Source of the DNA: a virus
DNA: 64,000 nt
Strand: one strand, 5' to 3'
IMG/VR virus record: IMGVR_UViG_3300029985_000042
Location: 1-64,000 of that record
This document shows, one piece after another, positions 1 through 64,000 of the stretch (the first letter of the stretch is position 1; every line of letters begins with the position of its first letter). The notes under the pieces were generated by a model that made no database searches, had not been told where the DNA came from, and worked only from the letters and a program-made list of their open reading frames with translations. Both the position numbers and the translations under genes were made by a program.

Positions 1-1961
1 TGGAAAATACAACCAATAAGACATTTTCTCCGAACGACTCTAAAGATGTTAGATATTTAAACCGAGACTTTTCCCAACTTAGAGAGTCGTTAATATCATT
101 TACAAAGACATATTATCCAAATACATATAAGGATTTTTCTCCAAGTTCTCCCGGTATGATGTTTATAGAGCAAGCCGCCTACGTTGGTGACGTTCTTGGA
201 TTTTATACGGATTATATGTTTAAGGAGGGATTACTATCAACTGCCCAAGAACGTAAGAACATAATAAACTTGGCGGGGTATTTGGGCTATAAAGTTAAAA
301 CTTCCAGAACTTCAATTGGAGTTATTGATATCTACCAACTCTGTCCGGCGACAAATGATGCGTTTGGAAATTACTTTCCAGACCCAGTTTATATGTTGAA
401 TATCGGCGAGAATTCCCAATTCTCAAGCAATAACAATACATTCTACACATTAACTCAGGAAGTTGACTTTTCCATAAGTTCATCTATATCTCCCCTAACC
501 CAGTCGATATATTCTAGAAATCCAGACGGAACTCCTCAATTTTTTCTATTGCAAAAGCAGGGAAACATAAGTGGGGGTCAAATTTACACCGCACAAATAA
601 ATGTTCAGGGACAAGTTCCAAACTTTTCATTTGCATTAAATGAAACTAATGTGTTGGGAATTGTTGATATATATGATTCGGACAATAATCAATGGTATGA
701 AGCAGATTATATGGCACAGGAATTAATACCAACTCCAATAAATAATTCACAGACTAATGGGTATTCGGAGTATCGGGACAGTGTTCCTTATATATTGGAG
801 TATATATCAACATCTAGAAAATTTGTGACTTCAGTAGATGCCAATAATATTACTACGTTGACATTTGGACCCGGTTTAAGTGCGATTGGGGATGAATTAG
901 TTACGCTGGACTCAAATTTAATCGGGAATGGACTTAGGAATATATCATCCATAAATATTCCCATAGACCCATCCACATTTTTGATGAATGATAATTATGG
1001 AGTTTCCCCCGCCAATACTACATTAACCATTAGATATTTGGTGGGTGGTGGGATGATATCAAATTCTCAAGTTGGAGAAATAACAACCGTTGTAAGTGTA
1101 AACTACAATACAACTACGAGTGGACTTACTCCCGACCAAGTCAACTTAATGAATACCGTTAAAAATTCACTTAAAGTATTTAATTCTAGTCCATGTGTTG
1201 GCGGTATGGACGCCGAAACAAATTCGGAAATTCAAATGAATGCGGCGGCAAATTTCGGGTCACAAAATAGAGGGGTGACAGCAGCCGATTATTTGGCAAG
1301 AATTTATTCCCTGCCTCCAAAATTCGGGTCGGTGGCAAAGGCTATCATAGTATCAAACTCAAATTTAAATGGAAATTATACAATATCAACCGGAAATATT
1401 TCATCAAATAATACCGTAACAATATCAGAATCATTAAATCGGCAATTTACGACTACAAATATAAACCCATTTGCCATCAATGCATATATCTTATCGTATG
1501 ATGCAAATAAAAATTTAACCCCAACAAATCCAGCCATCATATATAATTTGATGACATATTTAAAACAATATAAAATATTGACGGATGAAGTTAATATTAT
1601 TGATGGGTATATAATAAATATTGGGGTTGACGTGTCCATTTCTATTTATAAAGGATATAACAAGCAAGACGTAATGTTGAACTGCCTAACTGCCGTTCAG
1701 TCATTTTTTAACATTGATAATTGGTCATTCTCACAACCCATAAATTTATCCGTATTACAACTTGCAATTTCCAGTGTAACTGGAGTTCAAGCAGTATCAT
1801 CCATAAACATTTATAACAAGACAGTATTAAATGGAACGTATTCATCGATTGAGTATGACATAGCGGCGGCTACCAAAAATAATATAATATATCCAAGTGT
1901 AGACCCAAGCTGTTGGGAAGTAAAATATCCAGATACTGACATACGGATTAACGTGAGCTAA
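1..1961 (+). CDS. 6: Baseplate wedge protein, T4 gp6-like (5' partial)
   Basis: The reading frame is open from base 3, so the gene enters from outside the window and the first internal ATG near 156 is not its start. The visible N-terminal part (RDF..LRESLISFTKTYYP, then SPGMMFIEQAAYVGDVLGFYTD and GYKVKTSR) matches the conserved start of T4 gp6-type baseplate wedge proteins, which share the baseplate-J fold. gp6 forms the inner ring of the baseplate wedge and contributes to sheath-triggered rearrangement. The C-terminal third (ILTDEVNIIDGYIINIGVDVSI) fits the same family. It is followed after 7 bases by the next tail gene, in an apparent late operon. Family assignment is from remembered motifs; length cannot be compared because the start is missing. 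Confidence 0.85.
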   Translation, partial: ENTTNKTFSPNDSKDVRYLNRDFSQLRESLISFTKTYYPNTYKDFSPSSPGMMFIEQAAYVGDVLGFYTDYMFKEGLLSTAQERKNIINLAGYLGYKVKTSRTSIGVIDIYQLCPATNDAFGNYFPDPVYMLNIGENSQFSSNNNTFYTLTQEVDFSISSSISPLTQSIYSRNPDGTPQFFLLQKQGNISGGQIYTAQINVQGQVPNFSFALNETNVLGIVDIYDSDNNQWYEADYMAQELIPTPINNSQTNGYSEYRDSVPYILEYISTSRKFVTSVDANNITTLTFGPGLSAIGDELVTLDSNLIGNGLRNISSINIPIDPSTFLMNDNYGVSPANTTLTIRYLVGGGMISNSQVGEITTVVSVNYNTTTSGLTPDQVNLMNTVKNSLKVFNSSPCVGGMDAETNSEIQMNAAANFGSQNRGVTAADYLARIYSLPPKFGSVAKAIIVSNSNLNGNYTISTGNISSNNTVTISESLNRQFTTTNINPFAINAYILSYDANKNLTPTNPAIIYNLMTYLKQYKILTDEVNIIDGYIINIGVDVSISIYKGYNKQDVMLNCLTAVQSFFNIDNWSFSQPINLSVLQLAISSVTGVQAVSSINIYNKTVLNGTYSSIEYDIAAATKNNIIYPSVDPSCWEVKYPDTDIRINVS

Positions 1962-1968
1962 TAATATT

Positions 1969-4083
1969 ATGCATAACTACTTTTTCCCATTACAAGACTC
2001 TTATATAACCAATACTGCCGGTTATGAGAACAGTAATTTCGGTCTCACTGAAATTTTAAAGGTCGGGGCGATTGGTGGTTATGTATCAACAATAAGCCAG
2101 ACCTCCAGTGAAAGCTATAATAACTCGGCGGCAAATATAACTTTGACGGGATTTATAGGGACTATAAGTGGCTCATTTAATGGGTATGTAGATTTCTTTT
2201 CGGGGTCGGTCAACGGTATAAATTCCACACTTGACGTTTCATATTTTAGTGGGTCTATTAACTCGTCGTCGAGCATATTCAGCGGCAGCATATTATCAAG
2301 TTCAATTGTGGGGACTATTAGCGGGTCGGTTTATACATATGATTGCAATTCATATTTTTCGGGGTCAGCCGTGAAATTTAGTGGGAGTGTAAATGGAATA
2401 ATAACAGGCGAAGGACTTGTAAATTATCCTTCAACCGTTATTACCAATAATTTAACCGCTTGTAGGACGGTTATAAAATTTGACTTGAACGATATATCTC
2501 AATCAGTAGCATCCAATTCCACACCATCATCGTCGTTTTATCTCAATTTAAAGGTATGTGACGAAGTAGAATTACCTATAAATTATACTATATATGCATT
2601 CGCCATAAGTCAAAGCTGGACGATGGGAACTGGATATTTGTCGGACGGCGGCTCTGCTGACGGAGTATCTTGGAAGACTAGGGATGGATTATTGAATTGG
2701 GTCAACACCACGGCATCAATACATTCCGCTATATTATTAACTGACTCTTCTTCTATTGATGGGGGTGGCACATGGTATTCGTCTAGCATATGCTCTCAAA
2801 GTTTTAATTATACTACGTCCGATATTAAAATGGACGTGACTCCAATTGTTAATTCTTGGTTGAATGGAAGTATTCCAAACCAAGGAATTATATTAATTTC
2901 ATCCGCCGAAATAGGAAGTGATGGATTTTCAATTTCATATTTTAGTGAGGACACAAACACGATATATTCTCCATTTTTGGATATGGGATGGAATTCGTTT
3001 GTATTCATAACTGGTAGCAACACGACATCCAGCGTTTCTATATCCAATATAACCCAATCAATTTCAGGAATAACAACCACTGGTTCATATTTTATAACTT
3101 CGCCTATCATAAGCGGGACATTTTCAGGAAGTGCTGGACTAAATACAACAATACAGACAGACCCGACGGTTTTATCTGCTAGTGGAATTGTATTTGGGAC
3201 TGGGATAGATGGCAATATAATAAGTTTACCGGTTCTAGGCGAAGTGACCGGAATTGTTTCGTCGGCCTCGTTTGGAATTACGGGGAGTTGTGGAAATACA
3301 TTTAATGCACAGTTAATTACCGCATCTTTTATAGATGGAATATGGGCTGGATTAACATTTACGGCATACTATGTAAATTCTAACGTAGAAAATGCAATTT
3401 TAAGCGGGAGTTTGCCAGACAGTTGGATATCAAATTGCAATTTTTCAGTATCGAATTTATCATATAACATGACAACTGATTCATATTATACCGCTAATAT
3501 AAGCAGCCCATATATAAATGGAAATTTAATAGGAAAAATGACATTTTATACCACTGGAAGCGCATCTTATGATGGATTTTTCACTGATGGATTGTTTAAT
3601 GGTTATGAAGTAGTTATTCCATTTAATGGAAATGTATATACGTCTAGTTTAATATATACTAGCAGCGTAAATTATACTAGTAGTGCATTACCTGCATTGG
3701 ACACGACGCATCCATTCAACATAAATGTTCAAGATTTAAATTATAGTTATCAAATCGGGAACGTTATAAGCATTTATATATTTTCAACCGAAAAATATCC
3801 AACTAAGAATTTCAATCTAAGTTATCAATTTAATCAATTCTCCAACACATCTTACCTACCTACAAGTTCATATTACGGAATTAGGGATACTATAACAAAT
3901 GAAATGGTCATTGATTTTGACAACTACACACAAATAAATTGTAATTATCCAATGGGCAACTATTTTGAGTTGAATACTAACTGTCTATCTCCGGAGAGAG
4001 AATATCAAATATTGATTAAAATAATCAGTGGAAGTGATATATATACAATAGACACTGGTAAAAAATTTAAAATAGTGAGATAA
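1969..4083 (+). CDS. Ser/Gly/Thr-rich virion protein with DNRLRE-like module
   Basis: A 704-residue late protein. Residues 1-35 (FPLQDSYIT..NFGLTEILKVG) and about 165-325 (RTVIKFDLNDIS, NYTIYAFAISQSW, DIKMDVTPIVNSWLNG..NQGIILIS) have the layout of a DNRLRE-type jelly-roll domain, known from secreted adhesion and carbohydrate-related proteins. Between these two parts lies an insertion of short SGS/SGSV repeats (about residues 55-150), and SGS-rich low-complexity segments recur further on. The composition (Ser, Thr, Asn, Gly, beta-rich) is typical of tail fibres and baseplate appendages. It lies directly after gp6 and before two more baseplate-like genes. Role as a fibre or wedge-associated adhesin is inferred; a DNRLRE domain split by a repeat insertion is unusual. 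Confidence 0.6.
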   Translation: MHNYFFPLQDSYITNTAGYENSNFGLTEILKVGAIGGYVSTISQTSSESYNNSAANITLTGFIGTISGSFNGYVDFFSGSVNGINSTLDVSYFSGSINSSSSIFSGSILSSSIVGTISGSVYTYDCNSYFSGSAVKFSGSVNGIITGEGLVNYPSTVITNNLTACRTVIKFDLNDISQSVASNSTPSSSFYLNLKVCDEVELPINYTIYAFAISQSWTMGTGYLSDGGSADGVSWKTRDGLLNWVNTTASIHSAILLTDSSSIDGGGTWYSSSICSQSFNYTTSDIKMDVTPIVNSWLNGSIPNQGIILISSAEIGSDGFSISYFSEDTNTIYSPFLDMGWNSFVFITGSNTTSSVSISNITQSISGITTTGSYFITSPIISGTFSGSAGLNTTIQTDPTVLSASGIVFGTGIDGNIISLPVLGEVTGIVSSASFGITGSCGNTFNAQLITASFIDGIWAGLTFTAYYVNSNVENAILSGSLPDSWISNCNFSVSNLSYNMTTDSYYTANISSPYINGNLIGKMTFYTTGSASYDGFFTDGLFNGYEVVIPFNGNVYTSSLIYTSSVNYTSSALPALDTTHPFNINVQDLNYSYQIGNVISIYIFSTEKYPTKNFNLSYQFNQFSNTSYLPTSSYYGIRDTITNEMVIDFDNYTQINCNYPMGNYFELNTNCLSPEREYQILIKIISGSDIYTIDTGKKFKIVR

Positions 4084-4084
4084 T

Positions 4085-4531
4085 ATGGATTTTTCTAAGG
4101 AAATTGCAAACTTCCAGAAAACTGGAGCGTATACATATCAAATTGATGGGGGTGGAAATTTATTGACGAATTCTAAATCACCCGAATTTAATCAACATTA
4201 TATATCAATCCCACTATATAATAACACATATAACCAGTCTAAACTTGATAGTTTTTATCCATCTACATTTACCGAATTTATTTCAACGCCAATAGAAGTG
4301 ACCACGGCCTCAGCAAGTCTAGACTTGCAATCACAACTCGCTCAGGCTATATCGGAGAATGTCTCTCTAAATCAACAACTGTCAGACATTGCAAATTTAC
4401 AACAGTCAAACTCATCGGTTTCGGACGAGTTGGCTGCAAGACAGACTATAGTTAGTCTTAGAATTCTGCTTAACCAAGGAAAACAACCGTCCGATTTTAG
4501 CACCACATTCCCGTATATACCACTAAAATAA
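4085..4531 (+). CDS. Small baseplate-region protein, unknown function
   Basis: A 148-residue protein starting 2 bases after the preceding stop and ending 2 bases before the next start, so it is translationally packed in the baseplate operon. The middle (about residues 78-120) is Gln/Leu/Ser-rich and heptad-like (LQSQLAQAISENVSLNQQLSDIANLQ), suggesting a short coiled coil. No enzyme motif or signal peptide is visible. I do not recognise the family; position suggests a small wedge or connector component. Confidence 0.6.
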   Translation: MDFSKEIANFQKTGAYTYQIDGGGNLLTNSKSPEFNQHYISIPLYNNTYNQSKLDSFYPSTFTEFISTPIEVTTASASLDLQSQLAQAISENVSLNQQLSDIANLQQSNSSVSDELAARQTIVSLRILLNQGKQPSDFSTTFPYIPLK

Positions 4532-4532
4532 T

Positions 4533-7500
4533 ATGTTATTCACATCATATCAAGCAATATCAAATATAGATTTACCGGTGAATAGCGGGTCATATTTATC
4601 GTCAGCGGATAATGCTTTGTTGGGATATAGTTCCTACGGCTCTAACATATGGTATGGAAAATCAAAATCTGATATAATAGAACTTAGTATATGGGATTTG
4701 AATTCGGAACTTATAGGTTGGGGGACTATTACGGGGTCAAATGATACCACCACCACAAATTCATATTTAAACGCTTTAAACTATCCATCCAAATTTTCAA
4801 GTTCTATCATAAACCCCGAATTTATATTATATAATAACTCCAATATATTGATAAATCCGGATGATGACTTAGCATCTATAGGATATTATAACACTGGAAG
4901 TTATTATTTAATCTACAATATGATTAGAAATATGGCCGGAAGTCAATCTCTTCCATTGGTCATAAAAGAAATATCTCCCAGTCGGACGGAAGTGAAATTA
5001 TTGCCGCAAGGCGTCGTGACTCAGGATTTTATAAATTTTTATTCCAATCAAGTTTTTATATCTGATATTTACCAAGAATATATCAATAACCTTATAACTT
5101 TTCCAGTAAGCATAATTTACAATTCAATTAAGTTGGAATATTCCAGCGCAATTTCGATTCTACAGAGCGTCTCATTTTTAAATACCGATGCTGCCATTAT
5201 TAATTTCATAACTAACATCTATGAAGACTCGTATTCAACATCTATAAATTACGAACCAGCCACCAGAGTCCAAGGAATAAAATCATATTTCTTCAATTAC
5301 CTGATGGAAAATAAAACCACATCAATAAACTTTAAAAATTTAGATGTTATATTTGATGGGTTTGTTACTTCGGTGGTGGATGAGAGATTTCAAAAGATAA
5401 GTAGAAATACAAATAGTGAATATTATAAATTGGCAAGACAATTTGTATATGACTTGATTAAAATTTATTACTATCAGCCTATATCAGACAAATTGACCGC
5501 CGAATATAATAATACATATAATTCTCCACTTAAGAATGGACTGAACCTCGGCCTGAATCAATTATATCCAATCTTGAATCAGGGTGCGTTTTATGAGGAT
5601 GATGGAAGTGTCAGTTTGATTATAAAACTGAAGGATGCTCTTCCGCAGGACTTGTCGGTTGGGTTGGTTTGTTGGATATCAAATTTAGCATTAAGTCCGG
5701 TCATATTATCGGTCTCTATTAATGATAATATAATTCAAGATACATACAATATAGGACCTCCCAATTTTACAATAAAAGATGAAAATATACTCTCATCTAC
5801 TGGAAATAAAAAATATTGCCGCAATGATATAATACCATCAACCCAAGATACTCGTAATATAAGCATAAGCAAAAAAATAAAAGAATTAAATATAGACTAT
5901 ACTAACTTTAAAGACTTCATACTATTTTCTTCTGCCGAAATAAGATTAAAAATATTTAAGAATAAGAATTTGCAGCTAGACTCTTTAAATTCTCAAATTT
6001 CTACTTTAAATGTAACAAATCAAAACTATATAACATCAAAAAATTCTACTTACCCATTTTACAATTCTGAATTATCAAATATCAATGCTCAAATTGATGT
6101 AATCATTAATTCATTTGATGGATATGAATCATATCTGTTTAATTCAAATATTTATGAAGTGGTTAGTGGAAGTTTTGTTAATACATCTCAAATTCAAATA
6201 TTAGAAGATTCTGCGGCTATATACGATAATACAAACACCGACAGTCTTATTAAAAATACTCCGAAATATATCTTGGAAGACCCTAACAATGACGATTATA
6301 TAATATTTCTATCCATGGTCGGACATTTTTTTGATAATATCTTTATTTATATTTCAAATTTGCCAAGTGCAAAACTAGGTGGTTTGAACATAGATGAGAT
6401 GCTATCGAATAAAATGGTCAGTTCTATATTGGAAGAAATGGGGTGGAGTATGGATGACATGTTATCTGATGATAATATATCAAATTATAATTTACCCAGC
6501 CCATATTCGGCGATAAGTCCAGATGAAAGAATACGAATAATTGAAAATAGAATATTAAAGAACTTACCTTTGATTTACAAGTCGAAGGGAACACTGGCAT
6601 CTGTCGATTTATTATTGTCGTGTTACGGAATTCCTTCGTCACTTTTAAATATTAGAGAGTATGGTGGATATACACACTCCTCCACCGGAAGCTACGATTT
6701 CTATGAGCGAGCGTATTTGTATACATGGAATTCAAAATTTCCAAATGATATGTTTACGCTGGACGGGATAAACAATGCCAAGTCATATATGTTCAAAGTG
6801 AGTTTCAATGACCCGTCATACTATGCCAAAGCCGATGATAATATATTGATTGGAGCAGTTAATCAAACATCTACTGGTATATATCCAATGTCTTCAAGTT
6901 TATCGGGTAGTGGAGAGTGGGCGATTGGATTTACTCGGACTAACACTAATAATTCAGGAACTATATATTTTAGAATTGGATATGATGGAAATGAAGTGTT
7001 TAAATTGGAAAGTTCGGAATTCTCGTTATTTGATGGGAATGTATATAGCATATTACTTAGAAAAAATGATATAGACCCAGAATTTGATGTTTTAGATTTC
7101 AGTGGAAGTTATAACCAATTACCGAGACAATATGACCTGGTAATTCAGAGGAATAATTCGGGTGATACATTATTAGAAACAAGCCAGAGTTATATAAATT
7201 ATGACGAATATACAAATTCGGTATTTGATGGAATTCCAAATGATACCAGAATAGTAATTGGTGGCTGGTTCCTTCCATGGAATTCACGTCCGCTCGTAGG
7301 TTCATTTGACAAACTAGAAATCTTCAACAATGTAATTTCAAATGAAACATTTCAAGATTATGTTAACAATATAAATTCATATTCTAGCGGCATGACGGCG
7401 AGTTATAATGCCCTTTTATTTAGAATGGGTGTAGATTATCCATTTGATATAACAACGACTTCGGCGTGGCCAAATTCAAACACCGTCTATTCTACATATT

Positions 7501-9086
7501 TGAGCAGTTCCAACGCTTGGACTGGGGCGGTTTCGGAGTCATATAATACATCATCATGTCAAACATCCAGTATATCTATTTATCCATATCAATTTACAGA
7601 AATTGAATATTTAAACACTATAAATACATCATATTATGGTCCAAACAAATTCCAAAACAATAAAATTAATAATATTGAACAAGAAGTCTCATGCCGCCTC
7701 GACAATCTAAAAACATCAACCACAAATATCGAAACTTTAAGTCCGTCCTCAAACTTACTGGGTATATTTGTAGACCCACAAGACTTTAAAAATAAAGACA
7801 TCATACGACAATTTGGAAGTTATGATTTAATGACTACTTTGGGAGACCCTTCACTTGCGTATTGTAATCAATATCAAACTCTCAAACCGCTAAGAGCATT
7901 ATACGTAAACAGTAAAAAAACACAACTACAGAATACATTATTTTCCGAATTGATGACCGTCTATAGATTATATTTCAATAAGTCAATATTCGAAACTATT
8001 AAAAAATTACTACCAGCAAGGGCAAATGTATTTTCGGGAATTTTAATTGAACCGACGATATTAGAACGCTCCAAATATCAATTTAAACCTATAACGTCAT
8101 CTTTAAACGTTGGAGATGTATTATTTGAAGAGGTTGGGTTGACTGATGGACTGTTTGGGATTTCATCGAGCGTGGAATATATGGAACAAGACGGATATAA
8201 TTTGAATAATTTTAAGACTGAGTTGATGTCCAACGAGAAAATCACAACGTCATATCCGATTGACGGCTATGTTCCATATTCTGTGGACGACATTCAGTTG
8301 GAAGCATATATTAATCCAAAAAGTCATAAAATTTCAAATGGATATTGTCCACACTCTTCATCCGTCTATGCTTTAAAGAGGTGGAAAAAATATAAATATT
8401 CATCCACAATAGATACGCACTTAGACTATTCCGCATCTACATATTTATATGATTATGTAACACTGCCAAAAAATGAATTTTATAATTTGATATACTCGGC
8501 ATCCAGCACAAACAACGTTCCAGTTTTAAATTCTGGTGCGGGACCTTGGACACACTACCCAAATACATTTAAAAGCTCGTCCAATTCAATTACTAATAAC
8601 ACGGTTCCAGTTCCGGCACACGTTGGAAATTTAATATTATACACCGCATCTGTCCAAGAAACCAATGGCGAATATTTTGAGATTGTTGGTGGTTATCCGA
8701 GAAACCACTATTCACATAAAAGAAACATATTTTCAAATTATATATCCTCAAATGCAAACTTGTCAACCACATATAAAAAATCTGAAATTGATTTTTTCCC
8801 AGCGGTATATTATAATCGCACCATAGCGCCGGGTCAATATTATGTATATAAGGGAACGTCATATCCAATAACAGATTCCAATATAATATTTGTAAAAAAT
8901 AAATATTATATCAAGATTGGAAAGAAAAATTTTCATTTGAAAACTGTGAATTTTATATCGTCAAGTTTTAATCCAAGCAGTAGTTTTTATACGGTCATTT
9001 CATCGTCCGTAGATATAAATACGTTATTATATTCCGAAAATCCAGTGTATGTATTGGTTCAGGATGCTATTGGAGTTTTAGGTTGA
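4533..9086 (+). CDS. Giant baseplate-like structural protein with LamG/ConA-like domain
   Basis: A 1517-residue virion protein, the largest in the window. Around residues 665-710 the segment ERIRIIENRILKNLPLIYKSKG followed by ASVDLLLSCYGIP resembles the conserved core of phage tail protein I-like and baseplate wedge proteins. Residues about 722-952 form a beta-rich block (SYMFKVSFND, IYFRIGYDGN, VYSILLRKND, TRIVIGGWFLPWNSRPLVGSFDKLEIFNNVIS) that reads as a concanavalin A/LamG-like carbohydrate-binding fold. The protein sits where T4 has the large wedge gene 7, so a gp7-like role is possible, but it is longer than T4 gp7 and I see no firm gp7 signature. No signal peptide or membrane segment is apparent. 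The 113 bases after it hold no convincing gene. Confidence 0.65.
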   Translation: MLFTSYQAISNIDLPVNSGSYLSSADNALLGYSSYGSNIWYGKSKSDIIELSIWDLNSELIGWGTITGSNDTTTTNSYLNALNYPSKFSSSIINPEFILYNNSNILINPDDDLASIGYYNTGSYYLIYNMIRNMAGSQSLPLVIKEISPSRTEVKLLPQGVVTQDFINFYSNQVFISDIYQEYINNLITFPVSIIYNSIKLEYSSAISILQSVSFLNTDAAIINFITNIYEDSYSTSINYEPATRVQGIKSYFFNYLMENKTTSINFKNLDVIFDGFVTSVVDERFQKISRNTNSEYYKLARQFVYDLIKIYYYQPISDKLTAEYNNTYNSPLKNGLNLGLNQLYPILNQGAFYEDDGSVSLIIKLKDALPQDLSVGLVCWISNLALSPVILSVSINDNIIQDTYNIGPPNFTIKDENILSSTGNKKYCRNDIIPSTQDTRNISISKKIKELNIDYTNFKDFILFSSAEIRLKIFKNKNLQLDSLNSQISTLNVTNQNYITSKNSTYPFYNSELSNINAQIDVIINSFDGYESYLFNSNIYEVVSGSFVNTSQIQILEDSAAIYDNTNTDSLIKNTPKYILEDPNNDDYIIFLSMVGHFFDNIFIYISNLPSAKLGGLNIDEMLSNKMVSSILEEMGWSMDDMLSDDNISNYNLPSPYSAISPDERIRIIENRILKNLPLIYKSKGTLASVDLLLSCYGIPSSLLNIREYGGYTHSSTGSYDFYERAYLYTWNSKFPNDMFTLDGINNAKSYMFKVSFNDPSYYAKADDNILIGAVNQTSTGIYPMSSSLSGSGEWAIGFTRTNTNNSGTIYFRIGYDGNEVFKLESSEFSLFDGNVYSILLRKNDIDPEFDVLDFSGSYNQLPRQYDLVIQRNNSGDTLLETSQSYINYDEYTNSVFDGIPNDTRIVIGGWFLPWNSRPLVGSFDKLEIFNNVISNETFQDYVNNINSYSSGMTASYNALLFRMGVDYPFDITTTSAWPNSNTVYSTYLSSSNAWTGAVSESYNTSSCQTSSISIYPYQFTEIEYLNTINTSYYGPNKFQNNKINNIEQEVSCRLDNLKTSTTNIETLSPSSNLLGIFVDPQDFKNKDIIRQFGSYDLMTTLGDPSLAYCNQYQTLKPLRALYVNSKKTQLQNTLFSELMTVYRLYFNKSIFETIKKLLPARANVFSGILIEPTILERSKYQFKPITSSLNVGDVLFEEVGLTDGLFGISSSVEYMEQDGYNLNNFKTELMSNEKITTSYPIDGYVPYSVDDIQLEAYINPKSHKISNGYCPHSSSVYALKRWKKYKYSSTIDTHLDYSASTYLYDYVTLPKNEFYNLIYSASSTNNVPVLNSGAGPWTHYPNTFKSSSNSITNNTVPVPAHVGNLILYTASVQETNGEYFEIVGGYPRNHYSHKRNIFSNYISSNANLSTTYKKSEIDFFPAVYYNRTIAPGQYYVYKGTSYPITDSNIIFVKNKYYIKIGKKNFHLKTVNFISSSFNPSSSFYTVISSSVDINTLLYSENPVYVLVQDAIGVLG

Positions 9087-9199
9087 GGAGTATGTTCCGA
9101 ATAAAATACCAAAAAATGAGTGTGAAACCGCAAAACCAATATACTTATATAATATAATGAACATTAGAAATCTTACATCTAAATTAGGAGACGAATAAT

Positions 9200-9841
9200 A
9201 TGTATTTAGACAATACCACCATTACAGTCGATGCAATTTTAACACAGCGTGGCCGAGAATTGCTTGCCCAGAATGGAAATTTAAACATTACCTCATTTGC
9301 ACTGGCGGATGATGAAATAGACTATACGTTATACGACCCAACAAATCCTGGTGGCAGTGCATTTTATGATATAGCTCTTAGAAATACGCCGGTATTTGAG
9401 CCTTTATCCGACGAAACTCAGATGTTGAAATATAAATTAGTAACTCTGAACCAGGGGGTTACTTCAATACCGATTATAACAATCGCACAATCTAATATAA
9501 TAGTTCCGAGCACATACACCGGTAACATAATAATAAGTCCGTCAACTTCTCCTCAGTATAATGTAACGGCAGGATATACTGCAATTTTAGGAAATAAGAA
9601 TGTAGGAACTTTAATTGTTCAACAGGCGAATGCTCTAAACACCCCATCGAATATCGTTCCATCATTTATTGGAAATATAAATACGGTAAGTTCCCAAGTT
9701 GTTATTGGAAATGTGTTTGCATTTATACCAAACAGCAACTTAAATGTTACTACCACCACAAATCTTACAGTAGTCGGTAACGAATCAGGCGGGTCAACTT
9801 CAATTGAAGTTACAGTCACAGTTCCGCCAATTTCATCTTAA
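9200..9841 (+). CDS. Virion structural protein, conserved tail/baseplate type
   Basis: A 213-residue protein. The N-terminus (MYLDNTTITVDAILTQRGRELLAQ, then ITSFALADDEIDYTLYDP) is the conserved start of a small structural family that I recall from many large myoviruses. The remainder is beta-rich and Thr/Val/Asn-rich with no catalytic motif. It starts without a Shine-Dalgarno sequence (an AATAAT run precedes the ATG) and is 5 bases from the next structural gene. Exact virion location is unknown. Confidence 0.6.
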   Translation: MYLDNTTITVDAILTQRGRELLAQNGNLNITSFALADDEIDYTLYDPTNPGGSAFYDIALRNTPVFEPLSDETQMLKYKLVTLNQGVTSIPIITIAQSNIIVPSTYTGNIIISPSTSPQYNVTAGYTAILGNKNVGTLIVQQANALNTPSNIVPSFIGNINTVSSQVVIGNVFAFIPNSNLNVTTTTNLTVVGNESGGSTSIEVTVTVPPISS

Positions 9842-9846
9842 TAATT

Positions 9847-10935
9847 ATGATATTTAATACATTTGACGCAAATAATGACATAGTTACCGGACGTTCCCTC
9901 CGAGTATCAAGTGGGGTATGGCCAAATAGTGCCATGTCAATCACACAAAGTTCAATGGTATCCGATTTCTGGTCATTAACTGGTTCGGTAGGAACCCCAT
10001 CATACGGGACTAGCGTATATGATATACGCCGAACAATGTATTATTTGAATGTATTTCCAACTAGCAACGAATTTAATAATAATGACCCTTATGTTTCAAT
10101 TGCATATGGAAACATAAACGGAAATTTGGGAAGTGGTTCGTTTAACAGCGATGTTTCATCCAGTCAGGCATTCCCGGCCAAGGCAATATATACCCAATAT
10201 TCCAATTTACTATTGGGAGATACAAATACCAATACATTTTTCGTAAACAGTGGAAGCGTATCAATTGCCGCCAATGATATCTGGGCAATTTCATTTTCGT
10301 CATTTAAAATGAAAGACAATGTAGATGCGGGAGCCATCCAGTTTAGTTTGAGTGGGTCAAATGGAAACTTTACATTTATTGATGACTCACCGTATAATTC
10401 CACGGTTCAGACATCATACCAAATAATTTTGGGTAGCTTGACCTCACCTCCCAATTCTCCAACATATGGTGGGTATGGAGTATTTTTTCCTGCGTCTGGA
10501 ATCGTGATATTAAACGCCAGCGCAATCGCCGGTTTAGTCGGACTTAATACTGGGACATACCAATATTCGCCTGCACTATCATCCGTCGACTTTACTATAA
10601 ATCAATATGTATTATTCAACGCTATAACAGCATCTCCTAGCGGAATGAATGTTCAAATTAGTGAATTTGTGCCGTCAATTCAATATTACATACGAGTAAA
10701 AAACAAAGAGTTTAATTACAGTAACAATCCGACGTATGTATATGATGGAACCGATGGAATTCACCCGCCTGGGTATATTTACAATGCTAATTTCATAACT
10801 AACCCACAGACATATATTACTACTATTGGACTATATAATGACAGCAACGAATTAATTGCAGTTGCAAAACTAAGTCGTCCAATTGTGAAATCATTTAACT
10901 CTGAAGTTCTGTTAAAAGTCAGAATCGACACGTGA
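9847..10935 (+). CDS. Virion structural protein with AVAKL-type C-terminus
   Basis: A 362-residue beta-rich protein of tail-fibre-like composition. Its last ~40 residues (TIGLYNDSNELIAVAKLSRPI then VLLKVRID) match the C-terminus of the 781-residue protein ending at 15028 (VGLYDKNLELVAVAKLGTPI), a tail I associate with appendage proteins of T4-like jumbo phages. The stop is followed at once by a second, diverged copy of the last ten codons (see the 10936-11001 entry), so the 3' end appears to have been replaced when the downstream endonuclease gene was inserted. Function beyond virion structure is not evident. Confidence 0.6.
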   Translation: MIFNTFDANNDIVTGRSLRVSSGVWPNSAMSITQSSMVSDFWSLTGSVGTPSYGTSVYDIRRTMYYLNVFPTSNEFNNNDPYVSIAYGNINGNLGSGSFNSDVSSSQAFPAKAIYTQYSNLLLGDTNTNTFFVNSGSVSIAANDIWAISFSSFKMKDNVDAGAIQFSLSGSNGNFTFIDDSPYNSTVQTSYQIILGSLTSPPNSPTYGGYGVFFPASGIVILNASAIAGLVGLNTGTYQYSPALSSVDFTINQYVLFNAITASPSGMNVQISEFVPSIQYYIRVKNKEFNYSNNPTYVYDGTDGIHPPGYIYNANFITNPQTYITTIGLYNDSNELIAVAKLSRPIVKSFNSEVLLKVRIDT

Positions 10936-11001
10936 TTCTGAGGTATTAATAAAAGTTAGAATAGATAGTGTTTTCGAGAATCTCACGTATATTTATAAGG
11001 T
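10936..11001 (+). repeat. Duplicated remnant of the upstream gene's 3' end (endonuclease insertion scar)
   Basis: Bases 10940-10969 read in one frame as EVLIKVRIDS, matching EVLLKVRIDT at the end of the upstream gene (10903-10932). Differences are mostly at third codon positions. The remnant frame runs on to a stop at 11003-11005, overlapping the ATG of the endonuclease gene. This looks like the original 3' end displaced by a recoded copy brought in with the homing endonuclease. Confidence 0.75.
10988..10997 (+). promoter_or_regulatory. Late-type motif TATATTTATA
   Basis: TATATTTATA ends 4 bases before the ATG at 11002. It is one of at least sixteen such sites placed just upstream of genes in this window; interpreted as a late promoter. 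Confidence 0.5.
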
Positions 11002-12039
11002 ATGAATAACATTATAACTTGTAAATTATGCAATATATCGATTAATACTAGGTCATTTGGAAATCATGTATTAAAGATACACGGTCAAAGACATGAAGAT
11101 TATATCAAGAACAATCTGGAAGATTTCAAACATCTAAATTGGAAATTATGTATCGAGTGTGGAAAATTATGCAATTCTCGCTCTTCTAAATGTGGCACTT
11201 GCTATTCTAAAAATCATACTACGAATAATAAACCTATCCTATGTAAACACTGTGATAATTTAATCCACCCTAAGCAAATGTCACAACATTTGTTAAAAAA
11301 TCATAACATAAAATTCGTCGAATATGTTGCTGAAAATTTAAACGAATTCAAACAATTTGGTTGGTCTAATTGTGTAATTTGCAATAAAATATGTAAGGGG
11401 CATTCTAAAAAATATAACGAGCCAACTTGTTCTGCGGAATGTATGGGCAAATTGAGGGAAACTTGGACTGGCGGGAAATCTGCAATGTATGGAAAAACAC
11501 ATTCGGAAGAGTCAAATAAAAAAAATTCCGACTCTCATATAGGAAAAAAAATGCCAACTATAACTGGTATTTTAAATCCAATGAAAAGACTAGAAATACG
11601 GAAAATCATATCCGATAAAGCAAAAATTAGGCTGTCTATACCAGAAAACAATCCAATGTATGGAAAGAAACACACTCCTGAAGCAATTGAAAAAATATTC
11701 GGATATAGAGGAATGAATAAACTAGAATCTCGTGTCGCTGATATATTAAAATCACAAAATATAGAATATTATTATGGATTTTGTATTGATGAAGGACAGG
11801 AATGTAAAATTTACGACTTTAAAATTAAAGGAAAACCTATTATTTTGGAGATAGACGGAGATTATTGGCATGGAGGCCCCGGAGTGAAAATTCATTTTAA
11901 GAATGTAGAAAAAAATAAATTAAATGATAAATTAAAGAATGAGATGGCGGAAAGACGAGGATATAAAGTAATACGTTTATGGGAATCTGATATCAAAAAA
12001 GACTCGTCAATTATCCTCAAATCTCTTATTGGATTATAG
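11002..12039 (+). CDS. Homing endonuclease, EDxHD/Vsr-like with zinc fingers and NUMOD3
   Basis: A 345-residue protein. Two N-terminal zinc-finger-like modules (CKLCNISIN..FGNHVLKIHG, and CKHCDNLIHPKQMSQHLLKNH) precede NUMOD3-type DNA-binding repeats (NPMYGKKHTPEAIEK) near residues 170-230. The C-terminal nuclease core contains YDFKIKGKPIILEIDGDYWHG and ends KVIRLWESDI. This is the pattern of the Vsr-like EDxHD family (the I-Bth0305I type), which cuts DNA to promote spread of its own gene. It sits between two structural genes next to a duplicated 3' gene end, as expected for an insertion. It is a free-standing gene with its own late-type motif. Confidence 0.8.
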   Translation: MNNIITCKLCNISINTRSFGNHVLKIHGQRHEDYIKNNLEDFKHLNWKLCIECGKLCNSRSSKCGTCYSKNHTTNNKPILCKHCDNLIHPKQMSQHLLKNHNIKFVEYVAENLNEFKQFGWSNCVICNKICKGHSKKYNEPTCSAECMGKLRETWTGGKSAMYGKTHSEESNKKNSDSHIGKKMPTITGILNPMKRLEIRKIISDKAKIRLSIPENNPMYGKKHTPEAIEKIFGYRGMNKLESRVADILKSQNIEYYYGFCIDEGQECKIYDFKIKGKPIILEIDGDYWHGGPGVKIHFKNVEKNKLNDKLKNEMAERRGYKVIRLWESDIKKDSSIILKSLIGL

Positions 12040-12054
12040 TTATATTGTGTATAT

Positions 12055-12681
12055 ATGATTAAAAATATAAATCCACAAAATATAAGTCTGACACCTATAG
12101 TAACGACTAAGCCATGGAATTTACACAACGTAGATAACAGCGATTTAATATTGGTTGATACTGGGTCTATAGACGATGTTTCAATTGCATTGGAATATGT
12201 GGATTATATAAATTATAGCGGCACTGGTCCGTTTCCTATAAATTCAGATTGCAGTATAGCTCTCGAACAACAATCGTCGGCACTTGTTAATTTTCAGGTT
12301 GGACAGAGTGGAAGTGGTCATTTTAACGTGAATGTAGAGCCTAAGAACGGGGACGGAACATATACCCGCATGATATATTCTCAGATACAAAATACATTCT
12401 ACAACTCAACTAACAATCCAGTAAATATATTCGGACTTGATAATATAGACTTTGGACTTTCGAGGACTAATCGACACGTCACGGATAATTTTTTACTTCT
12501 TAACATTCCACGGATTATATTTGGAGACAAAATTTTAGCCTCTAGTGTAACGCTTGGAAATCTTCCATTAGATGATAATATTTCAATATATGATGATGGA
12601 TATGGAAATATGATGGCAGGAAACTCAATATTCTACAAAATTCAGGAAGTTGGGGATTTTAAAAATGTTATAAACTATTAA
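12055..12681 (+). CDS. Virion structural protein, unknown function
   Basis: A 208-residue protein starting 15 bases after the endonuclease stop and 1 base before the next structural gene. Sequence such as ALVNFQVGQSGSGHFNVNVEPKNGDGTYTRMIYSQIQNTFYN and the N-terminal NISLTPIVTTKPWNLHNVDNSDLILVDTG are beta-rich with no enzymatic motif. Position in the baseplate/tail cluster points to a virion component. I do not recognise a specific family. Confidence 0.55.
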   Translation: MIKNINPQNISLTPIVTTKPWNLHNVDNSDLILVDTGSIDDVSIALEYVDYINYSGTGPFPINSDCSIALEQQSSALVNFQVGQSGSGHFNVNVEPKNGDGTYTRMIYSQIQNTFYNSTNNPVNIFGLDNIDFGLSRTNRHVTDNFLLLNIPRIIFGDKILASSVTLGNLPLDDNISIYDDGYGNMMAGNSIFYKIQEVGDFKNVINY

Positions 12682-12682
12682 T

Positions 12683-15028
12683 ATGTATATAAACACAAAA
12701 AATATAAATTATGGGATTGCGACTGCTACATACGCAGATTATGTCGTAGTAGCAAATCCAGATTTTATACCGTATAATCCATCAACCGCCAGCGTATATC
12801 ATACTGGGTCGGTGGATTATTTTCAATACAATTCTGGTCTGGACGAGCACATATTAATTAATACCCTACAACGACCAATTTCCTACGCCGATATATTGAT
12901 TACCACAGAGACAAGCTCGGTATTAAATACTGAACTCCCATTAGAATTGGCATTGGATACTACCAACGTTGTAGACTTAGAAAACTTATTTGGACAGTCT
13001 TTGGATTTGATGGATACCAACTTAATAATAGGGTGTCCCAATTATTTGCAGCAAATTATGGTTGGAAATAATATTATTCAATCGTCTGGGTCTGCGGCTT
13101 ATGTATTTAATATAGGACTTGTAAATTCTACAGCATCTTATAATTCATTATTACAAACTATTCCAAACTCATCCAGCGTCCAAAATTCATTTGGAGCGTC
13201 CGTCGCAATAAATAGGGACTGGTTGGCGGTTGGATGCCCATTGGAAAATAATTCATCTGGTTCCGTTTTTATATATCAATCAATAAGCGGAAGTTGGAGT
13301 TTATATCAGGAAATAAGTGCCAGCACAACTCAATCAAACGCTTTATTTGGGCATAGTTTAAAATTAAACAAAGACGAAAACACTCCGAGTGGACGATTGG
13401 TTGTTGGATGTGGAAATCCAGCGGTGGGGGAGGTATTTTTCTTTGAGATGAGCGGAAGCAAATGGAACCAAACATATGTATTTACTCCCACATATGCCAC
13501 ATATCCTCTAACGATTGGGAACTATGTTCCATATAACATGACTCGAAACACAACAAGTGGATTTGGAAACTCAGTTTCAACTTATGGAGATTCAGTTATA
13601 ATAGGGGAATATTTAGATAGAACGGTATATGAATATAGTGGCTCCGACGCATATCAACAGGGGTCGGTTTCTATATTTGAAAGATGTAACCCAAGTTCTT
13701 CATTATTTAACCTTTCATTTAAGACCTATGGAAATATAAATACTTTGCGGAGCAATTATCTAGGATATTCAGTTGATATATTCGACAGTAATGCCGTGGT
13801 TGGAATACCCAAAAGTAACCAACAGAATATATCAGCATCTTATGTGGAACAAACTTTAAACCAGTATTATCAATGTGAAGATAATATTTTAACTTCACTA
13901 AACGGACAGGTGGCATTACTCATCAACGAGAGCGGAAGTTGGGGCATAGAAAATATATACCAAAAAAAGAAGAAATATTTAAGCCCATATCGAGCGTTTG
14001 GTTACAGTGTATCTGTAGCAGATTATTCCATGGTAGTTGGTGCTCCCATTCTTTTGTCTACGTCAACCCCATCAATAAATATTATAACAACCCAAAGTCA
14101 AAATATAACCTTGGATGAAATATGTGGAAAATCATATATATACAATTTAAATAATTTACAAGACTCATTTCATATTGGAAATGTATTTTACAGGAATGGG
14201 AAAATTGTATTGATGACTTCCGGCTCCATATTTCAAGGATTGTTTATGGATACTGGAAATGATACCACCTATTCTTACAATTTAAACTTCAATGGGGAAT
14301 ATACTATTTATGAGAAACAAATAATATGTCCAGTTGAACCTGGGGAATTTAATGTAAGCACCAATCCAACTTCACTTATAAAATCGAGATATACCTTCGA
14401 TGTAAATAACGATGGAAAGTTTGATTACTATGATTTAGATATTTTAATGCGATATATGGCGTATAAAAACAACCAGTCTAGGGGACTTCCATTTTCAACG
14501 GACTGGAGTTCTTCGATAGTCATGTCGGGCGATGAAATTAGCCTCTTAAATTATTACATATCCAATTCAAAATATAGTGATGCATATATATCACAGCAAG
14601 TTTTAGAATATATTCCGATATGGGATTTTGAGGATACAAGTATTCAGGACTATTTGGATATAAATGGAGATAATATCATAGATGTTAGAGATATGACTAT
14701 AATGTGGAAATATTTTAGTAATCGACTGACCCAAAAAAACTATTCTTCATATATAACCGCAAATTCAAATAGAAAAACATTAAATATAGCCCTCGATTAT
14801 TTGGATGGATTGACGGGTAGAGGCTCGATTCCGGTAATTAACCCTGAGTTTTTTAATTATAGAGATAATATATCACAAGACCCTACCGGCTCATATTTGG
14901 CTCCATACGTCAGTTCAGTTGGATTATATGATAAAAATTTAGAGTTGGTGGCAGTTGCTAAGTTGGGAACACCCATAAAAATAGATGGTCAATTACCAAT
15001 TAATTTCTGTATAAAATTAGATTTTTAA
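12683..15028 (+). CDS. FG-GAP beta-propeller virion protein with dockerin-like domain
   Basis: A 781-residue protein. Residues about 100-465 hold at least five FG-GAP/integrin-type blades (GQSLDLMDTNLIIGCP, FGASVAINRDWLAVGCP, GFGNSVSTYGDSVIIG, LGYSVDIFDSNAVVGIP, FGYSVSVADYSMVVGAP), predicting a beta-propeller. Residues about 570-685 hold two calcium-loop repeats (DVNNDGKFDYYDLD and DINGDNIIDVRDMT), the hallmark of type I dockerin modules. The last 40 residues share the VGLYDKNLELVAVAKL tail with the structural gene ending at 10935. The design (propeller, dockerin pair, common attachment tail) suggests a calcium-dependent host-binding appendage; that role is inference, the domains are visible in the sequence. 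Confidence 0.7.
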   Translation: MYINTKNINYGIATATYADYVVVANPDFIPYNPSTASVYHTGSVDYFQYNSGLDEHILINTLQRPISYADILITTETSSVLNTELPLELALDTTNVVDLENLFGQSLDLMDTNLIIGCPNYLQQIMVGNNIIQSSGSAAYVFNIGLVNSTASYNSLLQTIPNSSSVQNSFGASVAINRDWLAVGCPLENNSSGSVFIYQSISGSWSLYQEISASTTQSNALFGHSLKLNKDENTPSGRLVVGCGNPAVGEVFFFEMSGSKWNQTYVFTPTYATYPLTIGNYVPYNMTRNTTSGFGNSVSTYGDSVIIGEYLDRTVYEYSGSDAYQQGSVSIFERCNPSSSLFNLSFKTYGNINTLRSNYLGYSVDIFDSNAVVGIPKSNQQNISASYVEQTLNQYYQCEDNILTSLNGQVALLINESGSWGIENIYQKKKKYLSPYRAFGYSVSVADYSMVVGAPILLSTSTPSINIITTQSQNITLDEICGKSYIYNLNNLQDSFHIGNVFYRNGKIVLMTSGSIFQGLFMDTGNDTTYSYNLNFNGEYTIYEKQIICPVEPGEFNVSTNPTSLIKSRYTFDVNNDGKFDYYDLDILMRYMAYKNNQSRGLPFSTDWSSSIVMSGDEISLLNYYISNSKYSDAYISQQVLEYIPIWDFEDTSIQDYLDINGDNIIDVRDMTIMWKYFSNRLTQKNYSSYITANSNRKTLNIALDYLDGLTGRGSIPVINPEFFNYRDNISQDPTGSYLAPYVSSVGLYDKNLELVAVAKLGTPIKIDGQLPINFCIKLDF

Positions 15029-15039
15029 TTATACTCATC

Positions 15040-15049
15040 TATATTTATA
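15040..15049 (+). promoter_or_regulatory. Late-type motif TATATTTATA
   Basis: TATATTTATA ends 18 bases before the ATG at 15068, in the AT-rich gap after the propeller gene. Confidence 0.45.
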
Positions 15050-15067
15050 TATAACAAATAAAATATT

Positions 15068-15334
15068 ATGCCAACACCTACCCCAAGACCCAGCGAAACT
15101 ATTAATTTAGAAACTCGTTATAAACAACAGCGAGAAGGCGGTGCATTTGATGCAAAACAAGCCGGAACATCCACGATTACGCCGAGCATGAAGTCCAAAT
15201 TATACAACAAATCAACGAAATATGACATCGACCAATTGCAAGGTCAGTCCGATTTTAAGGGAGTTGATGGTGGTTCTTATAATGAAATTTCCAATTTTGC
15301 AACGGGAATTGATGTAACCCCATATAAGAAATAA
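15068..15334 (+). CDS. Small late protein, unknown function
   Basis: An 88-residue hydrophilic protein (MPTPTPRPSETINLETRYKQ, then GGAFDAKQAGTSTITPSMKSKLYNKS). It lies between a late-type motif and a strong rho-independent terminator, so it is the last gene of the tail operon. No domain is recognised; a minor virion protein is the most likely role. Confidence 0.55.
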   Translation: MPTPTPRPSETINLETRYKQQREGGAFDAKQAGTSTITPSMKSKLYNKSTKYDIDQLQGQSDFKGVDGGSYNEISNFATGIDVTPYKK

Positions 15335-15350
15335 TCCAATACATGAAATT

Positions 15351-15380
15351 AAACTCCCAGATTGGGAGTTTTTTCTTTTT
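15351..15380 (+). terminator. Rho-independent terminator
   Basis: A 9-bp perfect stem (AAACTCCCA, loop GAT, TGGGAGTTT) is followed by a T-rich run, 16 bases after the stop of the preceding gene. It closes the tail-gene block. Confidence 0.9.
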
Positions 15381-15398
15381 AAATACTAGTTATATGAT

Positions 15399-15797
15399 AT
15401 GACAGATATGGGACATTGGGTTACAACAATTGAAATGCCAGATGATGCTATCGGGTTTATATATAAAATTCATAATAAAATAAGTGGTCGGAAATATATC
15501 GGTCGAAAATTGACGGTATTTAAGACCTGTAAAAAAGCACTGAAGGGGAACAAGAACAAACGGCGGGGAACTCGTGAAAGCGATTGGAAAATATATTGTG
15601 GGTCTTGTGTAGAATTACAAGATGATATTGTGAAACTTGGCAAAGAAAATTTTATGTTTGAAATACTTCAGTGGTGCAATTCTAAATTAACTCTGAATTA
15701 TGCCGAGGTAAAGGCCATCATAGATGCGAATGCAATATTCGATGGGAATTATTATAACAAATACGTCGGCTGTAGATTAGTCAACAAAAACAAATAA
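15399..15797 (+). CDS. GIY-YIG endonuclease-like protein
   Basis: A 132-residue protein. GFIYKIHNKISGRKYIGRK (residues 19-37) carries the GIY and YIG elements, and a second conserved part reads DWKIYCGSCVELQDDIVKLGKENFMFEIL. GIY-YIG nucleases include phage Seg/Hef-type homing enzymes, but this one is nearly only the catalytic domain, without a DNA-binding tail. The N-terminal MTDMGHWVTTIEMPDDA may be regulatory. It follows the tail terminator and precedes the primase. Confidence 0.7.
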   Translation: MTDMGHWVTTIEMPDDAIGFIYKIHNKISGRKYIGRKLTVFKTCKKALKGNKNKRRGTRESDWKIYCGSCVELQDDIVKLGKENFMFEILQWCNSKLTLNYAEVKAIIDANAIFDGNYYNKYVGCRLVNKNK

Positions 15798-15798
15798 T

Positions 15799-16026
15799 AT
15801 GATGATACCAACAACTATAACATGTGACCGCTGTAAATCGATAGTGGATGGATTTCTAAACAATTCAATTAAAAGCATTGTAGTAACTTCTGGCTATTAT
15901 GTAGTCGACAAGGGGTATTGGAAAAATTATGGGAATGTGGGCGAAGTAAATGTATGTGACAATTGTATGTTTATTGACCCACGGTATATCAAATCATATG
16001 GCAAATTAGAAGTTAAAAAAAGTTGA
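15799..16026 (+). CDS. Small zinc-ribbon-like protein, unknown
   Basis: A 75-residue protein starting 1 base after the preceding stop. Two CxxC pairs (CDRCK at residues 9-13 and CDNC near 51-54) can form a zinc ribbon. It lies immediately upstream of the primase. No catalytic motif is visible. Confidence 0.5.
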   Translation: MMIPTTITCDRCKSIVDGFLNNSIKSIVVTSGYYVVDKGYWKNYGNVGEVNVCDNCMFIDPRYIKSYGKLEVKKS

Positions 16027-16059
16027 TATTTATTGCCCTTTGAGATATTATGGGGACAA

Positions 16060-17010
16060 ATGTTGGTAAAATCAGATATTATATTAGTGCTGGCCGAAGC
16101 GTTTCGCCAACCAGCAACTTTGCGAAAGGGAGCCACTCAATTGTTATTTGAGTGTCCATTCTGTAATAGACATGACGGGTTTAAAAAATTAGAAATATGC
16201 ATCGAAGGGGAAAGATTTGGATATTGTCATTGTTGGAGATGTAATTTTAAAACTCGATTTTTTGGTTCGTTGTTAAAAAAATTAAATGCTCCAAAACATT
16301 TACGAGACCGAATGTTCGAACTTTCGGGAGAAATTAAAAAAGTAAGAGCATATGCTCGAAAACCAACCCATTCCAATCTTCAATTGCCCGATGAATTTAT
16401 CTCGCTATCAACTACTTCAGCCGATACGGAATATAGGAATGCAATTTCATATTTAAAAAGACGGGGTGTGGAACATGATGATATATTGAGGTATAATATA
16501 GGATATTGTTCGGATGGGAAATTTACTCAACACATCATAGTTCCATCATATGATAGTGACAATAAACTGAATTTCTTCATTGGTCGAAAGTATTATGACG
16601 ACGACTCTCCATATCGTTATCGAAAGCCAGATTGTGATATGGATATCGTTGGGTTTGAAAACTTATTAAATTACAATTGCGATGTTAATTTATGTGAGGG
16701 AGTTTTTGATGCTTTTGCAATTAGAAACAATGCCATTCCTTTATTCGGAAAATATCCATCTAAAAAATTACAAGAAAAGATAATAACGAACGGAGTGAAG
16801 CGAGTTAATATGATATTGGATGACGATGCCGAGACCGACGCAATTAAAAATTGTGAGTTACTGATGAAGTATGGGGTCGACATACATCTTGTAAAATTAC
16901 AAGGTAAAGACCCTTCCAAATTAGGATTTAAGAAAGTTCACGAATTAATCAGAAATTCATTTCCATTTGAGTGGAAGACTCTAATACAGTATAAATTAAG
17001 CAAATTATGA
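16060..17010 (+). CDS. 61: DNA primase, DnaG/gp61-like
   Basis: A 316-residue primase that makes RNA primers for lagging-strand synthesis. The N-terminal zinc site is FECPFCNRHDG..CHCWRC. The TOPRIM domain shows NLCEGVFDAFAI (glutamate motif) and NMILDDDAETDA (Asp motif). Between them, RYRKPDCDMDIVGFENL fits the DnaG catalytic core. A longer frame beginning with a TTG at 16033 exists, but the ATG at 16060 is preferred because GGGGA lies 5 bases upstream and the conserved part starts soon after. It overlaps the next frame by 4 bases. T4 gp61 acts with helicase gp41, which is not in this window. Confidence 0.85.
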   Translation: MLVKSDIILVLAEAFRQPATLRKGATQLLFECPFCNRHDGFKKLEICIEGERFGYCHCWRCNFKTRFFGSLLKKLNAPKHLRDRMFELSGEIKKVRAYARKPTHSNLQLPDEFISLSTTSADTEYRNAISYLKRRGVEHDDILRYNIGYCSDGKFTQHIIVPSYDSDNKLNFFIGRKYYDDDSPYRYRKPDCDMDIVGFENLLNYNCDVNLCEGVFDAFAIRNNAIPLFGKYPSKKLQEKIITNGVKRVNMILDDDAETDAIKNCELLMKYGVDIHLVKLQGKDPSKLGFKKVHELIRNSFPFEWKTLIQYKLSKL

Positions 17011-17279
17011 TTACTAAATTTGTATTATGTTGGTTATTGATATCGGTTTCATTTGAATGTTTTGGTGATTATTTTGAGCCGACATTAAATTTGGTAATAG
17101 AGTGGGATGAGCCTAAACATTATATAAATAATAAAATTCTTAGAGATAAAGATATAAATAGACAATCCGATATTATAAACCATTTACAGTGTGGGTTTAT
17201 ACGAATTAAAGAACGTGAATTTGACGAACAATTGACAATACAAAAAATAAATGAATATATTAAAAACAAATCAAACTAA
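17007..17279 (+). CDS. Small Vsr/DUF559-like nuclease fragment, probable endonuclease remnant
   Basis: A 90-residue frame. NLVIEWDEPKHY, LRDKDINRQSDIINHLQCGFIRIKE matches the C-terminal catalytic core of phage Vsr/DUF559-type nucleases, where such a core usually follows a long DNA-binding region. Here only this core remains, behind a hydrophobic start (MITKFVLCWLLISVS) that may be a chance reading rather than a true signal peptide. It overlaps the primase stop by 4 bases and the next gene by 29. Most likely a decayed homing endonuclease; a small active nuclease cannot be excluded. Confidence 0.5.
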   Translation: MITKFVLCWLLISVSFECFGDYFEPTLNLVIEWDEPKHYINNKILRDKDINRQSDIINHLQCGFIRIKEREFDEQLTIQKINEYIKNKSN

Positions 17280-20200
17280 CATTAAGTATGTAATCCATAT
17301 GGGGGACATACATTGTAGGAATAATTCACGAATAGACGAATTTAAAATTGTATTTAATAATTTCTTTGACAGTATTAAGCATCTACCTAAAGATGAAACT
17401 ATTATCGTTAATTGTGGCGATACTTTCCATCAAAAAACATCAATGGAGCCGGAAGGTTTGCAATTAGTAAAAGATTTATTTGTTGGATGCTCCGATTTAT
17501 TTCCTACGATTATTATTCCCGGCAATCACGATGGAAATGTAGCTTCCAAAACTAGAATGGATGCTGTTACTCCTGTAATAGAATTATTAAATAGAAATAA
17601 TATTTATTACTTGAAAGAATCGGGGCTATATGGATATGCTAACATATTGTTTAATCATATGTCAGTATTCGATGAGCCTGAGAAGTATATTTTGGGGAAA
17701 GATATACCATCAGTATATAGAAATAAATATGAGAGAATTATAGGACTATTCCACGGAGCAGTTGACCAGTCAATGTCGGATACTGGCCACACTCTAGAAA
17801 ATCCTAAAATAATGCTGCCACTATTTGATAACCACCATATTTTTATGCTCAGTGATATTCATTTAGCCCAAAATTTACAAGAATATGATTATCAATACGA
17901 TAAGCCAATAGTTCGGTATTGTGGAAGTTTTTTACAGCAAAATCACGGTGAGTCGTCGGACAAGGGTTATTCTCTATGGGATTTATCCGACATGTCGTAT
18001 ACCCATCATAATTTAAAAAATGATTTTGGATTTTATACGATTGGAATTGACCATGGAAATTTGGTCACTGATATATCACACATGCCAAAAAATGTAAGGT
18101 TGAGAGTTATATGTAAAGAAACAATTCCATCCGAAGTAAAACATATAATTTCAAAGTTAAAAGAGACTCATACTATAATAGAGAGTTCTTTCATCCGAGA
18201 GACGGCTGATGTGGCTACGACAAATAAGGTCGTATCAGATATAAATTTAAAAAATATATTTAATGTGGGATATCAATCGGAATTGATTCGAAAACATTTA
18301 TTAGAAATAACGCCTGATATATCGGTTGATAGACTGGATAAGGTCTTATATATCAATCAAATCATAAATAAAGAATTGGGACTCTCAGACCAATCTAGAA
18401 CGTCGAGATATAAATTAATTAAGATGGAATGGGAGAACATGTTTAGTTATGGCGAAGATAACTGGATAGATTTTACAAACGTCAATGGATTGTATGGGAT
18501 ATTTGGAAAGAATAGAACTGGAAAATCATCTATATTCTCATGTATATTATTTTGCTTGTTTGATAAGTGTTCGATGGCATCAAAAGGGGAAGATATAATC
18601 AACGAGCAAAAATCATCATTTAAATGTAAGTTGGAATTTGAAATTGACGGAGTTCATTATTTCATAGAACGAAAAGGAACCGCCGGACGGACTGGGACCG
18701 TAAAAGTGGATGTTCGATTTTGGAAATTGGAAAATGGGGAAGAGATAAGTCTACATGGAACGGAACGCAGCGACACCAATGAAATAATACGTGGGTATGT
18801 TGGGACGTTTGATGATTTCATACTGACATCGGCATATTTCCAATTTGGAAAACATAATTTATCGTTTATTGACATGGGTAAAAGTGACCGTAAAGATATA
18901 CTCGTTAAATTTATGGGAATTGATGTTTTTGATAAACTATGTAATATTGCGAATGAAAAGAAAAAAGAAATTAATTCCGAGTTAAAAATTCACAGAGGGA
19001 AAGAATATCAATTGGAATTAGTCCAGATGGAAAACGCATTAAACCATGCCGTAGCCCTACATTTGGAATTGTCGGGTGAACTTGATAAGACCAAGATAAC
19101 ACTGGCCGATGTAAACCAAAAAATACAAGCGGAGACATTAAAACTAATTAAACTAGACTCTAATATTCCAACTAATATAGAACATCTAAAACTATCCAAG
19201 GAACGGGTTGAGGCCGCATTGAATATTGAAGAAAAGAATGTATCCACATCAAATATTAAAGTTAAGCGATATGCTCGATATATCGAGATGGTTGAACGTA
19301 GACTTAAAAGAATAGAAGACCTAAACCTAATCGAAAATCATACAAAATATAAGTTACTACTGGATAAAATTTCGTCGGCGAAGAAGAAAATGGATATTAA
19401 GAAGATAGAAATTAAGGGAAAATTGGACAAGGTTGCCAAATTAAAGGCACATAAATACGACCCCAACTGTAAGTTTTGTATTGACAATGAATTTGTGAGA
19501 GATGCATCGTCCTGCCAAGAACAACTAAAACAGGATAGAATTTTGGCCAGAGACTTGGTTGAGAATTTGGAGGCATTGGAGGCGGAATTTGAGACCGTCA
19601 AATGGGTGGACTCTAAATATGGTCTTTATACTAGATTATTAAATAAACGAGGAGAATTAAAAGACATACAACAACTAACATCAACCTTCATACTTGATAA
19701 GAGTAACAACATATCAAAAAATAAAGATATACTAGCGAATACAAATAATAATATTGCCATTTATACTCGAAATTTAACCTCGGTTGAAAACAATAATTCG
19801 GTAAACTTAATATTGTCGTCGCATAAAATAGAAGCGTCTTCATTGGATGTTACCATTCAGAAATTTAATACTCGGTTAACTGAATTATATGGTAAAATTC
19901 AAGTGTTTAAAAATAACATAGTAAATCTGAAATCTGTAATCGAGGTTATTAAAAATAAAGAGACGGAATTGGATGGTTATGAGAAATATATCGAAGCCGT
20001 CGGGCGTGATGGAATTCCATATAAAATAATATGTAATGCCATTCCTACAATAGAGCGAGAAGTTAATGATATATTAACTCAGATTTCAGATTTCACTCTA
20101 AAATTGGAAGATGATGATAATGATATAATACCATATATTTGCAGTGATACGGGGAAACATGTCATTGAATTATGTTCAGGAGCCGAACGATTTGAAATGG

Positions 20201-20451
20201 AATTTGCAATTAGAATTGGATTAATTATGACCTCTAATCTTATAAAATGTGAAAATTTTTATGGCATTGACGAAGGTTTTGGGGTCTTAGATATTGATGG
20301 ATTATCTTCTATGAGCGTATTATTTTCTATAATTAAGCAGAAGTTTTCTTCCACATTCATAATCAGCCACCAAAACGAAATAAAGGATTTGGTTGATTGT
20401 TCGTTAGATATTAAAAAAGTTGATGGATTTTCGCAAGTTCAACATGGTTAA
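17251..20451 (+). CDS. Fused Mre11-Rad50 type nuclease/ATPase (gp47-gp46 fusion)
   Basis: A 1066-residue protein joining two normally separate T4 recombination subunits. Residues about 8-270 are an SbcD/Mre11 metallophosphoesterase: HMGDIHCRNN, VNCGDTFH, IIPGNHDG, and a later LSDIHLA. Residues about 390-1066 are an SbcC/Rad50 ATPase: Walker A GKNRTGKS (419-426), a long charged coiled coil, a zinc-hook CKFC (C740, C743), signature ELCSGAERFEMEFAIRIG, and Walker B FYGIDEGFG followed by the switch histidine in IISHQ. In T4 gp46/gp47 resect DNA ends for recombination-dependent replication. The frame is continuous with no stop between the parts. The start is uncertain because it overlaps the preceding frame by 29 bases, but the next ATG lies inside the first metal motif. 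Confidence 0.88.
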   Translation: MNILKTNQTNIKYVIHMGDIHCRNNSRIDEFKIVFNNFFDSIKHLPKDETIIVNCGDTFHQKTSMEPEGLQLVKDLFVGCSDLFPTIIIPGNHDGNVASKTRMDAVTPVIELLNRNNIYYLKESGLYGYANILFNHMSVFDEPEKYILGKDIPSVYRNKYERIIGLFHGAVDQSMSDTGHTLENPKIMLPLFDNHHIFMLSDIHLAQNLQEYDYQYDKPIVRYCGSFLQQNHGESSDKGYSLWDLSDMSYTHHNLKNDFGFYTIGIDHGNLVTDISHMPKNVRLRVICKETIPSEVKHIISKLKETHTIIESSFIRETADVATTNKVVSDINLKNIFNVGYQSELIRKHLLEITPDISVDRLDKVLYINQIINKELGLSDQSRTSRYKLIKMEWENMFSYGEDNWIDFTNVNGLYGIFGKNRTGKSSIFSCILFCLFDKCSMASKGEDIINEQKSSFKCKLEFEIDGVHYFIERKGTAGRTGTVKVDVRFWKLENGEEISLHGTERSDTNEIIRGYVGTFDDFILTSAYFQFGKHNLSFIDMGKSDRKDILVKFMGIDVFDKLCNIANEKKKEINSELKIHRGKEYQLELVQMENALNHAVALHLELSGELDKTKITLADVNQKIQAETLKLIKLDSNIPTNIEHLKLSKERVEAALNIEEKNVSTSNIKVKRYARYIEMVERRLKRIEDLNLIENHTKYKLLLDKISSAKKKMDIKKIEIKGKLDKVAKLKAHKYDPNCKFCIDNEFVRDASSCQEQLKQDRILARDLVENLEALEAEFETVKWVDSKYGLYTRLLNKRGELKDIQQLTSTFILDKSNNISKNKDILANTNNNIAIYTRNLTSVENNNSVNLILSSHKIEASSLDVTIQKFNTRLTELYGKIQVFKNNIVNLKSVIEVIKNKETELDGYEKYIEAVGRDGIPYKIICNAIPTIEREVNDILTQISDFTLKLEDDDNDIIPYICSDTGKHVIELCSGAERFEMEFAIRIGLIMTSNLIKCENFYGIDEGFGVLDIDGLSSMSVLFSIIKQKFSSTFIISHQNEIKDLVDCSLDIKKVDGFSQVQHG

Positions 20452-20464
20452 ATTTCATTGACTA

Positions 20465-20761
20465 TCAACAACTTACACTCATTCTCAAAGAAAAGAATAA
20501 CTTTGCATCATTTATACTTTGAGTATCATTTCGTTCTTTTCCGAATTTTGGAGTTTTTGGCTTAAAATTTCTATTAAAATAATATCCATAAAATATTTTT
20601 ATTCCTTTAATATTGTATAACTTTAAATTTCTATTATTATATTTTAAATTTACTATATTACTAGTATAAAATCCGGCATCATCGAAAAAATCAAAATATA
20701 ACATGTTGGAACTACCAACATATCTTATACCTTCGTCTAATAATTTCTTGAGACTAATCAT
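20465..20761 (-). CDS. Hypothetical protein with LLDE-type N-terminus
   Basis: A 98-residue minus-strand protein, convergent with the fused recombination gene. It begins MISLKKLLDEG, resembling the starts of several other hypothetical proteins here (MILLKELL, MILLKSLLSE, MIKLRDLLCE). The middle (NMLYFDFFDDAGFYTSNIV) is aromatic and beta-like. A TATATTTATA motif lies upstream on the minus strand. Function unknown; the shared N-terminus may be a virion-packaging leader (inference). Confidence 0.55.
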   Translation of the reverse strand: MISLKKLLDEGIRYVGSSNMLYFDFFDDAGFYTSNIVNLKYNNRNLKLYNIKGIKIFYGYYFNRNFKPKTPKFGKERNDTQSINDAKLFFSLRMSVSC

Positions 20762-20767
20762 GATGTA

Positions 20768-20777
20768 TATAAATATA
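20768..20777 (-). promoter_or_regulatory. Late-type motif (minus strand)
   Basis: Read on the minus strand this is TATATTTATA, ending 6 bases before the start codon at 20761. Confidence 0.5.
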
Positions 20778-20858
20778 ATAATATTATTTATTCCCCACCT
20801 ATAAATAATTATTTAGTGATATTTTATGATTTTTCACTAAAGTTATCAATACTTATAT

Positions 20859-21029
20859 ATGATGGACAATAAAGAATATCAATCGGAATATAGAAAAACC
20901 AAAGAAAAGAATGGTTGGAAATATTTTTCTATACTTGTGCCGGAGGATTGTTACTATCATCTAAAAAAATCATACCTTCTATGGAAAGCGGAAAATCTTA
21001 AAGATTGGAAGAAAATAAAAAATAAATAA
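20859..21029 (+). CDS. Small basic protein, unknown
   Basis: A 56-residue frame (MMDNKEYQSEYRKTKEKNGW) rich in Lys, Tyr and Trp, with YFSILVPEDCYYHLKKSYLLWKAENL towards the end. The VPEDCYYHLK segment is faintly like a ribbon-helix-helix strand-helix element, but this is weak. It ends 2 bases before the next gene and is preceded by TTATAT rather than a Shine-Dalgarno site. The start could be either of two adjacent ATGs. Confidence 0.45.
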   Translation: MMDNKEYQSEYRKTKEKNGWKYFSILVPEDCYYHLKKSYLLWKAENLKDWKKIKNK

Positions 21030-21031
21030 TT

Positions 21032-21697
21032 ATGGCTATAAAATTAAATAAAAATCATTCGAATCTAGATACTATAAAATTATGGATGTCGGGACAAAAG
21101 ACCGATATTAGAGTATCCAACCATATTACAGAAAAAGAGAAGTATAGGCAAGACGGAGAAGAATTTGAATTGCAAGGTATCAAGTATAAAAAAGAAAATG
21201 GAAAAATTATTAAACTTACCAAATCTCAAGGTGATGTAATACGGGAATGTTTAAAGCGAATTTGTAAATGTGGACAGAATATTGCATGGGGAAGTAAAAA
21301 AGACGAATATTTTTACAACCGAACCGGACTATGTGAAAATTGTTTAATCAATTATGAAACCAATCTAAGAATTGTGGGGGCGTATGATGTCTATGAAAAA
21401 TATAAATTATCATCATATGCACTGGGAGACTTAAAAGATAAAAAAGAAAAGGTAAAAGATTTAATTAAATTTTTCATAGAAAATCCAAAAACTGCGGGCG
21501 ATGTTACTTTGCCATGCGAAAATGGTATAGGAAATGATGCCGTGTGGGTCAATACTAATCGAGACCTAATTCTTGAAGATGCTAAAGTGGATTTGAAAAA
21601 AATTAAGAAATTAATAACCCAAGCATCAAAAATGAAACAAGAAAGTAAAAAGTTATATGTAGAGAAGTGTAAAGAATTTAAATTGAATGTAATATGA
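21032..21697 (+). CDS. Conserved-looking hypothetical protein upstream of terminase
   Basis: A 221-residue charged protein with a Cys motif CKCGQNI..GLCENC (about residues 79-115) that could bind zinc. The C-terminal half is Lys-rich and helical (LKDKKEKVKDLIKFFIENP, then LKKIKKLITQASKMKQ). Its place before the terminase gene raises the possibility of a small-terminase-like or DNA-packaging role, but no HTH or family signature is evident. Its stop overlaps the next start by 4 bases, typical of coupling. Confidence 0.5.
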   Translation: MAIKLNKNHSNLDTIKLWMSGQKTDIRVSNHITEKEKYRQDGEEFELQGIKYKKENGKIIKLTKSQGDVIRECLKRICKCGQNIAWGSKKDEYFYNRTGLCENCLINYETNLRIVGAYDVYEKYKLSSYALGDLKDKKEKVKDLIKFFIENPKTAGDVTLPCENGIGNDAVWVNTNRDLILEDAKVDLKKIKKLITQASKMKQESKKLYVEKCKEFKLNVI

Positions 21698-22656
21698 GTA
21701 ATAATTGTAAGATATGTGGAAGTGAATGTAAAAGTGAGACGAAACATGCGTTTCACGCTCATCACATATCATCCGACAAGTATTATGATAAATTTTATAA
21801 GAAAGATGGTGAAGGAGTGTGTAAGATTTGCAATAAGTCAACTAGATTTAAATCGTTTACAGTTGGATATTGTAAATACTGCTCAAATACGTGTGCTAAT
21901 AATGACCCAGAATTTATAGCCAAGATTTCTAACACTGTGAAATCTAAGGAATGTCAAGATAAAATAAAGAATACAAATATAGAAAAATATGGAACGGAAT
22001 ATGGTTTCCAAAGCGAAAATAACAAATCAAAATCTAAAATTACATCATTAAAAAGATATGGTGTTGACAATCCCCAAAAGTCTAAGGTAATACGAAATAA
22101 AACTACAAATACTATCCTTGAAAAATATGGAGTTGACAACTATTCAAAAACTCCAAATTTCAAACAACAAATGACTGAATTTGCGCTCGAAACTTATGGA
22201 TGTAAACATCACTTAAATTCTTCAACAATCCAAGAAAAAATAAAGAAGTATAATATGGAACATTACGGGGTAGAATATAAATTTCAGTCTGATACATTTA
22301 GAAAATCGGCAATGTATAAAGGAAGATATAAATATAAACAATATACTACAAAATTTGGAACTAAATTACATTACCAAACCAAGCCAGAATTAAAGTTTAT
22401 TGAGGAATGTGAGTTGAAAAATATTAATATCGAACAGGGAGATAAAATACATTTTTATTTTAATGGAAAAAATAGAAGATATTTCTGTGATTTTAAAATT
22501 AAAGAACTTGCCGGTTGGAGGTTGGTTGAAGTTAAGAGTAAACATAAATGGTGGTATGAAGAGCTAAAAAATGGAACCGCAAAAGCTAAGGCAAATGCTG
22601 CTATTAAATATAGCAAAGAAAACAACTATTTACCATTCAAAATAAAATTTTATTAA
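21694..22656 (+). CDS. Homing-type endonuclease with KYGVDN repeats
   Basis: A 320-residue protein. A Cys-rich N-terminus (CKICGSECKSETKH, CKICNKS, YCKYCSNTC) precedes five repeats of the IEKYGTEYGFQS / LEKYGVDNYSKT type (about residues 80-205). The C-terminal nuclease shows TKPELKFIEECELKN, YFCDFKIKE and RLVEVKSK, a PD-(D/E)XK-like arrangement with D-x(n)-ExK. The same repeats occur in the 564-residue nuclease at 31054. It is wedged between a hypothetical gene and the terminase, a usual site for a free-standing homing gene. Confidence 0.7.
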   Translation: MSNNCKICGSECKSETKHAFHAHHISSDKYYDKFYKKDGEGVCKICNKSTRFKSFTVGYCKYCSNTCANNDPEFIAKISNTVKSKECQDKIKNTNIEKYGTEYGFQSENNKSKSKITSLKRYGVDNPQKSKVIRNKTTNTILEKYGVDNYSKTPNFKQQMTEFALETYGCKHHLNSSTIQEKIKKYNMEHYGVEYKFQSDTFRKSAMYKGRYKYKQYTTKFGTKLHYQTKPELKFIEECELKNINIEQGDKIHFYFNGKNRRYFCDFKIKELAGWRLVEVKSKHKWWYEELKNGTAKAKANAAIKYSKENNYLPFKIKFY

Positions 22657-22659
22657 TAT

Positions 22660-24294
22660 ATGATACCAGAACCTAAAAAACAATTGACCCAGAAGGAACT
22701 TTTAATATCAGAATACAAGAAATGTGCCGCATCTCCCATATATTTCATGAAGAAGTATATTAAAATTCAACATCAATTAAAAGGGACGATAAATTTTAAC
22801 TTATTCCCATTTCAGGAAGATACTTTACAACAATTAGCGGATAATAAATTTAATATTATTTTAAAATCAAGACAGATGGGGATTTCAACGTTGGTGGCGG
22901 CATATGCATTATGGATAATGATATTTAATAGTGATAAAAATATTCTTATCATTTCAATCAAAGAGGCAACATCTAAAGAATTAATATCTAAAGTAAGATT
23001 TGCTAATGACCACTTGCCATCATGGTTGAAAATACAATGTGAAGAAGACAATAAACTATCTTTAAAATTCAAAAATGGGTCAAACATCCGAGCCGTATCA
23101 TCAAGTGGCGATGCTGGACGTTCTATGGCAGTATATTTATTGATAATAGATGAGGCGGGATTTATCGATGGAATTTCTGATATTTGGGCATCTTCATGGA
23201 GCACGTTGTCAACGGGTGGTAATGCGGTATTATTATCGACTCCAAATGGAATTGGTAATTGGTTTCATAAAATGTGGGTTGACGCCGAAAATAAGACCAA
23301 TAGTTTTAATTCAATCCGATTAAAGTGGGACTTGCATCCGGAAAGAACTCAAACATGGAGAGACGCTCAAACTAAAGAATTGGGAGCAGCATTAGCCGGA
23401 CAGGAGTGTGACACGGATTTCTTGGCTTCTGGAAATAATGTGATTAATTTAGAAACTATTGATTTTTATAAAGAAACATATAAGACAGAACCAGTTGAGT
23501 GTCGTGAATTGGATAGAGCACTTTGGATTTGGCAATATCCAGACTATAATAATACATATATAATATCAGCAGATACAAGCCGTGGGGACGGTGGAGATTA
23601 TCAGGCATGTCATGTCTTAGATGCTGTTACATTGGAACAATGTGCTGAATATAAGGGTCAAATATCAACTAAAGAATATGGAAATTTGTTATGTTCGTTG
23701 GGAAATTATTACAATAACGCATTATTGGTAATTGAACGAGAAAATACAGGCTGGGCAGTTATTCAACAAGTAATAGATAGAGATTATCCGAACTTGTTTT
23801 ATATGACGAAGGATTTAAAATACGTAGACCCCGAAACTCAAGTATCCAATAATTTTTATTCGGAGGAAAAAAAGGCAACTCCCGGATTTTCAACTACCAT
23901 GAAAACTCGTCCAATTATTATTGATAATTTTATCAAATATATGAATGAACGAGAATTAAAGATACGGTCTAGTAGAACGTTGGCTGAAATGGAAACGTTT
24001 ATTTGGAAAAATTTTAAGCCACAAGCCATGCAAGGGTATAATGACGATTTAATTATAAGTTTATGTATTGGACTTTGGATACGTGATACCGCACTCAAAT
24101 TAAGACAACAAGGAATTGATTTAACAAAAGCGTCATTATCACATATAAATAAAACCAAGCTGGATACTACTCCCGTATTTAAAGCACAAGCAAGAAATAC
24201 TGCCCAACAGTCGTGGGAAATGTCAACTGGAAAATTGCCAAATCGACCGTTAGACGGAACTAATATGGAATCATTGCGGTGGCTCTTAGGTTAA
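22660..24294 (+). CDS. 17: Terminase large subunit, T4 gp17-like
   Basis: A 544-residue DNA-packaging motor. The ATPase domain has Walker A LKSRQMGIST (residues 69-77) and Walker B LLIIDEAGF (D164, E165), followed by the coupling motif LLSTPNG. The RNase H-like nuclease domain begins IISADTSRGDGGDYQ, with D305 the probable first metal ligand, and continues LVIERENTG. It cuts concatemers and pumps DNA into the prohead through the portal encoded next. Length is slightly below T4 gp17 (610 residues). No intein or insertion is seen here. Confidence 0.92.
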   Translation: MIPEPKKQLTQKELLISEYKKCAASPIYFMKKYIKIQHQLKGTINFNLFPFQEDTLQQLADNKFNIILKSRQMGISTLVAAYALWIMIFNSDKNILIISIKEATSKELISKVRFANDHLPSWLKIQCEEDNKLSLKFKNGSNIRAVSSSGDAGRSMAVYLLIIDEAGFIDGISDIWASSWSTLSTGGNAVLLSTPNGIGNWFHKMWVDAENKTNSFNSIRLKWDLHPERTQTWRDAQTKELGAALAGQECDTDFLASGNNVINLETIDFYKETYKTEPVECRELDRALWIWQYPDYNNTYIISADTSRGDGGDYQACHVLDAVTLEQCAEYKGQISTKEYGNLLCSLGNYYNNALLVIERENTGWAVIQQVIDRDYPNLFYMTKDLKYVDPETQVSNNFYSEEKKATPGFSTTMKTRPIIIDNFIKYMNERELKIRSSRTLAEMETFIWKNFKPQAMQGYNDDLIISLCIGLWIRDTALKLRQQGIDLTKASLSHINKTKLDTTPVFKAQARNTAQQSWEMSTGKLPNRPLDGTNMESLRWLLG

Positions 24295-24323
24295 AAGAAA
24301 TAGCAATTAATCAACAAAAACAA

Positions 24324-24333
24324 TATATTTATT
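24324..24333 (+). promoter_or_regulatory. Late-type motif TATATTTATT
   Basis: TATATTTATT ends 5 bases before the ATG at 24339, supporting that start over an upstream in-frame start at 24279. Confidence 0.5.
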
Positions 24334-24338
24334 ATAAT

Positions 24339-27300
24339 ATGGCATTAAATACAAACCAACAGATGAGCGATGATATTCTTGATATTAAGAAACAGTCATT
24401 ATATGCAAGATTAAAGACGTTATTTTCATCAGATACGATTGTTCGTAATGTCGGTGGGAAAAAGTTATTAGTTAAGGATACCGACCATTCTCAAATGGCA
24501 ACGGATAGGAATTCTTTACGAGATAGATTTAATAGAATTCGTTCCACGGCATATAATGCATATACCCGTGACTTTACATTATCATATCAAGCGGCAAGAA
24601 TGGATTTGTTTCGTGATTATGATTGTGTAGGTCCCGATACTATAATTCCATTACCTGATGGGTCTAAACCAACAATTAAAGAATTAACGGAAAAATATAA
24701 AGATAAGCCCCAAGAGAGATTTAACGTATTCTCGTATGACCACGTTTCTAAATCAATAAAGATTGGGAAAGCATTTCATCCTAGATTAAAGGGTCCTCGT
24801 GAGGGGTGGAAGGTTACATTTGACAATGGACAGTTTGTTATTGGTAGTGAACGTCATCCATTTATGATGAGAAATGGAGAATATAAGTTAGTCAAGGAAT
24901 TAAAAGTTGGAGAATCGGTCATGCCATTCTATCAATTTGAATATGGATATAAAAATCATGGATTTAAACGATATCGCCGACTATATAACTTCAGTAAAGG
25001 GTGGCAATCGGAGCATAAGATTGTGGCTGAACAGTTTAATAGAAAATTAGAAAAAAATGAAGTTGTTCATCATAAAAATTTTAATGGAGCCGACAATTCT
25101 CCTGAAAATTTAGAAATAATGGACTGGAAAGAACATAAAGCGTTTCATTCTAAGCATAACAAAGAAGTATTGTGGGGCAGCGAGAATTACGATATCCAAC
25201 TTAAAAAATTAAAGGAAAATCCAAATTATATAAATCGAAAGATTCATCATTGGAACGGGGAAAGATTGGGAGAAAACAACCCATTTTATGGTAAAATACA
25301 TTCTAATGAGTCAAATATTCTTAGGTCAAATTCCTTAAAAGAAGCATATAAAGATAGAGACCAAACAGTTGATAAAAATCCAAATTTTAGAACTGATTTA
25401 ACAATTGACGTATTAAAAATTAAAGCTACCGAATATTATAAAGAGAACGGAGAACTTTATATTTGGAAATTAGTTGACAGTATTGGATGTGATTATTCAA
25501 CTATTCAATCTAGATTAAAATATAATAACTATACACGGAACACTTTTAAAGAAGAAATTACATCAACGTTAAATCATAAAATAGTATCGATAGAATCTGT
25601 GGGGATGATTGACGTATATGATGTTACAGTCGACAAATATCACAATTTTGCAACTGATAGTTGCTTCGTGAGTAATACGATGGATATGGACCCAATCCTA
25701 TCAAGTGCGCTTGATATTTACGCCGATGAAACGGTGACTATGAATGAAATGGGTAAGATTGTAACTGTTCATTGCGAAAACAATAATATAAAAGAAATAT
25801 TAACCAACTTATATGAAGAAATATTACACGTTGATTTTAATTTGTGGTCATGGACTAGAAACATGTGCAAATATGGAGATTTCTATCTAAAGATTTATAC
25901 CAATCCAGAATATGGGGTATACATGGTTGAGCCAATATCGGCATATAACGTTGAACGAATTGAAAATTCAGACCCATATAATAAGAAGTATGTGAAGTTC
26001 CAAATTCGACCAACTGATACATCCCAAGCCGAAGTCCTCGAAAGATATCAGATGTCGCATTTTAGGTTGTTGAGTGACAGTAATTTTTTGCCGTATGGTA
26101 AGGGAGTAATTGAGGGTGCTAGACGAGTATGGAAACAATTGTCGCTATTGGAAGACGCTATGTTAATCCATCGTGTCGTCCGTGCTCCAGAGCGTCGTAT
26201 TTTTTATACCGACATCGGAAATATCCCACCGGCTGAAGTTGATAATTACATGCAGAAGCTGATGGATAAGATGAAAAAGGTTCCATACATGGACGAACGC
26301 ACGGGTGAATATAACTTAAGATATAATCTTCAAAACATGCTAGATGATTATTATATCCCAGTTCGTGGTGGCGACTCCGGAACTAAAATTGATACTTTGT
26401 CGGGAATGGAGTGGACGGGAATTGACGACGTTGACTATGTCAAGAATAAAATGTTTGCGGCACTCAAAATTCCAAAGGCATTTTTGAGTTTTGACGAGGC
26501 TGCCGGCGGGAAGGCAACATTAAGTCAGGAAGATTTGAGGTTTGCTAGAACTATTCAACGAATTCAGAAGATAATCGCAAGCGAGCTTGAAAACGTTGGT
26601 ATTATACATTTATATGCTCAGGGATATCGAGACGAAAGTTTAATAGATTTTAAACTTGAACTAACTAATTCAAGCACTATATTCGAGAAAGAAAAAATTG
26701 AGATATGGGCGGATAAAACTGATTTGGCATCTAACATGATGGATAACAAAGTATTTCCCCGTGAATGGATATACAAAAATGTGTTCAAAATGTCTGATGA
26801 TGATACTGAAAAAGTAATGAAGGGATTAGTTGAAGATTCCAAGCAGAAATATAGGCTGGAGTCTATCGAAACTGAAGGAGATGACCCAGCGAAGCCGTTT
26901 AAGAAAATTGGTGGTGCTGGTGGTGCTGGTGGTGAACATGGCGATAAGGGAGGTCATGGAGGCGGTGGCGGTGGTGGCTTGGGAGACTTAGGAGGTCTTG
27001 GCGGAGATACCGAAGCGGAACCGGATGGGGAGGAGACGCCAGAAGGTGAAGTTAATAAGAAGGGGATACCAGAGGAACCTGTCGATGGTAAACCAGAGGA
27101 TATAGTAAAAGAAGAAAGAGACCAATCAGGAGAACACGACGCCGGAGACCATCCATTTGGCGAGGACCCGCTCGGACACAATGAATTGAGTAGGAAGCCT
27201 AGAAATAATAGTGAAGGCAAGCGAAAGAGTGTATTGTATCATAATTTTGAGAATGACTCTCCATTTTCACTTGAAGAAATAAAAGGTCAATTGAAGCCTG

Positions 27301-27446
27301 ATTTATCCAATAAAAAAAATAAGAATGACCTCATTACCATGCTAGGAGAATTCTTCGTTGATAATAAGATAAATACAGCGGAAAATTTAATAGTCGAAAA
27401 CACCACAACCTCATCATTAATGGATGAAAAAAACATAAAAGAGTAA
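24339..27446 (+). CDS. 20: Portal protein, T4 gp20-like, interrupted by an intein
   Basis: A 1035-residue precursor; removing a 351-residue intein leaves about 684 residues. The extein parts join as RMDLFRDYD / TMDMDPILSSALDIYADE, which matches gp20-type portals (DPILSSALDIYADE is the conserved core). Downstream, GVIEGARRVWKQLSLLEDAMLIHRVVRAPERR and IPKAFLSFDEAAGGKATLSQEDLRFARTIQRIQK are diagnostic portal motifs. The portal forms the dodecameric ring at the capsid vertex. After residue ~885 a Gly-rich, then acidic, extension (GGAGGAGGEHGDKGGHGGGGGGG) is longer than in T4. The ATG at 24339 is chosen because it follows a late-type motif and avoids overlapping the terminase. Confidence 0.9.
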   Translation: MALNTNQQMSDDILDIKKQSLYARLKTLFSSDTIVRNVGGKKLLVKDTDHSQMATDRNSLRDRFNRIRSTAYNAYTRDFTLSYQAARMDLFRDYDCVGPDTIIPLPDGSKPTIKELTEKYKDKPQERFNVFSYDHVSKSIKIGKAFHPRLKGPREGWKVTFDNGQFVIGSERHPFMMRNGEYKLVKELKVGESVMPFYQFEYGYKNHGFKRYRRLYNFSKGWQSEHKIVAEQFNRKLEKNEVVHHKNFNGADNSPENLEIMDWKEHKAFHSKHNKEVLWGSENYDIQLKKLKENPNYINRKIHHWNGERLGENNPFYGKIHSNESNILRSNSLKEAYKDRDQTVDKNPNFRTDLTIDVLKIKATEYYKENGELYIWKLVDSIGCDYSTIQSRLKYNNYTRNTFKEEITSTLNHKIVSIESVGMIDVYDVTVDKYHNFATDSCFVSNTMDMDPILSSALDIYADETVTMNEMGKIVTVHCENNNIKEILTNLYEEILHVDFNLWSWTRNMCKYGDFYLKIYTNPEYGVYMVEPISAYNVERIENSDPYNKKYVKFQIRPTDTSQAEVLERYQMSHFRLLSDSNFLPYGKGVIEGARRVWKQLSLLEDAMLIHRVVRAPERRIFYTDIGNIPPAEVDNYMQKLMDKMKKVPYMDERTGEYNLRYNLQNMLDDYYIPVRGGDSGTKIDTLSGMEWTGIDDVDYVKNKMFAALKIPKAFLSFDEAAGGKATLSQEDLRFARTIQRIQKIIASELENVGIIHLYAQGYRDESLIDFKLELTNSSTIFEKEKIEIWADKTDLASNMMDNKVFPREWIYKNVFKMSDDDTEKVMKGLVEDSKQKYRLESIETEGDDPAKPFKKIGGAGGAGGEHGDKGGHGGGGGGGLGDLGGLGGDTEAEPDGEETPEGEVNKKGIPEEPVDGKPEDIVKEERDQSGEHDAGDHPFGEDPLGHNELSRKPRNNSEGKRKSVLYHNFENDSPFSLEEIKGQLKPDLSNKKNKNDLITMLGEFFVDNKINTAENLIVENTTTSSLMDEKNIKE
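24624..25676 (+). mobile_element. Intein with HNH homing endonuclease in the portal gene
   Basis: This 351-codon insertion begins at Cys (CVGPDTIIPLPDG, block A) and ends SCFVSN before extein Thr. Splicing motifs include GSERHPFM (block B, with the TxxH-like histidine) and VYDVTVDKYHNFAT (block F). Between them lie an HNH nuclease (EVVHHKNFNGADNSPENLEIM) and a NUMOD3-like piece (GENNPFYGKIHS). It is placed just before the conserved DPILSSALDIYADE core, a typical intein site. The penultimate residue is Ser rather than the usual His. Confidence 0.9.
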
Positions 27447-27475
27447 TAATATATTATATTTTACTTACAAACTAC

Positions 27476-27485
27476 TATATTTATA
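27476..27485 (+). promoter_or_regulatory. Late-type motif TATATTTATA
   Basis: TATATTTATA ends 16 bases before the ATG at 27502, in the gap after the portal gene. Confidence 0.5.
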
Positions 27486-27501
27486 TTTAATCATTGATAT
27501 C

Positions 27502-28413
27502 ATGAACAAAATTACCAATACTCAGAAGAGAATGCGCCACTCTAAATTTAAAAATACCGGTATTTTATTTGAGTTATTAACTAAACAAGTGACGGCAGAC
27601 ATCATTGCCGGTAAAAATTCATCGAAAGCATCCGTCATTCTCCATAAATTCTTCAATAAAGACACCGAAATGGGTAAAGAATGGCAATTATATAATAAGC
27701 TGTTAAATGAAAAGATTAAAACCGAACAATCCGCTGATAGATACTACTCGACAATTTTGGATATTCGCAAAAAATTAAACAACAATTCTTTGGCGGTGGA
27801 AAAATACGAATTAATTAAAGAAATTAAAAACGCATATCCCCTAGACCAGATGTTAAAAACACCGGTTAAGAATTATCGGATGTTGGCCTCTATATATAAG
27901 TTATTTGAGAATACTACTTCTTCAGATTTAAAATTTGAAATTGACGAAATTTATCAGGCAAAGACCGTCATCGTCGAACATCTAACGGACAAACCAAACC
28001 TCATAAAAGAGGATGACCAATCCCTAACATATTATAAATCACAGACCGAAGACATTAGATTATTGACATATAAGTTATTGGCCGAAAAGTTAAACGAAAA
28101 ATATGCCAGTGTATTGGATGATGAGCAGAAAGTAATTTTAAAAGAATATATCTGCAACGTATCAAACACCAATAAATTCGATGTATTTGTGCGAGACCAC
28201 ATATCAAAAATTAAAACTAAATTGACAGAGGCGATTAATAATATTTCAAGTTCGGACGTGATTAAGATTAAGATTAAAGAGGTTGTTAACCAACTTGACA
28301 AAATTAATCCGGATAAGGTAGTGAAGGACAATCATGTTACCGTATTGATGTTATCCTATGAATTATTGAAAGAAATAAATTCTCATTCTGAAAATAAAAC
28401 GCTCATAAAATGA
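27502..28413 (+). CDS. Conserved head-region protein, unknown function
   Basis: A 303-residue, mostly helical and charged protein. Its N-terminus (RMRHSKFKNTGILFELLTKQVT) is a motif I associate with a conserved gene next to portal genes in large T4-like phages. The rest is Lys/Glu/Leu-rich (YELIKEIKNAYPLDQML, LLTYKLLAEKLNEKYA). It occupies the place of T4 genes 67/68 between portal and protease but does not resemble them. A head-assembly or core role is inferred from position only. Its stop overlaps the next start by 4 bases. Confidence 0.6.
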   Translation: MNKITNTQKRMRHSKFKNTGILFELLTKQVTADIIAGKNSSKASVILHKFFNKDTEMGKEWQLYNKLLNEKIKTEQSADRYYSTILDIRKKLNNNSLAVEKYELIKEIKNAYPLDQMLKTPVKNYRMLASIYKLFENTTSSDLKFEIDEIYQAKTVIVEHLTDKPNLIKEDDQSLTYYKSQTEDIRLLTYKLLAEKLNEKYASVLDDEQKVILKEYICNVSNTNKFDVFVRDHISKIKTKLTEAINNISSSDVIKIKIKEVVNQLDKINPDKVVKDNHVTVLMLSYELLKEINSHSENKTLIK

Positions 28414-29168
28414 ATTCAACTATAAAGAAATCTCAATTAGAAGAATTAGTTACTGCTATAACTAAAACTTTATTGCACGAAATTCGTGAAGGTAAAGAGG
28501 AGAGTTGGAGCGATATGATGCAAAGAGTAGAAACTGACTATAACCGAAATATAAAAGACCCAGCATATACAAATTATAAAAGAACCGACCCACGGGACTC
28601 AACTGACCAAGATGGCAATAAATTAGCGGTTCCTGTCGACGAGGAATCTACCGCATCAGCAGTCGCTCCGGTTAATGGTAAGTTGCCAATTAACAGACGA
28701 GTAATGGAAAATGACAATCTCGTAATGCGGGGAACATTCGTCGACAGGGGGCAAGTAAAATTGGAAGGTGGAATCGGCCAGCAAGTAGCCGATAAAATTG
28801 CCAATTACCATTGGGATATTATGCAGTCGATGGGTAAAGATGACCGAGGAATATTTAATTATAAGACTCGTGGAGATAGATGGTGTTGCTCCGTAGGTTT
28901 ACTAAAAGGAGAACCTGCAATTTTAAGTATAACTACAACTCCCGGGAGATTAAACTTATTAATTGGAAATAAAGAAATATTTGGGAATAATACATTGGAA
29001 GAAATGTCTGACTCTAGTGGTGCGGGGTCATATAACATTCCATCTGCATTTTCAAGGCGAGATGGTGGTAGTTCAAAGGCACTTGCCGGTTCAGAGGCAC
29101 TCGGATACGAATTAACTCCTCAAGGGCATAAAGATTTTGAAAGACATCCTGACGCCATGTTGGAATGA
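28410..29168 (+). CDS. Head-region hypothetical protein
   Basis: A 252-residue protein with a helical charged N-terminus (KKSQLEELVTAITKTLLHEIREG), a linker rich in Pro, Asp and Ala, and a compact C-terminal part (GTFVDRGQVKLEGGIGQQVADKIANYHWDIMQS, RGDRWCCSVGLLKGEPAILSITT). No catalytic signature is visible. It overlaps the preceding gene by 4 bases, so the two are likely translated together in the portal-protease interval. A minor head or internal protein is a reasonable guess. Confidence 0.55.
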   Translation: MNSTIKKSQLEELVTAITKTLLHEIREGKEESWSDMMQRVETDYNRNIKDPAYTNYKRTDPRDSTDQDGNKLAVPVDEESTASAVAPVNGKLPINRRVMENDNLVMRGTFVDRGQVKLEGGIGQQVADKIANYHWDIMQSMGKDDRGIFNYKTRGDRWCCSVGLLKGEPAILSITTTPGRLNLLIGNKEIFGNNTLEEMSDSSGAGSYNIPSAFSRRDGGSSKALAGSEALGYELTPQGHKDFERHPDAMLE

Positions 29169-29169
29169 T

Positions 29170-30336
29170 ATGGATTATAAATCACACATTAAAGAATTTC
29201 ATGATATAGACGACTCTCCATATGGGAAGCAAGAAGAAATTTATTTGCCTGATGGTAGAGAATTTATTGTTGATAGATGGGATATGGTTGGGAATGATAT
29301 ACAATATCACAATGTATATAATCTAAATGATTTTCAAGATGAGAATGGAAATAGAAAACTTAATCCAGTTCCAATCCAAGTAGACCAAGAGTTAGATGCT
29401 AAAATTATTGATTATATATCTAAAACTCATAGATTAGCCATTGGAGACGATGACGAATTTGACCCTAACTATGCATCTAAGAGTTCAGTCGCTCCATTTG
29501 CTACTCGTCCACCCCGTGGGAATTTGAACGAAATTAAACATATAAATCTTAAAAGATTAATTGAACAATTTGGGAATGAAGGACAATATTATAATTTGAA
29601 CCAAGATTTTTCGGGATTTAACAATTCCATGGAAAGTTCAATCGAACAATTAAAACAAAAATTTCAAACGACCATTGGTGAGAAGTTGAATGGTAAACGA
29701 GTAATGGCAAAAGCATCTCGTGGATATAAGCAATATGTCAAGGACTATGAATTTGATGTTAATAAGGTTACAATCGATGACTATTATGATAATTATGTGG
29801 TGGTTGCCCATGATATGCATACCGCCAAGCCGAAAGAGTATTTCTTAGACCCAAAATCTCAGATACGAATTATAGGACCGGCGACGGGACAACCATCTCC
29901 ACAAAAAGGGGTAAATCCGGCACAGGTTGCGGGTAAAGAACAACCTCATCAACAACCAATCACACACCCTCCAGTCGCTACTGCTCCAATAAAGGAAGCC
30001 GGTAAAGATGAGGATAAACAGTATGCCGCATACCCAATTGACTCTATAGTTGAGGATATTGCCACGTGGGTTCCTTCATTGTTAAAAAAACCCAAGACTC
30101 AATTATTAGACTTTGTAAAGAAAATCGGATGGACTGACACCAAGGAGTCGGGCGTTATAGTCTCCGTATTTGAGATACATATTCCAACTTCGGATTTAAA
30201 GTATAAGCTCGAACAACAATCACTTGAGAATTTTATACTTAATAGGGCAAAATCCTCATTAAAAATAATAGACTTAGAATTGGACAAGGCAAAGGGAGAG
30301 TATATTATTAAAATAAAGAAGATATACCGAAAATAA
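29170..30336 (+). CDS. Head-region hypothetical protein
   Basis: A 388-residue protein. The frame is open from 29137, but the ATG at 29170 (MDYKSHIKEFHDIDDSPYG) is the likely start because it lies one base after the previous stop. Sequence includes EIYLPDGREFIVDRWDMVGND, a Pro/Gln linker (GQPSPQKGVNPAQVAGKEQPHQQP), and a charged beta-alpha C-terminus (ESGVIVSVFEIHIP, KSSLKIIDLELDKAKGEYIIKIKK). Function is not recognised. Its position immediately before the prohead protease suggests a head or core component. Confidence 0.55.
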   Translation: MDYKSHIKEFHDIDDSPYGKQEEIYLPDGREFIVDRWDMVGNDIQYHNVYNLNDFQDENGNRKLNPVPIQVDQELDAKIIDYISKTHRLAIGDDDEFDPNYASKSSVAPFATRPPRGNLNEIKHINLKRLIEQFGNEGQYYNLNQDFSGFNNSMESSIEQLKQKFQTTIGEKLNGKRVMAKASRGYKQYVKDYEFDVNKVTIDDYYDNYVVVAHDMHTAKPKEYFLDPKSQIRIIGPATGQPSPQKGVNPAQVAGKEQPHQQPITHPPVATAPIKEAGKDEDKQYAAYPIDSIVEDIATWVPSLLKKPKTQLLDFVKKIGWTDTKESGVIVSVFEIHIPTSDLKYKLEQQSLENFILNRAKSSLKIIDLELDKAKGEYIIKIKKIYRK

Positions 30337-30338
30337 GA

Positions 30339-30348
30339 TATATTTATT
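30339..30348 (+). promoter_or_regulatory. Late-type motif TATATTTATT
   Basis: TATATTTATT ends 3 bases before the ATG of the prohead protease at 30352. Confidence 0.5.
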
Positions 30349-30351
30349 AAT

Positions 30352-30972
30352 ATGAATATGAATGATAAAAAATTGTTAATGGAATGTATTACATTTGAGG
30401 CTGATACTACCATGCTTACAGAGTCTCTCACGAACCCAAACAAACCGTTTAGAGTGCAGGGAATTATCCAGAGAAAAGGTCAAAAGAACCAAAATGGACG
30501 TATCTATCCTGATGGAGTATTGGAAAGAAGTGTTGAAAAATATATGACTACGTTTATTAAAGACCGTAGGGCATTGGGAGAATTAGACCATCCAGACTCT
30601 GAAATTGTAAACCTTAAAAACGTATCTCATAATATCGTTGAATTAAAATGGAATGGTGATGATTTGATTGGGGTAGCTGAAATTTTGACTACTCCTAGCG
30701 GGAATATTTTAAGAGAGTTATTCAAATGTGGCATTAAAGTTGGTATCTCTAGCCGAGGGACTGGCTCTGTTAAGAAAATTTCAGAATCAACTGTAATGGT
30801 CAATGATGATTTTGAATTAATAGCATTTGATTATGTTAGCAATCCTTCAACTCAAGGAGCATTTATGAGTCCAATAACTCCTATTAATGAAGGTGTCATA
30901 AGAAACCCGTTGACCAATCAATGGATGAGAACTGACGAACTAATCCATAACATTCTTTCCGAACTTAATTAA
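30352..30972 (+). CDS. 21: Prohead core protease, T4 gp21-like
   Basis: A 206-residue serine protease of the herpesvirus-assemblin-like prohead family. The substrate-strand region RVQGIIQRKGQKNQNGRIYP is followed by the catalytic His in ALGELDHPDS (H80) and the catalytic Ser region KVGISSRGTGS (S133/S134). The C-terminus FDYVSNPSTQGAFM is also family-typical. It should degrade the scaffold and trim head proteins during maturation. In T4 it is followed directly by genes 22 and 23; here an endonuclease gene and about 21 kb of other genes intervene. Confidence 0.9.
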   Translation: MNMNDKKLLMECITFEADTTMLTESLTNPNKPFRVQGIIQRKGQKNQNGRIYPDGVLERSVEKYMTTFIKDRRALGELDHPDSEIVNLKNVSHNIVELKWNGDDLIGVAEILTTPSGNILRELFKCGIKVGISSRGTGSVKKISESTVMVNDDFELIAFDYVSNPSTQGAFMSPITPINEGVIRNPLTNQWMRTDELIHNILSELN

Positions 30973-31000
30973 TCCGACACCAAAAATAATTTAAAATAAG

Positions 31001-31028
31001 TTGTATTCTTTTTGTTTTCTTATATAAT
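31001..31028 (+). promoter_or_regulatory. Sigma-70-like promoter, 16-bp spacer
   Basis: TTGTAT, 16 bases, TATAAT; 25 bases before the ATG at 31054. Confidence 0.65.
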
Positions 31029-31053
31029 TATATAACAAAGACAAAAGCTATAT

Positions 31054-32748
31054 ATGCAAATAAAAGAATGGATACTAAATAACTTATACAGTAATAATAA
31101 ATTAATCTCCAAACGGTGTAGATTGGAGTGGTTTCATAATAACCGGTATACGTCCAGATATGATGAAATTGTGATGAAGACCAACTTTCTAATGGATGAG
31201 AGTGTAACTTTGGGACAGAGGATTTGGCATATTATAAATAAAAAATATGAAATGCCAAAATGTTTAAACCCTGAATGTAACAATAACACTTCATTTATAT
31301 GTTTGTCGATTGGATATTTAAATACCTGCTGCAATCGGTGTGCTCAAAAAAATCCAACTACAATATCAAAAATAAAATCTACAAACTTAAAAAAATATGG
31401 AACAGAATACGGGCTACAGTCTGAATATGTGAAGCAAGCTGGTAAATCTACATTATTGGATAAATATGGGGTTGATAATATATCTAAGGCAGATGGAATT
31501 TCTAATAAGAAAAAAGAAACATGTAGAAAAAACCATGGAGTTGATTGGATTGTTCAAAATAGAAAATTTATAGAAGATATAGTATTTGATAGATATGGCG
31601 TAAAAAACGTTCAACAAATTAAATCAATTGCAGATAAAAGAGTAACAACCCGTCGTAAGATATTTTATAATAGTTTGTTTACTGGAGATAGATTAAAATT
31701 ACTAGCAACTCCGCTATTTACCGAAGAAGAATATATAACCTCCGGTCTGTTTAAAAAATATAACTTCAAATGTAATGTCTGTAATACCATATTTGAAGAT
31801 TGTTTGGAAGATGGGGATTTGCCAAGATGCACTGAATGTTATAAAGGAAGTTCTATATTTGAAAAAGAAGTTGGGGACTTTATAAAAACGTTTATATCTC
31901 CATCTGATATAATAGAGAATGACAAAAAAATCCTTGGCGGATTGGAATTAGACTTATATATTCCGTCAAAAAATATTGCGATTGAATGTGATGGTTTATT
32001 TTGGCATGGGGAAATCGGTGGTGGTAAGACTAAGACATATCACATTACTAAGACCAATAAATGCGAAGTAAAAAATATTAGATTAATTCATATATTTGAA
32101 GATGAATGGGTTAATAATAAAGAATTAGTAAAATCCAAATTAAAACATATACTTGGAAGCAACGTATCTGCCAGAATTCATGCTAGAAAATGTATAATAA
32201 AAGAAATATCCGATAATTCTTATGTTGATTTCGTAAATAAACACCACATTCAAGGAGCCGAAAAAACTTCATGTATTCGACTTGGAGCATATTATAACGA
32301 TATATTAGTTGCAGTATCTACATTTGGAAAATTACGAAAGTGTCTTGGCCAAATATCTAAAGATAGAGAATATGAATTATATAGATTTTGTATCGACACA
32401 TCTTATATTATATCCGGTATCGGAGGTAAGTTAATGTCTCATTTTATACAAACATATAATCCATTAAAAATAACATCATATGCCGATAGACGCTGGACAT
32501 CAACTAGTAAGAACATATATTCCAAATTAGGATTTAAATTAGTGTCCAATACAGTCCCAAATTATTGGTATTTTGGAAAACGAAAAAATTATAAGAGATA
32601 TCATAGATTTAACTTTAGAAAAGACCAATTATCTGCCACATTACCAATATTCGACCCATCATTATCGGAATGGGAGAATATGAAAAATAATAAGTGGGAT
32701 AGGATATGGGATTGTGGAAATATTAAGTATGAATTGATTATTTCTTGA
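31054..32748 (+). CDS. Homing-type endonuclease with KYGVDN repeats and GNAT-like C-terminus
   Basis: A 564-residue protein. After a Cys-rich segment (CLNPECNN, TCCNRCAQKN) come four repeats of the LKKYGTEYGLQS / LDKYGVDNISKA type (about residues 107-195) and a CxxC pair. The nuclease core (about 270-370) shows GGLELDLYIPSKNIAIECDGLFWHGE and RLIHIFEDEW, the Vsr-like EDxHD pattern. Residues about 380-530 (LGAYYNDILVAVSTFGK, YRFCIDTSYIISGIGGKLMSHF, YADRRWTSTSKNIYSKLGFKL) look like a GNAT acyltransferase fold, a companion domain I recall from other phage homing proteins. It splits the protease from the following late gene and has its own promoter. Confidence 0.75.
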   Translation: MQIKEWILNNLYSNNKLISKRCRLEWFHNNRYTSRYDEIVMKTNFLMDESVTLGQRIWHIINKKYEMPKCLNPECNNNTSFICLSIGYLNTCCNRCAQKNPTTISKIKSTNLKKYGTEYGLQSEYVKQAGKSTLLDKYGVDNISKADGISNKKKETCRKNHGVDWIVQNRKFIEDIVFDRYGVKNVQQIKSIADKRVTTRRKIFYNSLFTGDRLKLLATPLFTEEEYITSGLFKKYNFKCNVCNTIFEDCLEDGDLPRCTECYKGSSIFEKEVGDFIKTFISPSDIIENDKKILGGLELDLYIPSKNIAIECDGLFWHGEIGGGKTKTYHITKTNKCEVKNIRLIHIFEDEWVNNKELVKSKLKHILGSNVSARIHARKCIIKEISDNSYVDFVNKHHIQGAEKTSCIRLGAYYNDILVAVSTFGKLRKCLGQISKDREYELYRFCIDTSYIISGIGGKLMSHFIQTYNPLKITSYADRRWTSTSKNIYSKLGFKLVSNTVPNYWYFGKRKNYKRYHRFNFRKDQLSATLPIFDPSLSEWENMKNNKWDRIWDCGNIKYELIIS

Positions 32749-32752
32749 TATT

Positions 32753-32762
32753 TATATTTATA
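32753..32762 (+). promoter_or_regulatory. Late-type motif TATATTTATA
   Basis: TATATTTATA ends 2 bases before the ATG at 32765; an overlapping GATATTTATA begins at 32747. Confidence 0.5.
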
Positions 32763-32764
32763 TT

Positions 32765-34435
32765 ATGAATTTAAAATCGTTAATCAAACAATGTGTCAAT
32801 GAAGTTATACTAGAATCTCAATATGGTGAGGAAGATGATATGCATTATGACGGCAATGATTTGGGAGAACGAGACCCAGATTATAAACCATCAAAAATTC
32901 AAGACCCTACTAAAGAGGAAATGATGCAGTTTCTTCAAACACAATCGGGGGGAGATGATGGTTGGCAAGATGAAGCCGAAGTTGCTATTTATTGGTTTGC
33001 AAGTGATTATCATGGAGGACAGTCAAGTAATTTATATTCTGTATTAAGCACATCTCCATTTAGTCCGGGAAGACTTTCTAATGGAATTGAAAGTGAGGGG
33101 GATGAAATGGCTAGAATGTTTTATGATGCCTTGGTTAGTCAATATGGGGGAGACTCTGGACTAGAGCCTCAAAGAACAGAGGCCGATGCACTGGGAGATG
33201 GTCCTCCGCCGGACTTATTTAAAAATAAAAATCCAGATACCGGAGAACATTCCCATGCTCCTGAAATGAGAGTTAGAAGTGACGAACCTCAAAATAATAT
33301 TGATGAAGTTCAGCGGGATACTCCCGATGAAAAATCTAAATTTCAAACTGATATTACAAAATGGGAGGCTGATAATTTAGATACTAATGGACGATATATA
33401 GGGGAGCCACTTACAAACTATGGGTTTACATATAAAGTTGGACAATTAGTTCCGATAACTGCTCGCTACTCTGCAATGGCGACTTGGAATCAAGCATATA
33501 AAGCACGACAAATAAATTTAAAAATGGGAAGACCACTCGGAATGCATGAAGGATTTGACCCACAATCAATGGGCGTTAATACTCCAATGCTTCCGGGGGA
33601 GTCTAATGCCGAATTTTATTCTGCCCAGAATTCGAAAATGTGTAAGATGGAAGAGAATGGAGAGAAAAAGAAAACTGGAATTTTATCTCCTAAAGGACTT
33701 GCTACAGTTGAAAAGTGGGCAACTACAATGGATAGTCGAGATGCTGCAAAAAGAATGATTGATTCCGTATTACGAAATAAATTAGGATTGACTTCTGATG
33801 ATTTAGCCGATACTACTACATTTGCCAATGGTCTTGATATGATTGAAGCCCGATTGCAATCTAGAGATTATCAAGGCGCATATGATGTTGCTAAAGATAC
33901 CGCCAAGGAAATGATTGAAGATGAGGGTGGTGCTGGAATGGATGAAAATCTATCAACCAATGATTTAGAGCGATTTGCCAAACAAGAAAAAAATCCATTT
34001 GTTCGTAAGGCTATGGGTATGCCATCAGAAGATGAAGATGTTGATTATGTCGAATATGTTTCACAACGACAGGGCGAAGAACCATTCACTTTAAAAACTG
34101 GTAATGGACAAGAAAAATTTGAATATGTAAATGCTAAATATCCATCCGGAAAAGTTGATATTGCCGTTTATGCTTTCCGTGGTGATATGGTATATGGATA
34201 TAATCATTTTAGAAAAATGTTTAACCTTCAAGAGTCTGATATTACCGATGTCCGCCCCCGTGATGGTGGAGCTAATATTCCAAGAGAACCAGAAGATGCT
34301 CCTAGTCAATATACTAAAACAAATTCTGAAATGAGCAATATGGGAAATTTGGAAGAATGTGTCTGTAAAAATTGTAAATCTTCATACACTCCAACGTATG
34401 GGGATAAAACAAATTGCCCGGATTGTATGAAATAA
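32765..34435 (+). CDS. Large acidic hypothetical protein with C-terminal zinc ribbon
   Basis: A 556-residue protein. The N-terminus MNLKSLIKQCVNEVILES resembles the short helical leaders of other hypothetical genes here. Acidic, Asp/Pro-rich stretches follow (NPDTGEHSHAPEMRVRSDEPQ). A helical region near residues 320-420 contains RNKLGLTSDDLADTTTFANGLDMIEARLQ. The end carries a zinc ribbon (CVCKNCKSSYTPTYGDKTNCPDC). No enzyme signature is recognised. Late-type motif upstream and leader peptide hint at an internal virion protein. Confidence 0.5.
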   Translation: MNLKSLIKQCVNEVILESQYGEEDDMHYDGNDLGERDPDYKPSKIQDPTKEEMMQFLQTQSGGDDGWQDEAEVAIYWFASDYHGGQSSNLYSVLSTSPFSPGRLSNGIESEGDEMARMFYDALVSQYGGDSGLEPQRTEADALGDGPPPDLFKNKNPDTGEHSHAPEMRVRSDEPQNNIDEVQRDTPDEKSKFQTDITKWEADNLDTNGRYIGEPLTNYGFTYKVGQLVPITARYSAMATWNQAYKARQINLKMGRPLGMHEGFDPQSMGVNTPMLPGESNAEFYSAQNSKMCKMEENGEKKKTGILSPKGLATVEKWATTMDSRDAAKRMIDSVLRNKLGLTSDDLADTTTFANGLDMIEARLQSRDYQGAYDVAKDTAKEMIEDEGGAGMDENLSTNDLERFAKQEKNPFVRKAMGMPSEDEDVDYVEYVSQRQGEEPFTLKTGNGQEKFEYVNAKYPSGKVDIAVYAFRGDMVYGYNHFRKMFNLQESDITDVRPRDGGANIPREPEDAPSQYTKTNSEMSNMGNLEECVCKNCKSSYTPTYGDKTNCPDCMK

Positions 34436-34447
34436 AATAAGTTTACT

Positions 34448-34699
34448 ATGAAATTATTTGAAAATACTGGTGGAAATATGTTTAAAGCGATTAACGAACT
34501 AGGGCATCCCGAACACCGATTTAGATTGACGTATGATGGCGGCGATATTGAATGTCCTAAGTGTAAAACTTCATTTGCTGTTGGGGATTGGAACACCGAA
34601 TATGGAGACCCTATGTTGGGAGACCATGAAACGAAATGTCTTAAATGCGGAACTCCATTTCATTTCAGTGTAAATATAACGTTTAAATCGTGGGCATAA
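34448..34699 (+). CDS. Small zinc-ribbon protein
   Basis: An 83-residue protein with two knuckles, CPKCKTS and CLKCGTP, 35 residues apart, forming a probable zinc ribbon. Its first residues MKLFENTGGNMFK nearly repeat those of the next gene (MKLFENTDGNSFK), including at DNA level, so the two starts derive from a duplication. Function unknown. Confidence 0.55.
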   Translation: MKLFENTGGNMFKAINELGHPEHRFRLTYDGGDIECPKCKTSFAVGDWNTEYGDPMLGDHETKCLKCGTPFHFSVNITFKSWA

Positions 34700-34708
34700 T
34701 AAAATAAG

Positions 34709-34736
34709 TTTACTTCTTCGATAGATAGTTTATAAT
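34709..34736 (+). promoter_or_regulatory. Sigma-70-like promoter, 16-bp spacer
   Basis: TTTACT, 16 bases, TATAAT, then only 5 bases to the ATG at 34742, so the transcript should be essentially leaderless. The AAAATAAGTTTACT block also occurs before 34448 and 35404. Confidence 0.75.
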
Positions 34737-34741
34737 TCAAC

Positions 34742-35365
34742 ATGAAACTATTTGAAAATACTGATGGCAATTCCTTTAAATTGATGGAAGAATTCAGATG
34801 CTCTTCTCCTATAAAATCACATATACAAATTCAGGAAGAAATCAAAAATTTAATGGAAATGCCAATAAGGATTCCAAAATGGGAAAATAATAAATTGGAA
34901 AGTAGCGATTATAACCATGGAATAGTTGCTTATTATAAGGAAAATGGGAAATTGGTCGATGCCTTCAAAAATTATGATATATATGAATTAATTGATAGTG
35001 ATAAAATAAATAATATATTTGTCAATGGGGAAATAGCATGGGCATATTTTAAATTTAAAGTTGATAAAAATATAATGTTCGAAGATACTGTCTGGCAGGA
35101 TATGAAGTCGGGCGGGCTATGCCGAGAGATATTGTTTAATTATTATTTAAAGAGATATAACGGGATAATTTCCGATGGCAAACATTCACCATATGGTGAA
35201 AAATATTGGAAAAAACTATTACAACAAGCCAAAGATTCTGGCTATAAATTATTTGCGGTTGATATTGGAACTTGGACACCAACTTCTATTGGGATGGACG
35301 ATATTGATAAATTTTATTCAAATACATTGGCAATGGAAGATTATCGGTTCATGATTTTAAAATAA
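34742..35365 (+). CDS. Hypothetical protein, unknown
   Basis: A 207-residue protein with the MKLFENTDGNSFK leader shared with the gene at 34448. The middle is charged (FKFKVDKNIMFEDTVWQDMKSGGLCREILFNYYLKRY), and a later block reads HSPYGEKYWKKLLQQAKDSGYKLFAVDIG. No recognised catalytic motif; the alternating hydrophobic strands and helices suggest a compact alpha/beta fold. Transcribed from its own promoter. Confidence 0.5.
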   Translation: MKLFENTDGNSFKLMEEFRCSSPIKSHIQIQEEIKNLMEMPIRIPKWENNKLESSDYNHGIVAYYKENGKLVDAFKNYDIYELIDSDKINNIFVNGEIAWAYFKFKVDKNIMFEDTVWQDMKSGGLCREILFNYYLKRYNGIISDGKHSPYGEKYWKKLLQQAKDSGYKLFAVDIGTWTPTSIGMDDIDKFYSNTLAMEDYRFMILK

Positions 35366-35366
35366 G

Positions 35367-35394
35367 TTTACTTCTTTGATGTTTAGGATATAAT
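35367..35394 (+). promoter_or_regulatory. Sigma-70-like promoter, 16-bp spacer
   Basis: TTTACT, 16 bases, TATAAT, 9 bases before the ATG at 35404. Confidence 0.75.
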
Positions 35395-35403
35395 GGTGGC
35401 ACT

Positions 35404-36372
35404 ATGGCTACAATTTTAAATAAACCACAAGCGTTAAATTATAAAAATATTATACTGAAACATGGTAAATGTATAGTATCTTCCCGAAGTGAGTGTGACA
35501 TTTCCACTACTATCGCCAACAAAAAAGTTGCCGCACCGGTATACATATCCAACATGATTTCGGTATTAAATCATGATATTGTTAAAAAATTTGATGATAA
35601 TAAATGGTTTCATATATGGCATAGAATAGGGGATTATCAACACATAAAAGACTATGTAAAATGGGCAAACGAGTCTAACCTATATTTCGTATCAATATCA
35701 ATTGGTATTAAAGAACAAGATATGGATTTATTGAAATGGTTAAAGGAGTCGGGATATAGAATTGACAGTATTTGTATAGATGTTGCGTTTTCTTATAATG
35801 ACATTATATTGCCGATTATAGAATATATAAAAAACAATTTTCCAACTACATATTTAATAGTTGGAAATGGAGATAGCACAGATTGGATTTTATGGCTGGA
35901 AAAATATGGGGTAGATGCTGCAAAAATAAATATTGGAGTTTCCGCCGCCTGTCGGACAAAACAATTCACCGGGTTTGGGTCAACTACAATTACTGATTTA
36001 TATGAGTGTTCGAAAGTATCTAATATTGATATCATATGTGATGGTGGGTTGACCGTCGAAAATAATGAAGTATGGATTGGTGATATTGCCAAAGCCATAA
36101 GATTTGGTGCTACAGCAGTAATGTCGGGGACTCTATTTAAAAATTGCATTGATTCACCGGCATTAACAAATTCATACTATGGTAATGCAAGTAGAAAAGC
36201 AAAGGGTAATAATCATGTCGAAGGAACTATTCTTGACAACATACAGACTAATGGATTGACAACTGTAGAGTTGATTAAATTAATTGAAGAATCGCTTCGC
36301 TCATCCATGAGTTATAGCGGCGGGCGGGTGTTATCCGACCTAACTAAATGTGACTATCAAATTATAAATTAG
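35404..36372 (+). CDS. GMP reductase / IMP dehydrogenase-like enzyme
   Basis: A 322-residue TIM-barrel protein without CBS domains, nearer the length of GMP reductase (~345) than IMPDH (~490). The catalytic loop reads AKINIGVSAACRTKQFTGFG, with C183 at the position of the active-site Cys. The phosphate-binding strand is IICDGGL, then GDIAKAIRFGATAVMSGTLF. YYGNASRKAKG matches the YxGMxS segment. GMPR reduces GMP to IMP, IMPDH oxidises IMP to XMP; the sequence does not tell which. It would adjust the guanine/adenine nucleotide pool for phage DNA synthesis. The gene has its own sigma-70-like promoter and converges on a homing endonuclease with an 11-base overlap. Confidence 0.75.
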   Translation: MATILNKPQALNYKNIILKHGKCIVSSRSECDISTTIANKKVAAPVYISNMISVLNHDIVKKFDDNKWFHIWHRIGDYQHIKDYVKWANESNLYFVSISIGIKEQDMDLLKWLKESGYRIDSICIDVAFSYNDIILPIIEYIKNNFPTTYLIVGNGDSTDWILWLEKYGVDAAKINIGVSAACRTKQFTGFGSTTITDLYECSKVSNIDIICDGGLTVENNEVWIGDIAKAIRFGATAVMSGTLFKNCIDSPALTNSYYGNASRKAKGNNHVEGTILDNIQTNGLTTVELIKLIEESLRSSMSYSGGRVLSDLTKCDYQIIN

Positions 36373-37399
36373 GAACTAAATCTGGATTTATTTGGTTATA
36401 TTTTTTAGAATATACATTATATAGCATCAAATATTTTTGATACTTTCTATCCAACCCAAAGAGCTTTCCACCATAAATATAATTTAATGCTATCATCATA
36501 TTATTCCGAGTGCTAACTTCAAATCTAGAATTCCCACCGTTTGAAAATTTTTGACGGATTATTTTCCCACCTAAAAATGTATTTTCTGCAAATTTCCATT
36601 CTTGATTGTAATTGGATGTTATTGAAAAATACGATTCTGAATAATTGGTAGGTAATACATAAATACAACCATCGGCATCGGCCAATCCCCTCCAGAAATA
36701 ACATTTAAATTTATCGGGTATAAATTCCAATACTTTGGTTGGTGATTTTTTATATTTATCTATAAAGTCTAAGTCCGATAACAGCATAAATAACGACTTA
36801 TTATTCGTGCTTATAATAGTTTGCTCTCTGTCATTTTTACCTTTTGGTTGATATTTATAAGTATCCCACTCACCCGTCGAATTGAAGATTGGTAATAATG
36901 ATTTCGCATCATCACTTGTTATTTTAGTCCGTATATTATAACCATGCCCACGTGATATATAACCATCTCCCCATAAAAATCCAAGGATATAGGCAACTTC
37001 CGGGATACTACAAGTCTCAAATAACGAATTGATTATTTTAGATTTAAATCGCAACTGGCTATTTTCGGATAGTAACTCCGATCTACATGCACTTGAAATT
37101 TTTAAGTTTGATTTATTTGCTTGATGTAAGCACGATGACTTCGATTTATTCAAAATCTTGCCACATTTTTTTGGTCCCAATTCAGAATAATGCTCAATTA
37201 ACCAATTTACATCAACATCCGACCACGTTAATTTTCCTTGTTGTCTTTTATATATCCCGGCCAATTTAACCATCTTCTGTATAGAATAAATAGAACAGTT
37301 TAATTGTTTGCTTATATCAATAATTTTAGTCTTATCTTTATACAATTCTATTATTTTATTCTTTAAAATAAGGTCTTGTCCTTTGGATTTATTATTCAT
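36362..37399 (-). CDS. LAGLIDADG homing endonuclease
   Basis: A 345-residue minus-strand protein with two LAGLIDADG-type helices: VAYILGFLWGDGYIS (about 137-151) and YFWRGLADADGCIYV (about 233-247), each ending in the catalytic-type acidic residue. The N-terminal ~110 residues contain two HTH-like segments (IDISKQLNCSIYSIQKMVKLAG, and GPKKCGKILNKSKSSCLHQANKS). A paralogue with the same layout lies at 45831-46658. Its start overlaps the stop of a ribbon-helix-helix-like gene by 4 bases, implying co-expression. Confidence 0.85.
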   Translation of the reverse strand: MNNKSKGQDLILKNKIIELYKDKTKIIDISKQLNCSIYSIQKMVKLAGIYKRQQGKLTWSDVDVNWLIEHYSELGPKKCGKILNKSKSSCLHQANKSNLKISSACRSELLSENSQLRFKSKIINSLFETCSIPEVAYILGFLWGDGYISRGHGYNIRTKITSDDAKSLLPIFNSTGEWDTYKYQPKGKNDREQTIISTNNKSLFMLLSDLDFIDKYKKSPTKVLEFIPDKFKCYFWRGLADADGCIYVLPTNYSESYFSITSNYNQEWKFAENTFLGGKIIRQKFSNGGNSRFEVSTRNNMMIALNYIYGGKLFGLDRKYQKYLMLYNVYSKKYNQINPDLVPNL

Positions 37400-37548
37400 A
37401 GTTTTATTTTCTTATCATCCATATATTTTTTAATAATTTCCTCCACTAATTTATTGAGGACTAATTTATTGGCGGCACAATAAGTCTTAATCTTCGTATG
37501 GATTTCTTCGTTGATACCGATGTTTTTTAATTTGATATTTTCTTTCAT
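37396..37548 (-). CDS. Small ribbon-helix-helix-like protein paired with endonuclease
   Basis: A 50-residue frame (MKENIKLKNIGINEEIHTKI, then KTYCAANKLVLNKLVEEIIK) with the strand-helix-helix pattern of Arc/MetJ-type DNA-binding proteins. It is clearly paralogous to the 49-residue protein at 48874-49023 (shared KNI.IN, HTK.KTYC, KL.LN..VEE). Both lie directly upstream of a homing endonuclease gene. A role as autoregulator of the endonuclease is inferred. Confidence 0.65.
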   Translation of the reverse strand: MKENIKLKNIGINEEIHTKIKTYCAANKLVLNKLVEEIIKKYMDDKKIKL

Positions 37549-37600
37549 ATACTATATGTATCAATGAAAAAGTGCAAAACATCAAAAATGTAGAAATATA

Positions 37601-37628
37601 TTGACTTATTTTTGGAATATGATAATAT
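37601..37628 (+). promoter_or_regulatory. Sigma-70-like promoter, 16-bp spacer
   Basis: TTGACT, 16 bases, TAATAT, 6 bases before the ATG at 37635; leaderless transcript expected. Confidence 0.7.
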
Positions 37629-37634
37629 TTATGG

Positions 37635-37898
37635 ATGAATGATATCTCAGGAGAAGTAATATGTAGTATACTTGGACTTTTAGTTGGATTAATGTTTGGA
37701 GTATTGGGACTGACATTAACATTATTCAATAAACAACTGGTCAAAAGCAATCAAAAGCTTATGTGGATTTTAGATGATTTTGAGAAGATTGCCAATACGT
37801 CTGAAAAAAGTGAACATTCCAGAAATCAACCAGAGTTTCCAACTCCGAATGATTTTTTAGAATACTCGGAGGAAATACGGCCACTATATGGCATATAA
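37635..37898 (+). CDS. Small membrane protein
   Basis: An 87-residue protein with one clear hydrophobic segment (VICSILGLLVGLMFGVLGLTL, about residues 8-28), followed by a polar tail. Probably a single-pass inner-membrane protein. After its stop at 37898 another frame continues open through HIIDDIAYENEFVKLMDNSG to a stop overlapping the next ATG by 4 bases, so the original C-terminus may have been lost by a frameshift. Confidence 0.5.
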   Translation: MNDISGEVICSILGLLVGLMFGVLGLTLTLFNKQLVKSNQKLMWILDDFEKIANTSEKSEHSRNQPEFPTPNDFLEYSEEIRPLYGI

Positions 37899-37971
37899 TC
37901 GATGATATAGCATATGAAAATGAATTTGTAAAATTAATGGATAATTCAGGATATAGTAGAGGCAATATATT

Positions 37972-38235
37972 ATGAAAATTAAAGTAATAACTCTCCAAAC
38001 TCCACAATTACGAGATGATTTGAGATATGATAAATACTGTATTAGTGAGGAACTCTCATATCGATTAAGAAAAATTCCATTAGATATCGATGTTGATAAG
38101 GAGATAGAATGTTTGATAAATCAAGCAATTTCGGAATCTGTGAATGGTAAAATTATATCTGTTTCATCTAAAATAACAAACGACTCCGTAAATTTTTGTC
38201 CTGTCGAAGAACTTACTATAAAATATGAAAGTTAA
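37972..38235 (+). CDS. Hypothetical protein, unknown
   Basis: An 87-residue charged protein (MKIKVITLQTPQLRDDLRYD) with alternating beta/alpha character and no recognised motif. It overlaps the next gene by 11 bases and is part of a run of small accessory genes read from the promoter at 37601. Confidence 0.5.
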   Translation: MKIKVITLQTPQLRDDLRYDKYCISEELSYRLRKIPLDIDVDKEIECLINQAISESVNGKIISVSSKITNDSVNFCPVEELTIKYES

Positions 38236-38743
38236 AATAAGAATTGGAATGCAAACCCTACTTGGAGTTATTTCAAATTCACTTAAACAAGGAATTCCGG
38301 TGGATGGTGGAAATTGCTTTGATTTGATTGACGACGATGATAAACCACATCGAATAGTAAATTTCTGCGTTGAAAACTTTAAATATATAACTAAAAAATT
38401 AAACCTGACATATGTGTATGTTGACCTACTCCCTAAATCGGATACATTGTGGATTATAAATGACCATAGAATACCTCAAGAGTGGTATAGTAAAGAATAT
38501 TGTATTGTTTGCACTCCCATCCGAATGCTTCCAACTGAACAGCGTAAAAAATATTTATCCGAGCATAAATTTAAGAAATATACAGATGAAAGCGGAACTT
38601 CATGGACTCTTATTAAATCTAAAGAACCAAAGTGGGAAGCAGGATTGATTTATGCTCCATATATTCCAAAATGCTTGGATGGATGGAAAGTGGAATCGGA
38701 ACAAGATTTAACATGTTATACATATAAAAATATTAAATTATGA
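38225..38743 (+). CDS. Hypothetical protein, unknown
   Basis: A 172-residue protein (KVKIRIGMQTLLGVISNSLK start) with aromatic and Cys-containing segments (YSKEYCIVCTPIRMLP, WEAGLIYAPYIPKCLDGW). No family is recognised. It overlaps both neighbours by a few bases, so the three genes form one translational unit. Confidence 0.5.
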   Translation: MKVKIRIGMQTLLGVISNSLKQGIPVDGGNCFDLIDDDDKPHRIVNFCVENFKYITKKLNLTYVYVDLLPKSDTLWIINDHRIPQEWYSKEYCIVCTPIRMLPTEQRKKYLSEHKFKKYTDESGTSWTLIKSKEPKWEAGLIYAPYIPKCLDGWKVESEQDLTCYTYKNIKL

Positions 38744-39018
38744 CTAACGAGCAACTGTATAAATATGTCGGAAGTAGTTTTCAAGATGAAACTATTATAA
38801 AAAGTAGCCAAGAACCAGCCGACAAAATAGCACAAAATAATACCACAATAAAAATGTGGGACTATATAAATAAGTTAACTACCGAGGAATTGAAAAATAC
38901 ATTGGCAAAAGCAATAATTCAGAATAATCAATTAAAATCGGATTTTGATAAATTAACAATTGAGCATAATGATTTCCGGCGACAGCACATTGGCGATGGC
39001 CGATGGGATAGATATTAA
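38740..39018 (+). CDS. Hypothetical protein, unknown
   Basis: A 92-residue hydrophilic protein; the region LTTEELKNTLAKAIIQNNQLKSDFDKL is helical and may form a coiled coil. It overlaps the preceding stop by 4 bases. Confidence 0.45.
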   Translation: MTNEQLYKYVGSSFQDETIIKSSQEPADKIAQNNTTIKMWDYINKLTTEELKNTLAKAIIQNNQLKSDFDKLTIEHNDFRRQHIGDGRWDRY

Positions 39019-39022
39019 AATC

Positions 39023-39050
39023 TTGACATTTTATACATTTTTGGTATTAT
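39023..39050 (+). promoter_or_regulatory. Sigma-70-like promoter, 16-bp spacer
   Basis: TTGACA, 16 bases, TATTAT with a TGG extension before the -10, 11 bases before the ATG at 39062. Confidence 0.75.
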
Positions 39051-39061
39051 AGTTCCATATT

Positions 39062-39583
39062 ATGAGAAAAAATGCTAAGACAAAGCGGATTGCGGAAGAG
39101 ACTCTGATTAAAATTGATAATATTGTCAAACACGTCAATCGAGTTCAAGAGAACTGCATCATTCTTGGAAAGTATTTAATATCAAGTGGCAAAATTGATT
39201 TGGGAGTAGCACTAATAGCAAATGGATACTGCCATGATGTTTCTAAATTTAAAGGTATAGAATTTCAGTTTATGTCTCCGACCCAACCTACTAAGGAAGA
39301 TGAAGCCAAATTAAAATTAAAACTGGCAATTCAACATCATCAGAAAGTAAACCCGCACCACGTCGAACATTGGCAATCTATACATGACATGCCAGACGTA
39401 TATTTGGCCGAATTTTGTTGTGATATTCTTGCCCGCTCGCAGGAATTTGGAACGAATCTTCGAGAATGGATTGACGACGACGCCACTAAACGATTTAACT
39501 TCTCCAAAGAAGATGACGTTTACAAGAAAATAATGGAATACGTCGACATTCTCTGTCAGTCTCCGTTTGAACAAATTAAATAA
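39062..39583 (+). CDS. DUF5662-like HD-type protein
   Basis: A 173-residue helical protein. GYCHDVSKFKGIEF and AIQHHQKVNPHHVEHW give an HD-like set of His and Asp residues, and LAEFCCDILARSQEFGTNLREWID is the third conserved block. This pattern fits the DUF5662 family, common in phages, which looks like a metal-binding HD fold; its substrate is unknown. A truncated second copy of its 3' end lies at 40654-40698, so a tandem paralogue once existed. Confidence 0.65.
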   Translation: MRKNAKTKRIAEETLIKIDNIVKHVNRVQENCIILGKYLISSGKIDLGVALIANGYCHDVSKFKGIEFQFMSPTQPTKEDEAKLKLKLAIQHHQKVNPHHVEHWQSIHDMPDVYLAEFCCDILARSQEFGTNLREWIDDDATKRFNFSKEDDVYKKIMEYVDILCQSPFEQIK

Positions 39584-39585
39584 AT

Positions 39586-39756
39586 ATGATACTATATTCT
39601 ACAGTAAGATGTAATAAGTGCTGGAATTATATTCATTTTAATTATACTATAGATATAAAATCAATTAAATGTTGTTGTTTAGCATGTGATTGGACTAGAT
39701 GGGACGTTTCATCCGAAATGTTGTATCAGATTAAAGACCGTAAATTGAGTAAATAG
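39586..39756 (+). CDS. Small Cys-rich protein
   Basis: A 56-residue protein with CNKC near the start and CCCLAC in the middle, forming a plausible zinc knuckle (RCNKCWNYI..KCCCLACDW). It begins 2 bases after the preceding stop. Function unknown. Confidence 0.5.
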   Translation: MILYSTVRCNKCWNYIHFNYTIDIKSIKCCCLACDWTRWDVSSEMLYQIKDRKLSK

Positions 39757-39767
39757 TATATTTTAAT

Positions 39768-39777
39768 TATATTTATA
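39768..39777 (+). promoter_or_regulatory. Late-type motif TATATTTATA
   Basis: TATATTTATA ends 3 bases before the GTG start at 39781. Confidence 0.5.
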
Positions 39778-39780
39778 TAT

Positions 39781-40257
39781 GTGGTTAAAATTGCACTACA
39801 TCATCCATTAAGTAAGATTGAAAAAACTATTTGTTTATTTTCACGGGGGAAATATTGCCACGCAAGTATAATATTAGATGATGGGTCGGTATATGAGTCC
39901 AAAGCATGGATTGGTGTTAGAAAGAAATCTTCAATATCAGACGGCGAACAGGTGGGGAAACGTATAGATTTATACACTGTAAAATTGAAGCCAGACCAAA
40001 AAAAACTATTAATAAAATTTTTAGAGTCTAGAATGGGATGGAAGTATGATTATTTTGGTGTATTGGGATTTGTTATATATTCTACCCGTGAAACTCGGCT
40101 CGACCTTCATAGAGTGTTTTGTTCTGAACTAGTGGCGGCTGCGCTTGGTCATGCTAAATTTAAATTGTTAGAACGAATTCCAGCATGGAAAGTGGCTCCC
40201 GTCATGTTGTCATGGTCTCCCAAAATAAAATTTGAAAAAACCATCGTTATAAAATAA
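39781..40257 (+). CDS. Permuted NlpC/P60-type (YiiX-like) cysteine amidase
   Basis: A 158-residue protein with a circularly permuted papain-like layout: the His strand comes first (GKYCHASIILDDG, H27) and the Cys helix later (RVFCSELVAAALG, C114). A conserved middle block is GWKYDYFGVLGF. Proteins of this type cleave amide or ester bonds in peptidoglycan peptides or lipids. A lysis or wall-processing role is possible, but there is no signal peptide. The GTG start is chosen because the overlapping ATG two bases earlier is in another, short frame. Preceded by a late-type motif, unlike its neighbours. Confidence 0.7.
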   Translation: MVKIALHHPLSKIEKTICLFSRGKYCHASIILDDGSVYESKAWIGVRKKSSISDGEQVGKRIDLYTVKLKPDQKKLLIKFLESRMGWKYDYFGVLGFVIYSTRETRLDLHRVFCSELVAAALGHAKFKLLERIPAWKVAPVMLSWSPKIKFEKTIVIK

Positions 40258-40538
40258 TATTAAAGTTAGATTTCAAATTTGAGAATGTGGTTGATTTGTT
40301 ATTATACAGATTGTCAATTACCATGTAGAAGTCATTTAAATCTAACGTATTTTTCATTGTGTTGATACTATCTAAACACAATACTATATTAGTTTTAACA
40401 TATCCATCATTAGAATTTACCCTATCAACCGACAATGTTACGTAAAATAATGGAGTGAGCATAGGATGCTTTAAACAAGGCAAAATACGATTGTTCGAAC
40501 ATACCGTAAAGTAGCGGCTCCATTAGGAATTTATTCTC
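40258..40538. other. Region with no convincing gene
   Basis: This stretch holds only a 78-residue minus-strand frame (40247-40483). Its C-terminal part (DFYMVIDNLYNNKS..SNLKSN) looks mildly protein-like, but it lacks an RBS, promoter motif or neighbours. It may be the tail of a decayed gene. Nothing else is seen. Confidence 0.4.
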
Positions 40539-40566
40539 TTGACAAATTTTTAATATCTGATATTCT
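40539..40566 (+). promoter_or_regulatory. Sigma-70-like promoter, 16-bp spacer
   Basis: TTGACA, 16 bases ending TCTGA, TATTCT; 7 bases before an ATG at 40574 that opens only a 24-codon frame. Confidence 0.7.
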
Positions 40567-40573
40567 ACTCTCA

Positions 40574-40698
40574 ATGAAAATTGAATCAAAAATTAAAACT
40601 ATTCAGGACGAAACTGGAATTGCTAAACAAGAATTAATGGAATGTTAAGTTCGTATGACATTCTTTGTCAGTCTCCATTTACAAATTTGAATAAATAA
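40574..40698 (+). pseudogene. Deletion remnant of a DUF5662-like paralogue
   Basis: A 24-codon frame (MKIESKIKTIQDETGIAKQE) stops at 40648. Six bases later, in another frame, 40654-40698 reads YDILCQSPFTNLNK, nearly the same as the end of the gene at 39062-39583 (YVDILCQSPFEQIK), with matching DNA. Promoter, start and extreme 3' end of a second copy remain, the middle is gone. Confidence 0.6.
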
Positions 40699-40702
40699 TA
40701 AT

Positions 40703-40960
40703 ATGATGTATACATTAACTGAAGAAGAATATAGCACATTAAAAGAAGCTGCTCAAAGAAGTTCTAATTTACCAACCCCAAAACAATTACAAACGATATG
40801 CACTTTAATTGCAGATACTATGCCAATTAAATGGTCGTGGGGAATTGGAAAAGAATCTCCAATGCCTTGGAAGTGTATAATAAATCAATCTGATTGGTAT
40901 TGTGATGAATGTCCTGTTCGGAGATTGTGCGAATATCCTCATAAAAAATATAGTCAATAA
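40703..40960 (+). CDS. Small Cys-rich hypothetical protein
   Basis: An 85-residue protein; its end WYCDECPVRRLCEYP contains three Cys residues that could bind zinc. The middle (CTLIADTMPIKWSWGIG) is conserved-looking. It starts MMYTLTEEEYSTL after an AATAAT run and lacks a Shine-Dalgarno site. Not recognised. Confidence 0.5.
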   Translation: MMYTLTEEEYSTLKEAAQRSSNLPTPKQLQTICTLIADTMPIKWSWGIGKESPMPWKCIINQSDWYCDECPVRRLCEYPHKKYSQ

Positions 40961-40961
40961 T

Positions 40962-41192
40962 ATGTCTAAAAAGAATAAAATTCCTCGTAAATTAAGTCTG
41001 GTAAAATTTGATTTTGATAGCGTTGATAAAAAATATCACGAACAATATCCATTTCTTCCAAGTTCTCATTACATATTCTTAGGAGAAATTCCTAATATGG
41101 CGGAACATTGCGTTATAGGTAAAAAAGATGGCACAATCACTTGGGGATGGCATACTAATAATTTTGTTGAATTAAGTGAAGAAGAAGTTTAA
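40962..41192 (+). CDS. Small conserved phage protein
   Basis: A 76-residue protein. The segment PFLPSSHYIFLGEIPNMAEHCVIG resembles a widespread small phage family (FLGEIPNMPGHCVV), probably an SH3-like fold of unknown role. The ATG at 40962 is chosen because it follows the previous stop by one base and the conserved part follows. Confidence 0.55.
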   Translation: MSKKNKIPRKLSLVKFDFDSVDKKYHEQYPFLPSSHYIFLGEIPNMAEHCVIGKKDGTITWGWHTNNFVELSEEEV

Positions 41193-41196
41193 TTTC

Positions 41197-41224
41197 TTGA
41201 CTTCTTCCAATTATTTGGTATAAT
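41197..41224 (+). promoter_or_regulatory. Sigma-70-like promoter, 16-bp spacer
   Basis: TTGACT, 16 bases, TATAAT with TGG before the -10, 9 bases before the ATG at 41234. Confidence 0.8.
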
Positions 41225-41233
41225 CTCAAAATT

Positions 41234-42343
41234 ATGAACTGGTTATTACCAAATATTAGTTTTTTAGCAATTGACGGGTCGAAAAGTTATGGAATGTCCC
41301 ACTCAACGAGTGACACCGACGTAAAAGGTATTGTATTACCTCCCATCGAAATTCGAGAACATTTATTCAATAAATTCGACCAAGCAATCAACAATAAAGA
41401 TTTAGAACTTAAATATTCTCATTTAAAAAATCCTAACAATCCGAAGTTCGAATCCACCCTTTTTAGTTTATCTAAATTCTTCCAACTTGCCGCTCAGGTA
41501 AACCCCAATATAATTTCTCTTTTATGGACTTCTCAATCTGATATTTTGGAATGTAATAAAATTGGTGAGGAATTACTAAAAAATAGAGATTTATTTCTAT
41601 CAACCAAGGCAAAGTGGACATTTGGAGGTTACAGCTTGAGCCAGTTTTCCTTAATCGAGAGACATCGTCGGTGGTTAATTAAAGGTGAAATGACTAAACC
41701 AGACCGTAAGGATTATGGATTGGTTGGTGAAGTCCTACAAGGACATTCAGAAATCGATAGACTTGTTAAGAAAGAAATTGAAAATTGGAATTTCTCTAAA
41801 TTTTCTATGGATGAATTAGAACGGCAAGAATTAAAGGAAACTGTGTGGGAATGTGTCTTGAAGTTATGCAATAATAAAATTTCATGGGATAATTGGCCGC
41901 AGAAGTATGAAGAAGCCATTTTAACTGATTTTTCAAAGACATTCAATCTATCATCTGAAATTACTAACTTAATATTGAGAGAAACTCGGTATAAGAATGA
42001 TTTAAAGGACTATAATAGCTGGTTAAACTGGAAACAGAATAGAAACCTTGATAGAATGAAATTGGAGAAAGACTTTAATTATGATTGTAAATCCGGGGCT
42101 CACCTCAAACGACTTATGGAAATGTCGTCGGAGATTTTATCCGGCAAGGGAGTAATAGTAAAAAGACCAGATGCGGAAGAATTATTATTCATACGCAGTG
42201 GAGGCTGGTCATATGACAAACTCAAAGATTGGTTTGAGAAGAAGTCAATTGAGATAGAGGAGTTATACAAAACCACAACACTTCCAAAATCAGTAAACTA
42301 TGAAAAAATTAATGAATTGTATCAATATTTAATTCAATTATAA
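41234..42343 (+). CDS. Predicted nucleotidyltransferase (RlaP/COG3541-like)
   Basis: A 369-residue protein. The N-terminal motif DGSKSYGMSHSTSDTDVKGI (residues 14-32) is the GS..D.D signature of the polymerase-beta nucleotidyltransferase fold, with D27 and D29 as metal ligands. KWTFGGYSLSQFSLIERHRRWL and YDCKSGAHLKRLMEM are further blocks of this phage-common family. These enzymes may add nucleotides to RNA or protein; the target is not known. It is followed after one base by a methyltransferase-like gene. Confidence 0.7.
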   Translation: MNWLLPNISFLAIDGSKSYGMSHSTSDTDVKGIVLPPIEIREHLFNKFDQAINNKDLELKYSHLKNPNNPKFESTLFSLSKFFQLAAQVNPNIISLLWTSQSDILECNKIGEELLKNRDLFLSTKAKWTFGGYSLSQFSLIERHRRWLIKGEMTKPDRKDYGLVGEVLQGHSEIDRLVKKEIENWNFSKFSMDELERQELKETVWECVLKLCNNKISWDNWPQKYEEAILTDFSKTFNLSSEITNLILRETRYKNDLKDYNSWLNWKQNRNLDRMKLEKDFNYDCKSGAHLKRLMEMSSEILSGKGVIVKRPDAEELLFIRSGGWSYDKLKDWFEKKSIEIEELYKTTTLPKSVNYEKINELYQYLIQL

Positions 42344-42344
42344 A

Positions 42345-43424
42345 ATGACATCGTTAAATATATCTAAAGATGAGTGGATTGAGTTAAATAATACTAAATC
42401 TAAGGATGAGATTAAATTATATCTCCATGATTTGGTTGAAAAGAATAATATTCAACTACCGACTAGAGAAATTACATATGAGGAAATGTTGGAAGATTTT
42501 CAAGAATTATGTAAATTAGATTCATCGTCTTTAATTGTAGACTCCAAAGATTTTGTATTGAAATATGATTATAAATGGTTTCGGCCAAAATTTTATATAA
42601 AAAATTGTAATATTGGAAACAAATCATCTGATTATTTCCATCAAGATAATAGATTGAAATGCAATTCTATCAATGCTCCATCTCCACATAGAAGCTGGAA
42701 TAATAGAAAATTTAGAGATGGAATTTTCAATGCTTTTTGGACTTTAAAATTTAAAGAAATCAATTCTAATACCATTCGCCAAGCAATTGCACTTCGTAAA
42801 TATACCGCTTCCCAATTTAGACCGAGTGCGGCAAAGTGTGTTTATGATTATTTTAAACCATATAGCGTGTTAGATTTTTCAAGTGGGTGGGGAGACCGAT
42901 TAGCTGGATTTTATGCTTCATCTGCGGATGGTTATACCGGAGTTGACCCTAATTTAGCATTATATGATGGGTATTCGGCTCAAGTTAAAGCATATCAATT
43001 TGAAGATTCTAAAACATCGGTCTTAAATCCAAAATGTGCCGAAGAGATGGACTATAACAATGAATTTGATTTAATATTCACTTCACCCCCATACTTTAAT
43101 ATAGAAAAATATTCTGGAGATGATAAGCAATCATGTAAAAGATATAAGAAATGTGATATTTGGAATGAGAAATTTTTATTTGAATCTATTAAGAGAGCAT
43201 GGAATGGATTAATACCTAGTGGGGATTTGTTAATCAATATTTCCGACGTATATTCTGGTCATACTATAAATAAAATATGTGACCCCATGAATGATTTTAT
43301 AAATACATTGGAAGGTGCATCTTATCAAGGAACCATTGGATATCAAATGGCTAAACGCCCAAATAGTAAATCGGTTAAATCTGGAGTTTTTTGTGAACCT
43401 ATGTGGCACTGGAAAAAAATTTAA
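42345..43424 (+). CDS. DNA methyltransferase-like protein (SPPY family)
   Basis: A 359-residue protein with an AdoMet-binding motif I VLDFSSGWGDRLAGF (about 175-189) followed by FDLIFTSPPYFNIEKYSGD (SPPY at 247-250), the catalytic motif of N4/N6 amino-methyltransferases. A family-specific block SQFRPSAAKCVYDYF precedes motif I. Two relatives occur here: the 336-residue protein at 47562 and the C-terminal half of the fusion at 55172. It could modify DNA against restriction, but no target-recognition domain is obvious, and other substrates are possible. Confidence 0.65.
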   Translation: MTSLNISKDEWIELNNTKSKDEIKLYLHDLVEKNNIQLPTREITYEEMLEDFQELCKLDSSSLIVDSKDFVLKYDYKWFRPKFYIKNCNIGNKSSDYFHQDNRLKCNSINAPSPHRSWNNRKFRDGIFNAFWTLKFKEINSNTIRQAIALRKYTASQFRPSAAKCVYDYFKPYSVLDFSSGWGDRLAGFYASSADGYTGVDPNLALYDGYSAQVKAYQFEDSKTSVLNPKCAEEMDYNNEFDLIFTSPPYFNIEKYSGDDKQSCKRYKKCDIWNEKFLFESIKRAWNGLIPSGDLLINISDVYSGHTINKICDPMNDFINTLEGASYQGTIGYQMAKRPNSKSVKSGVFCEPMWHWKKI

Positions 43425-43429
43425 ATAAT

Positions 43430-43933
43430 ATGAATAAAAGAAATTTTTTAAAATTTGGATTAACAATTTCTACTTTTTTTGGTATATGCCCGTCAATAGC
43501 ATTATCTAATGAAGTTGATAAATCAATTATTACACCATATAAATCTGAATATTTTCCAGAGGATGGATTTGTAATTGAGCCGTCTAAGACGTTACTTGAT
43601 AAGCATAATTTACACTTGACGAAGTATCCGGTATTTATTTCCGACAAATTAACCACGGAAACAGTAAGAGCATATAAAACAAGATTTGGAGGTATACAAG
43701 AATTAACTGCACCTATTCCAAAAACTTATTGTTCTGATGAATATATCGATGGTATTCTTGCATATGCTAAAAATGAACTCGGCGCAAAGACTATACATAC
43801 AATAGCGGTGCAAAGAACTATATGCCTACAATGTTGTGGAAAATGTGAAAAAACTAATCAACGCATCAGTGTATTTATTAGATTTTCCGAAGAGGTTCCC
43901 AAGCAGAAATATCCAATTGATAAATTTGTATGA
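43430..43933 (+). CDS. Exported protein with Tat-like signal peptide
   Basis: A 167-residue protein. The start KRNFLKFGLTISTFFGICPSIALS resembles a twin-arginine-like or Sec signal peptide (only one Arg is present). The mature part (IPKTYCSDEYIDGILAYAKNELGA, TICLQCCGKCEKTN) contains a Cys cluster and has no recognised family. The ATG at 43430 is chosen because it gives the signal peptide directly. Exported phage proteins of this kind can affect the host envelope; that is inference. Confidence 0.55.
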   Translation: MNKRNFLKFGLTISTFFGICPSIALSNEVDKSIITPYKSEYFPEDGFVIEPSKTLLDKHNLHLTKYPVFISDKLTTETVRAYKTRFGGIQELTAPIPKTYCSDEYIDGILAYAKNELGAKTIHTIAVQRTICLQCCGKCEKTNQRISVFIRFSEEVPKQKYPIDKFV

Positions 43934-43947
43934 AAAGTAAAATTTAA

Positions 43948-43975
43948 TTGACATTTTATAAATTTTCGATATACT
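43948..43975 (+). promoter_or_regulatory. Sigma-70-like promoter, 16-bp spacer
   Basis: TTGACA, 16 bases, TATACT, 6 bases before the ATG at 43982; leaderless mRNA expected. Confidence 0.8.
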
Positions 43976-43981
43976 CCTCAT

Positions 43982-44419
43982 ATGATTAAATATCCTACAT
44001 CGTTCCAGACAGTTGATTGTTTTATTGTAAACAGAGCAAAAAACGAAATATTAATTGGCAGAAAACCAACCGAGAATAAATTTCGATTGCCCGGCGGATT
44101 TGTTGACCCGTCCGATTTGTCGTTGGAAGATGCCGCCAGACGAGAATTACATGAGGAAGTCGGAATAAATTTGGAATGTAGCCATCCACAATATCTCTTC
44201 AGCAATCGTCAAGATGACCCCCGTTATCGAGATAGTCAGGATAAAATTCTAACGGCAGTATTTGAATTTAATTATACATTTGGATTTGCTACGGCGGGCG
44301 ATGACCTCAAAGAATGTGGCTGGTTTGGTGATTATTATATAAAACTAAACTATAAAGATTTAATCGTAGAAACTCATTGGCCTCTTATCGAAAAATTAAT
44401 TGAACTCAGTGAAATTTAA
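43982..44419 (+). CDS. Nudix hydrolase, NatV-like
   Basis: A 145-residue Nudix enzyme. The Nudix box is GGFVDPSDLSLEDAARRELH then EEVGI (residues 38-62), slightly longer than the canonical spacing. The downstream motif DDPRYRDSQDKILTAVFEF is typical of the Nudix domain of NatV/NadM-type proteins, which act on ADP-ribose or related nucleotides in NAD+ metabolism. Vibrio phage KVP40 encodes such a domain fused to an NMN adenylyltransferase; here the adenylyltransferase part is absent. It lies immediately before NAMPT, each with its own promoter. Confidence 0.8.
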   Translation: MIKYPTSFQTVDCFIVNRAKNEILIGRKPTENKFRLPGGFVDPSDLSLEDAARRELHEEVGINLECSHPQYLFSNRQDDPRYRDSQDKILTAVFEFNYTFGFATAGDDLKECGWFGDYYIKLNYKDLIVETHWPLIEKLIELSEI

Positions 44420-44422
44420 CTC

Positions 44423-44450
44423 TTGACTTATTATAAATCTCTGATATCCT
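44423..44450 (+). promoter_or_regulatory. Sigma-70-like promoter, 16-bp spacer
   Basis: TTGACT, 16 bases ending CTGA, TATCCT, 15 bases before the ATG at 44466. Confidence 0.7.
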
Positions 44451-44465
44451 ACTGAAAAATAAATT

Positions 44466-45836
44466 ATGAAAATGAATAAACTTAACAAACACAACCTGAT
44501 TTTTACCCTGGACTCATATAAGCAACTCCATAGTGAGATGTATATGCCAAATACTGAAGTCGTATATTCTTACCTAGAAGCAAGGAAGGGCGGGATGTAT
44601 GATTATACTACATTCTTTGGATTGCAATATATTCTAATCGAGTGGCTCGAAGGTGTCGTTCTGACGAAAGAATTAATCGATGAAGCCGAACCTATTCTAA
44701 AGGAACATTTTAAATTTAATGGTGATATTTGGAGTAGAGCCAAGTGGGACTATATTGTAGAAAAACATGGCGGTAAATTACCAATTAAAATTAAGGCCGT
44801 AAAAGAAGGAAAGAATTTTCCAATTGGAACTGTGTTGATGACGGTAGAGAACACTGACCCTAATTGTTTTTGGCTTACGAACGCTCTTGAAACATTGTTA
44901 CAGCAAGTTTGGGCCGCTACGACAGTCTGCACTCGTAGCAATTATATTATCAATATTATCAAAGATTATTTCCAACAGACGGTTGATTATTCTAATCAAT
45001 GGCTTGTTGACTATTATTTGCATGATTTTTCCCAACGAGGATTGAGCGTCATGGAAGAAGCGGGTGTTTCTTGTTTGGCACATTTAGTCAACAGTAAGGG
45101 GACTGATAGTTTAATGGCACTTCCATATGCCATAAATTATTATGACGCTAATATCGATGGACTTGCTTATTCTGTGCCAGCGAGTGAACATAGTATTGGG
45201 ACCGCACTTGGAACGGGAGGAGAATTTGAAGTTACTAAACATTTAATTAAACAATATCCAACCGGAATTCTTTCAGTTGTATCGGATAGTTATAACATTA
45301 CAAATGCAGTTAAGGTATATTGTAATGAATTAAAATCTGATATTATGGGTAGAAATGGAAAATTTGTAATTCGGCCTGACAGTCCCCGATTTGAAGGAGA
45401 TACTCCTGAAGCACAAGTATTATGGATTGCACAACAATTATGGGACGGTTTCGGTGGAACTATAAATTCGAAGAGTTATAAAGTATTAGATAGCCATGTT
45501 GGAATTATTTATGGAGACTCGTTGACCGAACACGACATTAAAAATATTTTGGAAACATTAAAAGTTAATGGATTTAGTGCTGAAACTTGCGTGTTCGGAT
45601 GTGGTTCATATCTCGTAAGAAAATTAAATAGAGATACCCAGAGATTTGCATTTAAATGCTCGGCACAAAAAAGAGATGGAGTTTGGCATGATATTTACAA
45701 AACTCCGTTGGATATGTCGAAGGCGAGTAAACGTGGACGATTTGATGATAACCAAGACCTAGAAACGGTATTTATCGATGGTGAAATCACCAAGCGGTAT
45801 ACATTTGAACAAGTAAGGAAGAATAGTTGGCTATGA
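44466..45836 (+). CDS. nadV: Nicotinamide phosphoribosyltransferase (NAMPT/NadV)
   Basis: A 456-residue enzyme that converts nicotinamide and PRPP to NMN, the first step of NAD+ salvage. Recognisable blocks are DSYKQLHSEMYMP, YSYLEAR, DYYLHDFSQRGLSVMEEAG, YSVPASEHSIG (H242, matching the phosphorylated catalytic His of NAMPT), VVSDSYNITNAV, VIRPDSPRFEGD and GIIYGDSL. Length is close to human NAMPT (491). T4-like phages such as KVP40 carry nadV beside natV, the same pairing as here. NMN would still need an adenylyltransferase to become NAD+, not seen in this window. The last 6 bases overlap a convergent homing endonuclease. Confidence 0.92.
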   Translation: MKMNKLNKHNLIFTLDSYKQLHSEMYMPNTEVVYSYLEARKGGMYDYTTFFGLQYILIEWLEGVVLTKELIDEAEPILKEHFKFNGDIWSRAKWDYIVEKHGGKLPIKIKAVKEGKNFPIGTVLMTVENTDPNCFWLTNALETLLQQVWAATTVCTRSNYIINIIKDYFQQTVDYSNQWLVDYYLHDFSQRGLSVMEEAGVSCLAHLVNSKGTDSLMALPYAINYYDANIDGLAYSVPASEHSIGTALGTGGEFEVTKHLIKQYPTGILSVVSDSYNITNAVKVYCNELKSDIMGRNGKFVIRPDSPRFEGDTPEAQVLWIAQQLWDGFGGTINSKSYKVLDSHVGIIYGDSLTEHDIKNILETLKVNGFSAETCVFGCGSYLVRKLNRDTQRFAFKCSAQKRDGVWHDIYKTPLDMSKASKRGRFDDNQDLETVFIDGEITKRYTFEQVRKNSWL

Positions 45837-46658
45837 GTTAATGATTTTAATCATTCGTTCGGTTTTTCTTTTTAATCCTATAGAATTGTTTATAGGATTA
45901 AAATAATTTATTAGTTTTTTAACTCCATCTTTATTCTGTATCATTACACATGAATATTTGTTTCCTGTTTTTTCTATTATTCGATATAATTTATTGATTA
46001 TATTTAATTCTTTTAGTAAAGACTGAATATCTGTCCAATCTTGTTGATACGTTCCTGAAAATTTAAATGAATTATATTTTGTTTTTTTTGTAATACACCC
46101 GTCTCCGTCGAAATAACCTCTCCAGAAATACATTTTTAAATTATCCGGTATTGTATTTAGTATTTTGGTAGGAGTTGTGCTAGATTTTATATTATAATCA
46201 TTATTTTTTAAAAAATTAAAAAGTTCTTTGTTATTTGTGCTAATTGATGATACTGGTTTCCAATCCTTCCGAACTCTATTTTGAATACACCATTTTCCTA
46301 ATTTGTTTATATACGGCAAAATATCATTCATATCTTTCGAGTTAATTTCCAATGATATTCGATGATGATTTATCTTATTTGATTTATAGCTTATAATATT
46401 TCCATCAGCCCATAAAAACCCCAGAAAATAAGCAGTCTCCATCTTGTCTATGGTTAAGAATTGATTTATATTGATATTCATCATAGATGGGTGTTTAGAT
46501 AAATATTTACCAGTTCTTTGTTGTATTTTATATCGTTTTACGACAGGATATAAACAATATGCTGGTCTATTTAATATTTTAGAGCAATAACACGCTCCAT
46601 ATTTTGGGTAATTAGTTCGTAGGAACTCTATTTCTTCGATTGTATATTTTTTATTCAT
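45831..46658 (-). CDS. LAGLIDADG homing endonuclease
   Basis: A 275-residue minus-strand protein with two LAGLIDADG helices, TAYFLGFLWADGNII and YFWRGYFDGDGCITK, each providing an acidic residue. The N-terminal ~50 residues are HTH-like (CYCSKILNRPAYCLYPVVKRYKI). It is paralogous to the endonuclease at 36362-37399 (same FWADG/FWGDG and RG..D.DGCI blocks, same ST.N.KELF segment) but lacks the upstream RHH gene. It separates NAMPT from the NADAR gene. Confidence 0.82.
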   Translation of the reverse strand: MNKKYTIEEIEFLRTNYPKYGACYCSKILNRPAYCLYPVVKRYKIQQRTGKYLSKHPSMMNININQFLTIDKMETAYFLGFLWADGNIISYKSNKINHHRISLEINSKDMNDILPYINKLGKWCIQNRVRKDWKPVSSISTNNKELFNFLKNNDYNIKSSTTPTKILNTIPDNLKMYFWRGYFDGDGCITKKTKYNSFKFSGTYQQDWTDIQSLLKELNIINKLYRIIEKTGNKYSCVMIQNKDGVKKLINYFNPINNSIGLKRKTERMIKIINS

Positions 46659-46700
46659 ATACCATATATATCACGAACATTTGAAAATATCGAATAAATC

Positions 46701-46728
46701 TTGACTTATTTTTGAACTCTGATATTAT
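46701..46728 (+). promoter_or_regulatory. Sigma-70-like promoter, 16-bp spacer
   Basis: TTGACT, 16 bases ending TCTGA, TATTAT, 6 bases before the ATG at 46735; leaderless mRNA expected. Confidence 0.8.
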
Positions 46729-46734
46729 CAACCA

Positions 46735-47214
46735 ATGATTACTACTGATACACATGTATATTTTTGGAATGGCATTTATTCCAATTGGGATAATTGTCAT
46801 TTCAATGACCCAATTGCTGGTCTTAAATTTGAGAACACCGAACAAGCTTTTATGTGGTATAAAGCAGATTGTTTTAACGATGATGAAACTAAAAAACTAG
46901 TAGCTAAAACTCCAAATCCAAAAGAAGTTAAAGCACTCGGTAGAAAGATTGCATCTTATAACGAAGAAGTTTGGGTTGACCGTAGATTTAATTATATGGT
47001 CTATGTAAATGAATTAAAATTTACTCAAAATCCATATTACGGACAAACTTTAAAAAATACCGGAACTAGAATTCTCGTAGAAGCATCTCCATATGACAAA
47101 ATTTGGGGAGTCGGATTACTTGAGACTGACCCCTTAATTTTTGACGAAAAGAATTGGAAGGGACTAAATCTACTTGGTAAAGCATTAATGGAAGTTAGAC
47201 ATAGACATTTTTAA
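46735..47214 (+). CDS. NADAR/YbiA-like ADP-ribose hydrolase
   Basis: A 159-residue protein matching the NADAR family: FWNGIYSNW, FENTEQAFMWYKADCF, KALGRKI, VWVDRRFNYMV, ILVEASPYDKIWGVGL, NLLGKALMEVR. NADAR enzymes act on ADP-ribose-linked substrates; recent work shows that members remove ADP-ribose from guanine in DNA and act with toxin ADP-ribosyltransferases. In a phage this could undo host defence modifications or process NAD+ breakdown products. It stands beside NAMPT and Nudix genes, suggesting one NAD+/ADP-ribose module. Confidence 0.85.
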   Translation: MITTDTHVYFWNGIYSNWDNCHFNDPIAGLKFENTEQAFMWYKADCFNDDETKKLVAKTPNPKEVKALGRKIASYNEEVWVDRRFNYMVYVNELKFTQNPYYGQTLKNTGTRILVEASPYDKIWGVGLLETDPLIFDEKNWKGLNLLGKALMEVRHRHF

Positions 47215-47218
47215 TATT

Positions 47219-47488
47219 ATGACAGCATCCGAAGCAAGACAACATACGGAAAATTCACTGCGAAAAAACGGCTCTACCGAACTTGAAAAAATTTTCAGTC
47301 TTATTAAGACCAAATCCATTAACGGAGAATCTTGGGCAAGATATGACTTAGACAATTCAAAAATCGAAGCCCCACTACGAGAAACAATTATAGCTGCATT
47401 AAAACGTGATGGATTTACGGTAGTATACTGTAATGAATATGACCAGCGGGATGGTGATAGTTGGAATTATCTATCAATAAGCTGGTAA
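47219..47488 (+). CDS. Small conserved-looking hypothetical protein
   Basis: An 89-residue protein (MTASEARQHTENSLRKNG, then ALKRDGFTVVYCNEYDQRDGDSWNYLSISW). It follows the NADAR gene after 4 bases and is probably co-transcribed with it. The family looks like a common small phage protein but has no known role. Confidence 0.55.
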   Translation: MTASEARQHTENSLRKNGSTELEKIFSLIKTKSINGESWARYDLDNSKIEAPLRETIIAALKRDGFTVVYCNEYDQRDGDSWNYLSISW

Positions 47489-47493
47489 TTTAA

Positions 47494-47521
47494 TTGACAA
47501 GTCGTAAACTTCTGATATACT
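47494..47521 (+). promoter_or_regulatory. Sigma-70-like promoter, 16-bp spacer
   Basis: TTGACA, 16 bases ending TCTGA, TATACT. It lies 6 bases before an ATG at 47528 that opens a 16-codon frame (MSLKIFSVYSYYEHFH) and 40 bases before the methyltransferase-like gene, so a short leader peptide is possible. Confidence 0.75.
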
Positions 47522-47561
47522 CTATTTATGAGTTTAAAAATTTTTAGTGTATATTCGTATT

Positions 47562-48572
47562 ATGAACATTTTCATTAACAAAAAACAATGGTCTCAATTT
47601 AACGAGACTGAAATGGTAAATTTTAAAGATAATATCTTTAATCATTATAGAACATATGGATTCCCATATTTTAATCTATGTAGAGAAGAACGAAAAATAA
47701 TATTTGAAAAATTAAAATCGTTTAATTCGTCTACTTTGCTACAAGATGGAAATAAGTTAAAACAGGTAATGCTTGGGTTAAATTTAGCCAATCATTATAT
47801 GCCTCATATGTGGGATGTTAAATGTAATGGATTTGTATCTCCAATGGAAACTTATTTGGATGATATTAAATTTAAAAAGGCAATTGATAAGAGAATTAAA
47901 CTTGGTGATAATATATCAAATGCCGGAATTAGAAAAGCATTGTGCTGGTCAAATGGGTCGCAAAGAGTTAGTAATTTTAGGCCGACTGTAGCCAAGTATA
48001 TTTACGATAACTATTCGGGCGAAGGAAACGTATTGGATTTTTCTTCTGGATATGGTGGGAGATTATTGGGAGCATTGTCATCTAATAGGGTTAAATATTA
48101 TTATGGTTATGAACCGTGTATTAAAACCAGAACATGTTTATATCAAATCTATGATGATATAGATAATAATACCAATTCTATTAATATTCCATTTACAGTA
48201 TCACCCAGTCCATTCGAAGACTCCTATAATTCTGATAGTGTATTTGATTTGGCATTCTCATCTCCACCATATTTCCGGACAGAAATTTATAGTGATGAGG
48301 ATACTCAATCATGTAATCGGTATAAAACCAAAGAAGAATGGAAAGAAAAATTTCTAAAAGTATTAATTGAGAAGTGTTATTCATTTCTAAAGGACGGAGG
48401 AATATTTGCGATAAATGTAGCAAACGTAAAGACTTATCCGGACTTAGAAAAAGACACGTTACAATTGGCAAATGAAATTGGGTTTACGTTGATTAAGACT
48501 TATCAGATGAGTTTATCAGCACTCATGAAATCGGGCTACAAATATGAACCAATATTTGTATTTAAGAAGTAA
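47562..48572 (+). CDS. DNA methyltransferase-like protein (SPPY family)
   Basis: A 336-residue protein, relative of the gene at 42345. Motif I is NVLDFSSGYGGRLLGAL and the catalytic motif FDLAFSSPPYFRTEIYSDED (SPPY at about 234-237). The family block NFRPTVAKYIYDNY precedes motif I, and GFVSPMETYLDDIKFKKAIDKRI matches the nuclease fusion at 55172 (GNPSPKEAWLDDKIMQEVID). A longer frame from a GTG at 47547 exists; the ATG at 47562 is preferred. Its overlapping TAATG with the next gene suggests coupling. Confidence 0.65.
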   Translation: MNIFINKKQWSQFNETEMVNFKDNIFNHYRTYGFPYFNLCREERKIIFEKLKSFNSSTLLQDGNKLKQVMLGLNLANHYMPHMWDVKCNGFVSPMETYLDDIKFKKAIDKRIKLGDNISNAGIRKALCWSNGSQRVSNFRPTVAKYIYDNYSGEGNVLDFSSGYGGRLLGALSSNRVKYYYGYEPCIKTRTCLYQIYDDIDNNTNSINIPFTVSPSPFEDSYNSDSVFDLAFSSPPYFRTEIYSDEDTQSCNRYKTKEEWKEKFLKVLIEKCYSFLKDGGIFAINVANVKTYPDLEKDTLQLANEIGFTLIKTYQMSLSALMKSGYKYEPIFVFKK

Positions 48573-48793
48573 TGATTATTAAAGACTCTATCAGAGGAAA
48601 AATAATAGATACTACCAAACTGTCGGATGCCGACGCATTATTAATGGAAAAAGTTGAAGAATTAACTCTTCTTTGTCAACGATATGGATATCGAAGTGTT
48701 TTAATGATAGAACAGAAAAGCAGCAATACGTTTTGGACACGATTTACGTGTAGAGGAATATCTACATGGAAATTTTCTACAACGTCCCTATAA
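48572..48793 (+). CDS. Small hypothetical protein
   Basis: A 73-residue protein sharing one base with the preceding stop. Helical centre (SDADALLMEKVEELTLLCQRYGY), then a short beta region. No motif recognised. Confidence 0.5.
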   Translation: MIIKDSIRGKIIDTTKLSDADALLMEKVEELTLLCQRYGYRSVLMIEQKSSNTFWTRFTCRGISTWKFSTTSL

Positions 48794-48860
48794 TCATTTA
48801 TAAAATTAACTTCTCAATAATAATTATTTTCACATTTATGTGATTTTGGCATTTCTCACT

Positions 48861-48870
48861 TATATTTATA
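48861..48870 (+). promoter_or_regulatory. Late-type motif TATATTTATA
   Basis: Exact TATATTTATA, 3 bases before the ATG at 48874. Confidence 0.55.
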
Positions 48871-48873
48871 AGT

Positions 48874-49023
48874 ATGAAACCAATAAAATCAAAAAACATA
48901 AATATAAACGAAGACCTTCATACTAAGTATAAGACCTACTGTTCTTCCAAAAAATTAAAACTTAATAACTTCGTCGAAGAGGTGTTGGAAGCATATTATA
49001 ACTCCAAACTAAAGGAGAAGTGA
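48874..49023 (+). CDS. Small ribbon-helix-helix-like protein paired with endonuclease
   Basis: A 49-residue frame (MKPIKSKNINI, NEDLHTKYKTYCSSKKLKL, NNFVEEVLEAYYN) with strand-helix-helix layout, paralogous to the protein at 37396-37548. It is separated by one base from the HNH endonuclease at 49025. The two RHH genes precede endonucleases of unrelated folds, so they probably belong to the mobile modules. Confidence 0.65.
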   Translation: MKPIKSKNININEDLHTKYKTYCSSKKLKLNNFVEEVLEAYYNSKLKEK

Positions 49024-49024
49024 T

Positions 49025-49672
49025 ATGACTAAAGAAGAAAAAAAATTTCACAAACGAGAATATAACAAACTATGGAGAAATACTCTTACAGATTCTGAAA
49101 AAGAAGATTTGAGACTTAAAAAGCGGGAATATAATAAAAAACATTATCTTGAACATAGAGATGTTGAATTGGAGAGGAAACGGGAATATAGTCGAGGCCG
49201 CAGGGCAAGACTATCTGATGAGCAGCGATTACATCATAACAAAGTCCAACGAGAATATAATAAGAATAATCGAAGTAAAATAAACAATATAAAAAATAAA
49301 TATGACAAGAGTAAAAAAGGATATGAATGTCGAATTAAAAATTCATATGGGCTGACCTATAATGACGTAAAACAATTATTCTTATATCAAAATGGTAAAT
49401 GTTTCATATGCAAATCTATATTTAAAAATAAAAATGATATGAATATTGACCACAATCACTCCAATGGTAAAGTTCGTCAATTGTTATGTCGCTCATGCAA
49501 TAGAGGGCTTGGGTGTTTTTACGAAAATATTAATTCTTTTGAAAATGCATTGGAGTATTTAAAGAAATGGAATGAATCCCCAAATGTTAAAATAGAACAG
49601 GTGACACCCTTAAATTCTTTAGAATTTGAAAAATTTATGGGACATGAAGTTCAAACTTTCGATGTAAACTAA
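49025..49672 (+). CDS. HNH homing endonuclease, endonuclease VII-like
   Basis: A 215-residue protein. The N-terminal half is a very basic run of KKREYNKKH / ERKREYSRGR repeats. The C-terminal half is a recombination endonuclease VII-like HNH domain: YGLTYNDVKQLFLYQNGKCFICK, NIDHNHSNGKVRQLLCRSCN. T4 endonuclease VII (gp49) resolves Holliday junctions, but the basic repeats and the pairing with an RHH gene argue for a free-standing homing enzyme. It has one of the few good Shine-Dalgarno sites (AGGAG, 9 bases upstream). Confidence 0.78.
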   Translation: MTKEEKKFHKREYNKLWRNTLTDSEKEDLRLKKREYNKKHYLEHRDVELERKREYSRGRRARLSDEQRLHHNKVQREYNKNNRSKINNIKNKYDKSKKGYECRIKNSYGLTYNDVKQLFLYQNGKCFICKSIFKNKNDMNIDHNHSNGKVRQLLCRSCNRGLGCFYENINSFENALEYLKKWNESPNVKIEQVTPLNSLEFEKFMGHEVQTFDVN

Positions 49673-49674
49673 TA

Positions 49675-50193
49675 TTACATCACGCTTGGAGTAGAACCAA
49701 TCTCTGGTGGAGTCTGAGGAGTTCCTGCAATTGTAGTAGTGGTAGACGGGATTGTGTTCATACTTTCTGCTAATTCTTTCAAATTATAATATCGAGAAAG
49801 TGTATTTCCTATGTCCTCGTGCGCCACCCGCAATTGTTGCATTTTAGCATAACACTCTTTAGCAATCTTAGTATGTTCTGAGATTCTTTTATTAACATTG
49901 GCAAAGTCCTTCTTGATTATGTCTGTTTGAAAGCAATCTCCGCACTCGTGAATTGCGTAATTCGACGCCAATTCGCATAATTCCGTCATGTTCTTCGTCG
50001 ACTCTAAAATAGCGGCTTCATTTTTAAACACTTCACCAAATTTTTCAAATTGAGAAGCCATCTCCATCAATCTCTTTTTCTGCTCCGGCGTTAATTTTTT
50101 CGGCTCGTTATCAAATCCAGTTGTAGTTGAAATTTTATCAAAATTTTCGACAATTTGTTTTAATGATAGCTTGTTGTTTTTTGGTGTGCTCAT
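49675..50193 (-). CDS. Hypothetical helical protein
   Basis: A 172-residue minus-strand protein, mostly helical (SQFEKFGEVFKNEAAILEST, NKRISEHTKIAKECYAKMQQ), with a Thr/Pro-rich C-terminus (IPSTTTTIAGTPQTPPEIGS). No motif is recognised. It converges with the HNH gene at 49672. Confidence 0.55.
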   Translation of the reverse strand: MSTPKNNKLSLKQIVENFDKISTTTGFDNEPKKLTPEQKKRLMEMASQFEKFGEVFKNEAAILESTKNMTELCELASNYAIHECGDCFQTDIIKKDFANVNKRISEHTKIAKECYAKMQQLRVAHEDIGNTLSRYYNLKELAESMNTIPSTTTTIAGTPQTPPEIGSTPSVM

Positions 50194-50222
50194 AATAATA
50201 AGTATATTTGAAATTTGGTTTA

Positions 50223-50543
50223 TTACTTTCTTTTGTCAATCTCTTCCTGTTCATAAGAATCGAAGAATGATACCATATCTTTAAAATCTTTAAATGTTTT
50301 TACACTCTTGTCGGGTTCTTCTAAATGAAAAGTTTCTTCGGATTTCTTATCGTCTGGGCTATCTTTCTTTTTATAAATTGTAATATGTGGGGGTTTTGGA
50401 GTTGACATTTTAAAATCATCTTCAAATATAAATCCCATATTATGTAAATAATCTACTTCTGGAAGTCTCCAAGAATCTATTTCTATCATTCCAGATTTAT
50501 TTTCTGTAGCGACGGAATTCAATAGTTCTTTTAGTAATATCAT
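50223..50543 (-). CDS. Hypothetical protein with LLKELL leader
   Basis: A 106-residue protein. It starts MILLKELLNSVATENK, like the leaders at 57212 and 58689, and ends in a charged tail (EEPDKSVKTFKDFKDMVSFF). A late-type motif lies 4 bases upstream. A possible internal virion protein; the leader role is inference. Confidence 0.55.
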   Translation of the reverse strand: MILLKELLNSVATENKSGMIEIDSWRLPEVDYLHNMGFIFEDDFKMSTPKPPHITIYKKKDSPDDKKSEETFHLEEPDKSVKTFKDFKDMVSFFDSYEQEEIDKRK

Positions 50544-50547
50544 AATA

Positions 50548-50557
50548 TATAAATATC
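50548..50557 (-). promoter_or_regulatory. Late-type motif (minus strand)
   Basis: Reads GATATTTATA on the minus strand, 4 bases before the start at 50543. Confidence 0.5.
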
Positions 50558-51272
50558 AAAATATATGTGCAGATGCTATTTTAATTGCGGTTTCTTCTGA
50601 TATGTTTACATCGTTACTCCAAACGTCAGCGACCGAATTTAAAATGTTTATTGATGCTGGCAATGTCCCAAACTTAGACTGTAGAATAATTTTATTTATT
50701 GGAAATTTATATCTATTACTCAATCGTCCTTTTAAATTACCATTCCACTCATGTATTCTTGCGGTTAATGTCTTAGACGATACATTTACCAAATTAAACT
50801 CCGATAATAAAGTGTGTATCTTATCTCTTCCTATTTTAGTAGTTAACTTTAAAATTAACTGTTTTACAGGCTCTTCTATTTGTTTATATCCAAAATTATC
50901 AATCCCAATTGATTTTTCTCTTGTTTTATTTGATAATGCGACTGCCGAGCGTATTTTATCTTTAATTTCAGATGGAAGTTTATGGTATAAGTTAACATCA
51001 TTTGACCCATTCCCACCAGCGGAAATATTATATCCTATATTCTTATCTGTAGAATTTAACATCTTTATCCAATAAATCTCTCGCTCATTTAATTGATTGT
51101 TGGAATTACAATACTCTAATATTTCTTTTTTAAAATTTTTCTTTTTATATTTTTTAATTGCACTTCGCAATATTATTCCAGACCCAAAATAAAGTGGATT
51201 ATTAGTTGCGTTTTTACCAACGTAAATCTTTCCATTTATATTGTTTGTGATTTTATATATAACACCAATCAT
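50556..51272 (-). CDS. GIY-YIG homing endonuclease
   Basis: A 238-residue minus-strand protein. GVIYKITNNINGKIYVGKN is the GIY-YIG core, followed by YFGSGIILRSAIKKYKKKNFKKEIL and the catalytic-Glu region NEREIYWIKMLNS. GYNISAGGNGSND and later HTH-like segments form the DNA-binding part. The frame is open from 51308, but the ATG at 51272 begins directly at the catalytic domain and follows a late-type motif. Placed between two minus-strand hypothetical genes as a free-standing insertion. Confidence 0.82.
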   Translation of the reverse strand: MIGVIYKITNNINGKIYVGKNATNNPLYFGSGIILRSAIKKYKKKNFKKEILEYCNSNNQLNEREIYWIKMLNSTDKNIGYNISAGGNGSNDVNLYHKLPSEIKDKIRSAVALSNKTREKSIGIDNFGYKQIEEPVKQLILKLTTKIGRDKIHTLLSEFNLVNVSSKTLTARIHEWNGNLKGRLSNRYKFPINKIILQSKFGTLPASINILNSVADVWSNDVNISEETAIKIASAHIF

Positions 51273-51277
51273 ATGAG

Positions 51278-51287
51278 TATAAATATA
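51278..51287 (-). promoter_or_regulatory. Late-type motif (minus strand)
   Basis: Reads TATATTTATA on the minus strand, 5 bases before the start at 51272. Confidence 0.5.
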
Positions 51288-51297
51288 ATCCAAAACC

Positions 51298-51900
51298 TTA
51301 TATATCAAGTTTTATTAAAAACTCCGACAAAATCTTCGCACCGTCAGTTTCTCCCACGAATGGAACACTTTTAATTACTTCCAGTGAATTGTCAATTTTA
51401 GGAGTTTCTGGTTGAGTTGGTTGAGTTGGTTGAGCCGGTTGGGGCTGTTCATCTGCTTCCTGTAAATTATTTTCTTGACCTTGTGATTGACCTGATGAAC
51501 TCTCCGATGACGTATTTTTTGAAAACGCAGTCCAACAAAATTGATTTCCTTCTTTCAATTTTTTAATAATAGTAGTATTATTGTTTGAAAAATCATCGGT
51601 AGACTCATATTTTATCATGAAATCTGTAAATTCAACGGGTTTTGCCGATGTATAATTTGTTACTGCTTGCTTTTCTTGCGGCAAAAATTGCAATCCACGA
51701 TGTTGAGCCACATAACTATTAAACTCGGAGTTGGTATTAAATTTTTTAGAAATAACATTTAAATTTAGATTTTCATTCTCGCAAATGATTGATTTATATG
51801 ATTTTTTGTATTCTTTCAATATTTTTAACAACTTTTTTTTCCCATTGAAATCAAGAGAATTCCTTGATTTTATTATAGTTTTTAGTTTTTTATTATTCAT
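51298..51900 (-). CDS. Hypothetical protein with Pro/Gln repeat linker
   Basis: A 200-residue minus-strand protein: basic N-terminus (MNNKKLKTIIKSRNSLDFNG), a Ser/Gln/Pro linker with QPTQPTQP repeats (about 143-165), and a hydrophobic C-terminus. It lies divergently from the scaffold gene. A head-associated role is only suggested by position. Confidence 0.55.
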   Translation of the reverse strand: MNNKKLKTIIKSRNSLDFNGKKKLLKILKEYKKSYKSIICENENLNLNVISKKFNTNSEFNSYVAQHRGLQFLPQEKQAVTNYTSAKPVEFTDFMIKYESTDDFSNNNTTIIKKLKEGNQFCWTAFSKNTSSESSSGQSQGQENNLQEADEQPQPAQPTQPTQPETPKIDNSLEVIKSVPFVGETDGAKILSEFLIKLDI

Positions 51901-51905
51901 GTATC

Positions 51906-51915
51906 AATAAATATA
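51906..51915 (-). promoter_or_regulatory. Late-type motif (minus strand)
   Basis: Reads TATATTTATT on the minus strand, 5 bases before the start at 51900. Confidence 0.45.
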
Positions 51916-52044
51916 TAGATTTTTTTCGTTTTTCGTTTTTTTATGTATATTTATATTTTATAATACAACAATCTTTTGTTGATATAACATTCAAACTCTT
52001 TATTGAGGTTCTAATAACTTCAGATTAAATATAAAAAATAATTT

Positions 52045-53307
52045 ATGAATACAACTAAAACTGAAATTAACGAAGCAATTGCTTTAGCAAAAGCTGTGAG
52101 ACAAACTGCGCTCGCCAATGCTAAGGTCGCTCTCGAAGAACAATTCAATGAAAAATATCAAGCTTTGTTCGCTGAAAAACTTAAAAAAGAATCTGCTGGT
52201 TCTCCTGTAGAATCAGATGAAAATGTAGTTGGTGAATCTGATATTGACTCCTTGATTAAAGAGTTAGAGTCTGATATCGAAGGTTCTGCCGGTGCTCCTG
52301 TTGTTGCTCCTGCTGCTGGTGCTCCTTCGGCTCCTGCTCCTGCCGTCGCAACTCCCGCTCCGGAAGGAACGACTGCTCCGGAAGGAACCCCAGTTGTCCA
52401 AGCCCCAGTTATTGTTGTTGCTCCTGCTGCTGGTGCTGAACCGTCCGCTCCTGTTGGTGATGCCGGTGCTGGTGCTCCTTCGGCTCCTGCTCCTGCCGGT
52501 GCTCCTAATGCTGGTGTGGAAGATGAAGAAATCAATTTGGATGAGCTTCTCGAATCTTTAAAGAAAGAAATTGCCGAAGATGAAGAAAAAGAAACCATCG
52601 AAGAAGACACTAAGTTGAAATCTTCCGGTATTGGTGGCAAACCCGGAGCATCCAATAAACCTGCTTCTGGAGCAAGTTCAAGTTCTAAAATTGAAAGTGG
52701 TGGCTTGACTGATAATGGGGTTCCGGAAGGCAAAGTAGAAGCGAAAGATGCAACTACTGCAAAACGTCCAAACGAAGCAAAAAATGCTACGTCAACAAAT
52801 TTATCAACTCCGAAACTAGGTGGAACATCTGGTCCGGCTTTGAAAGCGGCTCGTCCTAACTCCGGTGGAGATTTTGAATCCACTGCTAAGTTGAGCGAAG
52901 CTAAACAGACAATTAAAGAGCAGTCCGATGCTATTAATTATCTTAAAAATGAACTTAATGAAATCAACTTGCTGAATGCTAAATTGCTTTACACGAATAA
53001 GCTATTTAAAGAAAACAGCATCAATGGTGAGCAGAAATTGCGTATCGTTGAAATGTTTGATTTGGCAAAAAATATTCGTGAAGTCAAAATGCAGTTTGCT
53101 AGTATTACCGAAGCTCTAAGTTTCAGTGCAGCTACCAAAAAGACAACTGGGAAATCAATTCCAGCCTCGAAGGTTCAAGCTATCACTGAAGGTCTCGATA
53201 ACAGCGTTGTGTCCAATAAGCCGACCAAGGAAATTATTTCTGAACAGGCTTTAAGCAAGGCAAGATTCATGGAACTCGCAGGAATCAAGCCGGTAGTAAA
53301 CAAATAA
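52045..53307 (+). CDS. 22: Prohead core scaffold, T4 gp22-like
   Basis: A 420-residue protein directly upstream of the major capsid gene. The C-terminal helical part (LNEINLLNAKLLYTNKLFKE, KLRIVEMFDLAKNIREVK) is the conserved motif of T4-type scaffolds. The N-terminal ~55 residues are helical. The centre (about residues 80-165) is an Ala/Pro/Gly-rich repeat (APAAGAPSAPAPA, repeated GAGAPSAPAPAGAP), then an acidic stretch (EDEEINLDELLESLKKEIAE). T4 gp22 forms the internal core and is destroyed by gp21; many E-rich LxxE sites are available here. The low-complexity repeat creates long spurious frames on both strands. Confidence 0.8.
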   Translation: MNTTKTEINEAIALAKAVRQTALANAKVALEEQFNEKYQALFAEKLKKESAGSPVESDENVVGESDIDSLIKELESDIEGSAGAPVVAPAAGAPSAPAPAVATPAPEGTTAPEGTPVVQAPVIVVAPAAGAEPSAPVGDAGAGAPSAPAPAGAPNAGVEDEEINLDELLESLKKEIAEDEEKETIEEDTKLKSSGIGGKPGASNKPASGASSSSKIESGGLTDNGVPEGKVEAKDATTAKRPNEAKNATSTNLSTPKLGGTSGPALKAARPNSGGDFESTAKLSEAKQTIKEQSDAINYLKNELNEINLLNAKLLYTNKLFKENSINGEQKLRIVEMFDLAKNIREVKMQFASITEALSFSAATKKTTGKSIPASKVQAITEGLDNSVVSNKPTKEIISEQALSKARFMELAGIKPVVNK

Positions 53308-53336
53308 CGGTAAACTTAGAAAACAAATAAAAAATT

Positions 53337-55028
53337 ATGAACGATGTAAAACAATTATTGACCAGTGCGCTTAATCCGCAAGCTCGTCTTTTGCAAGAAA
53401 CCCGTGGTCTCGTGACCAAGTGGGACAAGACTGGATTACTTGAAGGTCTCAAGAGCCAAGTCGAAAAATCAAATATGTCTGTATTGCTTGAAAACCAAGC
53501 TAAACAGCTTATCGAAGAATCTTCCTCAACTGGAACTTCTGGAAACTCCGAACAATGGGCTGGTGTAGCTTTGCCGTTGGTTCGCCGTGTGTTCGCAGAA
53601 ATCGCAGCCAAGGAATTCGTATCTGTTCAGCCAATGAACCTCCCATCAGGGCTTGTGTTCTATTTGGACTTCAAATATGGTTCTAACAGCGGCGTGTTCA
53701 CCAAAGACTCTGGCACAAACTATGAGTCATTGTTCGGTGGAACTGGTATCAAGTCTGGTTCAACAGACGCTCCGGTTAATGGTCTATATGGACCTGGTAG
53801 ATATGCATACACTATCAACGACCAGACAATCTCCTTAACTGGTGGTTCTGTCGCAAGTGCTTCTATCGCCGATATTAACTTTGACACTGGTAATGCAAAT
53901 GACCCAGTTAATCAGTCTATCTCTTCATCCTTGGCTGCTGGTGCGTTGTATACCTATACGACTACTAACTTCTCAGCCAACTCATTGACCGCATCAGGTT
54001 CCGCTCCTGATTTAAACGCCGTCCGTTCATTCACTATCAGTGGTTCTGGTATCGTCACTTATTACCCTGGGTTTACCCGTGTTAATGGTCCTGAAGCAGT
54101 GTTCGTGGTCAGCGGCTCAAGTGTTGCTACGACTGTTACGATTAACTACTCTGTCCAACCTCAACCGACGTCACGTGGCGACTTCGAAGATAAGGGTATT
54201 AAATCAACCTCAACCGACACTGGACTTAACCAAGATATCGGTATTCCTGAAATCAACCTCCAGTTGAACAGCGAACCTATCGTTGCTAAGACCCGTAAGT
54301 TGAAAGCCGTTTGGACTCCTGAATTGGCTCAAGACTTGAACGCTTATCACAGCGTCGATGCAGAAGCAGAATTGACTGCGTTGCTCTCGGAATATGTGTC
54401 CATGGAAATCGACCTCGAAATCCTCGACATGTTAATCACTAATGCTCCGAACATCAACAAAGAACGTTGGAGTGCTAAAATCAACCGTGATATCATCAAG
54501 ACTGGTGCGAATAGCTACAGCATTGTTGATAACTCAACGACTGCTAACGCTGGTGCTGGTTTCGGTTACTACACCAAGGCTTCGTGGTATCAGACTCTTG
54601 GTAACAAGATTCAGAAAATCTCGAACAGTATTCATCAGTTGACCCTCCGTGGTGGTGCTAACTTCATGGTCGTAGGACCGGCAGTCGCAACTATCTTGGA
54701 ATCAATTCCTGGATTCGTGGTTAACACTGATGGTGACTCCGCTAAGTTCGCAATGGGTGTCTCCAAGGTTGGTAACTTCGCAAGTCGTTTCCAAGTGTAT
54801 AAGAACCCTTATATGCAGGAAAACTTAATCCTCATGGGTTTCCGTGGAAATAACTTCCTCGAAACCGGCGCAGTATACTCACCGTATATTCCGCTCATCC
54901 AAACTCCTTTGGTGTATGACCCGATTAACTTTACGCCAAGACGTGGTGTTATGACTCGCTACGCCAAAAAAATGGTTAGACCGGAATTTTATGGCCTAAT
55001 CTACGTGTCTGACACTAACTTAGTCTAA
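53337..55028 (+). CDS. 23: Major capsid protein, T4 gp23-like
   Basis: A 563-residue capsid subunit. Conserved blocks: SEQWAGVALPLVRRVFAEIAAKEFVSVQPMNLP, GLVFYLDFKYG, KTRKLKAVWTPELAQDLNAYHSVDAEAELT, ANFMVVGP, and YAKKMVRPEFYGLIYVSD at the end. The N-terminal ~65 residues are the likely propeptide removed by gp21, with a candidate site near KQLIEE before SSSTGTSG. Codon choice is visibly richer in C/G third positions than in neighbouring genes, as expected for a highly expressed gene. There is no Shine-Dalgarno site, only an A-rich leader. A strong terminator follows. Confidence 0.95.
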   Translation: MNDVKQLLTSALNPQARLLQETRGLVTKWDKTGLLEGLKSQVEKSNMSVLLENQAKQLIEESSSTGTSGNSEQWAGVALPLVRRVFAEIAAKEFVSVQPMNLPSGLVFYLDFKYGSNSGVFTKDSGTNYESLFGGTGIKSGSTDAPVNGLYGPGRYAYTINDQTISLTGGSVASASIADINFDTGNANDPVNQSISSSLAAGALYTYTTTNFSANSLTASGSAPDLNAVRSFTISGSGIVTYYPGFTRVNGPEAVFVVSGSSVATTVTINYSVQPQPTSRGDFEDKGIKSTSTDTGLNQDIGIPEINLQLNSEPIVAKTRKLKAVWTPELAQDLNAYHSVDAEAELTALLSEYVSMEIDLEILDMLITNAPNINKERWSAKINRDIIKTGANSYSIVDNSTTANAGAGFGYYTKASWYQTLGNKIQKISNSIHQLTLRGGANFMVVGPAVATILESIPGFVVNTDGDSAKFAMGVSKVGNFASRFQVYKNPYMQENLILMGFRGNNFLETGAVYSPYIPLIQTPLVYDPINFTPRRGVMTRYAKKMVRPEFYGLIYVSDTNLV

Positions 55029-55045
55029 TATTAATCAATAAACAC

Positions 55046-55080
55046 AAGGCTCCCATGAATTTGGGAGCCTTTTTTATTTT
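55046..55080 (+). terminator. Rho-independent terminator after the capsid gene
   Basis: A 10-bp perfect stem (AAGGCTCCCA, 6-base loop, TGGGAGCCTT) followed by a T-rich run, 17 bases after the capsid stop. Confidence 0.93.
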
Positions 55081-55132
55081 AGTTGATATACTAGATATAT
55101 ATCATATGTTATTAGTATATCAACTAAAATAA
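55074..55132. repeat. 20-bp perfect inverted repeat upstream of the nuclease/methyltransferase-like gene
   Basis: Arms at 55074-55093 and 55113-55132 (TTATTTTAGTTGATATACTA and its exact complement) are separated by 19 bases containing a further small palindrome GATATATATC. It begins in the terminator tail and ends just before the -35 box at 55134, so it may be an operator or an insertion boundary. TTATTAGTATAT in the right arm recurs at the start codon (55162-55173). Confidence 0.8.
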
Positions 55133-55133
55133 C

Positions 55134-55162
55134 TTGACTCTTTCTTGCATATCGTATATACT
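55134..55162 (+). promoter_or_regulatory. Sigma-70-like promoter
   Basis: TTGACT, 17 bases, TATACT, 9 bases before the ATG at 55172. It lies between the inverted repeat and a direct repeat of part of its arm. Confidence 0.65.
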
Positions 55163-55171
55163 TATTAGTAT

Positions 55172-57199
55172 ATGAATGATAAAAAAAGAATAGTAATAAA
55201 TAAACCCCTTACTAAAACATGTGATATATGCCACAATGATTTCTCATTATATTCATTTTCGAGTCATATAAAACATTTACATAAATTAACGTCGGATGAG
55301 TATGCTACTAAATATGGAGAATTTCGGCAACCTAAACGAGAAAAATCAAACCGAATAATAAATAAAATAACATGTCAACTATGTAATGTAGAATTCTCCT
55401 CGGTTGGGATGTTCACACATCTCAGAGATACTCATAATACAACTCCTGATGATTATACGACACAATTTGGAGAATACCGTCCGTCCAAGATACGACAAAA
55501 AGAATATGTTGGTAGACTCGAAACAACGAACAAAGAAGACCATCAAATTTGTTTAATATGCAATCAGCCATTTCCATCCGGAAATTTACTTGGATATCAT
55601 GTAAAAAATATTCATAATATTAATAAAAAGGATTATATAATGGATTATGTATTTAAAGGTGTTCGGACTTTATGTGGATGCGGATGTCAACGAAAAGTCA
55701 AGTTATTAACATATCATCCATATAAGGTAGATTTTATATCGGGGCATAATTCTGTTGGAGAAGGCAATGCAATGTTTGGGAAACATTTTTCAATAGAAAC
55801 AAAAAAGAAAATGTCGTTGAAGGCAATTGATAGAATTAACACCCAAACATTTGTAAAAACTGATACTAAGCCAGAATTGGAATTTAAATCTATATTAGAT
55901 AAATTACAAATCAATTATATCCACCCATATACTGTCGATTTGGGTAAACGTCATGCGTCGATTGATTTTTATCTTCCCGATTATAATATGCTAATTGAAG
56001 TTGATGGTGAGTATTGGCATCCTAAAGATTTTAGTAAATTAAATTTTCATACAATTTCCAATATTATATCAGATGGCGAACGTAAAGGATTGAAAAATCT
56101 ATATAGAATTAGAGAATTTGACATGGCTAAATTTATGGAGTGTGCCGCAACTAAAGAATTGGCAATTGAGTATATTAAAACAAATAATATCATATTTAAT
56201 CCGGAATTAAGATATAAGAAACCGATTATAAATAAAACATACTTTCAAGAATGCCTCTTGAAAAAGGGGAAGGAATATGTAAAATCATTTAACTGGATAC
56301 TTCGAAAATTCATTCGAACATTCCAACCTGAATTACCTTACCCTGATTTGGAAGAAAATTTGCCTGATATATTATCTAAACTATCAAAGATGGATACGTC
56401 TAAGCCATATAATCCAGAGACAAAAGAATTTTCCAATAATATAAGTGTAGTGGGACATAATTATTTAAAGCATTATTTTCATTCATATTGGGGAAGTAAA
56501 TTTAATGGTAATCCCTCGCCAAAGGAGGCTTGGTTAGATGATAAAATAATGCAGGAAGTTATTGATTATCGAATTGGATGTAATACGAGTGGGGAGGTAT
56601 ATGATTTTAGTTTACATCAATGTGTGAGAGGATTGAGTGCTCGAAGAATAAGTGTATCTTTTTTTAAACCGGCGTTGGCGGCTTCTATTTATAAAACTTA
56701 TTTGGGAGATATAACTAATCCAGTGGTATTAGACCCATGTTGTGGATTTGGGGGTAGATTGTTAGGATTTAAGAGCCAATATCCAGATGGAAAATATATT
56801 GGATGTGAACCTAATGTTGAAACATATAATGAATTACAAACACTAATTAAAAATGGTAATTGGGAGGATAGTGTTGAAATATATAATTGTAAATTTGAAG
56901 ATTTTGTATTTAATAACAATTATAAATTTGATATGATATTTACAAGTATTCCGTATTATGATGTTGAAATATATTCTAATAATACCGAATACAAATCGTT
57001 TGAAGAATGGAGAAATACATTTATAAACTCGATTGAAAATTGTAAATTATATTCTTCCAATGTATATATTAATTTGCCGGTTGAATTATGTAATTCGTTA
57101 GGATGGTCTGATAAGGTAGAATCATATATTATATCAAATAGAAGTCATTTTGATAATAAAGAAGGTAAGAAAATGGAGCCGATTGTTAAGTTGTCTTAA
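55172..57199 (+). CDS. Fusion of zinc-finger EDxHD nuclease and methyltransferase-like domain
   Basis: A 675-residue protein. Three C2H2-like zinc fingers lie at about residues 17-37, 68-88 and 127-148 (CDICHNDF..HIKHLHK pattern, each followed by an EY..KYGE-type tail), then a NUMOD3-like piece (GEGNAMFGKHFS). The nuclease core spans 232-325: TKPELEF, ASIDFYLPDYNMLIEVDGEYWH, YRIREFD, the Vsr-like EDxHD pattern. Residues about 430-675 resemble the two SPPY proteins: GNPSPKEAWLDD, FFKPALAASIYKTY, motif I VLDPCCGFGGRLLGF, then FDMIFTSIPYYDVEIYS, where SIPY replaces SPPY, so activity is doubtful. It has its own promoter after the capsid terminator. A homing enzyme that captured a modification domain, or a restriction-modification-like element, are both possible. 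Confidence 0.7.
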   Translation: MNDKKRIVINKPLTKTCDICHNDFSLYSFSSHIKHLHKLTSDEYATKYGEFRQPKREKSNRIINKITCQLCNVEFSSVGMFTHLRDTHNTTPDDYTTQFGEYRPSKIRQKEYVGRLETTNKEDHQICLICNQPFPSGNLLGYHVKNIHNINKKDYIMDYVFKGVRTLCGCGCQRKVKLLTYHPYKVDFISGHNSVGEGNAMFGKHFSIETKKKMSLKAIDRINTQTFVKTDTKPELEFKSILDKLQINYIHPYTVDLGKRHASIDFYLPDYNMLIEVDGEYWHPKDFSKLNFHTISNIISDGERKGLKNLYRIREFDMAKFMECAATKELAIEYIKTNNIIFNPELRYKKPIINKTYFQECLLKKGKEYVKSFNWILRKFIRTFQPELPYPDLEENLPDILSKLSKMDTSKPYNPETKEFSNNISVVGHNYLKHYFHSYWGSKFNGNPSPKEAWLDDKIMQEVIDYRIGCNTSGEVYDFSLHQCVRGLSARRISVSFFKPALAASIYKTYLGDITNPVVLDPCCGFGGRLLGFKSQYPDGKYIGCEPNVETYNELQTLIKNGNWEDSVEIYNCKFEDFVFNNNYKFDMIFTSIPYYDVEIYSNNTEYKSFEEWRNTFINSIENCKLYSSNVYINLPVELCNSLGWSDKVESYIISNRSHFDNKEGKKMEPIVKLS

Positions 57200-57207
57200 T
57201 ATTTATA
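57198..57207 (+). promoter_or_regulatory. Late-type motif AATATTTATA
   Basis: AATATTTATA ends 4 bases before the ATG at 57212. Confidence 0.45.
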
Positions 57208-57211
57208 TAAT

Positions 57212-57756
57212 ATGATATTACTTAAATCTCTGTTATCCGAGCGGTTTTATACTGATACTGGAGGTTGGTATCATGGTTCGGCCTCTGGAGATTTGAGGGT
57301 GGGTCTACTGGATTACACCTTGGCACATTTTTAGCGGCAAAGCAAGCGTTAGATGCAAGTATTGGTGCTCCAGTGGAGGGTGAATGGGATGGAACTAGAG
57401 AATATGGTAAAACTTTATTATGTGGTAAAAAAAGTTTAAAGAAAAAAGGAATATCCGAAACTGGATTTAATTGTGAAATTCCGGATGAAGATTTTTATCC
57501 AAACAATAAACCAGAATTAAGATGGTTAAAATATTTAAAATATGATATGAAACCAGCTATTAAAAAATATAAAATATTATGTCCAATGACTAATATGACT
57601 TCAAATCCATATCACGACTGGAAAGCTAATGGATATATGCGTGGACTATTAAAACGAGGAGTTGCTAAACGAGGATTTTATTATAAAAACGAATCGGAAG
57701 ATTATGGTAGTATATCGGTGGTAGTTCCTAATGGAGATTGTGTAAAAGAAATATAA
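57212..57756 (+). pseudogene. Frameshifted gene, possibly ADP-ribosyltransferase-like
   Basis: Frame one runs from the ATG at 57212 as MILLKSLLSERFYTDTGGWY then HGSASGDLR. The continuation GGSTGLHLGTFLAAKQALDA, EGEWDGTREYGKT and so on is in another frame from about 57298 to 57756. Joining the frames at the GGG run near 57297-57299 (one base missing) restores one protein of about 181 residues with the common LLSE leader. WYHGS..STGLHLGT..AA resembles the start of ADP-ribosyltransferase-like folds, but key later residues are not certain. The apparent TTG start at 57265 for the second part is probably false. Alternatives: sequencing error or a recoding site. Confidence 0.55.
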
Positions 57757-57792
57757 ATTGTAGAGATTAAATCTATTTATCATTTAGTAAAT

Positions 57793-57802
57793 AATATTTA
57801 TA
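57793..57802 (+). promoter_or_regulatory. Late-type motif AATATTTATA
   Basis: AATATTTATA ends 3 bases before the ATG at 57806. Confidence 0.45.
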
Positions 57803-57805
57803 TAT

Positions 57806-58677
57806 ATGATAGATAATAAATTCATATATTTAATATTAATTTTACTACTACTTCTATCCCCAGAAACATATTCCCAGTCAAATACCAATTCAAATATAAC
57901 TGAAATTCAGATTCAACAATCAGTTAATTCAATGAAAAATGGAGGGACTATTACGTTACCCAATGAAGTAATACGAATAAATACTCCTTTATTAGTAACA
58001 AATAGTAACGTAAGAATTGTTGGTGATACTAATACCATCCTTAAATTGGATGATAATTCTAATTGTCCAATTATAGTGATAGGGATTCAAGGAGGTGATG
58101 TCATAACAAACAGTGAACTTATATCTTTACAATTGGATGGGAACCGAACAAACCAATGTCGGGAAATTTGGAAATTGTCAGATATAGGATATCCGATTTA
58201 TAATAATGGGATAGTAATACAAAATGCAAGAGATATTTTTTTATATGATATAATAACATCTAATTGTAGGTCGGGAGGATTAGTATCAACATTAAATGTT
58301 AATAAGTTGGTAGTTGTAAATTATGTATCTTTTAATAATCAATTTGATGGGATTTCGTGTTATCAAACTAGTAATAGTTATTTTATAAATCTATATCTTC
58401 ATGATAATATTGCCGCTGGTATTTCTGTAGATATGGGATTTAATTATAATATATTTAAAAATATAATAATATTGGAATAGTCATTCGAAATAGTTCTAAT
58501 AACGTATTTAAGGATGTAACACTGGAACAAAATTTAAAATTTGATATATTTTTGGCATCGGTTGACAATCGACCATTTACTGGATGTAATAATAATATAT
58601 TCAACATAAAACACGATGGAATCATATTTAAAGACGTTATTTTATGCACAAATAACCTTTTTTATATTAAACTTTGA
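57806..58677 (+). pseudogene. Frameshifted secreted beta-helix protein
   Basis: The first part (57806-58480, 224 residues) has a signal peptide (FIYLILILLLLLSPETYSQS) and a right-handed beta-helix pattern: TITLPNEVIRINTPLLVTNSN, NNGIVIQNARDIFLYDI, NSYFINLYLHDNIAAGISVD. It hits a stop at 58478-58480 (NIIILE). Another frame continues the same pattern to 58677 (IGIVIRNSSNNVFKDVTLEQ, NIFNIKHDGIIFKDVIL). A one-base slip within the AT-rich run near 58460-58475 would restore a ~290-residue protein. Pectate-lyase-like folds occur in tail spikes, but those lack signal peptides; this looks like an exported enzyme. Confidence 0.6.
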
Positions 58678-58685
58678 TATTTATT
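58676..58685 (+). promoter_or_regulatory. Late-type motif GATATTTATT
   Basis: GATATTTATT ends 3 bases before the ATG at 58689. Confidence 0.45.
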
Positions 58686-58688
58686 CAT

Positions 58689-59492
58689 ATGATTAAACTC
58701 CGAGATTTGTTGTGTGAACGAATGTCTTTTAGAGACATTCTAAGGGCGTCTGATTCCGCACGGTTAAATCGTTCAAAAACAGTATCTAACAAATCGTTGG
58801 GAGTTAGGTCTAATGACGAATTAGAAACTTGGAACTTTTCGTATAAAACTACAGGGGGAAAATCAACTACGGGTAGGCGTCACCGTGGGTATATAAAATT
58901 TAATAAAGAAAACGTTGATTCCACAGATAATCCCGCCGATTTAGAAATTATATGTGACTGCAACTGTCCGGACATGACGTATAATCTTGCATATAGAAAT
59001 AATCAAAAACAAATTACCCCGATAGGTTCTACCGCAATTAACGGTTCTAATGGACAGAAACCTACTCCGGAACATGACCATTTCGGATTATGTAAACATT
59101 TAGGTTCGTTGGCTAGATATCTCAATGAAACTACGATACAAGCACCTCAAGAACCGGAGCCAGCTAATGTTCCAACTTCTCAAGTGAAACAGTCGCCTGA
59201 AAAAATACCAATAATTAACCCTACGTCTGACGCACCAACGCCGGAGGACTCTCATTCGATAGAGCCGACCCCCGTTCCACCGTCAAACAGGAAAATTCCT
59301 CCTCAAAAAAATAAACCAATTAAACCACCGGAAAAAGAAGTTCCTCGACAAAAAGCACCGGTAAAAATCGGTGATACTTATTCGGATGAAAATGAAATAA
59401 CGGAAAATAACAATATTAAAAAATCATTGCGGCAAAAAATCGAAGAGTTTATAAAGAAAACTCCAATGTTTAACGTTCCTTATCCTGATTAA
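58689..59492 (+). CDS. SWIM-like zinc-binding protein with Pro-rich tail
   Basis: A 267-residue protein. It starts MIKLRDLLCERMSF, a leader like those of other hypothetical genes. ADLEIICDCNCPDMTYNLAY and later FGLCKHLGSLARYL supply the CxC..CxH ligands of a SWIM-type zinc site, a pattern I recall from a common family in large T4-like phages. The rest (about 150-235) is Pro/Lys-rich linker (PTPVPPSNRKIPPQKNKPIK). The ATG at 58689 is used because it gives the leader directly. A DNA-binding or virion role is possible. Confidence 0.6.
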   Translation: MIKLRDLLCERMSFRDILRASDSARLNRSKTVSNKSLGVRSNDELETWNFSYKTTGGKSTTGRRHRGYIKFNKENVDSTDNPADLEIICDCNCPDMTYNLAYRNNQKQITPIGSTAINGSNGQKPTPEHDHFGLCKHLGSLARYLNETTIQAPQEPEPANVPTSQVKQSPEKIPIINPTSDAPTPEDSHSIEPTPVPPSNRKIPPQKNKPIKPPEKEVPRQKAPVKIGDTYSDENEITENNNIKKSLRQKIEEFIKKTPMFNVPYPD

Positions 59493-60624
59493 TTATTTTA
59501 TTTCCCTTATCAATATTTCCAATTGAGGTTGAGCCATGGTCTCTTGCTATCTTGGTGGTAGCCCATCGTGGATATAAATTAGTATAATGACATGCCTTTC
59601 GAAATTCTTCTAAATTAGTTAAATCAAATACGTCTAGAGGAATGTTGTGGTCGATATGCCATACTTTACCGTAATTTTCCATTGTCATTCCAAGTTCAAA
59701 CTTACTTTTTAAATATATTATAAAGTCATCAATCGAAATTCCCAAATCCTTAACCGCAGAGCCTAATTTAGAATTTCGTTTTAGAGCACAATATAATCTA
59801 GTTCGCAAATTACATGCTATTTTAAATTTTGGACTTTTGGCTTTAAGTTCTCGTCTACTTCTATTCACTTTTTCACGATTGTTCTTATAATATAATGCCT
59901 GTTTTTCTCTGTTTTTATAATAATTTAATCTATTTTTTAATTGTCTTGCATCTTTATTATCAGTGTAATATTTTCTTTTCCTTTCTATTAATAGTTCTTT
60001 ATTTTTTAATCTATACAACTTTCCTTTTATTGCTACTATTTCTTTATTCTTAATATAATTTATCCTTCGGGTTTCTTTTAATATTTCTTTATTTTTTATA
60101 GCGTAGGATTTCTTATATTCGCTGGTTTTTAATTTATTTAATTTTCGTTGTTCTCGTATGAGTTCTTTATGTTCGGTATAATACACCCGACTATGTTCGG
60201 TTTGTTTCTCTTTATCTTTTATATATCTAAGTCTACTTTTTTCCTTGATTGATGATTTATTCTTTAAATTATAGTTCTTCAGATATTCCGTGCGTTTAAT
60301 TGCTTTTTCTTCTTTTATCCTAAATAGTTCTTCATCTGATATGATTATTTTATTTTTAACTCTCCTTTCTCTTTTTGAATTACTACTGCATAATTTACAT
60401 ATGGTATGATAACCGTCCTTTTTGGACTTATCTTTACAGAAGTCGTCTATATTTTTTTCGATGCCACATTTATTGCATTCTTTTCTTATTTTCCCAATAT
60501 CGTCGCATATTTTCGATATTAATCCGTTCTTTATGTCGGTTGTAGTATCGTTTGGCTCTTGCTCGTTGGAGTTCAAGCAATTCTTCTCTGGTTCGGTTAA
60601 GTTTTGGTTGAGATTTTCTTCCAT
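59470..60624 (-). CDS. HNH homing endonuclease with basic repeats
   Basis: A minus-strand frame of 384 codons. An N-terminal zinc knuckle pair (CNKCGIEKNIDDFCKD, CKLC) is followed by a long run of KNKE.. and YYT/YYK basic repeats (about 100-270). The C-terminal nuclease is YGKVWHIDHNIPLDVFDLTN..FRKACHYTNLYPRWA, an HNH-type site. The first ~47 codons overlap the GIY-YIG gene in another frame and look like a shadow of it; no ATG is available between them and the zinc knuckles, so the two genes may be one frameshifted GIY-YIG/HNH protein. Its end overlaps the convergent gene by 23 bases. Confidence 0.65.
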   Translation of the reverse strand: MEENLNQNLTEPEKNCLNSNEQEPNDTTTDIKNGLISKICDDIGKIRKECNKCGIEKNIDDFCKDKSKKDGYHTICKLCSSNSKRERRVKNKIIISDEELFRIKEEKAIKRTEYLKNYNLKNKSSIKEKSRLRYIKDKEKQTEHSRVYYTEHKELIREQRKLNKLKTSEYKKSYAIKNKEILKETRRINYIKNKEIVAIKGKLYRLKNKELLIERKRKYYTDNKDARQLKNRLNYYKNREKQALYYKNNREKVNRSRRELKAKSPKFKIACNLRTRLYCALKRNSKLGSAVKDLGISIDDFIIYLKSKFELGMTMENYGKVWHIDHNIPLDVFDLTNLEEFRKACHYTNLYPRWATTKIARDHGSTSIGNIDKGNKIINQDKER

Positions 60625-60934
60625 AATTTCTTACTCCAAATATTATATTATAACAATTTTTTTTATCTTTTTTTGCATTGTTCAGATATTTCTGTTCAAT
60701 GTCCGATAATTCTTCTGCTGTTTTATCTTCGAATTTTTCCAATACTTCATATTTAAACATTTTTTCACCATATTTGTTCCACGCATTCTGCATATGAGTA
60801 TTATAATGTATATTTCTTCTTAATTTACTCTTATGGTCACTCCATCTAGTATGTTTTAGTATATTTGAGTCGCTTCCAATATAATATTTATTTGATTTAA
60901 TATTTGTTATTTTGTAAATGCCCTTTATATTCAT
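60470..60934 (-). CDS. GIY-YIG endonuclease
   Basis: A 154-residue minus-strand protein. KGIYKITNIKSNKYYIGSD is the GIY-YIG core, HMQNAWNKYGEKMFKYEVLE and SDIEQKYLNNAKK follow, with the catalytic Glu region. The C-terminal RARAKRYYNRHKERINIENM is basic and resembles the repeats of the overlapping HNH frame, supporting that they were once a single coding sequence. The minus-strand upstream sequence ends TATAGTATATG, as for the endonuclease-linked gene at 37548. Confidence 0.75.
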   Translation of the reverse strand: MNIKGIYKITNIKSNKYYIGSDSNILKHTRWSDHKSKLRRNIHYNTHMQNAWNKYGEKMFKYEVLEKFEDKTAEELSDIEQKYLNNAKKDKKNCYNIIFGVRNYGRKSQPKLNRTREELLELQRARAKRYYNRHKERINIENMRRYWENKKRMQ

Positions 60935-61009
60935 ATACTATACATATAAGCGAGTTTAAGAGAACGTCATATTATTTCAAATTATTTTTTGGTATATAAG
61001 AATGATGAC

Positions 61010-61019
61010 GATATTTATA
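61010..61019 (+). promoter_or_regulatory. Late-type motif GATATTTATA
   Basis: GATATTTATA ends 1 base before the ATG at 61021. Confidence 0.5.
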
Positions 61020-61020
61020 T

Positions 61021-62181
61021 ATGATGAACATTAAAAATATAATTGAAACCGTTGTTTCTCGAATAATCAACGAATCATTCCAAACAGGAGAATATTGGAT
61101 TACTGATGATGGCTCTACTATCTATTGTGATATTGATGTTGGCGACCAAGGACATCAGGGAGTTATTATCGAGCATTGTGCCAGAGAAATTTTATCGCAT
61201 TTTGGAATTGATATTGATGACTCTGGTTTATTAGGAGACCATGAAGAAAGTATTAAAGGAATTCTTATTTCCGATGGAAGATTATCCACCGAAGAAATCG
61301 AAGAGTGGGATAGAAAATCTCCATCTGAAATTATTTTAAGAAAATTAATAGAAGATAAAGTGTATCCTTCCGATAAACAAGCAAGTGAAGCATTGTATAT
61401 TTCATATGGTGGAACTTCAAGTAGAGACCCCCGGGAATATGGCCTAGAATACTTACACTGGAAGATTTCTAAAACATTTAGCAATAGAATGGAAGTTCAG
61501 ACATGGACATTAACCGAAAAAGATTTATCCATTATAGTAAGAGGATTGAACGATATTTGGGAAGACAATTCTGAAGATGATGATATTCCAGAAGATGAAA
61601 GAGATTTGGTAAATATAACGGTCTATAAAACCGGAAAAGTATATCATGACATTCCCCTCTCCGTATTGGAAAAAGGATTGGTATCAAGAGTTATAGGATT
61701 TAGAAAGGAACAACCATGGATGGCGGAAAATATAAATGAAGATTATCATCACTCTCACTCTGACTATAGAATTTTAGAGGGCGACAAACTTATTACCGCA
61801 ATATTCAATGACAACTCCCGCCTACAATTTGAAATACATTTTCGTGATAAAAAGGGAAGAGAAAATAAAGAAAAACATCGGAAGCAAGCCGTCTCAAAAT
61901 GGAAGTCCTTGGCGTCGAAAATCCACAATGAAAGTAAAGAATTAAATGAGGTCGGAAATCAACAAGAACTATCATGGAAAGAATGTTTTTCTCAAGCCTT
62001 GCAAGACCCAGAATTACAAGAATTTATTCGAGATAATCATCATGAGCAAGTCTATCCCCAAGAGGATACCGGGTATGAACAAAAACAAATTTATCCATAT
62101 ATGGAGCCAGACGCATATACTCCACAAGGCTCTTCACAGGTCGGTGGCCACATCGACAGCACTAATATACAGGGAGCATGA
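61021..62181 (+). CDS. Acidic hypothetical protein with leader-like N-terminus
   Basis: A 386-residue protein starting MMNIKNIIETVVSRIINES, a helical leader like that at 32765. The body is acidic (NSEDDDIPEDERD) and contains YGLEYLHWKISKTFSNRMEV; the C-terminus is Gln/Pro/Tyr-rich (YPQEDTGYEQKQIYPYMEP). No catalytic motif is recognised. A late-type motif is adjacent. Either of two adjacent ATGs may be used. Confidence 0.55.
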   Translation: MMNIKNIIETVVSRIINESFQTGEYWITDDGSTIYCDIDVGDQGHQGVIIEHCAREILSHFGIDIDDSGLLGDHEESIKGILISDGRLSTEEIEEWDRKSPSEIILRKLIEDKVYPSDKQASEALYISYGGTSSRDPREYGLEYLHWKISKTFSNRMEVQTWTLTEKDLSIIVRGLNDIWEDNSEDDDIPEDERDLVNITVYKTGKVYHDIPLSVLEKGLVSRVIGFRKEQPWMAENINEDYHHSHSDYRILEGDKLITAIFNDNSRLQFEIHFRDKKGRENKEKHRKQAVSKWKSLASKIHNESKELNEVGNQQELSWKECFSQALQDPELQEFIRDNHHEQVYPQEDTGYEQKQIYPYMEPDAYTPQGSSQVGGHIDSTNIQGA

Positions 62182-62218
62182 ACTACCCACCCGCTAAAGC
62201 AAGTGGGATTTCTTGCCA
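62179..62218 (+). other. Hairpin between convergent genes, possible IS200/IS605-like end
   Basis: CCCAC (62186-62190) and GTGGG (62203-62207) pair around a nested GC-TAAA-GC, followed by ATTTCTTG. From memory the flank GAACTACCCACC...GTGGG.TTCTTG resembles right ends of IS200/IS605-type elements, but no transposase or TnpB is present. It could simply be a terminator. Confidence 0.4.
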
Positions 62219-62226
62219 CGAAGTCG

Positions 62227-62499
62227 TTAAATAAGTCCTTGCAAACTACACTGTCTCTGAATTTCTGTAAATATTACATTTATAGCGTTGGCTAATATTG
62301 GGTCACTGGCTGATTTTGTTAACACGTCATTTAAATATAAATTTACATTCATATTTTGTGCTGTATTACCCGTGGCTAAATTGTAAGGAACAAGCTGGGC
62401 AGTTACTGTTGCTTGCCCTGTTATTGCGGGTGCGCTTATATACAGGGATTGCATCCAATATGTATCATAGGTTTGGCTGATTGAACCGGTTATACTCAT
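62227..62499 (-). CDS. Small structural-type protein
   Basis: A 90-residue minus-strand protein (MSITGSISQTYDTYWMQSLY, ATVTAQLVPYNLATGNTAQN). Beta-rich, similar in composition to tail proteins, downstream of two other minus-strand structural frames. Family not recognised. Confidence 0.5.
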   Translation of the reverse strand: MSITGSISQTYDTYWMQSLYISAPAITGQATVTAQLVPYNLATGNTAQNMNVNLYLNDVLTKSASDPILANAINVIFTEIQRQCSLQGLI

Positions 62500-62501
62500 A
62501 G

Positions 62502-62726
62502 TTAGTTTGTGGTTGGTGGTAAATAGTTATTAATATCTAAATTGAAAAATATACAGGCCGACTCCAAGGTATTAAACCAATACCAACCATTAACTGGATA
62601 ATTATAGAGTGAACTACTTACCGCCAGCAATTGATAGGTTGGACTTAATACTTCGTTGGGAGCATATAATAGTCCAATGGTGCTGTCGGGTTTGTAAAAT
62701 CCTGAGTTATATATTATATTGTTCAT
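62502..62726 (-). CDS. Small structural-type protein
   Basis: A 74-residue minus-strand protein (MNNIIYNSGFYKPDSTIGLL, GWYWFNTLESACIFFNLDIN), 2 bases from the next gene and 9 from the previous one. No known family. Confidence 0.5.
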   Translation of the reverse strand: MNNIIYNSGFYKPDSTIGLLYAPNEVLSPTYQLLAVSSSLYNYPVNGWYWFNTLESACIFFNLDINNYLPPTTN

Positions 62727-62735
62727 AGTATTGTT

Positions 62736-64000
62736 TTATAGAACCAAAGTCCAACCCTTTTCAGTTGCAATGGCTTTTTCACCAGTCGTCAACAGCGAAC
62801 TACCCGGAGTTCCTGTTACGGTTATTGTTTGTCCAGTGGTAGTTGCCAAATTGTTAAATACATTTACTAGTTCGGATTCGGACATTCGTGTGTTTAAATA
62901 TGAAATTGTAAATGCACTTCCGGATAATGGAGCCGAAATAAGTGAGTTACAACCGCCAAATATACTTGCAATATTTGCGGCAGATGAACATGAAATTATA
63001 TTCAGTGCCGGAACTGAATGGAGTGAATTACAACCGTTAAACATACTAATAAAATTTGTTCCGTTAGACGTATTTATAAACGGTATAGTTTTTAAAACTA
63101 AACAATTATTAAACATCTGTAAAAAGTTAGAGCCTGATTGAGTGTTAAATAATGGAACTGACAGTAATGAATAACAACCTTGAACCATAGCGTTAAATGC
63201 GGTTCCTTTTGAGGTATTATATGCGGGAATAGTTTTTAATCCTGCACAATAAGCAGCCATACTGTTAAATGCGGTTCCGTTGGATGTATCCCATAACGGA
63301 AGAGATTGTAATGAATAACAACTACCAAAGCTACCGGCAAAACTAGTCCCATTAGAGGTATTAAGTAATGGCGCAGTTTGCAATGCACTACAACCACTAA
63401 AAAAGTTTTGAAAATTTGACCCTGATTGAGTGTTAAATAATGGAACTGACAGTAATGAATAACAATTTTGAAACATATTTGGAAAGAGTGTGCCAGCCGA
63501 AGTGTTTAATAATGGAACTGCTTTTAATGAATAACAACCGTTAAATGCATTAGTAAAATCGGAAATTTTAGAAGTATTAAACGTCGGGATTGATAGTAAT
63601 GAATAACAATAATAAAATGTCTGGTTGAATGAAAGCCCGTTCGACGTATCAAACAATGGAACTGTTTTTAATGAATAACAATTGGAAAACATGGTTCCAA
63701 AATTTGTAACGTTTGTTGTGCTTGCCGACATTATCAAATTTTGAAAAGAATAACAATTAGTAAACAAACTTCCAAGATTTGTAATACTTCCTATTGATTG
63801 TATATGCGCTCTTTCAAGATAATAATTTATCGCCGTCGATCCTCCTCCTACTGTGTTTTCCCCTATATAAAGAGATGAAAAATTTGGACTTCCAACGGTC
63901 ATATCCAACCAAGTAGTTGTTTGATTTAATGAAGTTTGTGGATATGCGATTTGAAGGTTTATACTGGTCAATGTTCCCGACCCAGATGGAATTACATTTA
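62736..64000 (-). CDS. BspA-like (DUF285) repeat protein, tail-fibre candidate (5' partial)
   Basis: Minus-strand gene whose frame stays open past the window edge (NVIPSGSGTLTSINL upstream of the first visible start-like codon), so the N-terminus is missing. About twelve repeats of ~24 residues with the pattern MFxNCYSLxSVPLFNTSxGxxF form a BspA/DUF285 leucine-rich-like solenoid, known from bacterial surface proteins and mycoplasma lipoproteins. The C-terminus (ISYLNTRMSESELVNVFNNL, TGQTITVTGTPGSSLLTTGE) matches the usual end of such proteins. The neighbours are small structural-type genes, so a host-binding fibre tip is plausible. Confidence 0.7.
   Translation of the reverse strand, partial: NVIPSGSGTLTSINLQIAYPQTSLNQTTTWLDMTVGSPNFSSLYIGENTVGGGSTAINYYLERAHIQSIGSITNLGSLFTNCYSFQNLIMSASTTNVTNFGTMFSNCYSLKTVPLFDTSNGLSFNQTFYYCYSLLSIPTFNTSKISDFTNAFNGCYSLKAVPLLNTSAGTLFPNMFQNCYSLLSVPLFNTQSGSNFQNFFSGCSALQTAPLLNTSNGTSFAGSFGSCYSLQSLPLWDTSNGTAFNSMAAYCAGLKTIPAYNTSKGTAFNAMVQGCYSLLSVPLFNTQSGSNFLQMFNNCLVLKTIPFINTSNGTNFISMFNGCNSLHSVPALNIISCSSAANIASIFGGCNSLISAPLSGSAFTISYLNTRMSESELVNVFNNLATTTGQTITVTGTPGSSLLTTGEKAIATEKGWTLVL
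63133..63177. repeat. 45-bp exact repeat, copy 1
   Basis: Identical to 63421-63465; encodes the same stretch of the DUF285 repeats (CYSLLSVPLFNTQSG). Identity at DNA level suggests recent duplication or gene conversion. Confidence 0.85.
63421..63465. repeat. 45-bp exact repeat, copy 2
   Basis: Identical to 63133-63177, 288 bases apart (exactly 4 x 72, the repeat unit), within the DUF285-type gene. Confidence 0.85.

Follow-up and report, generated by a model that had tools for sequence, protein, structure and literature searches.

The DNA analysed here, referred to as the window, is a stretch of 64,000 nucleotides from a virus record that holds 67,512 bases in all. On its plus strand, a putative structural gene of the baseplate region, S (9847–10935), encodes a protein of 362 amino acids for which Pfam gave no match; its relatives at 28–33% belong to Flavobacterium, Microcystis and Rhodothermus phages, and a gene located 5' of it (156–1961) matches the 'baseplate wedge subunit' phrog_219. 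The working 3' end of S, SEVLLKVRIDT (copy A; 10900–10932, plus strand; codons TCT GAA GTT CTG TTA AAA GTC AGA ATC GAC ACG), is read in frame with the gene and ended by the TGA at 10933–10935. Copy B (10934–10966, plus strand) is a displaced S end, D-SEVLIKVRID, in the +1 frame, and its first GA provides two bases of the S stop codon TGA; from 10934, this frame reads GAT TCT GAG GTA TTA ATA AAA GTT AGA ATA GAT AGT GTT (D SEVLIKVRID SV). Further along the plus strand are a leader (10965–11016) with a possible hairpin over the start codon of the next gene and a TATTTATA late-promoter-like motif (10990–10997; called by eye only), a homing endonuclease gene (HEG; 11002–12039; 345 amino acids) that starts 35 bases past the end of copy B, and the next structural-region gene, D (12055–12681).

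The original prediction that the S end EVLLKVRIDT is read again after the stop codon as EVLIKVRIDS, with mostly synonymous changes, was confirmed. Copies A and B share 23 of 33 bases, and among the 11 codons compared three are identical, six differ synonymously and two nonsynonymously, so that synonymous changes account for six of the eight altered codons. Shuffling the 75 bases downstream gave no match as good in 20,000 trials, and S is the only open reading frame in the window with a strong repeat of its own end just downstream (all frames of at least 60 amino acids compared).

The HEG protein consists of CxxC...H repeats, a NUMOD3 motif and a C-terminal Vsr/I-Bth0305I-like domain. Pfam matches comprise NUMOD3 (7e-10) and DUF559 (0.0035, under its cut-off). 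While a PDB sequence search with the HEG profile gave no match, a Foldseek search with the AlphaFold model (pLDDT 71.5 and pTM 0.35 for the whole model) matched the C-terminal domain to I-Bth0305I (3r3p; TMt 0.71) and Vsr (1vsr), and the domain is thus predicted to have the Vsr-type catalytic fold. The HEG is a separate reading frame between the conserved genes S and D and is missing from close relatives; from this presence or absence at a fixed site, we infer that it cleaves site-specifically and homes. No HEG relative was found in the cultured phages of the collection. The gene occurs with or without an extra N-terminal CxxC...H repeat of ~75 amino acids, as seen when the window (11002–12039) is compared with loci L154, L155, L162 and L183. 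Elsewhere, the window encodes a SegE-type GIY-YIG endonuclease-like gene (15399–15797), an apparent fusion of SbcD-like (gp47) and SbcC-like (gp46) recombination subunits in a single frame (17251–20451), a T4-like portal protein gene with an in-frame intein (24279–27446; residues ~123–464) carrying an HNH domain and NUMOD3, a 564-amino-acid homing endonuclease (31054–32748) and a frame weakly matching the C-terminal part of the HEG (55172–57199).

Displaced ends in related phages

Related loci were taken from scans for close and distant S relatives and for HEG relatives; a search of genome contigs gave no S relatives. In insertion-free loci, S has a single end and is followed after 1–68 bases by D. 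The order S (with copy A), copy B, HEG and D is found in the window, L144 (=L002), L154, L155, L162, L180, L183, L242 (=L071), L250 and the distant L188 and L191. In the fixed register defined by the window, 10 of 16 HEG loci (window excluded) had a copy B score above the highest one among 24 insertion-free relatives (Fisher p 9e-6), and the combined shuffle p was 5e-18 in HEG loci versus 0.73 in insertion-free loci. A generic test on HEG loci fetched with a C-terminal HEG profile, which shares some contigs with the fixed-register test, found the gene's own end repeated behind the stop codon (p <= 0.02) in 16 S-type and two tail-tube loci of ~58 testable ones, as against 2 of 43 HEG-less S loci. 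Together, the shuffles and the insertion-free controls rule out chance or motif paralogy as the source of copy B. The results also support the predicted tie between a former gene end and a homing endonuclease, as copy B is present in HEG loci and insertion-free relatives have one end only.

The 16 S-type loci with a repeated end use several reading registers, which implies several independent joints. In L250, two displaced ends stand in tandem with the working end upstream of both, and L190 has a single S end, from which the frame continues into the element, and may represent a primary state. No copy B was detected in HEG loci whose upstream end is of the KDFTKEAL type or in L315–L317, so copy B is not required. 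It could be speculated that copy B is translated by +1 frameshifting that extends S, since in the window it is open in that frame and begins at the stop codon. Yet, this idea is highly improbable, as copy B contains stop codons in L180, L155, L242, L154, L162 and L158 and its frame differs among loci.

Several loci have copy B without an intact HEG: L153 and L177 retain HEG fragments, what is left in L152 and L158 are short scraps of the HEG C-terminus recognised by eye, and L173 has both ends with no HEG, copy B being followed only by an element-like leader. In form, L173, L152 and L158 are relatives that carry both copies without the insertion, which would speak against the original prediction of an insertion scar; they look like HEG loss instead, since L173 keeps the element leader and L152 and L158 keep HEG scraps. 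In addition, a TnpB-family gene takes the place of the HEG behind the displaced S end in L143 (=L001; L001:4677-5423; phrog_506, 9e-6, partial match) and in L164:2996-4054 (OrfB_IS605, Cas12f1-like_TNB), where the trace of copy B is weak (p 0.057), as if this gene had replaced the HEG, or the reverse, at a shared site. On the other side of S, a second endonuclease gene is found just upstream in L002:3448-4014 (EndoVII/HNH-like), L071:1251-1802 and L180 (2456-2986), overlapping the S start in L002 and L071, so that these loci have a nuclease gene on either side of S.

The pattern recurs behind a second gene. In L389 and L353, the HEG family lies behind a tail tube gene (phrog_4542) whose end is repeated (FDRAILLF as FDKAILLF and MDYCVLNF as LDYCVLW, respectively; p 0.0002 each), a third tail-tube locus, L360, is suggestive (p 0.09), and none of 67 tail-tube relatives used as controls showed such a repeat. 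As it is seen in numerous relatives and also at the tail tube gene, the displaced end looks like the footprint of repeated invasion that spares the host gene.

The joint between the two ends and the origin of the working end

The S stop codon is other than TAA in 11 of 17 HEG loci, whereas it is TAA in all 24 insertion-free loci (those with an S–D gap of <= 50 bases). It is mostly a TGA at the joint between copies A and B, composed of the T ending a Phe codon and the GA of the Asp codon that begin copy B, (TT)T-GAC/GAT, and this Phe-Asp pair is the F-D of the native FDxELLIKVRLDF. At its other side, copy B ends at the Asp codon of RLDF-stop and the element leader follows (GAT-AGTGT...), a boundary that, judging from the sequences, marks the old lodging point of the element. 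The joint itself displays a short TTT(T)GA-like match, which would favour slippage and thus a tandem duplication of the S end that happened once, long ago, was neutral and had no connection with the endonuclease. Such a duplication is nonetheless very improbable, as copy B is nearly missing in the 43 HEG-less S loci, and the several registers, the stacked ends of L250 and the recurrence behind the tail tube gene also argue against it.

The most direct view of the working end comes from L242, which carries the HEG, and the empty L237. Here, S is ~85% identical in bases up to SRPA and only 56–60% over the last 16–20 codons, and high identity resumes at the start codon of D; within this stretch, VKSFDQELLIKVRLDF in L237 is replaced by FKDFSSELLIKVRLDF in L242, ELLIKVRLDF being the same as protein yet recoded as DNA. 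Terminal identity drops by 0.30 in this pair (-0.30), by -0.32 in L164/L159, -0.235 in L153/L149 and -0.24 between the window and L145, its nearest HEG-less relative (terminal 48 bases of S), against a null of -0.005 +/- 0.084 with a minimum of -0.163. The drop is absent in L154/L159 (-0.013), L250/L149 (+0.045) and L158. Hence, by sequence comparison, copy A is clearly a foreign replacement in L242, is also foreign in L164 and L153 and is probably so in the window, where this rests on one relative, L145, and it looks native in L154, L158 and L250; co-conversion of copy A appears to be variable. Counted by hand, window copy B matches the L145 end at 23 of 33 bases and copy A at 19 of 33. The end of L148 matches copy A at 24 of 33 and copy B at 23 of 33, taken as equal. 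At ~30 bases, copy B is too short for a lineage tree, and identities within and between A and B copies, taken over 27 bases, did not discriminate among sources of the individual copies B.

These data bear on a strict model, as known from fungal mitochondrial mobile ORFs (mORFs), in which the element always brings copy A and copy B is the displaced end of the invaded phage itself. The L242/L237 and L153/L149 comparisons favour it, as do window copy B set against L145 and the two ends of L153, where copy B is of the native type FDQE and copy A of a KDFSSE type that, among the loci compared, is confined to those with a HEG or a scar. However, it is rather unlikely to apply throughout, given the native copy A of L154, L158 and L250. 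Moreover, after a single insertion the displaced end is found past the endonuclease gene, as in Glomus (PMC3630166), and copy B is upstream of the HEG in every locus that has it. The functional replacement end foreseen by the original prediction therefore stands for L242, probably stands for the window and fails for loci with a native-looking copy A, and the simple insertion that would leave the old end behind the HEG does not fit the observed order.

Instead, we favour, with a probability of about two in three, that copy B is a former S 3' end belonging to and travelling with a free-standing HEG element between S and D. The association of copy B with the HEG, the order A-B-HEG, the variable copy A, the persistence of copy B after HEG loss, the stack and the second gene are taken as support. 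In phages that lack the HEG, the endonuclease would cut S at its conserved 3' end. Its own gene is placed directly behind a truncated S end (copy B, which breaks off with the Asp codon of RLDF-stop), with a full working end upstream that would have been joined at the short TTT(T)GA-like match; in many loci, the first bases of copy B would thereby form the new S stop codon. As the element moves, break repair would copy copy B, the HEG and a variable length of copy A, the latter sometimes being replaced by the donor end through co-conversion and sometimes kept as the recipient's own. Such variable replacement fits T4 homing, which co-converts flanks (PMC2988022). A rare event may add a further end and produce a stack, and copy B would afterwards decay as protein and stay conserved as DNA.

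A possible present role of the displaced end

Between HEG loci, copies B have a base identity of 0.65, compared to 0.34 at fourfold sites of the HEG, 0.47 at its third positions and 0.31 for shuffled sequence. At equal base identity, amino acid identity is 0.44 for copy B and 0.74 for copy A (codon-position swap test p 0.04). Copy B thus seems conserved as DNA rather than as protein and may now be a binding site. It lies just before the leader hairpin, and in relatives its end merges with this hairpin over the HEG start codon; the hairpin is strong in L242, L183, L154 and L180 (z -3.4 to -6) and weak in the window (z 0.24). In T4, the start sites of several HEGs are covered by hairpins, and I-TevI represses its own gene via an operator that resembles the site it homes to (PMC2988022). 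Taken together, base conservation, the leader hairpin and the I-TevI precedent make a candidate operator role plausible, and it may tentatively be proposed that copy B at present works at the DNA level: the endonuclease would bind it as a decoy or operator version of its homing site and so repress its own gene. This proposal concerns the present role of copy B and is compatible with its origin in the element. Yet, repeated renewal of copy B from conserved gene ends could also hold base identity high, and copy B is missing from some active-looking HEG loci. A broader conjecture, doubtful at present, is a phage HEG class specialised on the extreme 3' termini of genes for virion proteins, namely S and tail tube, that adds ends serially and keeps the displaced end as a putative operator or binding site. 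If true, the scar of invasion would double as the element's regulator. The locus would also allow a direct test of whether a displaced target site may have been put to regulatory use.

Comparison with known homing systems

The literature searched, which covered few subscription papers, gave no case of a gene end duplicated next to a HEG in a phage, and the words 'duplicate' and 'remnant' are absent from a review of T4 HEGs (PMC2988022). The elements described here share with the T4-like free-standing HEGs (seg, mob; PMC2988022) an intergenic position beside conserved genes, an expected co-conversion of flanks and, in relatives, a hairpin and late-promoter-like leader. However, the cut made by the free-standing enzymes of T4 is usually far away from the gene that encodes them (PMC2988022).

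If the favoured reading holds, the locus illustrates how a selfish nuclease can strike the indispensable coding end of a virion gene and still spare its host, a problem for which most documented cases so far come from fungal mitochondria. Puzzling exchanges of gene ends between phages would also find an explanation, and footprints of past homing would become available, also after loss of the nuclease. With regard to the enzyme, the C-terminal domain fold is shared with the Vsr-like I-Bth0305I (EDxHD type). I-Bth0305I is intron-encoded; the HEG differs in being free-standing and in having NUMOD3 and CxxC...H repeats.

Finally, fungal mitochondrial mORFs swap the carboxy-termini of genes, as in Allomyces atp6 and Glomus atp6, atp9, cox2 and nad3, with the native displaced end beyond the endonuclease gene (PMC3630166). 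Common to both systems are an endonuclease gene at the 3' end of a gene, two forms of this end that differ mostly by synonymous changes and, in some cases, a foreign working end. In the phage elements, the displaced end instead follows the working end and precedes the endonuclease gene, the enzyme belongs to another (Vsr-like) family than the LAGLIDADG and GIY-YIG enzymes of the fungal mORFs, a native working end is common and stacks of displaced ends can occur. We do not file the phage elements as members of the fungal group of carboxy-terminus-replacing mORFs; their mode of working is similar.

What the first reader, a model, noticed from the sequence alone, without database searches (positions are those of the whole stretch)
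17251..20451. Single-chain Mre11-Rad50 fusion (gp47-gp46) in a T4-like phage
One uninterrupted frame carries a complete SbcD/Mre11 phosphoesterase (HMGDIHC, GNHDG) and a complete SbcC/Rad50 ATPase (Walker A 419-426, zinc hook C740/C743, DEGFG Walker B). In T4, T5 and cellular systems known to me these are separate subunits forming an M2R2 complex. A covalent 1:1 chain fixes stoichiometry and raises the question of how a dimer and its hook assemble.
Basis: partly seen in the sequence, partly recalled or inferred. Interest (0 to 1): 0.8.

Follow-up and report, generated by a model that had tools for sequence, protein, structure and literature searches.

The report
Phage DNA-repair pair fused in one
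A T4-like phage carries its two-part DNA-end-processing enzyme (Mre11 nuclease and Rad50 ATPase) as one continuous protein; this is real, but such fusions have been described since 2011 and turn out to be common in uncultured phages, so it is a good example of a known kind rather than a surprise.

Summary
In detail: window 17251-20451 (+) is one open frame of 1066 aa with a complete SbcD/Mre11 half (1-374) and a complete SbcC/Rad50 half (386-1066), including hook C740/C743. It is not a misassembly: a separately named contig matches it exactly across the junction, and 194 of 197 distinct related records hold both halves in one frame. The novelty claim fails. Mre11/Rad50 fusions were described in 2011 (PMC3175470), including phage-like ocean sequences beside primases; here a primase sits just upstream in 148 of 165 evaluable loci. 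In sampled trees the fused proteins form one clade apart from T4 gp46/gp47: an old fused lineage, not a fused T4 pair. The stoichiometry puzzle dissolves: the split enzyme is M2R2 (PMC6265447 passages), so a homodimer of the fused chain gives the same assembly. Side finding: one sister subclade (82 of 191 frames that reach the hook) replaces the CxxC hook by a C-x6-C at the coil apex. Member of a known kind; interest modest.

The parts
17251..20451 (+). Fused Mre11-Rad50 (SbcD-SbcC) gene, 1066 aa plus stop
17251..18012 (+). Mre11/SbcD phosphoesterase domain, residues 1-254 (ligand positions D19 H21 D57 N92 H93 H168 D202 H204)
   Evidence: AF2 model; VIA-align 7dog_B Z 24.8 over model 12-317; alignment columns
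18025..18201 (+). Mre11 capping domain, residues 259-317
   Evidence: strand-helix-strand elements in AF2 model; within the 7dog/4lty match
18202..18264 (+). Loop, residues 318-338, partly of low confidence
   Evidence: pLDDT under 50 at 317-329
18265..18372 (+). Helix-loop-helix (Rad50-binding) segment, residues 339-374
   Evidence: helices 339-353 and 359-374; role inferred from position
18373..18405 (+). Short linker joining the halves, residues 375-385
   Evidence: between the HLH and the first Rad50 strand
18406..19005 (+). Rad50 N-terminal ATPase lobe, residues 386-585; Walker A at 18505-18528
19006..19449 (+). Ascending coiled coil, residues 586-733
19468..19479 (+). Zinc-hook motif CKFC, residues 740-743
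19489..20001 (+). Descending coiled coil, residues 747-917
20002..20448 (+). Rad50 C-terminal ATPase lobe, residues 918-1066 (signature 975-979, Walker B D1007/E1008, H-loop near 1037-1041)
16033..17010 (+). DnaG-type primase, conserved upstream neighbour
   Evidence: phrog_47 E 1.9e-30; neighbour in 148 of 165 evaluable loci
17007..17279 (+). 90-aa frame overlapping the primase end and the fusion start; no family hit; the same slot holds other small frames in relatives

Best explanation
It is a phage-encoded single-chain Mre11-Rad50 nuclease-ATPase, a member of an old, widespread phage fusion lineage. Shown by sequence and model: one frame, both folds, the ATPase motifs, the metal-ligand positions (one His replaced by Asp), a two-cysteine hook, a primase neighbour, and a RecA-family gene in large relatives. 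Inferred: two chains pair through the Mre11 phosphoesterase dimer, the ATP-bound Rad50 heads and the hook, rebuilding the usual M2R2 complex as a homodimer; each HLH docks on its own coiled-coil root through the ~11-residue linker; and the enzyme processes DNA ends for recombination-dependent replication and repair, as gp46/gp47 does in T4. Fusion would give co-expression and a 1:1 supply rather than a new mechanism.
For: Domains and motifs. AF2 model, pLDDT 83.1, pTM 0.45: Rad50 half Z 31.3 to E. coli SbcC heads (7yzo_D), Mre11 half Z 24.8 to S. aureus SbcD nuclease+cap (7dog_B) and 23.5 to E. coli SbcD (4lty_B). One frame in 194 of 197 distinct records, and in 94 of 96 loci found with the Rad50 half alone, the other 2 being cut by a contig edge. 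Hook cysteines in 191 of 191 fused frames that reach the hook. In 8 large records the SbcD profile finds the fusion in 6 (one of them with a second, weak place), nothing in 1, and only another place in 1. Primase upstream in 148 of 165 evaluable loci. RecA family in 7 of 7 large records. Split SbcCD is two Mre11 plus two Rad50 (PMC6265447, passages). The 2011 authors found the Mre11 C-terminus near the Rad50 N-terminus (~28 A, bridged by 9-12 residues) (PMC3175470, parts 1-3 of 5 read).
Against: No activity, oligomer state or expression is shown. Position 202 is Asp where P. furiosus has His206; all 19 fused rows have it, as does split Vibrio phage phi 3, so the nuclease chemistry may be altered. 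pTM is low, so domain placement in the model says little, and no dimer was modelled. The record is a 67.5-kb fragment, so a second, split copy elsewhere cannot be excluded; the huge phage LR756501 has a separate SbcC-like and SbcD-like frame besides its fusion.
Confidence: 0.85

Rival explanations
1. Assembly artefact or pseudogene: two adjacent genes joined by a missed stop or frameshift.
For: Metagenomic contig; no raw reads available.
Against: Exact separately named contig across the junction; intact relatives at 33-66% identity including an isolate; 194 of 197 records fused.
Confidence: 0.01
2. Independent, recent fusion of the T4-type gp47 and gp46 genes in this phage.
For: T4-like head genes; in T4 the order is also 47 then 46, with two small genes between.
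Against: Fused rows form one clade (100/100 on both halves joined; 97/99 on Mre11 alone; 100/99 on Rad50 heads alone) apart from T4, RB43, ACG-2014a and Maynard.
Confidence: 0.04
3. The chain is cut after synthesis, or has an internal start, and works as a split 2:2 complex.
For: A low-confidence loop at 317-329 could be cut; T4 gene 17 shows internal starts in its annotation.
Against: The junction is kept open in 194 of 197 diverged records; a complex of separate chains would not need the frame to be kept.
Confidence: 0.06
4. A defence or counter-defence ATPase (Lamassu LmuB-like) rather than replication/repair.
For: PADLOC LmuB matches the Rad50 half, E 1e-17; Lamassu structures appear in the Foldseek list.
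Against: Full Mre11 half in the same chain; PHROG SbcC match far stronger; primase neighbourhood; LmuB itself resembles Rad50.
Confidence: 0.04

Closest known systems
Mre11/Rad50 (SbcD/SbcC) fusion proteins, e.g. mimivirus R555 and ocean (GOS) homologues (PMC3175470)
   Same: Mre11 half first, Rad50 half second in one chain; HLH and short linker; GDxxH and an Asp in place of His206, as the paper reports for R555; phage primases on GOS scaffolds, as here
Microcystis phage Mel-JY01 (PP395634.1) protein WWT39521.1
   Same: 1066-aa fusion, same primase neighbour, 32.6% identity
   Different: Annotated only as 'AAA domain containing protein'
T4 gp47/gp46
   Same: Same two activities, gene order 47 then 46, T4-type phage
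   Different: Two genes (339 and 560 aa), shorter coil, separate clade
E. coli SbcCD
   Same: Folds of both halves
   Different: Two genes, longer SbcC, separate clade

Membership tests
Mre11/SbcD nuclease | Calcineurin-type metal-ligand motifs D-H, D, N-H, H, (H)-H | tested here: met
   D19 H21 D57 N92 H93 H168 H204 present; the His206 position is D202
Mre11/SbcD nuclease | Phosphoesterase plus capping fold | tested here: met
   7dog_B Z 24.8, 279 residues, 3.5 A
Mre11/SbcD nuclease | Mn-dependent nuclease activity | not testable with these tools
   needs biochemistry
Rad50/SbcC ATPase | Walker A, signature, Walker B, H-loop in a bipartite ABC head | tested here: met
   7yzo_D Z 31.3, 349 residues, 3.3 A
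Rad50/SbcC ATPase | Antiparallel coil with CxxC hook at the apex | tested here: met
   C740/C743 between helices ending at 733 and starting at 747
Mre11/Rad50 fusion proteins (PMC3175470) | Both halves in one chain, Mre11 first | tested here: met
Mre11/Rad50 fusion proteins (PMC3175470) | HLH kept and about 9-12 residues between HLH and Rad50 | tested here: met
   HLH 339-374, next Rad50 strand at 386
Mre11/Rad50 fusion proteins (PMC3175470) | Groups with R555/GOS homologues in a tree | not tested
   no R555 or GOS sequence was fetched; none was found in the collections used
T4 gp47/gp46 pair | Two separate genes in the T4-type clade | tested here: not met
   one frame; separate clade
Lamassu LmuB | Rad50-like ATPase working with LmuA effector | tested here: inconclusive
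   LmuB profile matches but SbcC profile is stronger and a Mre11 half is in the chain; an LmuA search of the neighbourhood was not run

The most novel reading that the evidence does not exclude
The fusion arose once in an ancestral phage and founded a large, nearly all uncultured family of single-chain Mre11-Rad50 enzymes that remodels its dimer contacts: one subclade has replaced the supposedly universal CxxC zinc hook with an invariant C-x6-C, perhaps making a hook that pairs only with itself and not with host or rival-phage Rad50.
Probability: 0.15. Interest if true: 0.6.

Novelty: new member of a known kind. Interest (0 to 1): 0.3.

Why it matters
A one-gene, ~1050-aa Mre11-Rad50 with fixed stoichiometry would be a convenient system for structural and single-molecule work, and the lineage shows that a covalent M-R link is stable over large divergence. 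The C-x6-C subclade would make the role of hook geometry directly testable.

Tried and rejected
Plasmid-borne relatives: tblastn of the window protein gave 5 plasmid records, none covering 80%. The C. kluyveri plasmid and Bacillus phage 0305phi8-36, named in PMC3175470, could not be reached under the accessions tried, so whether all known fusions share one origin is untested; the fused rows in my trees were chosen for likeness to the window or its relatives. I first took the 90-aa frame upstream for a homing-endonuclease remnant (so written in a notebook entry); no family supports it and L004 has a C39-peptidase-like frame in the same slot, so I dropped it. In the 40-row trees one requested row (L243) fell out because my split pattern failed on it. 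In genome contigs, 5 of the 80 kept loci have Mre11 and Rad50 signal in one frame (L117-L121, L119 cut by the contig edge); 75 do not. Of the 96 loci many are contigs already seen, so they are not added to the 197. In one search the hook pattern missed 3 of 94 fused frames; not followed up. The motif patterns missed some of the 194 frames (GDxxH in 178 and GDxxD in 1; D.H.R in 183; GNH[DE] in 191; Walker A in 192); some frames are cut by contig edges or differ in letters, and they were not resolved one by one. Papers PMC5105663 and PMC9096886, listed with one 'sbcdc' occurrence each, were not opened.

Full report
What is there. The frame 17251-20451 (+) encodes 1066 aa without a stop. Pfam and PHROGs each find an Mre11/SbcD half and a Rad50/SbcC half. 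The window is 64000 of a 67512-base IMG/VR virus record, and PF13476 has one match in it, this gene. The AF2 model on a 28-sequence alignment (pLDDT 83.1, pTM 0.45) reads as phosphoesterase 1-254, cap 259-317, loose loop, HLH 339-374, 11-residue linker, Rad50 N-lobe from 386, coil up to 733, hook, coil down 747-917, C-lobe. VIA-align puts the Rad50 half on E. coli SbcC (Z 31.3) and the Mre11 half on SbcD of S. aureus and E. coli (Z 24.8, 23.5).

Real, not an artefact. L003, a separately named contig, equals window 14534-18733 with no mismatch, through the junction. Of the 286 loci held, leaving out the window's own two, three duplicates, nine reference loci and the 75 non-fused loci of the genome-contig scan (75 of 80 kept; classified), 197 distinct records remain; 194 have the Mre11 N-part and Rad50 in one frame, 182 of them closed at both ends, median 1054 aa. 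The three others are L119, cut by its contig edge, and L007 and L108, where the Mre11 half is broken at the same place after GDIHKxQ; in L007 the gap holds a frame with a TnsA-like endonuclease domain. Because the earlier scans rank by the full fused query, two more scans used the Rad50 half alone: of 96 loci, 94 are fused and 2 start at a contig edge. Split members of this lineage were not found.

How common. Among 50,697 phage records the lineage is nearly absent: matches over both halves only in Mel-JY01, LR756508 and the duplicate records LR756501/LR756503. In IMG/VR it is frequent: 314, 206 and at least 568 confirmed matches in overlapping scans, of which only the best 80 of each were examined. 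The only isolate seen with it is a Microcystis phage.

Kinship. On 33 rows the 19 fused proteins are one clade (100/100), beside a clade of six split phage pairs (95/94) and outside the cellular rows. With 26 fused rows, Mre11 alone gives 97/99 and Rad50 heads alone 100/99 for the fused group, so both halves tell the same story. Three subclades appear: A (window, CxxC), B (L106 type, C-x6-C), C (huge-phage L008 type). The fused rows were picked by likeness to the window or its relatives, so this points to one origin for this lineage, not for every fusion known.

Context. A DnaG-type primase lies upstream in 148 of 165 evaluable loci; 29 more had under 1.5 kb upstream, and 17 lacked it within 2.5 kb, among them ten subclade-C loci. 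Seven of seven large records hold RecA. T4-type head genes stand in the window. In eight large records the SbcD profile finds the fusion in 6 (one with a second, weak place), nothing in 1, and in the 735-kb LR756501 only another place; LR756501 also has a separate SbcC-like frame.

Mechanism. SbcCD is two Mre11 and two Rad50 (PMC6265447, passages seen), so two fused chains supply exactly that complex; a 1:1 chain is no obstacle. A two-cysteine hook is kept in all 191 frames that reach it (109 CxxC, 82 C-x6-C; 3 frames end before it). The helices of the SbcD dimer interface (PMC6265447) seem to have counterparts at 67-83 and 106-113 (correspondence inferred). End resection for recombination-dependent replication is inferred from T4 gp46/gp47 as summarised in PMC3175470. 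One caution is D202 in place of His206: present in 19 of 19 fused rows and in split Vibrio phage phi 3, but His in the other 13 of 14 split rows; PMC3175470 reports the same change in R555.

What is known. PMC3175470 (parts 1-3 of 5 read) described 13 Mre11/Rad50 fusions in mimivirus, a Bacillus phage, plasmids, bacteria and eukaryotes, noted abundant R555-like sequences in viral metagenomes, found phage primases on the GOS scaffolds, and argued that fusion fits the M-R contact. That matches the present family closely. Further searches (listings only, plus passages of PMC7824862) showed me no other paper on phage fusions of this kind; the listed papers were mostly not opened, and most subscription papers are not held.

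Side finding. Subclade B lacks CxxC; 82 of 82 such frames have exactly one C-x6-C in residues 600-880, the two cysteines are invariant in 28 of 28 aligned rows, and the AF2 model (pLDDT 80.8) puts them in the apex loop 718-727 between helices 674-717 and 728-765. All 14 split reference Rad50s have CxxC, and PMC5093744 (passages) calls the CXXC hook conserved in all forms of life. One search on hook motifs (listing only) showed no report of a C-x6-C hook. Whether it binds zinc is untested.

Verdict. New member of a known kind, interest 0.3.

Noticed in passing
L106:4986-8114, residues 720-727; likewise L120, L121, L208-L286: Subclade B of the fusion family has a C-x6-C (typically VPCGDxFPTC) at the coiled-coil apex instead of the CxxC zinc hook: 82 of 191 frames reaching the hook.
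   Followed up: partly
L002 4241-6715 and L004 5989-7656 against window 17251-20451 and L001 5989-9189: Mosaic gene: L002 is about 95% identical to the window over residues 1-240 and lower after, while it is roughly 45% identical to L001 over the first 120 residues and about 97% from residue 262 on; recombination inside the fused gene swaps the nuclease part.
   Followed up: partly
L007 1950-6175; L108 3304-6544: Two relatives have the Mre11 half broken at the same spot after GDIHKxQ; in L007 (484-kb phage LR756508) the gap holds a frame with a TnsA-like endonuclease domain.
   Followed up: partly
window 24279-27446: T4-type portal gene interrupted in frame by an intein with an HNH nuclease (Intein_splicing 123-464, Portal_T4 467-846).
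   Followed up: partly
window 12683-15028: 781-aa protein with FG-GAP repeats and a dockerin-like match, odd for a phage.
   Followed up: no
window 44466-45836, 41234-42343, 35404-36372: Nicotinamide phosphoribosyltransferase, RlaP-type nucleotidyltransferase and an IMPDH/GMP-reductase-like gene.
   Followed up: no
window 11002-12039, 15399-15797, 21694-22656, 31054-32748, 55172-57199: Several homing-endonuclease-like frames (NUMOD3, GIY-YIG-type, DUF7487, HNH) within 64 kb.
   Followed up: no
LR756501.1 (L008) 451881-452144, 670999-672753: A 735-kb phage carries separate SbcD-like and SbcC-like frames besides its fused gene.
   Followed up: no
PHROGs phrog_77 and phrog_100: T4 gp46 matches phrog_77 only from position 293 of 967 and T4 gp47 ends at 377 of 989 in phrog_100, so these profiles may already contain fused members.
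   Followed up: no

Follow-up and report, generated by a model that had tools for sequence, protein, structure and literature searches.

The 64,000-nucleotide stretch of viral DNA analysed here (the window) encodes at 55172..57199 on the plus strand a 675-aa protein in which zinc fingers and an EDxHD nuclease are followed by a methyltransferase-derived domain, called the SIPY body. Comparison with related loci led to the reading, to which a probability of about 0.6 is assigned, that this is a homing gene residing beside the major capsid gene gp23 of large T4-like phages, and that its nuclease would be guided by the body to cut the capsid-region DNA of phages that lack the gene. The SIPY body would most likely be a locus-addressing module.

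The gene starts with an ATG, and all parts of its product are encoded on the plus strand. Three C2H2-type zinc fingers (aa 17-37, 68-88 and 127-148; 55220..55615) were recognized by counting the pattern C-x2-C...H-x3-5-H and by matches to zf-C2H2 and ROS_MUCR. They are followed by a NUMOD3-like motif (aa 196-215; 55757..55816), which is a weak match under the Pfam cut-off, by the EDxHD nuclease domain (aa 225-321; 55844..56134), and by the SIPY body (aa 345-675; 56204..57196). Three zinc fingers and an EDxHD nuclease joined to a domain related to SPPY proteins had been described in an earlier, sequence-only reading of this DNA, and the finger pattern, the profile matches of the nuclease and the homology of the body confirmed this architecture. 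The upstream neighbour is gp23 (53337..55028, + strand; Pfam Gp23, E 1.8e-73). Between the two genes a terminator-like hairpin with a T-run was read from the sequence (AGGCTCCC-ATGAATTT-GGGAGCCTTTTTT; 55046..55075, + strand), and L021 and L022 contain a related hairpin with 84-86% identity over 44 bp. A sigma-70-like promoter, TTGACT-17 bp-TATACT (55134..55162, + strand), ends 9 nt before the ATG of the fusion, and a Shine-Dalgarno sequence is absent ahead of this ATG. A similar layout of promoter and start is present in L007, L015, L028, L029, L033 and L035; in all cases, including the window, the promoters are consensus matches only. The arrangement suggests that the window fusion could be a self-contained cassette, possibly with a leaderless transcript.

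The nuclease head was assigned to the EDxHD family (I-Bth0305I/Vsr-like) by a profile relation together with the conserved E-D-x-H-D residues. The window protein has a match to a PADLOC HEase (E 2.8e-6) and a weak, sub-threshold match to Vsr (aa 225-288, E 7e-5). A profile of 20 sequences of the nuclease family matched PDB entry 3r3p, 'Mobile intron protein' (E 6.6e-4), which we take to be the EDxHD domain of I-Bth0305I. E235, D265, E276, D278, G279, H283 and D301 are kept in at least 20 of 21 homologues, and this E...D...E-x-D-G...H...D series is also a feature of I-Bth0305I. The latter is intron-encoded and has no methyltransferase body, in contrast to the SIPY family, in which the body is present and EDxHD is one of several types of head.

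IMG/VR was scanned with profiles of the fusion and of the body, and one phage genome of 484 kb, LR756508, was added, which yielded 30 distinct SIPY-body proteins. An EDxHD head was recognized by its motif in 26 of the 30, and the protein of L159 has a head similar to TnsA of Tn7, a PD-(D/E)xK nuclease (Pfam E 5e-6; NCBIfam 6e-4). Two copies are broken (L037, L145), and one runs off the end of its contig (L036). The fusion was not found in cellular genomes or plasmids. Upstream DNA is available for 29 of the loci, and in 28 of them gp23 precedes the fusion by at most 3 kb in the same orientation; the distance between gp23 and the fusion is 54-201 bp in 25 of these 28 gp23-linked loci. This position is not a selection effect, because the searches were made by protein only. 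Another homing nuclease is located between gp23 and the fusion in L010 and L026 (GIY-YIG in L026), and a GNAT-tailed nuclease lies between gp23 and the SIPY copy in L145. The exception is L030, in which the fusion adjoins a tail-tube gene and not gp23. Directly upstream of the L030 fusion is an ORF of 444 aa (L030:4469-5803) that resembles IS605 OrfB/TnpB by eye and has no Pfam or PHROG match.

Many relatives of gp23 are not followed by a fusion. In these cases the slot is empty, or it contains a GIY-YIG nuclease (e.g., L050, the gp23 of which is the closest relative of the window gp23, 83% identity) or a zinc-finger protein (L059, L076). One close group shows three states of this spacer, which is unoccupied in L095 and L096, carries a GIY-YIG nuclease in L097 and contains the SIPY fusion in L086, with DNA identities of 84-90% for gp23 and 84-96% for the next gene. 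L015 and L096 are colinear (77.6% identity through the end of the gp23 terminator, 78.3% from just past the fusion), and the gap of about 2.1 kb in this colinearity is the fusion. The L015 spacer opens with 53 bp that match the empty allele L095 exactly. The empty and alternative alleles in colinear DNA therefore mark the SIPY fusion as a free-standing, intronless homing gene. Like such genes, it sits in the spacer next to an essential, conserved gene, and decaying copies occur alongside intact ones: the tree contains 27 intact copies, whereas those of L037 and L145 are broken, which fits the cycle of gain, decay and loss of homing genes. An unusual homing system composed of a homing-type nuclease and a methyltransferase-derived domain had already been proposed in the sequence-only reading; the proposal is supported, with the mobility backed by the empty-site comparisons, but it had been silent on the fixed position beside gp23 and on the swapping of the heads.

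A position that is fixed across diverged phages, with gp23 down to 41% identical, would also be expected for a stable, non-mobile resident gene with a housekeeping role, e.g., in regulation of the capsid gene. Values for dN/dS are 0.08-0.15 in both halves of the fusion, with synonymous sites near saturation except for L021/L022, and comparison of the copies showed purifying selection on both halves, which would be in line with a resident gene, as would the finding that identities of the body are partly correlated with those of gp23 (rho 0.38). A resident gene is nevertheless a very improbable explanation, in view of the empty and GIY-YIG alleles in close relatives, the broken copies, and the several kinds of nuclease heads with complete active sites.

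The free-standing Seg and Mob homing endonucleases of T4-like phages likewise reside in spacers beside conserved essential genes and have empty alleles and decaying copies. T4 segD, the target of which is unknown, sits in the 23/24 spacer, and the SIPY fusion occupies the equivalent spacer (PMC2988022). Seg and Mob proteins consist of GIY-YIG or HNH nucleases and small DNA-binding modules, whereas in the SIPY family a methyltransferase-type body of about 330 aa is constant and the nuclease varies. A search for synonymous-site conservation in gp23 gave no signal special to carriers, and the use of synonymous-site peaks to find a conserved target in gp23 was dropped, because the peaks are common to carriers and non-carriers. 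Excess synonymous-site conservation at codons 435-446 and about 500-508 of the window gp23, seen in carriers and non-carriers, might stem from an overlapping signal or from a nuclease target common to both groups. Immediately past the gp23 slot, the opposite strand carries a conserved gene for a protein of 256-262 aa (L015:8028-8798, minus strand; also L086 and L090-L097), with the motif 'ETNHYTHKW' or 'EKNHYTHKW'.

The window contains a second homing nuclease with an enzyme-like tail, i.e., a protein of 564 aa (31054-32748, + strand) that combines DUF7487 and a restriction-type nuclease with a GNAT acetyltransferase domain at the C-terminus and matches phrog_3339 'homing endonuclease'. Relatives of this GNAT-tailed nuclease were found near or in the gp23 slot of L009, L010, L113 and L145. 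A link of the GNAT-tailed nucleases to Mom of phage Mu was not supported (hhalign probability 1.5). Further mobile-type nucleases are dense in the window (45831-46658, minus; 49025-49672, plus; 50556-51308, minus; 21694-22656, plus; 11002-12039, plus; 59470-60624, minus), and the kinds among these six are LAGLIDADG, endonuclease VII-like, GIY-YIG, DUF7487, NUMOD3/DUF559 and endonuclease VII/HNH-like. At 43982-45836 (+ strand), judged by eye, a NUDIX-type hydrolase gene is followed by a nicotinamide phosphoribosyltransferase-like gene, likely a putative NAD salvage pair.

The two halves of the fusion behave differently in comparisons between copies. The copies of L009, L017, L021, L022, L026 and L028 are 51-63% identical to the window copy in the body, but just 22-26% in the head, and across pairs the identities of heads and bodies are uncorrelated (rho 0.04). 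The heads fall into three EDxHD clusters and one TnsA-like group. On the body tree, 11 changes of head type are needed, compared with a mean of 12.6 after shuffling, and strongly supported sister pairs have different head types (L025/L143, L027/L035 and L030/L032). The heads change while the body stays, and therefore it is the body, not the nuclease, that remains with the gp23 locus. As shown by these comparisons of sequences, the nuclease heads are interchangeable, and the body is the constant part that is tied to the gp23 locus. The link of body and gp23 could be due to inheritance, together with replacement of the heads via recombination between conserved flanks, and not to reading of the target. 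Recombination between gp23 and the body, with the body as a homology arm, would be a simpler route to head swapping, but by itself it leaves the retention of the SAM site unexplained.

A related possibility is that a methyltransferase gene adjacent to gp23, with a DNA or RNA modification job of its own, was invaded by nucleases that fused to it, and that heads were gained and lost as gp23 and the conserved body recombined. The head swaps do occur between conserved flanks, and the insertion of nucleases into phage methylase genes is known, i.e., an HNH nuclease is encoded out of frame inside a resident phage methylase gene (PMC11855218). Both cases associate a homing nuclease with a phage methylase; unlike the hidden HNH nuclease, however, nuclease and methyltransferase-type body are one protein here and move as a unit. 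The empty alleles lack the whole unit, and among the proteins found by the profile scans every intact SIPY body carried a nuclease head, which makes an invaded resident methyltransferase improbable.

The SIPY body is homologous to two stand-alone, DNA methylase-like SPPY proteins encoded in the window, one of 359 aa (42345..43424, + strand) and one of 336 aa (47562..48572, + strand). The C-terminal half of the fusion is 31% identical to the former (E 1e-16) and 34% identical to the latter (E 1e-23), and a profile-profile comparison of the body with the SPPY family gave an hhalign probability of 100 and an E value of 2.1e-41. The relationship to the two SPPY proteins, which had been suspected from the sequence alone, was thereby verified, and it was also correct that the fusion has SIPY where they have SPPY. 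The homology begins near aa 400 and not, as had been stated, at aa 430, and therefore essentially a whole SPPY-type protein has been fused. An AlphaFold2 model of the body (aa ~345-675; pLDDT ~90 across most of the region) has a class I methyltransferase fold with a helical N-terminal extension. The best Foldseek matches were MnmM, PH1948 and TGS1; the fold search thus returned generic class I methyltransferases only and gave no clue to the substrate. As the solved structures closest to the body belong to RNA and other methyltransferases (MnmM, TGS1), a DNA substrate is putative.

The body has the profile homology of the methyltransferase core as well as the SAM motif I (D521-P-C-C-G-F-G-G-R529) and the following acidic residue (E546-P-N548) of the SPPY family, but its motif IV (S592-I-P-Y595) deviates from (S)PP(Y). 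In SIPY-body copies that extend as far as the motif, the sequence is always S-I-P-Y or S-I-P-F, while the stand-alone relatives all have S-P-P-Y or S-P-P-F, apart from one C-P-P-F. For the first scan this uniformity was not built in by the search, because the SIPY motif was no part of the patterns used. Judged from the alignments, SIPY is a fixed signature of the family and not a mutation peculiar to the window copy. Little or no variation was seen in motif I (D-P-C-x-G-F-G-x-R), in the acidic E-P-N and in S-I-P, and D521, G525, G527, R529, E546, S592 and P594 are invariant among copies that are just 34-60% identical. Eleven of the 12 residues that are invariant in the stand-alone family are kept in SIPY bodies, the first proline alone being altered, and the Q-S that is conserved after motif IV in the stand-alone family is missing. 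The stand-alone phage enzymes (phrog_12517) thus share with the fusion a homologous body with motif I before motif IV, but differ from it by having no nuclease, SPPY or SPPF, the Q-S after motif IV, and a location that is not beside gp23.

The exchange of SPPY for SIPY had been taken as a possible mark of a dead enzyme. This conclusion from SIPY alone was rejected, because every intact copy has retained S, I and P as well as the SAM motifs. The Erm and KsgA enzymes have N-I-P-Y or N-L-P-Y and are active, and thus the second position of motif IV need not be proline. Catalysis may still be changed or gone because of the exchange of SPPY for SIPY and the loss of Q-S, and the odds that the SIPY body still methylates its target are about even. 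If methyl transfer has been lost, the body would be a pure sequence-reading domain, perhaps base-flipping or SAM-sensing, and carriers would be immune due to sequence differences or the insertion, like carriers of other free-standing homing nucleases. The alteration of motif IV and the loss of Q-S coincide with the nuclease fusion in every EDxHD copy, and a body that is constant at one locus while the heads vary is expected for an addressing module. However, the SAM site should decay if just reading mattered, and its residues named above are invariant; I-P-Y and L-P-Y also occur in the active enzymes. A body that exclusively reads DNA is therefore possible, but rather doubtful.

A tree built from the methyltransferase core places the SIPY bodies together on one side of a single branch (SH-aLRT 94); the LAGLIDADG-methyltransferase fusions of L044 and L013 lie outside. 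The fusion of a nuclease with a methyltransferase therefore probably occurred more than once in the SPPY/SIPY enzyme family; by their position in the tree, the fusions of L044 and L013 are independent of the SIPY fusions. In these proteins (L044:2470-4401 and L013:3802-7491) LAGLIDADG_2 nucleases, two of them in L013, are N-terminal to an SPPF/SPPY methyltransferase with unaltered PP.

The presence of three homologues in one window is compatible with a two-part system, in which the stand-alone SPPY enzymes would methylate, and thereby protect, the sites cut by the fusion, as had been suggested in the sequence-only reading. The family contradicts this suggestion. A profile of the stand-alone family was run against 13 other contigs with a fusion (68-484 kb), which are possibly fragments, though several exceed 300 kb. 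In all 13 it found the contig's own fusion and no stand-alone member; LR756508 has a weak match (E 2e-4) besides its fusion. Conversely, stand-alone relatives occur in phages in which no fusion was found, e.g., Vibrio phage 2.058.O and Bacteroides DAC16, and the 336-aa protein is 40.5% identical to an 'N-4 cytosine-specific DNA methylase' of Vibrio phage 2.058.O. The paralogues were therefore rejected as protective partners, a role that is tenable only as a local accident in the window phage and has hardly any probability. The two SPPY genes of the window are best read as ordinary phage DNA methyltransferases.

According to the favoured reading of a body-guided homing gene, the SIPY body would bind the gp23-region DNA and SAM and would position whichever head is attached. 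The head would cut co-infecting phages without the gene at or near gp23, and repair of the cut would copy the fusion gene into the rival genome. With about even odds the body would also methylate its own target, so that the intact gp23 site of the carrier would be immune. A self-protecting homing endonuclease, which would mark its own phage's capsid gene by methylation and cut a co-infecting rival in which this gene is unmethylated, is a tentative reading with somewhat less than even chances. It would put the single-chain logic of cutting and modifying, known from Type IIG restriction enzymes, to homing use.

Type IIG/IIC enzymes are defined by a cleavage domain, a connector and an AdoMet methyltransferase domain in one chain (PMC4081073). 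The fusion also unites a nuclease and a methyltransferase-type domain in a single chain, as do MmeI and Eco57I. In MmeI the nuclease is N-terminal, and the fusion has the same order. In contrast to Type IIG/IIC enzymes, the fusion is a homing cassette in phage spacers, has an EDxHD or TnsA-like nuclease with zinc fingers, and its methylation is putative. Instead of the gamma-class motif IV (N/D)PPY followed by a specificity module, it has SIPY and not NPPY, and just about 80 aa follow motif IV, without a recognizable C-terminal specificity module. No published precedent for a fusion of a homing nuclease and a methyltransferase was found in the full-text literature searched, the coverage of which includes few subscription journals; the nearest known cases are the HNH nuclease hidden within a methylase gene of a phage, the homing endonucleases of the EDxHD family and the Type IIG enzymes. 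The SIPY fusion was classed with the free-standing homing endonucleases, because its methylation is putative; a methylating body would turn it into a homing system of a categorically new kind.

Taken together, the SIPY family is a case of a restriction-modification-like architecture that arose within a selfish element of phages. It bears on the long-standing puzzle of how free-standing homing nucleases target highly conserved genes and yet spare their own genome. A constant methyltransferase-type body at an essential locus, combined with a free change of nucleases, allows a direct test of whether methylation confers self-protection. If the element is self-protecting, an invariant essential sequence could be targeted without being disrupted or changed, and heads could be swapped freely. 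If the body merely reads DNA, it would be a natural, portable addressing module for several kinds of heads, which would be of interest for nuclease engineering.
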